Below are positions 1 through 35,766 of a stretch of DNA of 35,766 nucleotides, piece by piece. Below the pieces are notes generated by a model. That model searched no databases. It was not told the origin of the DNA and saw nothing but the letters and a program-made list of their open reading frames with translations. The stretch's first letter is position 1. Every line of letters begins with the position of its first letter. Source of the stretch: Gammaproteobacteria bacterium. Lineage in GTDB: Bacteria; Pseudomonadota; Gammaproteobacteria; Pseudomonadales; Halieaceae. Both the position numbers and the translations under genes were made by a program. The stretch is from contig JAUIEP010000034.1 of NCBI GenBank assembly GCA_030428835.1, forward strand, positions 1 through 35,766, given 5' to 3'.

Positions 1-898
1 GAATGGGCTTGGAGCCGCGCTCGCAGAAACCGCACTGCGAGGGTTTTGTGGAAACCAGGCCGCCCTCAATCGCACTGGAGACATCGAAAATACCGTTTTG
101 GCCAACAGGAAGGTTAATGTGAAAAATCGTGAATATCTGGCCATTTGCAAGATTTGTTTCATCCAGTAATTTCGCGGCGAGCGATCCGCTGGTAGTAGCG
201 GAAATAAACACCATGCTGGTCTCATCCTCGACAAAGTCGTAGGACTGGTCCAGGGCGGCGTACGACTCAAAACTTTCTATCTCCGGGTCGCCCTCCTCGA
301 ACTCACCGTACATTCGGACGGCAATACTGATCAAAAACGCGATTGAAGAGGTATCAACGTAAATACGCTTCAGGCCAGGCTTCAAACAAGGCAACAGAGA
401 AATCGCAAGAAACGCCACCTCACCACTGGAAACCAATAAATTGGACGCGCGTATGAACTTGTCGCAATGGGCGCCCGATGGCTTGACAAAATGATACGCA
501 GTATTGGATATGATCAATCCCCGGTGCTTTCTAAAAAGCGCCAACATACCGCTTTGAAGAATGCTGGCTGACAAATCCTGGCCTGCGGCTTTTCCGTCAC
601 AGTAGGTGAGCACGCCCGAGCTGTTACCGGTAAGGCACTTTAATCCCCCGTCTATGTCTCCCACATAAACATCAAACTCGCTGACAAAACCGGTGTCGGC
701 CTTGCAGTCCTGTTGCGTATAGCCGGTTGGTGCTGCGGTTACCAGGTACACGTTCTTCGGTACGAGATTATCCGTCACATCATGCTTCAACGCCCTGACC
801 AGAGCGTCGAACTCAACCCTAGTCTCGGTAAATATCGCCAGGCTCTTTCGATAATGCTCACCAGGTTCAAAAAATCGAAAGGCGAAGCATGAGCTCAC
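1..898 (-). CDS. PRTase-like protein, last visible gene of defence-like operon (partial)
   Basis: An open frame runs from a GTG at 898-896 to the left edge of the window, giving 299 residues with no stop. The GTG overlaps the TGA of the GHKL gene (GTGA), so translation is probably coupled. Around residues 138-148 the protein reads PSGAHCDKFI, resembling the LxSGxHSDxxID segment near the N-terminus of orotate phosphoribosyltransferase-type folds. Around residues 229-245 it reads SATTSGSLAAKLLDE, placed like a PRPP-binding loop but lacking the usual DD-x-x-TTG acidic pair. A phosphoribosyltransferase-like fold is therefore a guess from motif spacing. The visible C-terminal part holds a CGFCERGSK cysteine pair. 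Its place as the last visible gene of the helicase/methylase operon suggests an accessory or effector subunit. Confidence 0.5.
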   Translation of the reverse strand, partial: MSSCFAFRFFEPGEHYRKSLAIFTETRVEFDALVRALKHDVTDNLVPKNVYLVTAAPTGYTQQDCKADTGFVSEFDVYVGDIDGGLKCLTGNSSGVLTYCDGKAAGQDLSASILQSGMLALFRKHRGLIISNTAYHFVKPSGAHCDKFIRASNLLVSSGEVAFLAISLLPCLKPGLKRIYVDTSSIAFLISIAVRMYGEFEEGDPEIESFESYAALDQSYDFVEDETSMVFISATTSGSLAAKLLDETNLANGQIFTIFHINLPVGQNGIFDVSSAIEGGLVSTKPSQCGFCERGSKPI

Positions 899-2079
899 GA
901 CTTGGCCTCCAGCGGAATAAGCAGGGTAATGGAGACACCGGCACAGCCAGCCATTTCTGTCACGGTATCAATGGCTGGCTCGCCGCTCGCCCAGTCGTAA
1001 AATCCACATTCATCGTCCGATGTATAGGGAGAGTCTACAAAGTTTCGATACAGTGCCAGGCGCCCGCTGCGCACCCTGAGGAACCCCGATAACCTGGTCA
1101 GCTTTTCCATTACTGCCGGCAAGCCGTTTCCCTTGCTGTCACGCTGCGTGGAGGTCTGGCGAAACTGGAAGCACTTCCTGAATATCTGGTACTCCTCCGC
1201 AAGTGATGGCTCGGGATTCAGCTCTGTTTGCGCGTGGTCAGCCAGCCACCGTCCACAATAGCCAAGGCCGGAATCGACTATCCCGAGTTCGACAAAGCGC
1301 CGCCGCTCCCTGGCCTCCTGTGACTCTGTACTCTTGAGGTACTGTTGCAATGCCGGTTGCCTGTCTGCAATGTTTGCACTGCTTGCGTCATCCAGATTCA
1401 GCCCGTGCGTATAGAGGATGCGGACACCCGGCCTCAACCATTCGCTGCGAGCCAGTCCGCGACTGCCATGCTGATGCGTATTCAGAAACAGCTCGTAAAA
1501 AATACGCCCCAGGCTGTCCAGCCTGTCTCCGGAAAGCGGCCTGGCACCGGCAGCGACGGACATCGACTTTTCAACCATTGCCTTGATGACAGCCTTTAAC
1601 TGCTCGGCCTGCCGGGGCTCGGCAATTTCGCCCGGTTTTTCAATATAAAAATTGCGGTCGAAGGCCTTTGAGCTGTGATCCACAAAGGCAAACCAGGACA
1701 ATCTTCCCCGTTGCTGGCCGTATGGGCTTCTGGCTTGCCCCTCGATCGCATCCCTGGCCTGAAGGTTAATGTTAGCCCTTACATCGACATCGGGATTGTC
1801 AGCCATAGTGATCGATTTGGCGCACATGGCGGCCGCAAATTTATGAGGGCGCTCAAGAATATCGGCCAGCACGTCACGTTTGGCACTTGGGCGTATAAGC
1901 ACTTGTCGCTGCTCGCCAGCTCTCACCCAGGTGTTAGCCGCCTGAACTGCGCTTGCCAGGCCGCCGAAGGCCGGCGCGAACGTATCAACAGGCAGTTCTA
2001 ATATTTGCTCCCCACCAGATTGCAACTTCACCATAAACTGTTCGCAGGCTTCGATGGTGATGGTTTTGGGGAAGTCCAT
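895..2079 (-). CDS. GHKL-fold ATPase (HATPase_c-like), no kinase domain
   Basis: This 394-aa protein has the Bergerat ATP-binding signature: an N-box at residues 193-204 (IFYELFLNTHQH, with E196 and N200), a G1 box DSGLG at 269-273, and a G2-like SKGNG at 315-319. It ends on a hydrophobic strand (GVSITLLIPL). There is no phospho-acceptor histidine domain, transmembrane segment or receiver. The N-terminal ~60 residues (LELPVDTFAPAFGGLASAVQ) vaguely resemble a STAS/MlaB-like fold, which is inference. Its ATG overlaps the methylase stop by one base (TGATG), and its stop overlaps the next gene's GTG. GHKL ATPases recur in bacterial conflict systems as nucleotide-driven conformational switches. 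A stand-alone histidine kinase is unlikely. Confidence 0.75.
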   Translation of the reverse strand: MDFPKTITIEACEQFMVKLQSGGEQILELPVDTFAPAFGGLASAVQAANTWVRAGEQRQVLIRPSAKRDVLADILERPHKFAAAMCAKSITMADNPDVDVRANINLQARDAIEGQARSPYGQQRGRLSWFAFVDHSSKAFDRNFYIEKPGEIAEPRQAEQLKAVIKAMVEKSMSVAAGARPLSGDRLDSLGRIFYELFLNTHQHGSRGLARSEWLRPGVRILYTHGLNLDDASSANIADRQPALQQYLKSTESQEARERRRFVELGIVDSGLGYCGRWLADHAQTELNPEPSLAEEYQIFRKCFQFRQTSTQRDSKGNGLPAVMEKLTRLSGFLRVRSGRLALYRNFVDSPYTSDDECGFYDWASGEPAIDTVTEMAGCAGVSITLLIPLEAKS

Positions 2080-5000
2080 CAGTGCAACTCTCCCGCCTCA
2101 AGCCTGTCCCAGGCTTCCAGCACTAGCCGCCGTGTTCGGTATTCACCGAACTCGTTGATCTCCTTGTTCTTCAGCACCCGGAAGGTTTCCGAGGGGTAAT
2201 CCTCGCCCAATACATCGGCGGGATCGAGGATATAGCGCAGCTCATCGTGATTGAGGCCGTATAGTCGGGCGTAGTAGGCATCGAGCTCAGCGCGCAGTTG
2301 TGCGCGACGAGTAGGATCGAAGGCGAAAGGATCGCCGTCGTAGCCTAGATCTTTGGCCCAGAAGGCGAGGTCGTGGGCGGTGTAGGTGAGCTCTAGGACG
2401 CGCGGGACAATAAATTCGAGATCGGTGCCAACGTAGTGATCGGGGCTGAGATTCACGATTTGCTTCTTCATGTGATACTTAAGATGGGTTCCTCCGATTT
2501 TCTGACGAGCTACGAAATCATGTGTTAACGAGCACTGATCAGCCAGTAGACATGCGAGCTTTCTCCCATGGTTCCTGTCGGGAAACATCAATAATAGGGT
2601 ATCACCAGCGGCGTATCGTGGTACTACGCTCGCAATCACCGTGCGCTCGTCCGTCGACCGGCAAATATCCCGCCACCCCATCAACCAGCCCCTATCCCAG
2701 CTCTTGTCTGAAAGCTTCTGATTGATCTCACTTGCATCCATCCAATATCGCGGTGTCACGCTGAATCCCGGGTCGGCTTTTTCGTCCAGCCTGCAATCTC
2801 GGCTGTTGTCCCCTTCATATGTCGCCCAGCGGTGATCAAACTGGTGAATCATCTTGGCTTCGTACAAGGGCAGCAACCCCTCGCCAGCTTCAGAGTGAAA
2901 CAGGTGACTGTCGGACGACATGTTGTGCGTTCCCTGCATAAAGCTGATGCCCCAGGGGTTGCCGTCCTTTTTCGTCTCCTCGATCAGTACCGGCGCCGCC
3001 CGGTACAGCTTTTTGGTCAACTCCGCATCCCGCTCACTGCGGAACACCGGGCAGGTAAGGGTATTGGGGTTGATCAGGCGGAACTCTTCCGGGGTCAGGC
3101 GGAAGTGACGGCGTGTGTCGGCCAGTTGCGCCACCTGGGTGAGGAAGAAGGCGAACTCCGCCTGTTCAGCCCGGCCTAGGGTAATCAGGCAGAACTTCAT
3201 GCGGCTATCCACGTCGGTGAACAGCTTCTCTCGGTTTTCAATATCGTACAGGCTGACCAGCCGCCCTTGCTGGGAGATATAACCGAAGAACGCCTTGGTG
3301 GAATCGTCAGTGGCAATGCCGGTGGGCACAATAAAGCCAGCTCGGCCCTCTTCGGCGGTAATCTGCAACATGGTTTCGCTAAACAGTGCATAGGTATTGA
3401 CTCGCCCAACACCAGTCAAGGGGTAGCGGCCTCCCTCACTGCCTTTTACATGGGCAAAAGAACTGGCTGCGTCCAACGCGCGTTTTGCCTTGGCATAGTT
3501 CTCGTACAAGCGCACTTCGGCGGCGCATTCCTGCTCTGGATGCTCCAGCTCGGGCAGCAGGTGTTTGGCCAGCATTCCCTCGCTCAGCCACTGGATACGC
3601 TGGGTGCGCTCCGCCTTGTTCCTGGCTCCGGCCACGTCGGCATTACGGGTGGCAAAGAACTCCTCCTCTTTCAGTTCAATGTGTTCCCAGGGCGGATTAC
3701 CCAATACGCAGTCGAAGCCGCCCTCGGCGAATACCTGCGGGAAAGCCAATGGCCAATGGAACACCTGTGCGCCGGCACACGCGTGGCTGGCGGCCTCGCG
3801 CTGCGCCTGGTGCTGCGCGTTGTGGTCGTCGCTCACCAGTTCCAGGTAGAGGCTGGCGGTAGTCGGGATGGTCGCTTCACTGGTCTCGGTTTTGGTCAAC
3901 AGAAAGGCACCCAGCAGCATATCGGCGGCGTGACGCAGGGGACTGTCGTTGGCCTTCTCAAGAAAGGCTTTGTAGGCGGCCTCCTGTTCGGCGATTTCAG
4001 CAGTGCTGGTTTGCGGCATGGCCTCGATGTCGCGTAACTCGGCCAGGGCAGAGTCTGTCTTGTGGAAAGCATCCGCCTGCTCAAACTGTTTGGCCTCGCG
4101 CTTGTTGGCGATGTCCTTTAGCGCCGCGTTGTTGAGCTTGTTCAAGGCCGTGCAAACCGGCTTTTCGTCACCGGAGAGCGGCTTGAAGGCGGCCTTCGGA
4201 ATGCCGTACTCCAGCGCTTTAAGATCGGTCAGGCCCAGCAGGGCGTCGCCGCACTGCAGGTGGTGGTCGAGGAAGGACAGCGGCTGGCCCTCGGCGAAGC
4301 CCTCCAGCCACAGGGCGGTGCGGGCCAGTTCCAGCGCCATGGGGTTGCGGTCCACGCCGAAGATGCAGCGGCTCACCACCTCGCGCAGTGCCTGGCGGTA
4401 GTCTTCCGGCTTCACGGCGCCTTCCCCGGCGCGCAGTTGCGCCAGTTCCTGCGCCAGCCGGCGGGCGGCGGCGAGCAGGAAGTGGCCGCTACCGCAGGCC
4501 GGGTCGATCACGCGAATGCTCAACAGCGCTTCGGTGGGGTTCGCCCTGTTGTCTGCCAGCCGCTGTTCGATCACCGGTTCCAGTGCCGACTTGATCAATT
4601 CCTGCACCAGGGAGTCGGGGGTATAGTAACTGCCGGTGGTCTTGCGGGCATTGCCGGCGGTGGAGCCCTCGCTGGTGATGCCGACAAATCCGAAGCTCCT
4701 TGCCTGCAGATCGATTTCCGGTACCAGCTCCAGCAGGCTTTCATACACGCTGCCCAGTTCCTCCGGACCCATATTGCGGTAATCCACAGGAGCCAGGGTG
4801 GCTTTGCCGCCTCTTCCCTTGCCGCTGCTAATCGCCGCCCAGCGCAGGTGACGCATGGCGCGGAGCAGGTGGCGGTTGCTGAGGCTGGCGCCATCCAGTG
4901 CGTCGCACTGGGCCGGGTGGAACAGGCCGCCCAGCGCCGGCAGGGCCAGGCGCGGTTCACCCTCGGCCAGGCCCCTGAACACGATGCGCAGGGCCTGCCA

Positions 5001-6059
5001 CTGGTCATCGAAGCGGTTCAGGTGGCGACGCTTCAGACAAGCGTCGCGCAGGCGACCGACGGCGTAGCCCTCGGCATAGGCGCGGCGGGCCTGTTGGGCG
5101 GCCTTGCCGGTATCGTCGGGGTGCAGCACGCCGCGCTCTTCTACGCTGAAAAGGAAAATCAGCCGGTACACCAGCCGCAGCAATTGATCGAAGTAGTCTT
5201 TCCCTGTCAGTTCCCCGTTGTCCAGTTGGGAACGTAACTGATCGTTGGCCGGGTGCTGGATAAACCCCTCGCCGAGGGTGAGCAGGGCTTTTTCCACGCC
5301 GTTGCGCAGACCCTCGCGCACGCGGGTGCCCTCGGCCTTGCCGGTTTCGCGCCAGGCCTCCCAGATGCAGTGTTCCGGCTGGCCATCGAGCCCTGCGCGG
5401 CTGGCGTGCAGCAGGCGCCAGATAGTGGCGAACTCGCTGAAGCGCTGGCCTTCCAGCACATCCTGCAGGTCCAACTCCAGGAAGCTGGGGCGGGTGAGGC
5501 TGGCGGCATCACGCAGCAGGCGCAGTTGCCGGCCGTTGGTCGCCATGGCCCAGAGGTGGGCGTCGCTGGCGTTGAGCAGCTCCTGCGCTAACTGAAAGGC
5601 GGATTTCCTGCGGTTGCCGCTGCCGCCGATGGCGAAGATATCCAGGCTGTCGTCCAGCCCGGCGGTGAACGGCGCTACCACCACCGGCAAATGGCCGGCG
5701 ACAAAGGTAACGGGGTACTCCCGCTCGTTGACATGGATCGGGGCGCTGGCCTGCAGGCTGCTGTAGCCAAGGGCATCGCGCAGCAGTTCCTGCACGAAGG
5801 TGCCGCTGGCGGCCGCGGCGTCAATGTCCTCGCGCTCCAGTGCGGGGGCGAAGTGCTTCCACTGGGCACAGGCGATCTGGAAGGCGCGGCTGTAATCGTC
5901 CTTGAGCTTGAGGCCCTTGGGGGTGTGGTAGTCGGCTTCATCCTGCTGCCCGGCACGGCCCAGGGCGGCTTGTTCCAGTTGGTCGGGCAGGAACAGGCCG
6001 CCTTCCAGGGTCAGGCTGGGGAGGTTGAGAGCGCTGCTGGACCTGCGTACTTTCTTCAT
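2079..6059 (-). CDS. Eco57I/PglX-like class I SAM-dependent DNA adenine methylase (DrmMI-like)
   Basis: A large N6-adenine DNA methyltransferase of 1,326 residues. It has a YYTP motif near residue 477, the SAM-binding motif I ([11 protein letters not shown]) near 515-525, and the catalytic NPPW motif near 785. A Lys/Glu-rich, probably coiled-coil insertion lies between motifs I and IV. The long C-terminal part is typical of target-recognition regions in Eco57I, PglX and DISARM DrmMI proteins. I start it at ATG 6059, read [13 protein letters not shown], because that codon follows the TAA of the preceding 87-aa ORF by one base. The frame stays open upstream, but those 61 residues overlap the 87-aa ORF and have no protein-like character. 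No endonuclease motif is obvious, so it probably marks host DNA for the linked helicases. Confidence 0.9.
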
Positions 6060-6060
6060 A

Positions 6061-6324
6061 TTAGTTAATGACTTCCCAGTAGCCACCCTGGGTGGGGCCG
6101 TGCCGGCGGAACCGGCCTGTGCGCTTGAGTAACGCGTCGGGCTTTTCCGTGATGTCCAGCCCCACGGCGAGTCCATTGGGAGCAACGCCGAACCAGAGTT
6201 TCGCGTAGCCGTTTTTGTTGAGCATGGCGGCCAGTGACACAAGGCCCTCCTTCAACTCCGCCAGGGACTTCTTCAGTTCGCAGGTTTCGATCTCTGTAGC
6301 GGGCAGGGCAAACATGTCGGGCAA
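6061..6324 (-). pseudogene. Collapsed Schlafen/AlbA_2-type protein (87-aa remnant)
   Basis: The first ~55 residues (ELKKSLAELKEGLVSLAAML, then YAKLWFGVAPNGLAVGLDI) match the typical start of AlbA_2/Schlafen-like proteins, where E-x-K-x-S is followed by an A-x-x-N-x-x-G strand and G-V-x-x-x-G-x-x-x-G. In full-length members the GL-D-ITEK segment leads into several hundred more residues. Here it passes straight into LLKRTGRFRRHGPTQGGYWE, which resembles the winged-helix tail that ends such proteins. The simplest reading is an in-frame internal deletion that kept both ends. It starts 5 bases after the SNF2 helicase stop and ends one base before the methylase start, so translational coupling is preserved. 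It could still make a small functional protein. Confidence 0.55.
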
Positions 6325-6329
6325 CCGGC

Positions 6330-9101
6330 TCAGAGCGCATCCGGCAGCAGCACGTACACGCCGATAACATCCACCGGCAGGCAGGCGCTGACGCTGTACT
6401 GGCCCACGTCGCGGGCAGCCTCTCGCACCCGTTGGTGGTCTGCCAGCAACGTCTCGGCGCGTTGTGTGGCCAGCTCCTCCAGCTTTTGCGGGTGCTGCCG
6501 AAGAAATTCAATGGCGTGGGTCACTTCCCGGGTCATGGCGGCCGCGGGCAGGTTGCCGGTGGGAACGCACTCCAGCAACTGGTTCACCTCGTGGCCGCTG
6601 AGCCACTGCGGGTCGGTGCGGCCCCTGACCGCCAGCGCAACGGCTTCCTCAGCCATCAGCTGGAAGGGCTCGCGGCGGCGCACGTATTCCAGCTGGTGGC
6701 GCAGGCGCAGCAGGTAGAGGGTGGTGACCACTTTCACGCTGTCGGTCTCGGCGGCGGCGCAGCGGGCGGCCAGGTTGCTGTCGCCTTGCAAGCTCTCTTC
6801 CAGCAGGTGGTCGGCCAGGACGCTCACCAGCGGGTGGCTGCGGTGCAGTTCGTTGAAGTCGATCAGCAGTTCTTTATCCAGCCCCTCGTCCGCGAGGCGT
6901 TGGCGCAAGTTCTCCGGCGCGTGTTGCGACAGGAAACGATAGCGGTTGCCGCGGGCCACTTCCAGCGGGGCATTGAGGCGGGCGGCGGCGGTTCTGATGA
7001 AGCGCTGCACGTCGGCGTGGCTGCCCAGGGATTCCTGCTGTTTTTGCCACTCAGGCAGCACCTCATCGGGCTGGATGCGACGCTGGGCAAACACGGTGCG
7101 GTTGACCTTGGCCCTGGTCAGGGCATCCTGCCACTGGGTTTGCAGCGGCGCCAGGCTTGCCTCGGCATCGGCGAACATATCCTCGGTGTAGGGCGTGGTG
7201 ACGCTGGAACGTTTCATCAGGGCGGCCTTGACCAGGGCCTGGTTGATGCGGGTGTCGTCCTCGGGCATGGGCACCAGTACCCCCAGTTCTCTCTGGATGG
7301 CCTCGCCCTTGCGGAGGATAACGTTTAGCACGAAGCCGTCCACCGGGTTGTCCTGGCCGTAGAGCATGGTGCAGCGTACCTCGCCGGCCTGCTGGCCGAA
7401 GCGGTCGACACGGCCCTCGCGCTGTTCATGGCGGGTGGGGTTCCAGGCAAGGTCGTAGTGCACGACAGCCGTAAACAGGTGTTGCAGGTTGATACCCTCG
7501 GACAGGCAGTCGGTGGCCACGAGTATGCGCTGCTCGTGCTCCTCCATGTCCTCGACCTTGAGGCGGCGCTCTTCCGGGGTGAGTTCGCCGGTGACGGATT
7601 CTACGGTGGCATCGCCAAAGCGCTTTTGCAGGTGTTCGGCCACGTAATGGGCCGTGGCAATGTAGCGGCAGAATACGACGGGCTGGTAGCCATCTTTTAG
7701 CAGGCCCTCGAGGTGCTGAATCAGGGCCTTGAGTTTCGGGTCGCCCTTTTCTCCGCTGAGACGCCGGGCGTCGTCAATCAAGTTCTGCAGTGCCTGGTTG
7801 CCCAACTGTGCGGGCGGTTCGATATCGGAGGTGGAGAGGTCATCAGCTTCACCGTCGTGCAGACGCTCGTCGGCCAGCAGTTCATCCGCGCTCTGGATGC
7901 CGTCCAGACGGTTGCTCAATGCCTTGACTGCCGCGGCCGGCGACGAGGCCACGCAGCGCAACAGGGCCAGGGTGGCGTACCAGATCAGCCGGGCGCTTTG
8001 CTCGCCCTGTTGCTCAACGCTCTCGGCCAGTTGCAGGCAGTAGTTTTGCACGGCGTCAAAGAAAGCGCCCCAATCACCGCTGAGCTGGTAGGTAACCTCG
8101 GCCTTCATGCGGCGTGGAAAGCCGGTACCGTCGTTGGTTTCCGCCTGCCAATCGGTAATGTCCTTGCGGCGCCGCTGCACGAAGTGCCTCGCCAGTTCCT
8201 GTCGCAAGGGGTCATTGGCCGAGGTGCGACTCTGCAACTGGGCGAACTTGGGGTTAAGCAGTGAGATCAGGTTGTAGAAGGCTGTTTCGTCACCCGAATG
8301 GGGCGTGGCGGTGAGCATAATCAGATGGCGCTCATCGCTGGCCGCCAATCGCTGCAGTAGTTCATAGCGCAATTGCTTGCCCTGCCCGGAAGTGGCGCAG
8401 GTGTGGACCTCATCGACCACGATGCACTCCGGAGCGATAGATAGGAAATGCTCCCGGTGGCGTTCGCTCTTGATGTAGTCGAGACTCACCACCACGATGG
8501 GAAATTGATCCATCAAGCTGCTGCCGTGGGGCACCTCCCGCTCCAGTCGGGCCGCGGAGGCGGAGGTGAGTGCCACGGTGTGCAGGTTAAAGCGGTTTTC
8601 CAGTTCCGACTGCCACTGCTCCACCAGGTGAGGCGGGCAGAGCACGGCGAGGCGGGAGATTTCGCCGCGATCCATCAGTTCGCGCACGATCAGCCCTGCC
8701 TCGATGGTTTTGCCGATACCGACGTCATCGGCGATCAACAGGCGAACGGTGTTAAGGCGCAAGGCCATTAGCAGGGGCACCAATTGATAGGCCCGTGGCT
8801 CCACCGCAATATTTCCAAAGGAGCGGAAGGGGCCACCGCCAGTGCGCAGTTTCAGGCGCAGGGCATCGCGCAATAACAGCGCACTGGCGTGGTTGCCGGG
8901 TTTATCAGGATCGGGCCAGGGGAAGGTGGCGGGTGCTACCGGCGCCAGCTCAAGCTCGGGGACCAGTGCGATGATGTCATCGTCCGTACCGCCCAGCGGG
9001 CGCAAACGCAACCAGTCTGCGCTGGATTCGCTCTGCACCACCCATTCGCGCCCGCGGGCGTGTACCAGGTTACCGGGCTGGTAGTTGCGCTCCTGTGTCA
9101 T
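6330..9101 (-). CDS. SNF2-type superfamily 2 helicase/translocase (DrmD-like)
   Basis: A 923-aa SF2 ATPase. Walker A is at residues 125-132 (DDVGIGKT), preceded by a SNF2-like YQLVPLLMAL segment. Motif II is DEVH at 230-233 and motif III is LTATPHSGD at 263-271. The second RecA domain carries motifs V and VI near 524-568 (ATDCLSEGINLQ, then HEQREGRVDRFGQ). The N-terminal 60 residues look like a small beta-barrel. The helicase is closest in appearance to RapA/HepA-like proteins and DISARM DrmD, which translocate on duplex DNA. Its ATG overlaps the stop of the upstream helicase gene (ATGA). The context argues for phage-DNA translocation or recognition rather than RNA polymerase recycling. Confidence 0.85.
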   Translation of the reverse strand: MTQERNYQPGNLVHARGREWVVQSESSADWLRLRPLGGTDDDIIALVPELELAPVAPATFPWPDPDKPGNHASALLLRDALRLKLRTGGGPFRSFGNIAVEPRAYQLVPLLMALRLNTVRLLIADDVGIGKTIEAGLIVRELMDRGEISRLAVLCPPHLVEQWQSELENRFNLHTVALTSASAARLEREVPHGSSLMDQFPIVVVSLDYIKSERHREHFLSIAPECIVVDEVHTCATSGQGKQLRYELLQRLAASDERHLIMLTATPHSGDETAFYNLISLLNPKFAQLQSRTSANDPLRQELARHFVQRRRKDITDWQAETNDGTGFPRRMKAEVTYQLSGDWGAFFDAVQNYCLQLAESVEQQGEQSARLIWYATLALLRCVASSPAAAVKALSNRLDGIQSADELLADERLHDGEADDLSTSDIEPPAQLGNQALQNLIDDARRLSGEKGDPKLKALIQHLEGLLKDGYQPVVFCRYIATAHYVAEHLQKRFGDATVESVTGELTPEERRLKVEDMEEHEQRILVATDCLSEGINLQHLFTAVVHYDLAWNPTRHEQREGRVDRFGQQAGEVRCTMLYGQDNPVDGFVLNVILRKGEAIQRELGVLVPMPEDDTRINQALVKAALMKRSSVTTPYTEDMFADAEASLAPLQTQWQDALTRAKVNRTVFAQRRIQPDEVLPEWQKQQESLGSHADVQRFIRTAAARLNAPLEVARGNRYRFLSQHAPENLRQRLADEGLDKELLIDFNELHRSHPLVSVLADHLLEESLQGDSNLAARCAAAETDSVKVVTTLYLLRLRHQLEYVRRREPFQLMAEEAVALAVRGRTDPQWLSGHEVNQLLECVPTGNLPAAAMTREVTHAIEFLRQHPQKLEELATQRAETLLADHQRVREAARDVGQYSVSACLPVDVIGVYVLLPDAL

Positions 9102-12100
9102 GCGCTGGCTTCCTTGTCGGCACCGAAGATCTCGGGGTGTTGGCCGAACAGGGTATCCCAGCCCATGGCGTCAGATGCATCCAGGCAGTGCCATCCCTTG
9201 TCGCTTAATTGCTGAATGATCTCGATTGCCGGCCACTGGGTAAATAATAGTGCCCGGGCGGCCTTGTATTGCGCGATCGCAGTGGCCGTGCCGCCGGAGA
9301 CCGGCACAAAAGTCGCGTCGGGCGCATTCAATCCCTGTTGGGCGATGGCATCCAACAAGGCCTGCCCCTCATCGTCCTCGCCCTGCCGGGTCGCAGTGAC
9401 AGCGATCCCAGTGCCGGGGGTAACGTTTGCATTGGCGAGCGCCACGAGCAGTCGCAGCGCATCCTCGTCGCGGCGGTTGATATTCTCGTGATCTGGCTGG
9501 TTGTAGTAGGAGAGCAGGCACTGGTAGCAGCCAGCCTCACACAGAGCGTTGTCCAACTCGTCTTTCTTCTCCAGTTGGGCCAACTGTTGGAAATCCCAGG
9601 GGCCAGAGGGCACATTGAAGTGCATAATCTCCAGCGCCTTGCCGGCTACCAGTGACAGGCTTTCGGGGTCGGTCGAAAGGCGCGTCAGCACCCCGGCGCC
9701 CCCCTCGGCGGCCTCGTAGAACAGCAGTGACTTTCTGTCGTCCTGTTTCGGCAGCGGTTCCGCAACAAGCTCCGACTCCTCGATTTGGAAGGTCATCTCA
9801 ATACCGCGCTTCAGGGCCGCTTGCACCGTGGCCATAGTTTCAACAGTAAGCATTTGGGGCGGGCTGAGAATCAGCAGGTTTCGGTGGTCTTCCACGAAGG
9901 GCACAATACGCTGGTTGGGGACCTTGTCCACTGTCGCAGGCTCATTGCTGGACTCCTCCTCGCTATTCGGGTCGTCCTGCTTGCTCCACATGCCGCTGAT
10001 GGGATTGATATAAAAGCCAAGCTGGTTCTTATCCTTGCGCCGGCGCCAGCCGCGATTAATGCGCCAGATGCGGGCGGCTGGGGCGTAGGTCAGTTCAGCC
10101 AATAGACCTTCTTCACTCTCTACCATGGCTTTCTGCTGCTGGATTTTGCCGTCGGTGCCCGGCAGAAAGCGGTAGGTGGTCTGTAATTCAAAACCCTGCC
10201 GTTGGCGGTCTTCATCGTTGATCGAAATACGCTCAACAGGTAGCGTTTCCACCGTTTCAATACGGTAAAGCTCTTTCACCCAGTCGTCTTCGGTCAACAA
10301 AGCATCACAGTTTTCACAGCGCTCCACCAGAGGCTCGCCGCCACCTGGCTGGCCCAAGTGCCCGTAACCACACTGACTGCACACCCTTGAGGTAACCGTG
10401 GAAAGGGTACTGTTACCCGAGATATGGTCACTGCTGCCGACATTCAATTTGGCGCGTACTACCCGATACATGCGGCCCTGGTGGTAGATCAGGCTGCGCG
10501 GTCCGAATTCCGAGAGCGCCAGAAAACGCGGCCTGCTGACCATACTTCCTTCATCGTCCGTACCGCCAGCCTGACCACCTCGGGCCGGTATCCAGGCCAT
10601 CAGCGGCAGGCGGGGAAAATTATAGCCTGGCAGAAAACCCTGGCTTGCGAGGTAGCGGTAGGTGTAGAAATCGGAGTTCTGGGTGTTGCCGGATTTCAAA
10701 AGTATGCCGTACTGGTTGGCGGCGTCGCCCCAGCGCCGCTTGGCGTTGGTTCGCTCCCGGTCGCTGGCGGTGTGGCTTTTGGCAATCGCGTCGGCCATGT
10801 CCATCTGCTTGCGGGTGGCCTCGAACAATGCCCGCCAACGGTCTAGCGCCTGGGAAAAAGCCGAGGGCGCGTGGTTGATAACGGAATCGATGTAATCCGG
10901 GCTGAACCAGTGACTGGTATTCAATTCGCTTTCAAGCTGATCGATTACTCCTTGTGCTGCAGCTCCGGCCTTCTCGGTAACGGCCGGGGCTGACAGTTTC
11001 TGCGCGAGAGCCGCCTGTAGCGGCTTACCCTCCTGGTCCAGGTCGAGCAGGGGGGCTATGCTGCTGTCGAGTTCGACCTCGGCGCAGGCGAGCCAGACCG
11101 CGTGCAAGTGACTCTCGATCAGCTCGCGATTGCCCAAGTCCAGCGTCGGTGCTTTCACAATCCCGTGGACCATGTCATTGGCATTGTTGAAAAACCACTG
11201 ATCATGGGGGCTCTGTGAAGCGCAGTACGTGATCACCAGCGCCTGTTGCCCGGAGCGCCCTGCGCGACCGCTACGTTGGGCGTAGTTGGCCGGAGTGGGC
11301 GGGACGTTGCGTAGGTAAACCGTGTTCAGTGCAGATATATCCACACCGAGTTCCATGGTCGGCGAACAGAACATCACGGGGAGGCGTTCCAGCGGTGCCT
11401 CATGTCCAGGTTCTTCCAGCCACTCCTTGCGGTCCTTCTCTGTGTAGCGAAAGCGCTGTTCCAATAGCTGCCGTCGGGCAGCATCGACCTGGGCGGTATG
11501 CTCCTGTGCTTCGAAGGAGAAGAGCGGGTGACTCGGTTGCTGCAGCAACTGGGCCAGGTTCAGGTACAACATGCGGAAATAGCGGTTACCGGAGCTGACG
11601 TCGGCCTCAGGGCCCCCGGCGAAATGCCACTCCAGCGCCGCAGCGTTGAGGCGATAACCCGCCAGCCCCTGCTCGATCTTGTGCTTCTGGATATAGCCAT
11701 AGGGCACCGCCGTTTCGAGTAAGGCTTCCACAAGCTCTACCCACTCCGCCTCTTTCCAGGTTGTGACCTGACTGGCAAAGGCGCTGGATTTCCAGAAGTC
11801 AGCGTTCTTGATGCTTTTTACTACCCGAGAACGCTGGGCTCCCGATACCAAATCAGTTCTAGGCTTACCCCTGTATTCCGGACGCTTGGTCAGGATCAGG
11901 TATTTTGCCGTCTCAAGCTTTTCATCTGGTGCAAAGGCCCAGCGCTCGTTCAGGTAACTGAAGGCACTGTTGCGGGCCTTATCCTGCTCGACAGAATCGA
12001 GGTAACGCGTCTCCAGGCAGAGGGCACGGCGCATTTCATCAAACAGGACGCGACACAAGCTGGCCCTGTTTTCAGGAGTCAGTTTGGCCAGCACGGCATG

Positions 12101-14386
12101 CTTGCTGTCATTGAACAGTTCGTCCTCCGCGCAGAAGGACTCCAACTCCCGGTAATCTATCCGCAACAACGCAAGCTGGTCCAGGTTAGGGTTGTTGAAG
12201 CGCCAGCCGCGGCGCAGGTCCCGGATCAGGCGGTAACCCAGAATATACCGCAGCGTGCGCTGCGCCTCCTGGCGCGCGATACCCATTAACTTGGGTGTGC
12301 GCAGGTACTCAGCCAGGGTCGATTCTTCAACCTGGTCAAATCCGAGGGATCTGAAAACTTCTTCCGCGAGCTTTTCCTCATCGAGTTGGTTGTTGTTTGC
12401 CTGTAGTGCGCCTATTAAACCGGCGCGAATGGTCAGCAGGAATATGAAGTCATTAAAGTGGCCTGCCTGAAGCGCAGCATCCTGTCGGTTGTCACTAAAG
12501 CCAAGCAGTTTGCGGGGATCGGGCACGCCCTCGGGCAGGCTTTCGATAGCAAAGAGCTGACGCAGGGCGGCCAGCGTCAAAACGGTTGTGGCGGAGGACC
12601 GGCCTTCGCCGGAGAGACTGGCAAGCCGGTTGATGTCCTTACCATGAGCCTCGTGCAATTGTCCGCAGTTCAGGCAGAACCGGAATTTCCCCGGAATGTA
12701 CCAGTAGCCTTCACCGCGGCCCTCCAGTCCCTGTGGATCAACATCACACTGGATGGGTATGGCTTTCTTGTAAGTACTTTTTACCTTCGGCTCGGCCTTC
12801 GACAAATCAATCCAGGACTCGGGCAGGTCCTCCATGGCACCGGTGTAGCCCTGTCCGTCAGTGATAGGGCAAAGGAAACCGAAAGCCTGTTCTTCGTTAT
12901 CCGCCGTGGTGATGTCGTCGATGTCCCGTGGATCAAAGCGACTCTGGCCCTGTAGCGATCTCCATACAGTGTGGTATTCCTGGCCACAATCCCGGCAAAA
13001 ATGAGTTGAATAGAGTTGAACCGACTCTTGCTGCCGACCCGGTGCATAGCGTTGTGCGTCGAGTGTGACTGTTCTTCTGCCCCTGGGTTCCAGGGTTGCC
13101 AACACCTTGCCAGGTCCACTGATGAACTGGTGCAACTTGAATGCAAAGGGGGGACGACCCTGTGGCGATATCACGTCATGGGCTGCAACCAGAAAGTGCT
13201 GAAGAGCTTCAGCCGCCTCAGGGGACGAAATACCTGCATCCTCCGCCAGCAACGCGGCCGCCGACTCCACAGTCTTTGGCTTAGCGCGTTTAGGAGGTTC
13301 TCCAGCGGAAATTTCTATACCAAGATTTAGCTCAACCCAGATGGCCAATGGAGAAACTCTGAATTCTTCAAAGCTATGCCAGGCAAAATCAGCTTCTTGT
13401 ATTTCATCGCGGAGTAATGGCTTAACGGCGTCAATCCCCTTCGAGGGATCGGTCACGCGCTCCAAGGTCTCGCCAATGACATCGTGCTCAGTGACAGTGG
13501 CGCCAAATAACTTACTGGCAACGCTGGCAACGACACGATTGCGATCCGCTTGTTTGCCCGTACTGGACATGGTTGCGGAAGTGCCGATGCAGGTCATTTC
13601 GGGTGCGGACAGGCGCTCTCGCAGTCTACGCACCAGTACCGCGACATCTGCACCCTGCCGCCCACGATAGGTATGCAGTTCGTCCAAAATCAGGAACTCA
13701 AGGCCCCCGCAATTTTCTACCACCCGCCTGTCCACATCCTCATAACGCGTGAGGATGAGTTCCAGCATCATGAAATTGGTTAGTAGAATGTCAGGTGGGT
13801 TACTGGCGATTGCTTCTCGCTGTTCTTTGCTCTCCTGGCCTGTATAGCGTGCCACACTAAAGGGCCTGGAAGCTTCGGGAAAGTCCAACAGAAATTTGTC
13901 TAGTTCCTCAAGCTGGCTGTTTGCCAGTGCGTTCATGGGGTAGATAACTATCGCGCGGGTGCGGGACTTAGGGTCCTGTTCCTTGCCTTTGAGGATGGAA
14001 TCGATAACGGGAATAAAAAACGCGAGTGATTTGCCGGAACCCGTGCCGGTTGTCACCACATAGCTTTTTCGGTCCTTTCCCTTAGCGATGGCCTCTATCT
14101 GGTGTTTGTAGAGGAATAAGGGGTCGGATTTTCCCTCGGCCTTACCGGTTCTGAATATGTCGCCACACCGCGGGTGCAAGACCCCTTGATCGGCTAATTC
14201 CTGGACACTGCCCTTGCGCTGGTAGTTCGGGTTTATCTGGATCAGTGGTTGGGGCCAGTAGCGGCCTTCCGCATATTCCCGCTCGACGGCGGTTGCGATG
14301 TCATCGGCCGCAATGTCTACAAAACTTCTGGAAAAAGCGCTGTATTCACTTATTAGCTCGTCCCTGAAGCTGAAAACGTTTTCCAT
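9098..14386 (-). CDS. Giant DEAD/DEAH-box helicase with DUF1998-like C-terminus (DrmA/DrmB- or DruE-like)
   Basis: A 1,762-aa SF2 helicase and the first gene of the operon. It has Walker A TTGTGSGKS at 112-120, DELH at 235-238 and SAT at 270-272. The second RecA domain near 1005-1047 includes ELGVDISALNTVYLRNVPP and the arginine-finger motif QRSGRAGRSGQ. Three zinc-ribbon-like cysteine sites occur near 461 (CRDCG), 565 (CLNCG) and 1332-1360 (CSQCG paired with CENCD). The end has the DUF1998 hallmark near 1614-1637 (CEAGCYQCLLSYYNQPDHEN). Such fusions are known from Druantia DruE and YprA/MrfA relatives. In DISARM the two halves are separate proteins, DrmA and DrmB. Neighbouring DrmD- and DrmMI-like genes favour a DISARM-like role. 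Its ribosome site is weak (AAAAGACC). Confidence 0.85.
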   Translation of the reverse strand: MENVFSFRDELISEYSAFSRSFVDIAADDIATAVEREYAEGRYWPQPLIQINPNYQRKGSVQELADQGVLHPRCGDIFRTGKAEGKSDPLFLYKHQIEAIAKGKDRKSYVVTTGTGSGKSLAFFIPVIDSILKGKEQDPKSRTRAIVIYPMNALANSQLEELDKFLLDFPEASRPFSVARYTGQESKEQREAIASNPPDILLTNFMMLELILTRYEDVDRRVVENCGGLEFLILDELHTYRGRQGADVAVLVRRLRERLSAPEMTCIGTSATMSSTGKQADRNRVVASVASKLFGATVTEHDVIGETLERVTDPSKGIDAVKPLLRDEIQEADFAWHSFEEFRVSPLAIWVELNLGIEISAGEPPKRAKPKTVESAAALLAEDAGISSPEAAEALQHFLVAAHDVISPQGRPPFAFKLHQFISGPGKVLATLEPRGRRTVTLDAQRYAPGRQQESVQLYSTHFCRDCGQEYHTVWRSLQGQSRFDPRDIDDITTADNEEQAFGFLCPITDGQGYTGAMEDLPESWIDLSKAEPKVKSTYKKAIPIQCDVDPQGLEGRGEGYWYIPGKFRFCLNCGQLHEAHGKDINRLASLSGEGRSSATTVLTLAALRQLFAIESLPEGVPDPRKLLGFSDNRQDAALQAGHFNDFIFLLTIRAGLIGALQANNNQLDEEKLAEEVFRSLGFDQVEESTLAEYLRTPKLMGIARQEAQRTLRYILGYRLIRDLRRGWRFNNPNLDQLALLRIDYRELESFCAEDELFNDSKHAVLAKLTPENRASLCRVLFDEMRRALCLETRYLDSVEQDKARNSAFSYLNERWAFAPDEKLETAKYLILTKRPEYRGKPRTDLVSGAQRSRVVKSIKNADFWKSSAFASQVTTWKEAEWVELVEALLETAVPYGYIQKHKIEQGLAGYRLNAAALEWHFAGGPEADVSSGNRYFRMLYLNLAQLLQQPSHPLFSFEAQEHTAQVDAARRQLLEQRFRYTEKDRKEWLEEPGHEAPLERLPVMFCSPTMELGVDISALNTVYLRNVPPTPANYAQRSGRAGRSGQQALVITYCASQSPHDQWFFNNANDMVHGIVKAPTLDLGNRELIESHLHAVWLACAEVELDSSIAPLLDLDQEGKPLQAALAQKLSAPAVTEKAGAAAQGVIDQLESELNTSHWFSPDYIDSVINHAPSAFSQALDRWRALFEATRKQMDMADAIAKSHTASDRERTNAKRRWGDAANQYGILLKSGNTQNSDFYTYRYLASQGFLPGYNFPRLPLMAWIPARGGQAGGTDDEGSMVSRPRFLALSEFGPRSLIYHQGRMYRVVRAKLNVGSSDHISGNSTLSTVTSRVCSQCGYGHLGQPGGGEPLVERCENCDALLTEDDWVKELYRIETVETLPVERISINDEDRQRQGFELQTTYRFLPGTDGKIQQQKAMVESEEGLLAELTYAPAARIWRINRGWRRRKDKNQLGFYINPISGMWSKQDDPNSEEESSNEPATVDKVPNQRIVPFVEDHRNLLILSPPQMLTVETMATVQAALKRGIEMTFQIEESELVAEPLPKQDDRKSLLFYEAAEGGAGVLTRLSTDPESLSLVAGKALEIMHFNVPSGPWDFQQLAQLEKKDELDNALCEAGCYQCLLSYYNQPDHENINRRDEDALRLLVALANANVTPGTGIAVTATRQGEDDEGQALLDAIAQQGLNAPDATFVPVSGGTATAIAQYKAARALLFTQWPAIEIIQQLSDKGWHCLDASDAMGWDTLFGQHPEIFGADKEASA

Positions 14387-14419
14387 GGTCTTTTATTATC
14401 CTGTGGCGCTCTCAAACAT

Positions 14420-14447
14420 AATCTAGAATGATCGTAAATTCTGTCAG
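14420..14447 (-). promoter_or_regulatory. Candidate sigma-70 promoter of the helicase/methylase operon
   Basis: On the minus strand CTGACA (14447-14442) is followed after 16 bases by TAGATT (14425-14420), about 34 bases before the helicase ATG. It is the best -35/-10 pair I see in the 125-bp gap upstream of the operon. It matches consensus five of six and four of six. Confidence 0.4.
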
Positions 14448-14511
14448 ATTCTGGCCGAGAAGTCGCTAGAGCAAATCCCAGATAAGTTGATTAAGGCAGT
14501 CATCCGTTTTT

Positions 14512-14693
14512 CTACTCCCCGTATATCTCGAGCCCGGCAACGTACTGATTCGTCGGACTGTCTGTCGAGCATGGGTTACCCTCTCCGTAAGGATTGTTGA
14601 TCGAGTCAGGTGAGTATTTGCTGCCGTAGCGCCCGTAGGGGTTCGAGACCGAATCCGGTTCGTGGGGATTCGCGCTCAGCTGACCTGGCACCC
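14512..14693 (-). pseudogene. C-terminal fragment of an NPYG-repeat protein
   Basis: The minus-strand frame ending at 14512 encodes GQLSANPHEPDSVSNPYG, then RYGSKYSPDSINNPYGEG and more, ending in GLEIYGE. This is a short degenerate repeat, NPYG spaced by SPDSxN, of a kind I recognise from the C-termini of small proteins of unknown role. The open frame continues to 14787, but residues beyond about 14693 come from the inserted element, so the native N-terminus is gone. It is most likely dead. Confidence 0.5.
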
Positions 14694-14804
14694 TAGATCG
14701 ACTCCAGCTTGTGAGAGAGACTTTCACTGGCAAGTGGAGTACCCGATTATGGCGAGAAAACGATTCAAGCCTGAAGAAGTCATCCACACACTGGAGTCGA
14801 TCTA
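14694..14804 (+). mobile_element. 111-bp MITE-like IS3-family remnant
   Basis: Perfect 14-bp inverted repeats (TAGATCGACTCCAG at 14694-14707 and its complement at 14791-14804) enclose 83 bp. Inside, from 14750, the plus strand encodes MARKRFKPEEVIHT, the typical start of an IS3-family OrfA transposase, and then runs straight into the right inverted repeat. An IS3-type element appears to have lost nearly all its interior. ACCC/GGGT flanks extend the inverted repeat with one base of slippage. I see no clear target duplication. Confidence 0.65.
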
Positions 14805-14945
14805 AGGGTCACTTTGAACTTCCCCCGACAGATCGGACTCGCCTAATACGCCCACCATATAGAAACGATAGAACGAATCCTGTCCGGCACAGACAATACG
14901 AACCTCCTGCCCTCGATAAGGTTGAAGATTACCGAGCTTATTCAT
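14802..14945 (-). pseudogene. Small ORF truncated by the MITE-like element
   Basis: An ATG at 14945-14943 overlaps the TGA of the 73-aa ORF (ATGA). It encodes 47 residues, including LQPYRGQEVRIVCAGQDSFY and FYMVGVLGESDLSG, and stops at a TAG formed inside the right inverted repeat of the inserted element. The stop is therefore supplied by the insertion, and the protein was probably longer. I do not recognise the family. Confidence 0.4.
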
Positions 14946-15163
14946 CGGCAGACATATCGGCCAGACTCACCGATGCGCTGCAGCAGGTAGCGTGAATAGT
15001 GACCTCTAAATAGCTTATATCCACGCCCTTTCAGGCAATCCATTACAGTGCTTAATGCCTGGCGCTTATCACTGGTCAAAGTGGCATGGCGACGGAAGTC
15101 CGTCAGAAGTTCCGACAGTTCGTCATCCAGCCTGTCCTCCACGAGCTCCCTTCTAGGTATCAC
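14942..15163 (-). CDS. Hypothetical 73-aa protein, coupled to HD-domain gene
   Basis: It starts with GTG at 15163, overlapping the HD gene's TGA (GTGA), and ends in an ATGA overlap with the truncated ORF that follows. The protein is charged and predicted helical (DRLDDELSELLTDFRRHATL in its first half), with no recognisable domain, signal peptide or membrane segment. Overlaps on both sides argue that it is translated. It may be a partner of the HD protein. Confidence 0.45.
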   Translation of the reverse strand: MIPRRELVEDRLDDELSELLTDFRRHATLTSDKRQALSTVMDCLKGRGYKLFRGHYSRYLLQRIGESGRYVCR

Positions 15164-15633
15164 CTTAGAGACCTCTCATATGCCTCAATCACCATCTCCG
15201 GGTTCTTCGCTACCTCAGTACATAATCTCTGCGGGTCAGGCCGAATCCCCACCCTTCCTAGGTCCAGCCTGTCCGCATCCCAGCAAGTCATGACTGTTAT
15301 ATCGGCCTCCAGGTGCCCATCGCTATGCCAGGTACACGCGTGCTGGAGCAGTCGCAGCTCCGCCGCAGTGACGTCGATCAGGTCTCCAGCGAGCTGTGTC
15401 GCAATCTCCGCGGCCCGGTGGCCATGCTCGGGGTCGTGATGCTCGTTTTCCCTGCCCAGGTCATGGATGAACGCGAAGTACTCCACCACCTTGGCATTGG
15501 CGCCGGTATGCTCCGCTAACAGCAGCCCGTTATGGCGCACCCGGGCCCAGTACGACACACCATGGTACCCATCCCAATCCAGGGCAAAGCGTTGTCGCGC
15601 AAACTTCATTAAGCTCTTTGTAATCAGTGACAT
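15160..15633 (-). CDS. HD-domain phosphohydrolase-like protein
   Basis: A 157-aa protein with HD-superfamily metal ligands: H24 in DGYHGVSYWARV, the HD doublet H57-D58 in FAFIHDLGRENEHHD, further histidines at 65-71, and a late Asp in CWDADRLDLGRVG. The WDADRLDLGR signature occurs in small stand-alone HD hydrolases of unknown substrate, probably nucleotide phosphates. GGGGA precedes the ATG. It follows the ARPP-1 gene and a 30-codon ORF by 12 bases and overlaps the next gene by four, so these genes are probably co-translated. Confidence 0.75.
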   Translation of the reverse strand: MSLITKSLMKFARQRFALDWDGYHGVSYWARVRHNGLLLAEHTGANAKVVEYFAFIHDLGRENEHHDPEHGHRAAEIATQLAGDLIDVTAAELRLLQHACTWHSDGHLEADITVMTCWDADRLDLGRVGIRPDPQRLCTEVAKNPEMVIEAYERSLR

Positions 15634-15645
15634 AGCTATCCCCGT

Positions 15646-15738
15646 TTATTGACGCCCGGCGGCGGACATAGCACCGCCGGCGTCAGGGCGATGGAACGCC
15701 AATTTCCGCCATTCCTCAGGCAAGTATGGTTCAGCCAT
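15646..15738 (-). CDS. 30-aa ORF between ARPP-1 and HD genes
   Basis: This ORF overlaps the last 8 bases of the ARPP-1 gene (ATGGCTGA) and ends 12 bases before the HD gene. It reads MAEPYLPEEWRKLAFHRPDA and ends in a short tail. It fills the gap between two coupled genes, which suggests either a real micropeptide or a translational bridge. No homologue is recognised. Confidence 0.35.
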   Translation of the reverse strand: MAEPYLPEEWRKLAFHRPDAGGAMSAAGRQ

Positions 15739-16771
15739 CACCAGCCGCATCGATACCGTCGATAAACAGGTCATCAATGGACGAACTGGTTCGGTAGCTA
15801 CGCCGCTGACTAGTCCGACGCATCCGCCCGCGAGTCCCGAGGCTCCCCGCCTCCGACTCCTGGCTGAAAGCACACAGGTGCACGACCCGATCCCTCGCCG
15901 CCAGGGCACCGCCGGCGATATGCGTGGACCGGATGCGCAGGTCCTCGCCCTCGCCCAGGGCGTCGGCGCTGACCACCGGGGCCGAGCGCACACCCTGCAG
16001 GAAGGCCTGCACCCGTGACTCGCCGGACCCCGGCGCCTGGCCGCGCTCCTCGATGGCGTCGAGCGCGTAGCTGCGGACCAGCTTGGGCATCAGCTTGCCG
16101 CAGGTGTCCGAAGCGTCGAACAGTTCAACCCCGCGGATGGTTCCGTTGATGGCGAAGCACGCGCCCACCTGGGTGGGCTGCACCGTGAAGGCGCCGACGT
16201 ACTCGTCCACAGACCCCGAGAACTGCTCGAAGACGTCGGCGATGGCCTGCGTTCTGGAGTCCACACGCATGCTGTCCATCTTGCTCGAGATATCGTCCCA
16301 GACTTCCGTTTGGTTGGTGCGCCGGGTCCCCATCATCGCGATGTCTTCGCTCACGTGCGCTGCTTTGCGGGCCCGGCCTTTGCTGTAGAGGGCGCGGTCC
16401 GAGGAACAGAATTCGCGGGTCGTGTGATTCCAACGCCCCGCTTCCACGCAGGACACGGGGATGTGCAGGCGTGACCGCGGCGGCACCAGCACCGTCAGGT
16501 TGAGGATGCGGTTCTGCTTGGCGCCGACCAGTTCCTCGCCGTCGAGCAGAAATACGGCGACGTCCGCCGCATTCTCCAGCAGCAGGGTCGGCACGCTGCC
16601 AGACTCGCTTACTTCGGTGACCGTCGCCAGGCCTTTCTCATGTGCCTCGTCCAGCGTGAGGTAGTCGGCCTTGAGCGGCTCGAAGGCCAGTAGCGGCGTG
16701 ATCTGCAGGTTCTGGAATACCTGGGCTTCGCCCAGCCTGATGTTTGCCAATGCTTCGTTGATAGCAGTCAT
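15731..16771 (-). CDS. ARPP-1 family domain protein
   Basis: This 346-aa protein shows the ARPP-1 signature in its N-terminal third: a hydrophobic stretch FLLDGEELVGAKQNRILNLT near 75-95, then VLVPPRSRLHIPVSCVEAGRW. As I recall, ARPP-1 stands for ARG- and rhodanese-phosphatase-superfamily-associated protein, a domain of unknown biochemistry often seen beside phosphatases or conflict genes. The C-terminal 60 residues are Arg/Ser-rich and probably disordered. GAGGAAG lies 7 bases before the ATG. The gene leads a coupled set (30-aa ORF, HD protein, 73-aa ORF, truncated ORF), so the HD enzyme may be its functional partner. Confidence 0.8.
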   Translation of the reverse strand: MTAINEALANIRLGEAQVFQNLQITPLLAFEPLKADYLTLDEAHEKGLATVTEVSESGSVPTLLLENAADVAVFLLDGEELVGAKQNRILNLTVLVPPRSRLHIPVSCVEAGRWNHTTREFCSSDRALYSKGRARKAAHVSEDIAMMGTRRTNQTEVWDDISSKMDSMRVDSRTQAIADVFEQFSGSVDEYVGAFTVQPTQVGACFAINGTIRGVELFDASDTCGKLMPKLVRSYALDAIEERGQAPGSGESRVQAFLQGVRSAPVVSADALGEGEDLRIRSTHIAGGALAARDRVVHLCAFSQESEAGSLGTRGRMRRTSQRRSYRTSSSIDDLFIDGIDAAGDG

Positions 16772-17054
16772 AGTGCTCTTCCTCTATTCCAATCTGTCTG
16801 TTGCTAATGTGGCTGTTCCGGCCTTTTCTCGGGCAAGGCTTCGCCCCGGGCCTGTTCTCTCACTCCTGGCCCGTATGCCCGTTCTCTGTGTTTGCCGCCC
16901 GCGGCCTGCGCATGGCAGGTGGCTGCTCGCCGGTGTCGCGAGGGTTCGTACCGCAGGATGGTAATGGTAGTTGCGGGCGCGAACTTATCCACGATGTACG
17001 CATGTACACGTACTATTTTCGAGCACATGCGGCCGACAACCGGCTCCACCTGTG

Positions 17055-17105
17055 TCACGGCTCGACGCCATACGAAACGGCAAGGGCTTTGAATGTCGTA
17101 CCCAT
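17055..17105 (-). CDS. 16-aa leader-type mini-ORF after RNA motif copy A
   Basis: GGAGGAG sits 5 bases before ATG 17105, one of the strongest ribosome sites in the window. The frame stops after MGTTFKALAVSYGVEP. The equivalent position after motif copy B starts an 83-codon gene. It may be a leader peptide or the stump of a lost gene. Confidence 0.35.
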   Translation of the reverse strand: MGTTFKALAVSYGVEP

Positions 17106-17149
17106 GATGTTCTCCTCCGTGTATTGATCGGGGACCAACAAGAAAGGCA

Positions 17150-17256
17150 CGGAGATAGGGATAACCTGCTTGGTTGCCGTATCGGCCGCATCTCTTTACA
17201 GAAGCCACCTTGCCCAGATTCGGCAGGTTGGCAGGGCTTGCGCCCTTCTTGATGCT
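17150..17256 (-). ncRNA. Candidate structured leader RNA, copy A
   Basis: The minus-strand sequence folds by eye into successive hairpins. The first is AGGGC-GCAA-GCCCT. The second pairs CCA/CCT/GCC with GGC/AGG/TGG through bulged adenines. The third pairs TTCT with AGAG. The fourth pairs GATA with TATC and encloses AACC/GGTT. Copy B at 18185-18293 has the same order. Several pairs differ between copies while staying paired (CCC/GGG versus TCT/AGA; C-G versus A-T). The copy lies about 45 bases before a strong ribosome site. It could be a cis-regulator, part of a mobile repeat, or a small RNA. Confidence 0.5.
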
Positions 17257-17336
17257 CGTGCGTGAGTCTAAGTCAATCCAGCGGTTCCTTCATTGGTTGT
17301 ACATTTGCACACGTAAGGTTTTCAAGCACATCCTGA

Positions 17337-17900
17337 TCAGGCTTCATGCTCGTTCGCTTCTGCGGAGAGCGCATCCCGGGCATTGGCCAGGCTCTCGTAG
17401 AAGTACTCTGTGAGGGCCGGGTTATCGGGCTGGCAACGCGCCACCACCTGCTCCGCCCAGTCCAGGTACTCCTCGCGGCGTGTGGGCTCCCACTGCTGCG
17501 GCGGATTGGCGCCGACATCGCGCACGTTGGCGATCTTGTCGGCCACCTTCACCAGCGCCCCCTCGCGCGAGATGTGGGGAGCATGCTCGATCTGCGCTTG
17601 CTTGCGTTCCGCCTTTTCCAGCAACTTGTCGTCGGTGACCTCTTCGACGATGCGCGCGATGCGCATGCCAAATGCCAGCTCGATATCGTGCATTGTGGCC
17701 TCGGTGTCCTCAACCGTATCGTGCAGCACCGCGGCGCTCAGCACCTCGAGGTCATCGACGCCGCCGATATCCGAGAGAATCTGTGCCACAAAAATGGGAT
17801 GGTTGATATACGGCGATGCATCCGGATCCTTGCGCCGCTGGTCGCGGTGCATGTCAGCGGCAAATTGCAGCGCCCTTAGAAATACAGATATTTCTGTCAT
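17337..17900 (-). CDS. MESH1-like small alarmone hydrolase
   Basis: This 187-aa protein matches the HD hydrolase half of RelA/SpoT enzymes. H34 lies in YINHP, H60-D61 and E64-D65 in LHDTVEDT, and the late Asp in VKVADKIANVRDV. The order and spacing are those of MESH1 and bacterial SAH proteins, which remove the 3'-diphosphate from (p)ppGpp. There is no synthetase, TGS or ACT domain. Its ATG overlaps the 83-aa gene's stop by 4 bases, placing it second in an operon behind structured leader copy B. Known SAH proteins can act as antitoxins to toxSAS alarmone synthetases. No such synthetase is visible here, so its partner, if any, is unknown. Confidence 0.85.
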   Translation of the reverse strand: MTEISVFLRALQFAADMHRDQRRKDPDASPYINHPIFVAQILSDIGGVDDLEVLSAAVLHDTVEDTEATMHDIELAFGMRIARIVEEVTDDKLLEKAERKQAQIEHAPHISREGALVKVADKIANVRDVGANPPQQWEPTRREEYLDWAEQVVARCQPDNPALTEYFYESLANARDALSAEANEHEA

Positions 17901-18148
17901 TGTTCCTCCTCGTTGTTGCCCGGAACACTCGCCCGGTTCCAGGGAAGTACCACGGTTAAGCCCCGATCGTATTCCTCGTCCGATGCCCCGAACTCAGCCA
18001 TGAACTCCTCATCAGACAGCTCGGGCATCGGCTCCAGCCCGGTATCGAATCGTCTCGAGACAGCTTCACTTTCGCGTTCGGAGACCTTCTCCCCGTACCC
18101 CTCGCGGCGTTTGCCGGGCGGGCCCGCGGAATTCTGAAAAGCATGCAT
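17897..18148 (-). CDS. 83-aa acidic hypothetical protein, first gene of MESH1-like operon
   Basis: AGGAG lies 7 bases before ATG 18148, just downstream of structured RNA copy B. The N-terminal half is basic and polar. The C-terminal half is strongly acidic (PELSDEEFMAEFGASDEEYD), followed by a hydrophobic LTVVLPW patch. No signal peptide or membrane helix is seen. It overlaps the hydrolase gene by 4 bases, so co-expression is likely. I do not recognise the family; a regulator, adaptor or antitoxin-like partner are all possible. Confidence 0.55.
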   Translation of the reverse strand: MHAFQNSAGPPGKRREGYGEKVSERESEAVSRRFDTGLEPMPELSDEEFMAEFGASDEEYDRGLTVVLPWNRASVPGNNEEEQ

Positions 18149-18184
18149 ATTCGTGCTCCTGTCAGGCTGGTCAGGAACATCGGG

Positions 18185-18293
18185 AAGGAGATCTGGGGTA
18201 ACCCGCTTGGTTGCCAGATCGGCCGCATCCCCGTTAGGGAAACCACCTTGCCCGGGTAGGCAGGTTGGCAGGGCTTGTGCCCTTCTCGATGCT
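18185..18293 (-). ncRNA. Candidate structured leader RNA, copy B
   Basis: This is the homologue of the copy at 17150-17256. It has the hairpin AGGGC-ACAA-GCCCT, then the long bulged stem, then TTCCC/GGGGA, then a perfect 7-bp outer stem GATCTGG/CCAGATC enclosing AACC/GGTT. A TATAAT at 18307-18302 puts the expected transcript start at about 18295, almost exactly at the motif's 5' end, so this copy is probably transcribed as the 5' leader of the 83-aa/MESH1-like operon. I cannot match it to a known riboswitch class. Confidence 0.55.
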
Positions 18294-18301
18294 ACGCGCT
18301 A

Positions 18302-18307
18302 ATTATA
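18302..18307 (-). promoter_or_regulatory. -10 box of the MESH1-like operon leader
   Basis: A perfect TATAAT on the minus strand lies about 7 bases before the start of structured motif B. No good -35 box is seen at 16-18 bases spacing, so the promoter may need an activator. Confidence 0.45.
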
Positions 18308-18398
18308 CGACAACAAGCAATGCAATGCACGATGTTTCATGCGTCGACGCCTTACCAATGGCGCTCGCACACTCATGTATGGGTCGCGTCGAGCGCTG

Positions 18399-19058
18399 CT
18401 ATTGGGAGTCCACCACCGGGTAACAGGCGCTGCCCCAGAGCGTGTCGGGATTGTCGAGCTTGAGCAGGATCACGTAAGGCACCAGCTCGCCGAGAAAGCC
18501 GGCGCAGTCGCGCAACTGGTCCCGGTTGACACTACTGTTCCAGGTCGCGCCGCCGTGAATGATCTGGTTACGCAGCGTGTACATGCGGTTCAGCACGATC
18601 GCCAGCAGGCCGCGGGTATCGTGTTGCGCCAGCGCGCGCTGCGCCCTGCCCCGCGCCCGGTTGAACTTGGCCTGCCACTGGTCGTCCCTGTTGCGCCCAT
18701 TGTGGTGGTCCCAGAAGGGCTGGTAGACATACTTGTTATCTAGCAGGACGCGGATGGAGCCGGAGTATTCGCGCCACAGCAACTCGTACAGCACTTCGTC
18801 CTTGTCAAGGTCGACGAGCTTCTTGAGAAAGCGGCTGAATGTACGATGTTCGTTCGCGCGCTGCTGGTCGCCCAGTTCCTGCGCGTAAGCGGCGTTGAAG
18901 GCGATCCACAGGAATATGAACCTGCCGTCCAGGTCCTCGCACTGCTCCGCGCGGTTCAGCCAGCTCAACGCGCGGTGCACGCGCAGGGCAATGCCCTCGG
19001 GATGACTATGAACCTCCGCGCGTTGCCGTTCTTTCAAGGTTGCGTGATCAAGATTCAT
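18399..19058 (-). CDS. HEPN-domain protein (putative ribonuclease)
   Basis: I start this 219-aa protein at ATG 19058, read MNLDHATLKERQRAEV, where GAGG lies 9 bases upstream. The 42 extra upstream residues are low-complexity. The protein is helical and carries an R-x4-H motif at residues 163-168 (RNQIIH, followed by GGATWNSSVNRDQ), the hallmark of HEPN folds, many of which are metal-independent RNases in toxin-antitoxin and phage-abortive systems. No MNT antitoxin lies next to it. It is probably monocistronic. A non-catalytic HEPN role is possible. Confidence 0.7.
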   Translation of the reverse strand: MNLDHATLKERQRAEVHSHPEGIALRVHRALSWLNRAEQCEDLDGRFIFLWIAFNAAYAQELGDQQRANEHRTFSRFLKKLVDLDKDEVLYELLWREYSGSIRVLLDNKYVYQPFWDHHNGRNRDDQWQAKFNRARGRAQRALAQHDTRGLLAIVLNRMYTLRNQIIHGGATWNSSVNRDQLRDCAGFLGELVPYVILLKLDNPDTLWGSACYPVVDSQ

Positions 19059-19225
19059 CTGGCCGCCTCTTTTCACACATCTCAGGCACTTCACTGGTGG
19101 GGCGGGTTGAACCCACCACCAACCCGTTGATAACGAAACTGTAGACCATGTTCCCGACGGCTGGCACTCCGGTACAAGAAGCAAACCATGAATCCGGTCT
19201 ACACCTGGGCTGCTCGGCGAAGTGC

Positions 19226-19290
19226 GAGGGATTGATCAGAACGGCCTTTGGGCCGTTCTGATCCTTCGGGCGCCTTCGCTGTGCAGCGGG
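19226..19290. repeat. REP-like hairpin repeat, copy 1
   Basis: GAGGGATTGATCA leads into a perfect 13-bp stem, GATCAGAACGGCC at 19234-19246 against 19251-19263 with a TTTG loop, followed by CGGGCGCCTTCGCT. A related unit follows at 19341. It could also act as a terminator-like hairpin, though no T-run is present. Confidence 0.5.
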
Positions 19291-19340
19291 TGACGTGAAC
19301 GAAAGCTCTACCCGAACTTTCGGATCGATTCGGCGCTCGG

Positions 19341-19412
19341 GCCGAGGGATTGATCACAACGCCCTAAGGGGCGCTGTGACCCCTGCGGGGCGCCTCCGCT
19401 TCGCTGCGGCGT
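19341..19412. repeat. REP-like hairpin repeat, copy 2
   Basis: It begins with the same GAGGGATTGATCA as copy 1, then has a stem near TCACAACGCCC with one mismatch against the right arm at about 19368-19380. The same GGGGCGCCTCCGCT-type tail follows. The arm sequence differs from copy 1 while the stem is kept. Confidence 0.45.
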
Positions 19413-19469
19413 CAAAATTGCTCCTGTGGTCGCAATTTTTCGAACGGGGTTCTCATCCAAATCCCACTC

Positions 19470-20776
19470 GGGCTCTTCATCATTAACGGGGGACACCGGC
19501 ATTCATTAAACTGAATTTGCGAAGTTCGTTTAATGGAGAGAATACCGATGTCCCACGCAGGAGTAATATTAGGCCTTCCGGAGCTGGAGGTCGAACGGGT
19601 TGATCGCAACGACGCGATCGCCGTGTACGCCAAGCCCAAAACACGGCCTAGCTGCCTCTACTGCCACCACCCCCGGGTACGGATCAAGGCCACCTACCGG
19701 CGCACCCTGAAGCACACCCGCCAGGGTAACCAGCTGCTCACCCTGTATCTGAAGGCGCCCAAGTACCACTGCCTGCGCTGTGGTCGCTATTTCCGCCACC
19801 GCTTCAAGGGCGTAAGGCCCCGCTACCGGGCCTCTGAGGCCTTCCGGCTGGAGGTCTTTGAGACCCACGATGGGGGCGTCACCCAGGCCAAGCTGGCACG
19901 CACACACCAGATCAGCGCCGCCACAACCGAACGCTGGTACCAGAGCCATTGCCAACAGCGGCTGTCCGAGATGTCGAACCGGCCCTGCCCTCAAGTCCTG
20001 GGCATCGATGAGCACTTCTTCACCCGCAAACGGGGGTTTGCCACCACGCTGGTCGATCTGCACCGCAGCAAGGTCTTTGACGTCCGCCTGGGGCGCTCTG
20101 AGGCGAGCTTACAAGGCTATTTGCGGCGTTTACCGGGTAAGGACAACGTCCGACTCATCGTCATGGACTTGTCCGAGACCTACCGCAATATCGCCAGGCA
20201 GCACTTTCCAGGCGCCACGATCGTCGCGGATCGCTTCCACGTGATTCGCCTTGTGAACCAGCACTTTCTCAAAGCCTGGCAGGACGTGCATCCAGAGGGG
20301 CGCAGGAATCGAGGGCTATTAAGCCTGATGCGTCGCCACGAGTGGCGCCTGAAGCCGGAGCAGCGTGAGAACCTGCAACAGTATCTCAGTGAGTACCCAG
20401 CACTAGCTGCCCTCTACGAAGCCAAGCAGCGCCTTATTCAACTGCTGTTACTCAAGAACTTGAGGCGGAAAACGGCTAAGAAGAAGTTGCCCCAGCTATT
20501 GAAGCTGATAGAACAACTGCGCCACAGTCCGCTGAGAAGACTGGCAAGAACGCTCAGTGCATGGCTGGAGCCTATCGTCGCCATGTGGCGCTTTGGCAAG
20601 AGCAACGGACCGACGGAGGGCTTCCACACGAAGATGGAAATGATGACCAGAAGAGCTTATGGATTTAGGAATTTTGAGAACTACCGATTGCGCGTCTTAA
20701 CCCATTGCGGGTGGGATGGCATCATTAACCGGGTTTAGTGAAGATCGGCCCATCCCCCCTTAATGGGGGAGAGCCC
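19470..20776 (+). mobile_element. ISL3-family insertion sequence, ~1.3 kb
   Basis: The ends are imperfect inverted repeats: GGGCTCT-N4-CATTAA-N-GGGGGA on the left from 19470, and the complement on the right ending at 20776. They enclose one ISL3 transposase gene. No matching 8-bp target duplication flanks the ends, so one side may have recombined or the element is old. It ends 33 bp from the 3' end of a tRNA gene. Confidence 0.75.
19548..20738 (+). CDS. ISL3-family transposase
   Basis: An intact DDE transposase. An N-terminal zinc finger (CLYCHH, then CLRCGRYF) is followed by an HTH region (VTQAKLARTHQISAATTERW). The catalytic acids lie in GIDEHFF, VMDLSETY and the late SNGPTEGFHTKM segment. 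I prefer ATG 19548 (MSHAGVILGL) because GGAGAG lies 8 bases upstream; an in-frame ATG at 19533 has no ribosome site. The length, about 396 aa, is normal for the family. Confidence 0.92.
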   Translation: MSHAGVILGLPELEVERVDRNDAIAVYAKPKTRPSCLYCHHPRVRIKATYRRTLKHTRQGNQLLTLYLKAPKYHCLRCGRYFRHRFKGVRPRYRASEAFRLEVFETHDGGVTQAKLARTHQISAATTERWYQSHCQQRLSEMSNRPCPQVLGIDEHFFTRKRGFATTLVDLHRSKVFDVRLGRSEASLQGYLRRLPGKDNVRLIVMDLSETYRNIARQHFPGATIVADRFHVIRLVNQHFLKAWQDVHPEGRRNRGLLSLMRRHEWRLKPEQRENLQQYLSEYPALAALYEAKQRLIQLLLLKNLRRKTAKKKLPQLLKLIEQLRHSPLRRLARTLSAWLEPIVAMWRFGKSNGPTEGFHTKMEMMTRRAYGFRNFENYRLRVLTHCGWDGIINRV

Positions 20777-20809
20777 AAAAATTTATAACTCTATGATTTT
20801 TATCGGGAA

Positions 20810-20886
20810 TGGTGGGCCCAGAAGGACTTGAACCTTCGACCAATCGATTATGAGTCGACTGCTCTAACCAACTGAGCTATGGGCCC
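20810..20886 (-). tRNA. ileX: tRNA-Ile2 (CAU anticodon, lysidine type)
   Basis: The minus strand folds into a complete cloverleaf with acceptor stem GGGCCC/GGGCCC, D-arm AGCTCAGTTGGTTAGAGC, anticodon loop CTCATAA and T-arm GGTTCAAGTCC, with CCA encoded at the 3' end. The anticodon CAU alone would fit Met. The sequence around it (CAG-CGACTCATAATCG-TTGGTCG) follows the E. coli ileX tRNA rather than either Met type, so I call it the AUA-reading Ile tRNA that TilS modifies. Confidence 0.85.
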
Positions 20887-20903
20887 CCGAAAGAAGAGGC
20901 GGC

Positions 20904-20909
20904 ATTATA
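20904..20909 (-). promoter_or_regulatory. -10 box of the tRNA promoter
   Basis: TATAAT on the minus strand, 17 bases before the tRNA 5' end, is followed by GC-rich GCCGCC as is usual for stringently controlled stable RNA promoters. The -35 box is not clear. Confidence 0.5.
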
Positions 20910-20954
20910 GTGAAGTATCGATCAGCGGCCCAGCCCCTACCGAACCAGGCCCCG

Positions 20955-20982
20955 CGGGAATCGTCTCCCCGCGGGCTGTGTT
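20955..20982. terminator. Strong GC hairpin after the IPTL-CTERM gene
   Basis: Two CCCGCGGG units separated by about 10 bases form an 8-9 bp GC stem between the surface-protein stop and the tRNA promoter. There is no U-tract, so terminator function is tentative. Confidence 0.35.
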
Positions 20983-21013
20983 TCAGTCCAGCAGAATAGC
21001 GTTTTCGAACGCG

Positions 21014-21658
21014 CTACCGAGCCCGGCGGATGTTCGCCCTGCGCAGTCGACGCGCCGCTACAAGCAGCATACCCAGCATCGTAAGTGCCAGTCCGTAGGC
21101 GGGCAGTGTCGGCACCTGCGCGGGAGCCGCGGGGGGCGGCGGAGGTGCCGCGGCGGTTGTGGCTACCAGCACTTCCCGGCCCCAGTAGAGGTTGAAATGA
21201 TCGATACCGGCCGGGTTCAGGGTGAGGCCGGTCTCGTTTCTCTCGTAGTCGGCGGTCATGACGGAGCTGGCGTCGTAGGGCCCGCTGCCGAATTGCACGT
21301 TGAAGCCGTCTCCGGTCACGAAGGAGAAGTCGTCGGACCGGGCGTCGCCCTCCACGAAGACCCAGCCGGTGATGGTATTGCCGTCAATCGCGCCGTCCGG
21401 GCGAGCGCCGGTCTGCTCCGACGGCACCCAGGTCAGCAGGGGGTTGTCGGCGGCATCCATGGGCACGATGTACAAGTGGTTGGTGCGCGATGGGGGCGGT
21501 GTATAGCCGGAGAAATCGCCGGTGACCCTGAAGTTGAAGTCTGTCGTGGTGGAGGCGGTGACCTCCAGCGTCAGCACTGCTTTGGCCGGCATTGCCATGA
21601 GTCCGGCGATCGTTGCTGTCGCGAGTGCTGTGGTGAGTTTGCGAAATGACTGACGCAT
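21014..21658 (-). CDS. IPTL-CTERM-type exported surface protein
   Basis: A 214-aa protein with a clear signal peptide (MRQSFRKLTTALATATIAGL, then MAMPAKA) and a beta-rich middle. A proline-rich linker precedes the C-terminal sorting signal VPTLPAYGLALTMLGMLLVA with a basic tail (ARRLRR). This layout is that of IPTL-CTERM/PEP-CTERM-like proteins processed by exosortase systems encoded elsewhere. The function of the middle domain is unknown. AAGGG lies 9 bases before the ATG. It is transcribed divergently from the epimerase gene. Confidence 0.8.
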   Translation of the reverse strand: MRQSFRKLTTALATATIAGLMAMPAKAVLTLEVTASTTTDFNFRVTGDFSGYTPPPSRTNHLYIVPMDAADNPLLTWVPSEQTGARPDGAIDGNTITGWVFVEGDARSDDFSFVTGDGFNVQFGSGPYDASSVMTADYERNETGLTLNPAGIDHFNLYWGREVLVATTAAAPPPPPAAPAQVPTLPAYGLALTMLGMLLVAARRLRRANIRRAR

Positions 21659-21823
21659 GAAGTTGCCCTTATCGTCCCTAAATTTATGGTGGTAAAGACT
21701 ATCCCAGTACCGTGCGCAGTACTACTACAAAAATCACCGGTATTTGCAGCCGGCCGATCCGGCCTGTGGTGAACCTGCGGCAACCTGGCGCACCAGACGT
21801 CCGGGTGATGATAAGGTAGTGCC

Positions 21824-22714
21824 ATGAACATCCTGGTAACCGGCGGCACGGGGTTTATCGGCGCACTCCTGTTGCCCGCTCTCGTCGCCGCCGGACACGA
21901 GGTCACGGTCCTGAGCCGCAGCGCCCGCAGCGGCCCTGACGGCTGCCGTTACATCAACGACCTGCAGCAGCTCGACAACGGCGCCGCGGTCGATGCCATC
22001 GTCAACCTCGCGGGAGCATCGCTGGCCGCGCGGCGCTGGACGGCGCGCTATAAACAGGAGATTGTCGACAGCCGCCTTAAGACAACCCGGCAGCTCGTCG
22101 CGCTCTGCAAAAACCTGGACACCCCGCCCGCCGCCCTGCTGAGTGCGAGCGCCATCGGCTACTACGGCCACCACGGCGACAAACTGCTGGCGGAAGACGC
22201 GAGCCAGACGCCCGGTTTCGCCCAGCGCCTGTGCAGCGATTGGGAGGAAGCGGCGCTCGCGGCGGAGCCGCTCGGTACCCGTGTCTGCCTGCTGCGCCTG
22301 GGAGTGGTGTTGGACGCAGGTGGCGGTGCGCTCGCCCAGATGGCGCAGTCGTTTCGCTTCGGCGTGGGTAGCTGGCTGGGCAGTGGCGAGCAGTGGCTGA
22401 GCTGGATCCACCGCGCGGACGCCGTGCGGGCCGTGCTCTTCCTGCTGGAACACGCGACGCTGCGCGGCCCGTTCAACCTGACCGCCCCGGAACCTGTGAC
22501 GGCGCGCTATTTCTGCGCGGCGTTGGCGGAACGACACCGCACGCTGTTCAGCGCGGGCGTGCCGGCGCCCCTGGCCCGGCTGCTGCTCGGCGAGATGGCG
22601 GACGAGTTGCTGCTGAACGGGCAGCGCGTCGTGCCCGCCGCACTGCAGGCCGCCGGTTTCCAGTTCGGGCACGCACATATCGAGGATGCGCTGGCGGCTA
22701 TCTACGCGAACTGA
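21824..22714 (+). CDS. TIGR01777-family NAD(P)-dependent epimerase/oxidoreductase (YfcH-like)
   Basis: A 296-aa extended short-chain dehydrogenase. The Rossmann motif TGGTGFIG is at residues 6-13 and a conserved SASAIGYYG segment provides the tyrosine. WIHRADAVRAVLFLL and FNLTAPEPVTARYFC are family signatures, and the length is typical. AAGG lies 9 bases before the ATG. Family members are of poorly defined substrate, and the SulA cell-division label sometimes used is misleading. Confidence 0.9.
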   Translation: MNILVTGGTGFIGALLLPALVAAGHEVTVLSRSARSGPDGCRYINDLQQLDNGAAVDAIVNLAGASLAARRWTARYKQEIVDSRLKTTRQLVALCKNLDTPPAALLSASAIGYYGHHGDKLLAEDASQTPGFAQRLCSDWEEAALAAEPLGTRVCLLRLGVVLDAGGGALAQMAQSFRFGVGSWLGSGEQWLSWIHRADAVRAVLFLLEHATLRGPFNLTAPEPVTARYFCAALAERHRTLFSAGVPAPLARLLLGEMADELLLNGQRVVPAALQAAGFQFGHAHIEDALAAIYAN

Positions 22715-22737
22715 CGCGCTCCCGGATGTCCACGCGC

Positions 22738-22743
22738 TATAAT
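22738..22743 (+). promoter_or_regulatory. -10 box for the serine hydrolase gene
   Basis: A perfect TATAAT lies in the 52-bp gap after the epimerase stop, 23 bases before the hydrolase ATG. A weak -35 region overlaps the epimerase end. Confidence 0.4.
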
Positions 22744-22766
22744 CGGCGTGAGTTGAAGAGGACGTT

Positions 22767-24065
22767 ATGAGCGCGAAACCATCCAACCCGATGCGGGTCC
22801 ACGGCACGGTCGCCCCCGGCTTCGAGTCTGTGGTGCAACTGTTCGAGCACGAGATGAACACCATGGCCGAGGAGAGCGCCCAGCTCTGCGTGTACCACAA
22901 GGGGGTGCGGGTGGTGGACCTGTGGGCGACGGACCGGGAGGAGGGCGCCTTCTCGGTGGACTCCCTGGTCAATGTGTTCAGCAGCGGCAAGAGCCTCGAG
23001 GCCATCGCGGTGGCCTCGCTGGTCAGCCGCGGGTTGCTGGACTACGACGCGCAAATCACCCGCTACTGGCCTGAGTTCGGCGCCGCCGGCAAGGAAGGCG
23101 TTACCGTGGCCGACCTGATGCGGCACGAGGCGGGGCTTGCCAACTTCGACACCCCGCTGGACTTTGAGAACCTGTTCACCGAGAACATCAAGCAGAACGC
23201 CGTCGGCAGGATCATCGAGGCGCATGCGCAGGACTACCTCGCCGCCGGCGGCGACAGGCGCCAGTATCACGCGCTGACCCGGGGCTGGATAGTCAACGAG
23301 TTGTTTCGCCGCGTTGACCCCGAGGGCCGGACGATCGGCGAATACCTGCGCGAGGAGATCAGCGGCCCGCTGGATGCCGACGTGATCGTCGGGGTGAGGG
23401 AGGACGAGATGCCGCGCGTGGCGAAGGTCCGCGTTCTCGGCTTCGGCTACCACCTGCTGCAGACCCTGGTGCCGCGCTTCCTCGGCAGGCGCGTGGTGCA
23501 CAACGCATTCCAGGTGCTCTACCGCGTCCTCAAGATGATCCCGCTGATCGCCCGGGCGCGCAAAACGGAAAGCGTGCCGCCCTTTGCCGATGTCGGCGGC
23601 CTGGGTTTCATCAACCATCCCGGATTCCTGCGCGGGGAGACGCCGTCGGCGAACGCCAATTGCTCGGCGCGCGGCCTGGCCAGGGTGGGCGCGATGATGG
23701 CCGCGGGCGGCACGTTCGAGGGCAGGGAATTTATCAGCCGGCAGGCGTGGGCCGCCGCCCATGCCAATCCCGTCAAGGCCAACATGGGCGGCATACTCAC
23801 CACCCGTTTCACCCAGGGCGGCGTGGACAGCTTCCTGCCCTGCGGCCCCGACAGCACGCGCCTGGAACGCGACTTCACGGTGGGGCGCGAGGGGTTCTTC
23901 GGCTGGATGGGGCTCGGCGGCTCGATCTTCCAGTGGCACCCGGAGCACGAGATCGGCTTCGCGTTCGTGCCGACCGTGCTGCACGTGATCGACGTGTTCA
24001 ACGAGCGTGGCAAGCGTTACCAGGCGGAGGTGTTGCGCTGTATAGAGCGCGCCGGCGCAGGTTGA
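22767..24065 (+). CDS. Class C beta-lactamase-fold serine hydrolase (EstB-like)
   Basis: This 432-aa protein has the active-site S-x-x-K at S72-K75 (NVFSSGKSLEA) and a tyrosine motif in QYHALTRGWIVNEL. The downstream VTVADLMRHEAGL segment is usual for esterases of family VIII and carboxypeptidase-like proteins. No signal peptide is visible, which favours a cytoplasmic esterase over an antibiotic lactamase. GAGGA precedes the ATG. It may be read from its own promoter as well as with the epimerase. Confidence 0.85.
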   Translation: MSAKPSNPMRVHGTVAPGFESVVQLFEHEMNTMAEESAQLCVYHKGVRVVDLWATDREEGAFSVDSLVNVFSSGKSLEAIAVASLVSRGLLDYDAQITRYWPEFGAAGKEGVTVADLMRHEAGLANFDTPLDFENLFTENIKQNAVGRIIEAHAQDYLAAGGDRRQYHALTRGWIVNELFRRVDPEGRTIGEYLREEISGPLDADVIVGVREDEMPRVAKVRVLGFGYHLLQTLVPRFLGRRVVHNAFQVLYRVLKMIPLIARARKTESVPPFADVGGLGFINHPGFLRGETPSANANCSARGLARVGAMMAAGGTFEGREFISRQAWAAAHANPVKANMGGILTTRFTQGGVDSFLPCGPDSTRLERDFTVGREGFFGWMGLGGSIFQWHPEHEIGFAFVPTVLHVIDVFNERGKRYQAEVLRCIERAGAG

Positions 24066-24083
24066 CGCCGCGCTGGCGCGTCA
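24063..24083. terminator. Possible bidirectional terminator hairpin
   Basis: TGACGC at 24063 and GCGTCA at 24083 form a short stem that contains the stop codons of both convergent genes. No T-run follows. Confidence 0.25.
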
Positions 24084-24902
24084 GCCCGGCTGGCAACCGG
24101 GGCAGAAGTACAGTCGCCGCCCCGCGATCTCCCGCCGTTTGATCTCTGCGCCGCACTGGTAGCAGGGCCGACCCTCTCTTCCGAACACGTAGAAGCGGCG
24201 CTGCCCGCGGCGCGCGCCCTCGCGTTTCAGGGTTGCCTCGAGCCGCGGCGCCACCGTGATGCCGCCGGTCTCGTAGCTGCGGCGACTGATCGCGAGCGTT
24301 TCCCGCGCCAGCCTGCCGCGTTCGCCGCGGGTCAGGTCCCCTGGCCTCGCGAGCGGGTGCAGTCTTGCCCTGTGCAGGATTTCCGAGCGCAGGTAGTTGC
24401 CGTTGCCCGCGAGAAAGGCCTGGTCGAGGTAGAGGCTGGCGAGTGTCTTGCCTGCAAAGCGCGCTTCGCCCAGGCGGGACGCTATTGCCCGCCAGTTCAG
24501 GTCGGGGTTCATGATGTCCGGACCGATGCGGGCGAGAAAGGGGTGCTGCGGCAGTTCCGGCGTGGGCCAGACGCTGATGTCGGATGCGCTGTAGAGTATC
24601 GCGCTGTGCGTGTCGGTCTGCAGCAGTAGGCGCAGCGAGCGCTTGCTGTCGGGCAGCTTGTGCCCCTTTACCACGCGCCACACCCCGTAGAGTTGGTTGT
24701 GCGAGTAGATGCTGTAGCCGTTGTCGAAGTGGGTCAGCAGTGCCTTGCCCCGCGTCTCGATCGCTATGACCCTGTGGCCGCGCAGCTTGCGCGCGTGGTG
24801 CCGCAGTCGCGGCAGGCCGAAGCGCACGGTCTCGATCTCGCGACCTTCCAACACCTCCGCAATCGCGTCCGCCGCGCGCCTGATCTCGGGACCCTCGGGC
24901 AT
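24081..24902 (-). CDS. nei: Endonuclease VIII (DNA glycosylase/AP lyase)
   Basis: A 273-aa Fpg/Nei-family enzyme. It begins MPEGPEIRRAADAI, supplying the catalytic Pro and Glu just after Met removal. The beta-strand lysine is in ETRGKALLTHF. The zinc finger at the end (CYQCGAEIKRREIAGRR, then CPGC) is complete. The Nei-type NGYSIYSHNQLYGVWRV segment favours Nei over Fpg. It removes oxidised pyrimidines from DNA. Its ribosome site is poor, and it may be translated through the small ORF that ends just upstream. Confidence 0.93.
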   Translation of the reverse strand: MPEGPEIRRAADAIAEVLEGREIETVRFGLPRLRHHARKLRGHRVIAIETRGKALLTHFDNGYSIYSHNQLYGVWRVVKGHKLPDSKRSLRLLLQTDTHSAILYSASDISVWPTPELPQHPFLARIGPDIMNPDLNWRAIASRLGEARFAGKTLASLYLDQAFLAGNGNYLRSEILHRARLHPLARPGDLTRGERGRLARETLAISRRSYETGGITVAPRLEATLKREGARRGQRRFYVFGREGRPCYQCGAEIKRREIAGRRLYFCPGCQPG

Positions 24903-24907
24903 GGTGC

Positions 24908-24982
24908 TTAAGCGCCCTGGTTCGTGCGGCGAGGTAGCCGCGCGTCGTGCGCCGCTCCCCGGTCTGGTACGGCCACCGTCAT
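24908..24982 (-). CDS. 24-aa small ORF upstream of nei
   Basis: GGGAGGGG lies 5 bases before ATG 24982, a much better ribosome site than nei's own. The frame (MTVAVPDRGAAHDARLPRRT, then NQGA) stops 5 bases before the nei ATG. It may couple ribosomes onto nei; the peptide itself is unremarkable. Confidence 0.3.
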   Translation of the reverse strand: MTVAVPDRGAAHDARLPRRTNQGA

Positions 24983-25014
24983 ATTTCGCCCCTCCCGCGC
25001 CAACGTCACCTTGT

Positions 25015-25656
25015 TCAGCCGTTCCCGTTGACGAGCTGCAGCAGGGTTTCCATGCGTTGCAGTGTGTCAGTTGTCTCCAACAGGTATTGCGCCAGCGCCA
25101 TCTTCATGCCCAGGCTGCCCGAGACGGCGAAGCTGAAAGGCTCCGCGGCCATCTCCTGCCAGTGATCGCTGCGCAGGCGCTCCTGTATCTCCGGCTGCCC
25201 GTGCGTGAGGGCCAGCAACCGGTTGAGGATCTTGTCCTTGTATTGTTCGAGCACGGGTTCGACGTCGCTGTCAGGCGCCTCGTCCCGCAGCTCTTCGCAG
25301 CGCCAGATACTGAACGGGAGGGTCTGCACCTCCTCGCCGAGCGTGAGCCTCGCGTCGGTTTTTACCGCGATCATCAGGCGGCCGTCGTCGAGCTCCTGCA
25401 ACAGGGCGACTGGACCTGCAGAGAATACCTCGCAGGGCTTGTAGGTCGACTGGTTACTGGATAGCGCCTCGTCCAGGGTCTGGGACTGCGCGGTCGTGTG
25501 CAGGACCTTCTGGGTGTGGCACACGCCCATGGGCATACCCGATTCGATGCAGTGATGCACCATCTTGCGATAGCGCGGCTCGAACACGTGGAGCGGGCAG
25601 GGGATACCCGGAAATGTCACCGAGCCGGGAATGGGGAAGAGGGCGACCTTGGCCAT
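25015..25656 (-). CDS. LON substrate-binding domain protein
   Basis: I start this 213-aa protein at ATG 25656, read MAKVALFPIPGSVTFPGIP, because GAGGG sits about 7 bases upstream and the family begins near LFPLP. It consists only of the N-terminal LON substrate-binding fold (LHVFEPRYRKMVHHCI near 25-40) and a helical end. There is no AAA+ or protease domain. Such proteins are common in gammaproteobacteria with no settled role. Confidence 0.85.
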   Translation of the reverse strand: MAKVALFPIPGSVTFPGIPCPLHVFEPRYRKMVHHCIESGMPMGVCHTQKVLHTTAQSQTLDEALSSNQSTYKPCEVFSAGPVALLQELDDGRLMIAVKTDARLTLGEEVQTLPFSIWRCEELRDEAPDSDVEPVLEQYKDKILNRLLALTHGQPEIQERLRSDHWQEMAAEPFSFAVSGSLGMKMALAQYLLETTDTLQRMETLLQLVNGNG

Positions 25657-25968
25657 ACGTTCCCTCAACCCTCGCGTCCCGGGCGGGCACAACTTTCAGA
25701 AGTAGATCGAGCAGGTTTCATGGATGCAGCCTTCAGCGCCAATGCTATCGGTACGGTTGGAGTGGGGCGCCGGATTGCCGACGGGCAGCCGAGCGTGGAG
25801 TTACCCGCCCACGGTCCTGAACAGAAATGCGACAGGGGTGAGCCCCGCGAGGGCGCCCCGGTGGTTGACGTTGCAATCTGCCGCGGGGGCGGGACATTCC
25901 AGCGCGCGGGAGCCAGCGGTAATGCGGATATCCGATGTCATGGTTCCGGACGGTGTACCAGCGCTGCG
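25657..25968. other. 312-bp gap between cryptochrome and LON-domain genes
   Basis: I see no convincing gene, RNA or clear promoter here. It presumably holds the LON-domain gene's promoter. Confidence 0.4.
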
Positions 25969-27267
25969 CTACGGGTCGACGATGGGCCAGTCAGCCGCGT
26001 CGGTAACGTGGACAGGCTGGGGCGGCCGGTCGCCGTCCCACTTGCGCGTGAACGTCCCGTCGGGGTCGTGTTCGCGCGCCTGCTTGTCCAGGTCGAAGTG
26101 GCGCCCGCCGCGCGGGTCGGCGCCGACGCCCGCGATGTACTGCCAGTTGCCGTAGTTGCTCGCCACGTCGTAGTCGATCAGGTGTTTCTCGAAGAAAGCC
26201 GCGCCGTAGCGCCAGTCCAGTTGCAGTTCGTTCACGAGGCAACTGGAGGCGATCTGCCGGCCGCGATTGCTGGCCCAGCCCGTGGCCGTGAGCTGGCGCA
26301 TGACGGCGTTGACGATCGGGTAGTCGGTGTCGCCCGCGCACCAGCGCGTAAAACTCCGCGGTTCAAACGTGCACCGGCGCAGCCGCCTGGCGCCGCCGCC
26401 GGCGCGGAACAGGCTGCGGTCGTCCTGCAGCGCGCGCCACTGGAAGAATTCGCGCCACAGCAGCTCGAAGTACAGCCACCGGGTGGACTCGTTCCTCTCG
26501 TGCCGGCGCTCGAAACGCCGGATAGCCGCGGCGACCTCCCGGGCTGACAGGCTGCCGTTGGCCAGCCACGGCGACAGGGTGCTCGACCCCGCCAGTCCGT
26601 CGAGGCAGTTGCGTGTCGTTTTGTAGCGGGCGATCCCCTGGTCCTCAAACACGAACTGGCGCAGGCGGCGGTTGCCCGGCACGCTCCCGCCGCGGATGGG
26701 GAGCGCGGTGTGGGGGCGCGTCGTTGACTCCGGCACATCGTTAAACGGCGCTGCCGGCGGCCGCGGCAGCACGTCGGGGCGCGGTACCGGCGCGGCGACC
26801 GGCAGCGCCTCTACCTGCTCGCGAAAGGGGGTGAAGTGCGCCGGTAGCGCGCCGGACCCGAAGGGCAGCGATTCCTCGTCAAAGAGTGTGCCGGTGTCGT
26901 GCAGGTCCAGCGGCACCGGCAGGCGCCGCCGCAGCAGTTCCACGGTCCTGCGCTCGTAGTAGCCCGGCGCGCGCGAGGCGCCCACGCGGTCAACGCGGTA
27001 GTCCCGCACCAGTTCGGGAATCACCACCTCGGGAGAGCCGTGCAGCACCAGCAGGTCCTGGCCGAGTCTCAGTAGGCCCTGGCGCAGGCTGCGCACGTTC
27101 TCGACAAGGAAGCGCTCGCGCTGTTCTCCCATGCCCGTCACGTTGCACCACGGCCTGTTCCTGGGCCACAGGTACACGAGCAGCAGCCGGTCCGCGCCCG
27201 CGTGGGCCAGCAGGCCCGGGTTGTCGTTCAGTCGCAGGTCGTTCCTGAACCAGTATAGATGGCGCAC
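25969..27267 (-). CDS. DASH-type cryptochrome/photolyase
   Basis: A 432-aa flavoprotein. The N-terminal alpha/beta photolyase domain begins MRHLYWFRNDLRLNDNPGLL. The FAD-binding part includes KTTRNCLDGLAGSSTLSPWL and ELLWREFFQWRAL. The DASH-specific end contains YGNWQYIAGVGADPRGGRHF and GTFTRKW. The GTLFDEESLPF and HFTPFREQVE segments also follow the DASH pattern. Cry-DASH proteins repair cyclobutane dimers in single-stranded DNA or act as blue-light sensors. The start matches the family, so I keep it. Confidence 0.88.
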   Translation of the reverse strand: MRHLYWFRNDLRLNDNPGLLAHAGADRLLLVYLWPRNRPWCNVTGMGEQRERFLVENVRSLRQGLLRLGQDLLVLHGSPEVVIPELVRDYRVDRVGASRAPGYYERRTVELLRRRLPVPLDLHDTGTLFDEESLPFGSGALPAHFTPFREQVEALPVAAPVPRPDVLPRPPAAPFNDVPESTTRPHTALPIRGGSVPGNRRLRQFVFEDQGIARYKTTRNCLDGLAGSSTLSPWLANGSLSAREVAAAIRRFERRHERNESTRWLYFELLWREFFQWRALQDDRSLFRAGGGARRLRRCTFEPRSFTRWCAGDTDYPIVNAVMRQLTATGWASNRGRQIASSCLVNELQLDWRYGAAFFEKHLIDYDVASNYGNWQYIAGVGADPRGGRHFDLDKQAREHDPDGTFTRKWDGDRPPQPVHVTDAADWPIVDP

Positions 27268-27388
27268 GCGCCGGTCCCCTTGCCAGAATCGCCAGTGCTT
27301 ACGCGGGGTTCGCGCCCCCGGTTCATAGGTCCCGGGTGGTGCCTGGCGAGCGACGGGGCGACAGCCATCGCCTGCCGCCTGCGCCGGG

Positions 27389-27877
27389 TCACGTCAACCC
27401 GAAGGCGTTGCGCAGTGCATCGCGCGCGGCCGTGAGTCCCGCCTCGTCGGCGCCCGGCGCATAGGGCACGAAGCGAATGGAAACCGTGCCGCCGTGGCCC
27501 CAGGGCCACCAGAGCCCGAGCAGCAGCACCTCGTCCGCCAGGCCGCTGGCAAAAATGCGCTGCCCGGACCGCAGCCCGCCGAAGTCCGCGGGGGCGCCCC
27601 GCACCGCGTCGGGCGCCTGCCTGATGCTCCCGCGGTCCCAGCTCTTGCCGAGTCGCTGCGTGAGGATTGCTAGGAGCTGGTCTGCGACGGCTATCTCGAG
27701 GATCGCCACCACGCCGTCGTGTTGCCCGTCCCATTCCCACCGCAGGTAATCGGGCAGCGACGTCGCGAGGTCGTGCAGGAAGGCATCCGCGCCGACTGCC
27801 GGTGGTGGCGGCGCCATGCCGGACCCCTTGCGCGGGAAGACGCGCCCGAGTACACGGGCGATGAAACCGTCCGCCAC
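27389..27877 (-). CDS. Hypothetical 162-aa protein downstream of D-aminoacylase
   Basis: It starts with GTG at 27877, one base after the stop of the amidohydrolase, which suggests an operon. Residues 30-60 are acidic and aromatic (FLHDLATSLPDYLRWEWDGQ). A hydrophobic VLLLGLWWPWG patch lies near 120. No signal peptide is convincing. I do not recognise the family. Confidence 0.65.
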   Translation of the reverse strand: MADGFIARVLGRVFPRKGSGMAPPPPAVGADAFLHDLATSLPDYLRWEWDGQHDGVVAILEIAVADQLLAILTQRLGKSWDRGSIRQAPDAVRGAPADFGGLRSGQRIFASGLADEVLLLGLWWPWGHGGTVSIRFVPYAPGADEAGLTAARDALRNAFGLT

Positions 27878-27878
27878 G

Positions 27879-29615
27879 TCAGGCGATGGCGCGCAGTTCC
27901 GGCGCCGCCTGGGGCCCGCGCACCAGGCGTCCCGGCCGCGCCCCGGTCTCGGCGCCGTTCTCCATGATGACCTCGCCGCTGCAGATCGTCATGCGATAGC
28001 CGTCCACCTTCTGCACCAGCCGGCGCGCGCTGGAGGGCAGGTCGTAGACCATCTCCGGCGGGTGGATGGTGAGCCGGTCGAAGTCGATCACATTCACATC
28101 GGCCTTCATGCCGGGCGCGAGCAGGCCGCGGTCGTGCATGCCGTAGAACGCCGCGGTGCGCTGCGTCTGGTTGTGCACCAGTTGTTCGAGGGGAATGCGC
28201 TCGCCGCGCACGCGGTCCCGCGCCCAGTGCGTGAGCAGGTAGCTCGGCATACTCGCGTCGCAGATCAGGCCGCAGTGGGCGCCGCCGTCGGACAGGCCGA
28301 ACACGGCGTGCTCGTGCAGCATCATGCTGCGCAGGGCCTCGAAGTCGCCGTCCGCGTAGCCGAGCAGCGGCATATAGATGATGCCCTTGCCGTCGCGCTC
28401 CAGCAGGGTGTCGTAGGCGAACTCCGCGGGACTTACGCCCGCGGCTTCGGCCAGCGCGCGCACGCTGTTCTCGCGCGGCGGCTCGTAGTCGATCGGGTCG
28501 CCCAGGGGGAACATGTTGTCCCAGGCCGTGAGGCTGCGGGTGAACACCTCGGGCAGGCCGGCCAGGTCCGGCGGGTTGTTCAGGATCGCAGCGCGGGTGT
28601 CGGGGTCGCGCAGGGCGGCCACGCGCTCCGCCAGCGGCAGCGCCGCCAGCGGCTGGTAGTCCGGGTGCAGGATGAACGGGTGGCCGGAGCTCTCGAGGCT
28701 GAACAGCACGCCCGCCGGGCGCTGCGCCACCTGCGGCGTGAGTGTGCCGCCCGCGGCGCGATCCTCGTCCACCGCCTGCAGCAGGCGCTGCCACTGGGTG
28801 GGGTCGTCGGGGCTCTGCAGGCAGGCAAACGTGACGGGTCGCCCGGTCTCGCGGCCGATCTGGCGCATCCAGTCGAGTTCCTCCTCCTCCGGCGCGAGGT
28901 CGCTCGCCACCTCGAAGATACCGTGGCCCACCTCGCCCATGGCGCGGCCGATGGCGATGACCTCCTCGCGGTCGGCGGTCGTGCCCGGCGCCAGCTCGCC
29001 GTCGGCGGCGCGGTGCAGGATGGTGCGGGTGGTGGAGAAGCCTAGCGCGCCGGCTGCCAGGCCCTCCTTCACGATGGCGGCCATCGCGGCCACGTCGTCC
29101 GCGCTCGCCATCTCGTTCTTCGCGCCGCGTTCGCCCATCACGTAGGTGCGCACGGCGCCGTGGGGCACCTGCGCGGCGAAATCGATGGCGTGCGGGATGC
29201 TGTCGATGGCGTCGAGATACTGCGGGAAGCTCTCCCAGTCCCACGTGATGCCCTCGGCCAGCGCCGTGCCGGGGATGTCCTCCACGCCCTCCATGAGCTG
29301 GATGAGGAAGTCCTCCTTGCCCGGCTCCACCGGCGCGAAGCCCACGCCGCAGTTGCCCATGACCACGGTGGTCACGCCGTTCCAGCTGGAGGGCGACAGC
29401 ATCGGGTCCCAGCTCACCTGGCCGTCGTAGTGGGTGTGGATATCGACCCAGCCCGGCGTCACCAGCATGCCGGTGGCTTCCACCTCCCGCGTGGCCGGCC
29501 CGAGGTGCGCGCCCACCGCCGCGATCGTGTCGCCCTTGATGGCGACGTCCAGGACCTGTCCGGCGCTGCCGCTGCCGTCGATGACCGTGCCGCCGCGAAT
29601 GACGATGTCGTACAT
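27879..29615 (-). CDS. N-acyl-D-amino-acid deacylase family amidohydrolase
   Basis: A 578-aa metal-dependent amidohydrolase. The N-terminal beta-sandwich ([18 protein letters not shown]) leads into the first metal-binding motif [15 protein letters not shown]. Family signatures [15 protein letters not shown] and [19 protein letters not shown] follow, and [11 protein letters not shown] carries the late catalytic Asp. D-aminoacylases and dihydropyrimidinase-like enzymes share this core, so the exact substrate is open. AGGAG lies 8 bases before the ATG. It probably forms an operon with the 162-aa gene. Confidence 0.85.
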
Positions 29616-29705
29616 GTGCCGTGCTCCTGTGGCAAGAAGGGTTGCCTGAACTCTAGCACAAGGCGCGCGTGGTGCGGGCTCGCGCGGCGGCCGTGGGGCC
29701 GTGGT

Positions 29706-31208
29706 TCAGGGGTTGTCGGCTGGCGCCTCCGCGCTCTCCGGTTCCTCGCCGGTATCCACGCCCTGCAGGTAGCCGATGGACTGCAGTTTGCGGATCTGCT
29801 CGGCGCTGAGTTTGCGGGACTCCACCGCGTGTCGCGGCTTGTTCTGCTCGTAATCGAGGAACAGGCCGTCGAAGCGCAGGACCAGTGCGTCGCTGGCGAC
29901 GGACCGGGTCTCTCCCGGGTCGGTGGCGAGGTCGTAGTAATCCACGTGATCGCTCACCCGGTACCAGATCGCCTTGTTAGTGCCCGCGCGGGCGCTGAGC
30001 TGTTGCTCGCCGGAAGCCAGCGCGGCGCCGTAGAAGGTGCGATCCGTGGCCGCTTCCGCGTCGCGCAGGTCGATGCCGGTCCACGCCACGTCATCCGCCG
30101 CGAGTTGCAGCCAGCGCACGGCGGCCGGGGCGATATCGTTCAGGCTCACCGGCGTATCGATAGTCCGGCCCTGCCTGTCCGGGTGCCACACCAGGAGCGG
30201 CACATGCAGTTGCTCCTGGTACAGCGAGTTGCCGTGCCCGAACGCCTTGAACATGGCCTTGATGATGTCCTTCTCCTGCGCCGACCGCCTGTCGCCGATG
30301 TGGTCGAAGAACTCTTCGCCGTGATCGGAGAACACGACTACCACGGTATCGTTCAGCAGGTTCTCCCGCTGTAGCGTGGCCAGCGCGTCGGCCACGCCGT
30401 CGCGCAGCGCGCGGACGCCCGAGACATAGACATGAAAGCTCCTGCAGACGGCCGAATCCGGGTTGCCGCAGGCGTTCGGGGGCAGCATGCTGGCGGTGCG
30501 CGCGCGCTCCTCGGCGTCGAGCGCCGCGTAGCGTTGTTGCATGCCCTTGTCAAAATTCGCGTGCCAGTTGTGCGCCTCCATCAGGTGCAGGTAGTGCAGG
30601 AACCGACCGCCCCGCGCGCGCGGCAGGTGCTCGGCGCGCCAGGCGTCCAGCAGGGGCCCCCAGTCCGCCTCGGTGCCCGGCGTGTCGAAGGCGGTGACGT
30701 GATCGAAGCCCCGCATCAGGTTCTTGGAGGTGGACAGGCTGTTGGTCCAGAAGGAGGCGGACACCGCCCCCGTGTCGATGCCGGCCGCGCGGGCCCGCTC
30801 GGCGAGGGGGCGCACGTGGGGCAGGAGCGGGCTCGGCGGCGTCTTGCGCAGGGTGCCGATGGGACCGGGGAACAGGCCCGCGCCATGCTGCGCCGGCCCG
30901 AGGCCGGTGAACACCGAGGCTATGCTGGGTACGGTCCACGGGGCGGGCGCCTGGGCATTACGGTAGATCAGCGCAGTCTTTTCCCAGGTCGCGAGGGCGT
31001 CGTCGCCGAATTCCGCGAGCCTGAACCAGGTATCCGCGCGCACGGTGTCCAGGCAGATGAGCAGCAGGTTGTAGGGGCGCGCCGGCGGCTGGGCGACGGG
31101 CGCGGGACCCGTGTCGCGTTCGGAACAGGCGGTGAACAGCAGCCCCGACAGGAGCACCGCCGTCGCCCGGCGGCCGAAGCTGCTTATCCTGTCGCGGACC
31201 GTGTACAC
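29706..31208 (-). CDS. Sulfatase-fold lipoprotein with Thr at the nucleophile position (paralogue 2)
   Basis: I start this 500-aa protein at GTG 31208, which gives a short basic N-terminus, a hydrophobic LLSGLLFTAC lipobox-like segment and a length equal to its 501-aa paralogue. A TTG at 31250 overlapping the upstream stop is an alternative. Metal-binding ICLDTVRAD and VVFSDHGEEFFDH are conserved. The active-site loop reads APWTVPSIASVFTG, with T92 where formylglycine sulfatases have Cys or Ser and Ile where they have Arg. That resembles Thr-nucleophile phosphotransferases such as LtaS and EptA more than true sulfatases. It ends with LQSIGYLQGV like its paralogue. The 629-aa open frame upstream is not real. 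Confidence 0.8.
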   Translation of the reverse strand: MYTVRDRISSFGRRATAVLLSGLLFTACSERDTGPAPVAQPPARPYNLLLICLDTVRADTWFRLAEFGDDALATWEKTALIYRNAQAPAPWTVPSIASVFTGLGPAQHGAGLFPGPIGTLRKTPPSPLLPHVRPLAERARAAGIDTGAVSASFWTNSLSTSKNLMRGFDHVTAFDTPGTEADWGPLLDAWRAEHLPRARGGRFLHYLHLMEAHNWHANFDKGMQQRYAALDAEERARTASMLPPNACGNPDSAVCRSFHVYVSGVRALRDGVADALATLQRENLLNDTVVVVFSDHGEEFFDHIGDRRSAQEKDIIKAMFKAFGHGNSLYQEQLHVPLLVWHPDRQGRTIDTPVSLNDIAPAAVRWLQLAADDVAWTGIDLRDAEAATDRTFYGAALASGEQQLSARAGTNKAIWYRVSDHVDYYDLATDPGETRSVASDALVLRFDGLFLDYEQNKPRHAVESRKLSAEQIRKLQSIGYLQGVDTGEEPESAEAPADNP

Positions 31209-31246
31209 CGGTGTGGCCTGTCCCTGTTTGTCGATAGGCGTGCGCC

Positions 31247-32014
31247 TCAATGGATCCTGAAGACTGACTTGGTGACCAGCGCGCCCGTCACCGAGACAAC
31301 GAGAAACACCGTCAGCCAGTTGCCCAGCCAGCCGGGGCCGAACGGGAGGTGACGCTGGGCGGGCAACTCGAGGAAGACGACGTCCACCGGGCTGTCGTCG
31401 GCGAGGTAACCCGCGGGGTTGCCCAGCAGGCTGTTCCACCACACCTTCTTGTGCACCTGCGGCACCGGCGCCGGCAGCGGCAGGCCGAGCAGTTCGCTGC
31501 CCGCTCCTGTCACCAGTTCGGTGCCATCGCGCTGCGCCGGCCACGCCACCGTCCACGCGCCGTCCTCGAGGGTGGGCGCCTGCCCGCCGTGCCAACGCAG
31601 CTCTGCCGCTGCTTCAGCGGGGAGGGTCGTTACGCTGACCGGGTCGCCCGCTGCCGGAAAATCGTAGCCGTACTGGCTGGACGCCCAGGCCATGATGCAG
31701 ATCATCGGCACGGCCGAGATGAGGGCCGGGCCGAACACCAGGCCGAGATGCTTGAGCGACAGCCCGAGCGATTTCCTCGTGAGTTCCATGAGCTCCGCGA
31801 AGGACTCGTCCGCCGCGCTCATTTCCGCCTGCGCCGCTTTCAATTCGACCTTCACCGCGGCGATGCGTTTTTGCGGCGACATGACGCCGTAGAGCAGCAT
31901 GCTGGCCGCACCCGCGACAACACTCCAGATGCACAGCCGCAACAGCGTGGGCAAGAACCCCATGGCGCCCTCGATGGCATCGAACAGCGGGCCCGGCAAA
32001 TCGATGACACCCAT
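31247..32014 (-). CDS. EMC3/TMCO1-like (Oxa1-superfamily, DUF106-type) membrane protein
   Basis: A 255-aa protein with an N-terminal membrane helix near 22-45 (LRLCIWSVVAGAASMLLYGV), then a charged coiled-coil hairpin (KVELKAAQAEMSAADESFAE) and a second helix near 90-112 (GPALISAVPMICIMAW). A soluble, probably periplasmic, domain follows, and a third helix near 228-250. The TM-coiled coil-TM layout, with MSPQKR and L-x-L-K-H-L-G-x-V, is that of archaeal DUF106 and eukaryotic EMC3/TMCO1. This identification is by pattern only. It sits 6 bases after the phosphatase-like gene. Confidence 0.55.
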   Translation of the reverse strand: MGVIDLPGPLFDAIEGAMGFLPTLLRLCIWSVVAGAASMLLYGVMSPQKRIAAVKVELKAAQAEMSAADESFAELMELTRKSLGLSLKHLGLVFGPALISAVPMICIMAWASSQYGYDFPAAGDPVSVTTLPAEAAAELRWHGGQAPTLEDGAWTVAWPAQRDGTELVTGAGSELLGLPLPAPVPQVHKKVWWNSLLGNPAGYLADDSPVDVVFLELPAQRHLPFGPGWLGNWLTVFLVVSVTGALVTKSVFRIH

Positions 32015-32020
32015 GCGGCG

Positions 32021-33922
32021 TTACTCCTGCAGGATCATTTGCGCGAGCTCGTCGATCGCGTAGTTCGCTTTCCCGGGTTTGAAGGAGGTGAACAGCACGC
32101 CCGGCACCTGGTCGACCGCCACGCAGTGGTCGCCGCTCCACTTGTTGCGATTCACCTCGACGAGCCGCTTCGGTACCGCGCCGAGCGTGGTCTGCCACGA
32201 GGCGCGGTAGCCGGCGTAGTAGCCCACCAGCAGGTCGGGCGCGTCGTCGTTGGCATTGCCCTGGTAGACCACGGCGCCGTCGTACATCGTCTTGATAATC
32301 GGCTGGTCGCGTTTGTCGTCGTGCATCTCGAGCAGTTTCGCGGACAACTCCGCCTTCAGCGCGTCGGCCTCGGCGGCGGTGACGATGCCCTCGGCCTCGC
32401 GGCCCTGCATGTTCAGGTAGAGGCTGTTGAGGCCCACCGCGTAGGCGCGTGTTTTGGACCAGTCCACGTGCTCGAAGCCGATGCCGGATTCCGTCGCGCC
32501 CTCGTCGAGGGCCATGTAGCCGTTCTCCACGAGCCAGTGATTCAGGTGCACCGACCAGCGGTAGGGTGAAAAACCGTGGTCGCTCATGACGATCAGGCGA
32601 TCCTTGTCGCCGAGCTGCGCCATCACCTTGCCGAGGATGCGATCGGCCTCGCGGTAGGTCCAGGCGATGGCGTCGCGGCCCTGTTCGTCGGTCTCGTCGT
32701 ACAGCGCGTGTTCCGGGTCGAAACCGCGGTAGAACATGTGGCTCACCCGGTCGGTCTGTACAAACACGCTGACGATCAGGCTCGAGTTGTTGTTCGCCAG
32801 TGCGTCGAACAACATGGCCTCGCGCTCCCGGTAGGTGGTGCGCACCATCTCGAGGAAGCCGGCGTCCGTCATGTGATCGTTGTTCAGCGACCAGGTTTCC
32901 TCCGGCATGCCGATGGTGTGGTAGTTGCCGATGCGCGCCGCGAGCTCCGCGGCATAGTGCGGGGGCGCGGAGATGGGCGCCACCGGGTTGTGCGGATCGA
33001 TCTGTATGGGTGAGACGTAGACCTAGGGTCGCGGGTAGTCCTCCAGCAGGAACAGGCGCACGGTGCCGGGCACGTTGATCAGGTTGAGGATGCTGTAGGA
33101 CACCGTCACCCAGTCGGACCACTCGCCCTTCTTGATGACGAACTCGCTGTCCCCCAGCACCACGCCGGTGCCGCCGCCCTCGGCGGGGTAGAACTCGAGC
33201 GGGGTGGTCAGCGGCGTGAGTGCTTTCTTCAGGGGGTGCGGAGGCCCTTCCAGGACGGTGGCGATACGGCCCGTGTCGTCCGCCTTCATGTAGACGATGC
33301 GCGCGTTCTGCCCTGTGTCGAGCGGCCGCGTTGTGTACAGTGTGTAGGTGCCCTGGGTGCCGAGCAGGTCCGGCACGCCCATGCCCGCGATCATGTGATC
33401 GATATCGTCGGGCGGGTAGGTGACCGGTACGCGCAGGACGGTGGCGGAGCCGCCGCGCTCCTCGACTGCCGTCCAGAAGGGCTTGCCCTGGCGCCGGTTC
33501 AGGATCTGCGCGTCGGCCAGCGGCAGGTGCCAGTCGCCGAACTCCAGCGCCGCGTCCGGGAAGATCGTCTCGGAGACGGAGAAACTCGGCAGGTAGGTCT
33601 GCGGGTCGCGACGCAGGAAGTCGTACACCCCGTGTTGCCCCGGGCCGGTGCCCGTGGCGAAGCCGGACCACGCGACGGGTGACTGCGCGGGGATGGTCGT
33701 GGCCAGCGGCGAGAAGTGCCCCTGCGCGGCCAGCTTGCTGAAATTGGGCAGGGTGCCGTCCGCCATCCAGCCGGACACGATGTTCGGGTCCATGCCGTCG
33801 AAGCCGAGGACGATCGTGCGGCCTTCGGGCGGTGGCCCCGACCTGTCATCGCCGACGCAGGCGACGAGCGCCAGTACGACAACGAGCAGCGCAACGAGGC
33901 GCGTATTGAGGTGTGCGGTCAC
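32021..33922 (-). pseudogene. Alkaline phosphatase/nucleotide pyrophosphatase-family lipoprotein split by an amber codon
   Basis: One reading frame of 634 codons is interrupted only by TAG at 33025-33023, between DYPRP and VYVSPIQIDPHN. The N-terminal 299 residues have a lipobox (VLALVAC, C22), the metal motif GFDGMD and the TIPAQSPVAWSGFATG nucleophile region. The C-terminal part has QTDRVSHMFYRGF, VMSDHGFSPY and WSGDHC. An AlkP-family member needs both halves. Readthrough, sequencing error or recent inactivation could each explain the stop. A downstream ATG at 32983 would give a 320-aa C-terminal fragment with no signal peptide. It overlaps the first sulfatase-fold gene by four bases (ATGA). 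Confidence 0.75.
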
Positions 33923-35424
33923 TGCCCTTCGGCCTCCGGGGTTTCTTCCTCGTCGCCGCTGTCGATCTCCTCGGTGCTCTCCACACCCTGCAGGTAGCCG
34001 ATGGACTGCAGGCCCTGCAACTGTTGCTCGGTGAACGAGGCCGCGCCGGATTGCTTGCTCGCCTTCATCTCGTCGTATTCAAGGAACAGGCGGTCGAACA
34101 GCATCACCTGTGCGTCGCCCTGTGTCGAGGCGAGTTCACCCGGGTCGTTCTCCAGGTCGTAGTACACCGTGCGATCGGACGCCATGTACCAGATCGACTT
34201 GTCGTCGCCCAGCCGCGCGCTCATCTGCTTTTCGCCGTCGGCGATGTGCGAGGCGTACAGCGGCCGCGCCTCCTGTTTGCCGAAGCTCGCGACCTGTTCG
34301 TGCAGCATCCGCGCCTTGCTGTTGGGCGGGTTGAATTCCAGGCCGAGCCACTGCGCGGCGGAGGGCGCGATGTCGATCAGGCTGACCGGGTTGTCGATCC
34401 GCTCGCCCGCGACGCCGGGGTGCCAGGCGACGATGGGCACGTGCAACTGCTCCTGGTAGAGGCTGAAGCCATGGCCCATGAACGGCCACTTCGGCGCCGC
34501 GAACACCATGACGCGGCCGTCGTCGCCGTGGTCGTTGAATTCCTCGCCGTGGTCGGAGAACAGCACGACCGCGGTGTCTTTCAGTTTGCCGTTGGCTTCG
34601 AGTGTGTCGAGCATGCCGGCGATCACGTCGCGCAATACGCCCACGGCGTGGGCGTAGACGAGGTAGCGCTTGCAGTACATGGACTCCTCGTCCTCGCAGG
34701 CGCGCTGCGGCGCCGTCTTGCGGTAGATCGCGAGTTCTTCGGGGGTGAAAGACGCCAGCCGCTTTTCCAGCCTCGGCACGCTGTCGAAGTGCCAGTTGTG
34801 CGCCTCGATGAAATGCACGAAGTCCAGGCTGCGGGTGTCCGGGGCGCGCGCCGCGTTGATCTCGTTCCAGCGCACCAGCATGTCTTCCCAGTAGACATCG
34901 CCGAGGGTCGGTATGGTCGGCACATACTTGTCAAAGCTGTCGAAGCCGCGGTTGATGTCGACGTCGTTGGGTTCGAACGTCCACACCGACGCGGAAATGG
35001 CGGCGGTATCGAAACCGTTGTCGCGCGCTTCCTGTGCAATCGTGCGTGTTTCCGCGAGCAGCGAGCTGGGAGGGCTGCGCGCCAGGGTGATCTCCTTGAA
35101 GCCGTCGATCAGCCCGGCGCCATGCTGGTTGGGCCAGAGGCCGGTAAATGCCGAGGCGATGGACGGCACGGTCCAGGGCGCGGGAGAGGAGGCGTTGGTG
35201 AACACCAGCCCGCGTTCCTCCCACTTGCTCAGCGGGTCATCTTCGAGTTCGCCCAGCGCGAAGAAGGTATCCGCCCTGACCGTGTCAATGCAGATCAGGA
35301 GCAGGTGCTGCACCGATGCGACCGCGTTTGCGCCGGTGTCGACACTGTCCCCGGTCGGTTTGGAGCAGCCGCTGAAGGCAAGGGCGAGCGCGGCGGTCAG
35401 CAGCGCTGTTCTCAGGGTGTGCAT
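33919..35424 (-). CDS. Sulfatase-fold lipoprotein with Thr at the nucleophile position (paralogue 1)
   Basis: A 501-aa protein and first gene of the operon. The signal sequence MHTLRTALLTAALALAFSGC ends in a lipobox-like Cys20. Metal ligands are in ICIDTVRAD (45-52) and VVLFSDHGEEFNDHG, and a conserved GHGFSLYQEQLHVP follows. The nucleophile loop reads APWTVPSIASAFTG with T85 in the Cys/Ser place. It closely resembles the gene at 29706 throughout, down to the LQSIGYLQGV ending before an acidic tail. Periplasmic or outer-membrane location is expected. Substrate unknown. Confidence 0.85.
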   Translation of the reverse strand: MHTLRTALLTAALALAFSGCSKPTGDSVDTGANAVASVQHLLLICIDTVRADTFFALGELEDDPLSKWEERGLVFTNASSPAPWTVPSIASAFTGLWPNQHGAGLIDGFKEITLARSPPSSLLAETRTIAQEARDNGFDTAAISASVWTFEPNDVDINRGFDSFDKYVPTIPTLGDVYWEDMLVRWNEINAARAPDTRSLDFVHFIEAHNWHFDSVPRLEKRLASFTPEELAIYRKTAPQRACEDEESMYCKRYLVYAHAVGVLRDVIAGMLDTLEANGKLKDTAVVLFSDHGEEFNDHGDDGRVMVFAAPKWPFMGHGFSLYQEQLHVPIVAWHPGVAGERIDNPVSLIDIAPSAAQWLGLEFNPPNSKARMLHEQVASFGKQEARPLYASHIADGEKQMSARLGDDKSIWYMASDRTVYYDLENDPGELASTQGDAQVMLFDRLFLEYDEMKASKQSGAASFTEQQLQGLQSIGYLQGVESTEEIDSGDEEETPEAEGQ

Positions 35425-35466
35425 AGGTGTTTCTTATTGTATCAATTCGTCCCGGACAAGCGCTTT

Positions 35467-35472
35467 AGTATA
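35467..35472 (-). promoter_or_regulatory. -10 box of the sulfatase-fold operon
   Basis: TATACT on the minus strand, about 42 bases before the first ATG, matches five of six consensus bases. No good -35 is seen, which would fit activator dependence. Confidence 0.4.
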
Positions 35473-35553
35473 ACGAAATAGCCTTGCAGATGAACCGCGC
35501 GGCGGGGTCGCCCGGGGCCGGGCAGGCGTTGCAGGGAGTGGCGGGCGGAAATC

Positions 35554-35569
35554 TGTGACGCAGGTCACG
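35554..35569. promoter_or_regulatory. CRP-like palindrome upstream of the sulfatase-fold operon
   Basis: TGTGACGCAGGTCACG fits the CRP pattern TGTGA-N6-TCACA except in the last base. It is centred about 90 bases upstream of the TATACT box and downstream of the partial gene at the right edge. It could be a CRP/Vfr-type site or a chance palindrome. Confidence 0.35.
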
Positions 35570-35619
35570 CGGCCCTGTGCCGCGCGCCGCGGTGCGCAGG
35601 ATATGGCCGCGATGAGCCG

Positions 35620-35766
35620 TCAGGGTTGTTCGGTCGTTTCTTTCGCGACGGCGACCTTGTCTTCGTCACCCTCGTCGTCTTCCGCTTCGGCGTTGCGCTT
35701 TTTCATCATCTTGCGGAACGGGAACATGACGATGGCCAGGAAGGCCAGGCCGACGGTGGCGAGCAG
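35620..35766 (-). CDS. C-terminus of a membrane protein (partial)
   Basis: The last 48 codons of a gene entering from the right edge. A hydrophobic helix (LLATVGLAFLAIVMFPFRKM) is followed by a short basic patch and an acidic tail ending ETTEQP. This resembles a membrane-anchor end with a cytoplasmic tail. The family cannot be told from this piece. Confidence 0.7.
   Translation of the reverse strand: MLATVGLAFLAIVMFPFRKMMKKRNAEAEDDEGDEDKVAVAKETTEQP

Follow-up and report, generated by a model that had tools for sequence, protein, structure and literature searches.

Among the described defence systems, the closest to the locus studied here is ARMADA Type I, which was named in the preprint of Bell et al. 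2025 (PMC12458937). According to the accessible part of that preprint, Type I consists of a YprA homolog followed by a BrxHII-like SNF2 protein and a PglX-like methylase, and its YprA helicase is closer to DruE of Druantia than to DrmA of DISARM or DpdJ of Dpd. The Type I helicase is described there as containing a BrxA-like insert, a beta-barrel zinc module and a MarR-like domain, and the preprint places at the C-terminus of the ARMADA helicases a Vsr nuclease which it predicts to be active. The same source describes ARMADA Type II as having the reversed gene order together with a GajB-like helicase that carries a RelE domain.

In this work we have analysed a stretch of 35,766 nucleotides from a Halieaceae gammaproteobacterium (the window), whose base 1 is also base 1 of its contig (G000:C30). 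The genes were called mechanically, and the six minus-strand ORFs with overlapping or near-zero junctions which the first-pass annotation had described were all found, in that order, at the coordinates below. The junctions among them are overlaps of 4, 1 and 4 nt and gaps of 14 and 1 nt. For the methylase we placed the start at the ATG at 6059, while the mechanical ORF extends to 6242.

9098..14386, minus strand: YprA/MrfA-like (DUF1998/MZB) superfamily 2 helicase, 1762 aa, the first core gene (Pfam, PADLOC, motifs)
9101..9529, minus strand: C-terminal region of the helicase at the Vsr position, presumed catalytic residues lost, a putative pseudonuclease (alignment, DUF559 search)
6330..9101, minus strand: SNF2/RapA (BrxHII-like) helicase, 923 aa (Pfam, PADLOC, NCBIfam, motifs)
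6061..6315, minus strand: 84-aa scar of a SLFN/AlbA_2-HATPase gene (tblastn, blastp, Pfam below cut-off)
2079..6059, minus strand: PglX/Eco57I-type N6-adenine methylase, 1326 aa, a short form without the C-terminal extension (Pfam, PADLOC, motifs)
895..2079, minus strand: GHKL-like ATPase, PDC-M65A, 394 aa (PADLOC, motifs)
2..898, minus strand: PDC-M65B, PRTase-like, first 299 residues only, cut by the contig end (PADLOC)

The families previously assigned to the three core proteins were borne out by Pfam, which found DEAD, Helicase_C and MZB in the first, SNF2 and Helicase_C in the second and Eco57I in the third. The helicase has GSGKS at residue 116, DELH at 235 and CxxC pairs at 464, 571, 1336, 1357 and 1620, the SNF2 protein has GIGKT at residue 128 and DEVH at 230, and both DPACGSG and NPPW are present in the methylase. 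Among PADLOC models the helicase scored best with DruE (283 bits), followed by DpdJ (102) and DrmA (59), so that it shares the described affinity of the Type I helicase to DruE as judged by these models rather than by the published tree. The window also has the Type I gene order, with a YprA helicase, a BrxHII/RapA-like SNF2 protein and a PglX-like methylase, and from its sequence the operon looks like an ARMADA Type I phage-defence operon. Compared with the accessible part of the published description it differs in a dead Vsr region and in an AlbA_2 scar between the SNF2 and methylase genes; its relatives moreover carry a variable slot and an HNH gene, neither of which was seen there. ARMADA Type II was rejected, since the gene order differs and no GajB-like or RelE gene lies among the six genes before the contig end.

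Could the operon instead be a variant of DISARM, in which DrmA and DrmB are fused, DrmC is missing and a nucleotide-sensing pair has been added, as the first-pass annotation proposed? The anatomy of this proposal stood: the locus is a relative of DISARM, it has a single-chain helicase resembling DrmA plus DrmB, a working nuclease is not in view and the pair is indeed there. The strong matches of the SNF2 protein to DrmD models and of the methylase to DrmMI models also speak for it, and a DrmD-like SNF2 protein with a DrmMI-like methylase is what the window has in common with DISARM Class 1. However, the SNF2 protein reached 316 bits with the NCBIfam DrmD model, whose curated cut-off is 610, the helicase is nearest to DruE and not to DrmA, and no separate DrmA, DrmB or DrmC, the latter a PLD nuclease in Class 1, occurs among the six genes. 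The profile comparison with DISARM and Druantia thus went against DISARM membership, gene content and order of the core fit ARMADA Type I, and we regard a DISARM variant as extremely improbable. Druantia and Dpd were rejected because their profiles match helicases only; in spite of the similarity to DruE, no other Druantia gene appeared among the best 25 matches for each of the six proteins.

To place the window among its relatives we used 80 loci from a profile scan of genome contigs with a methylase alignment of four query rows, three of which came from loci with a dead helicase, namely the window, L038 (on the contig of L106) and L019. Because the methylase served as the query, the 80 loci are biased towards kin of the window's methylase. 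All three core genes were present in 69 of the 80, and the order was the same in every one of these 69. Ten of the 80, which lack a helicase longer than 1400 aa, were dropped from the tree. Among the loci fetched by other routes, L041 (helicase full-length and Vsr+) and L018, L032, L034 and L037 (helicase partial or broken) are also off it, and L030/L040 lies on the contig of L116. The MAG contig L047, which belongs to another assembly, is identical to the window over 16,044 bp and may come from the same organism, so it was not counted as a separate case.

An active-type C-terminal Vsr was not found in the window helicase, in which the residues are lost. The Vsr motif is missing from 56 of the 77 sampled helicases, 55 of them in one clade with the window and one apart, and this clade had a support of 100 on a tree built without the tail region. 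Since these 55 otherwise typical relatives also lack the Vsr residues, the window appears to represent a nuclease-dead lineage of Type I rather than a full match to it. In the tail alignment, where the window was represented by the identical L047, the presumed catalytic E, D, D, H and H occur in 21, 21, 21, 20 and 21 of the 21 Vsr+ tails; the corresponding counts for the 56 dead tails are 1, 8, 5, 0 and 0. The alignment thus shows that the YprA helicase of the window lineage keeps the Vsr region and has lost its presumed catalytic residues. The nuclease which the first-pass annotation took to be absent or outside the window is accordingly there as a region, if without these residues, and related operons often end in an HNH gene. 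One might suppose that the tail is still a nuclease but of a different kind, since it is retained rather than deleted in all 56 dead-type proteins, each with one conserved Y and one conserved W. Against this, the presumed catalytic residues are largely or wholly gone and no nuclease profile matched either of the two dead tails tested (one being the window's), whereas DUF559 (PF04480) matched all three Vsr+ tails; we therefore consider such a nuclease very unlikely. In view of the dead clade, the prediction of an active Vsr nuclease in ARMADA Type I helicases, as it reads in the accessible part of PMC12458937, needs to be qualified.

Behind the methylase the related operons carry an exchangeable slot, and in many of them an HNH gene closes it. 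In 51 of the 80 loci the unbroken co-directional run ends with a gene for an HNH endonuclease; many of the remaining 29 are incomplete. Gaps inside the run have a median of 1.5 nt (n = 200). Behind the methylase the 51 closed loci fall into 33 different make-ups, or 26 when families found at a single locus are disregarded, and among 40 pairs drawn from 19 dead-clade loci with helicase cores at least 90% identical, the contents behind the methylase differed in 36 and had no family in common in 18. Families recurring at two or more loci account for 95 of 121 slot genes versus 21 of 172 genes after the HNH. The contents include short Argonaute, DRT1a, HEPN-RES and GmrSD, and the HEC-03 and HEC-05 families also occur in the slot. 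Hma with its embedded candidates (PADLOC HEC) and the BREX auxiliary effectors (PMC12839542, accessible part) likewise show additional defence genes within a restriction-like operon of several genes, but their cores are different, and in ARMADA the slot comes after the methylase and frequently ends with an HNH gene. No description of the ARMADA slot was found in the accessible parts of the literature searched on ARMADA and YprA, on embedded defence genes and on HEC and PDC names.

More questions are raised by the HNH gene itself. Does it replace the dead Vsr? Among the 47 dead loci whose sequence extends far enough, it closes the run in 40 and not in seven, compared with six of the 12 Vsr+ loci in which this is visible (Fisher p 0.017, without correction for kinship). 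Its presence behind Vsr+ helicases weakens the idea of replacement, which is not a clean swap. Moreover, a further gene in the same direction comes after 33 of the 51 HNH genes, at a median gap of 13 nt, so the HNH is not always the end of the operon, and at E 1e-25 it was found in three of 369 genomes of the class, none of them among the nine with a P0006-like helicase, which means that it is not exclusive to ARMADA. As the window begins at the contig end, the HNH of its own operon is out of sight, and neither an HNH gene nor a second M65B piece was found elsewhere in its assembly.

The last two genes of the window matched the PADLOC candidate PDC-M65 as adjacent M65A (E 1e-39) and M65B (E 1e-38), in tandem and with an overlapping junction, M65B reaching only to residue 299. 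An intact M65B of 725 aa in L050, an intact operon of Zhongshania, gave 420 bits over positions 1-755 of the 763 in the model. The motifs E..N, DxGxG and GxGL, which we take to be the Bergerat-type N, G1 and G2 motifs of GHKL ATPases, are invariant in the window M65A and six relatives. The labels GHKL and PRTase-like given at first pass rest mainly on motifs, Pfam HATPase_c being found in two of seven M65A family members (best E 0.0058) and PRTase_2 in one of seven M65B members (E 0.29). Against PDB sequences the M65B profile had no match at E 1 and the M65A profile a single chance-level one (E 0.54), and AlphaFold models from two-row alignments were too poor to use (pLDDT 35.6 for M65A and 35.0 for M65B). 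These data hint weakly at the fold and function of the pair. No description of PDC-M65 was found in the accessible parts of the literature searched, including that on GHKL/PRTase and PADLOC candidates, and the viral contigs scanned held no relative of the helicase or the M65 proteins.

How might such an operon work? We think that it is probably an ARMADA Type I operon of a nuclease-dead lineage, in which a separate HNH nuclease cuts and the slot modules, PDC-M65 included, are backup effectors. By analogy with their families, the methylase would use N6-adenine methylation to mark the cell's own DNA, and phage DNA without the mark, or intermediates of it, would be the substrate which the SNF2 and YprA motors engage. 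We further propose that cutting would fall to the HNH nuclease rather than to the helicase tail, and that the slot modules would be co-expressed as a backup. In PDC-M65, one such effector, a GHKL ATPase switch may control a PRTase-like protein that would bind nucleotides or PRPP, and the pair would limit infection when the core fails. In our reading of the alignment, the acidic pair typical of a PRPP loop is missing from the loop-like segments of M65B, which may therefore be a sensor rather than an enzyme.

The alternative is an ordinary defence island, where the ARMADA core happens to adjoin an independent PDC-M65 and no functional slot exists. In its favour, no ARMADA gene was found near M65A in any of 12 plasmid loci or in ten of 12 genome loci, and L155, the nearest kin of L050's M65A, is without ARMADA. 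M65A is therefore linked to ARMADA by location only, and the pair, rightly noted at first pass as an addition, is not peculiar to this operon. However, the M65A junction with the methylase overlaps, and PDC-M65 sits at the same site in three lineages: the window with L047, L050 (SMC-M65A-M65B-UvrD-HNH) and L153 (SMC-M65A-M65B-HNH). The sharp fall in family recurrence past the HNH and the different contents beside near-identical cores also tell against a chance neighbourhood, which we hold to be rather unlikely. Going beyond the preferred reading of a nuclease-dead Type I operon, we suggest only tentatively that it is a modular chassis, whose core would mark and engage DNA, whose tail would dock or sense and whose exchangeable, often HNH-closed slot would kill, with PDC-M65 as a new nucleotide-sensing effector.

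Should the slot prove real, ARMADA operons would be a ready catalogue for finding defence modules, perhaps of known and unknown immune parts alike. Since short Argonaute, DRT1a, GmrSD and HEPN-RES are already found there, their unstudied neighbours would then become strong candidates, among them PDC-M65, the three-gene set K11-K13 and the AAA_15/HEC-03A/RNA-ligase set. With a dead Vsr, the question of which protein cuts the DNA is open to a direct test by gene removal.

The AlbA_2 remnant reported at first pass is also present, and its two ends match both ends of a longer gene in relatives. The 84-aa ORF scored 22.2 bits with Pfam SLFN_AlbA_2, below the cut-off of 25.3. At the same site relatives have a SLFN/AlbA_2-HATPase gene of 475-576 aa, and by tblastn and blastp the ORF matches that gene in two places: its residues up to 58 align close to the start of the longer gene, and the last 21-41 residues of the ORF align with the end. 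Judged from these matches, the ORF is a deletion scar of the SLFN/AlbA_2-HATPase gene.

The left end of the window, 2-14386, is occupied by six ORFs, all on the minus strand, whose junctions are overlaps of 4, 1 and 4 nt and gaps of 14 and 1 nt.

Genes of the operon, from the first to the last
minus strand, 1762 aa, DUF1998/MZB helicase with motifs GSGKS and DELH
minus strand, 923 aa, SNF2 helicase with motifs GIGKT and DEVH
minus strand, 84 aa, small ORF between the SNF2 and methylase genes
minus strand, 1326 aa, Eco57I-type methylase with motifs DPACGSG and NPPW
minus strand, 394 aa, match to the PADLOC model PDC-M65A
minus strand, first 299 residues only, the rest lying beyond the contig start, match to the PADLOC model PDC-M65B

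The MAG contig JAUIIQ010000049.1 (L047) equals the window over 16,044 bp at 100% identity and likewise ends inside the last gene; the two were scored as a single case. In PADLOC, NCBIfam and Pfam, the SNF2 protein groups with DrmD/DpdE/BrxHII-like proteins, below the DrmD cut-off, and the methylase with type IIG enzymes and DrmMI; the helicase comes closest to the profile of Druantia DruE. The SNF2 protein reaches 700 bits, along almost its whole length, with PDLC02853, a PADLOC model named DpdE which may itself derive from ARMADA-like proteins. The available text of Bell et al. (2025, PMC12458937) defines ARMADA Type I by these three core genes, generally in this order, and describes the Type I and II helicases as having a C-terminal Vsr nuclease that is predicted to be active. 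The window resembles Type I in the content and order of helicase, SNF2 and methylase, but its helicase tail lacks the presumed Vsr catalytic residues. Relatives were drawn from plasmids, whole genomes and one methylase-alignment scan of a species-genome collection, from which the best 80 of 218 relatives were used. The complete core of three genes could be recognised in 69 of these 80 loci, each time in the same order (69/69). We are confident of the anatomy as described here from the sequence, and as a whole the operon is probably best explained as an ARMADA Type I system of a nuclease-dead lineage, with an exchangeable slot behind the methylase in which the PDC-M65 pair resides. A plasmid of Acinetobacter soli carries a copy of the operon (L018, 15001-27129) with helicase and methylase both in pieces.

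The helicase tail was compared in 77 proteins, 70 of them from those of the 80 loci with a helicase longer than 1400 aa and seven from other fetches. A DGPxH-type motif was kept in 21 of the 77 and missing in 56. The presumed catalytic residues were picked by motif, and the set E, D, D, H, H, which we assume to be catalytic from PD-(D/E)xK/Vsr enzymes, was present in 21, 21, 21, 20 and 21 of the 21 aligned tails with the motif (Vsr+) and in 1, 8, 5, 0 and 0 of the 56 others (dead type), all of which retained one Tyr and one Trp. DUF559 (PF04480), a Vsr-like nuclease family, matched above cut-off in the three Vsr+ tails tested and in neither of the two dead tails tested. On a FastTree phylogeny with the tail left out, in which two Vsr+ rows were flagged for long branches, 55 of the 56 dead-type helicases, including the window through L047, formed one clade with a support of 100, and the remaining one, from Hydrogenimonas (L020), was placed beside Vsr+ rows. 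The clade spans Pseudomonadota, Verrucomicrobiota, Thermodesulfobacteriota, Chlorobiota and Lentisphaerota.

Gene clustering behind the methylase gave a recurring plan: methylase, an optional SMC/LmuB-like gene, variable genes and an HNH endonuclease. An unbroken co-directional run ended by HNH was found in 51 of the 80 loci (40 dead, 6 Vsr+, 5 unclassified), and four other loci had an HNH gene outside such a run. Loci were scored as visible if the sequence beyond the methylase ran for at least 6 kb or contained any HNH gene; among these, HNH closed the run in 40/47 dead, 6/12 Vsr+ and 5/7 unclassified cases. The median gap within the run is 1.5 nt (n = 200).

Contents of the slot in representative loci (Pfam, PADLOC)
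AAA_15/DUF3696, HEC-03A-like protein and RNA ligase
SMEK/REase protein and short Argonaute
DRT1a
HEPN-RES
GmrSD (HEC-05-like)
UvrD; AIPR; PDC-M04
SLFN/AlbA_2-HATPase; PDC-M65

When ORFs of at least 100 aa behind the methylase are counted, 33 different make-ups occur among the 51 HNH loci, 26 if just the families at two or more loci are counted and 35 if the site between SNF2 and methylase is added. We also compared 40 dead-clade pairs whose helicase cores share 90% identity or more; these pairs are not independent, as they come from 19 loci. Of them, 36 differ behind the methylase, some by one gene, with 18 having no common family there, and 38 differ when the SNF2-methylase site is counted as well. 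Families found at at least two loci make up 95 of 121 slot genes versus 21 of 172 genes after HNH (up to five per locus), and by this drop in recurrence HNH marks a boundary, although a further co-directional gene directly follows it in 33 of the 51 cases. In the Vsr+ locus of an Azoarcus (L094, 15831-19292), the slot encodes a fusion of a protein kinase with an AAA_11/AAA_12 helicase. The accessible parts of earlier reports describe defence genes nested in operons of Hma ('Hma embedded candidates', HEC; PMC10855318) and lying within BREX loci or next to them (PMC12839542), which the ARMADA slot resembles in this respect; no description of the slot in ARMADA was found in the literature searched.

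The methylase occurs in two forms. Taking more than 100 residues beyond the last conserved motif as a C-terminal extension, 31 of the 80 loci (L047-L126) have a long and 41 a short form, and eight loci without the motif were left unscored. The SMC/LmuB-like gene follows the methylase in 31/31 long and 0/41 short forms, a full agreement in the 72 scored loci. Between SNF2 and methylase, the first part of the 84-aa ORF, as far as residue 58, aligns with the start of a gene of 475-576 aa, and its final 21-41 residues align with the end of that gene. The longer gene occupies the same site in L053, L056, L071 and L074, and its L053 copy is SLFN/AlbA_2 + HATPase by Pfam. Judging from these matches, the ORF is the scar of an SLFN/AlbA_2-HATPase gene. 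This family is also present behind the methylase (L064, L070, L076, L084, L111). The SNF2-methylase junction is thus a second insertion site; it holds an ORF on either strand in 12 of the 74 loci showing both genes. Another filling, with ORFs of 316, 1088 and 518 aa, is seen in genome G1123 (L159, 8291-13973).

No description of PDC-M65 was found in the literature searched. The GHKL motifs E..N, DxGxG and GxGL are kept in the M65A of the window and in six relatives (22-45% identity to it), and the protein is predicted to be a GHKL-like ATPase, its profile match being thin. M65B has a very thin profile match and, as read from the alignment, two PRPP-loop-like segments without the acidic pair. 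The pair is present in 2 of the 80 ARMADA loci, L047 and L050. Whole-genome searches, counting the own genome each time, found M65A in 2/369 class, 6/398 phylum and 7/390 order genomes. ARMADA genes adjoin it in two of the 12 other genomes. One is G882, whose contig equals that of L050 in length and genes and was taken to carry the same locus; the other is G1123 (L153), in which methylase, SMC, M65A, M65B and HNH follow in this order and the helicase tail likewise has no motif. The methylase is of the short form in the window and of the long form in L050 and L153. By tblastn of the fetched stretches, some on contigs that end close by, no core gene was found near M65A in 12/12 plasmid and 10/12 genome loci. 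Among the M65A loci without ARMADA nearby, M65B is split or shortened in L132, L134, L135, L148 and L158. Of 19 M65A proteins placed on a tree, the three linked to ARMADA share one sub-family of six with three that lack ARMADA nearby, one of which, L155, is the closest kin of the L050 protein. Given these mixed settings, the pair has probably been exchanged between the slot and other locations. In three plasmids, two of Rhizobium and one of Agrobacterium, thyX, for the FAD-dependent thymidylate synthase, lies directly upstream of M65A-M65B (L024, 13913-14851; L131, 13913-14851; L133, 13473-14411), a position which hints at a possible link to nucleotide metabolism.

How might such an operon work? 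PglX-like enzymes carry out adenine methylation. The available text on ARMADA (PMC12458937) describes the YprA-family proteins studied as 3'-5' DNA helicases and reports that Type II protected E. coli without cell death and required all four genes. The Type I core may act like Type II, with cutting passed to the separate HNH protein and with the slot genes as backup effectors. Could HNH then be the nuclease of the operon? We consider the chances to be even. For PDC-M65 we favour an ATPase switch whose partner would bind nucleotide or PRPP, a tentative and still rather doubtful mechanism, hinted at by thyX upstream of the pair.

Upstream of the operon, small minus-strand genes lie at 15160-18148, two of them HD-domain-like by eye, and at 19533-20886 a transposase-like gene (ISL3-like by eye) adjoins tRNA-Met(cat) at 20810-20886. 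G+C per kilobase is 0.51-0.66 to the left of the transposase-like gene and tRNA-Met and 0.63-0.72 to the right, so that the operon sits on a lower-G+C stretch that ends near the tRNA.
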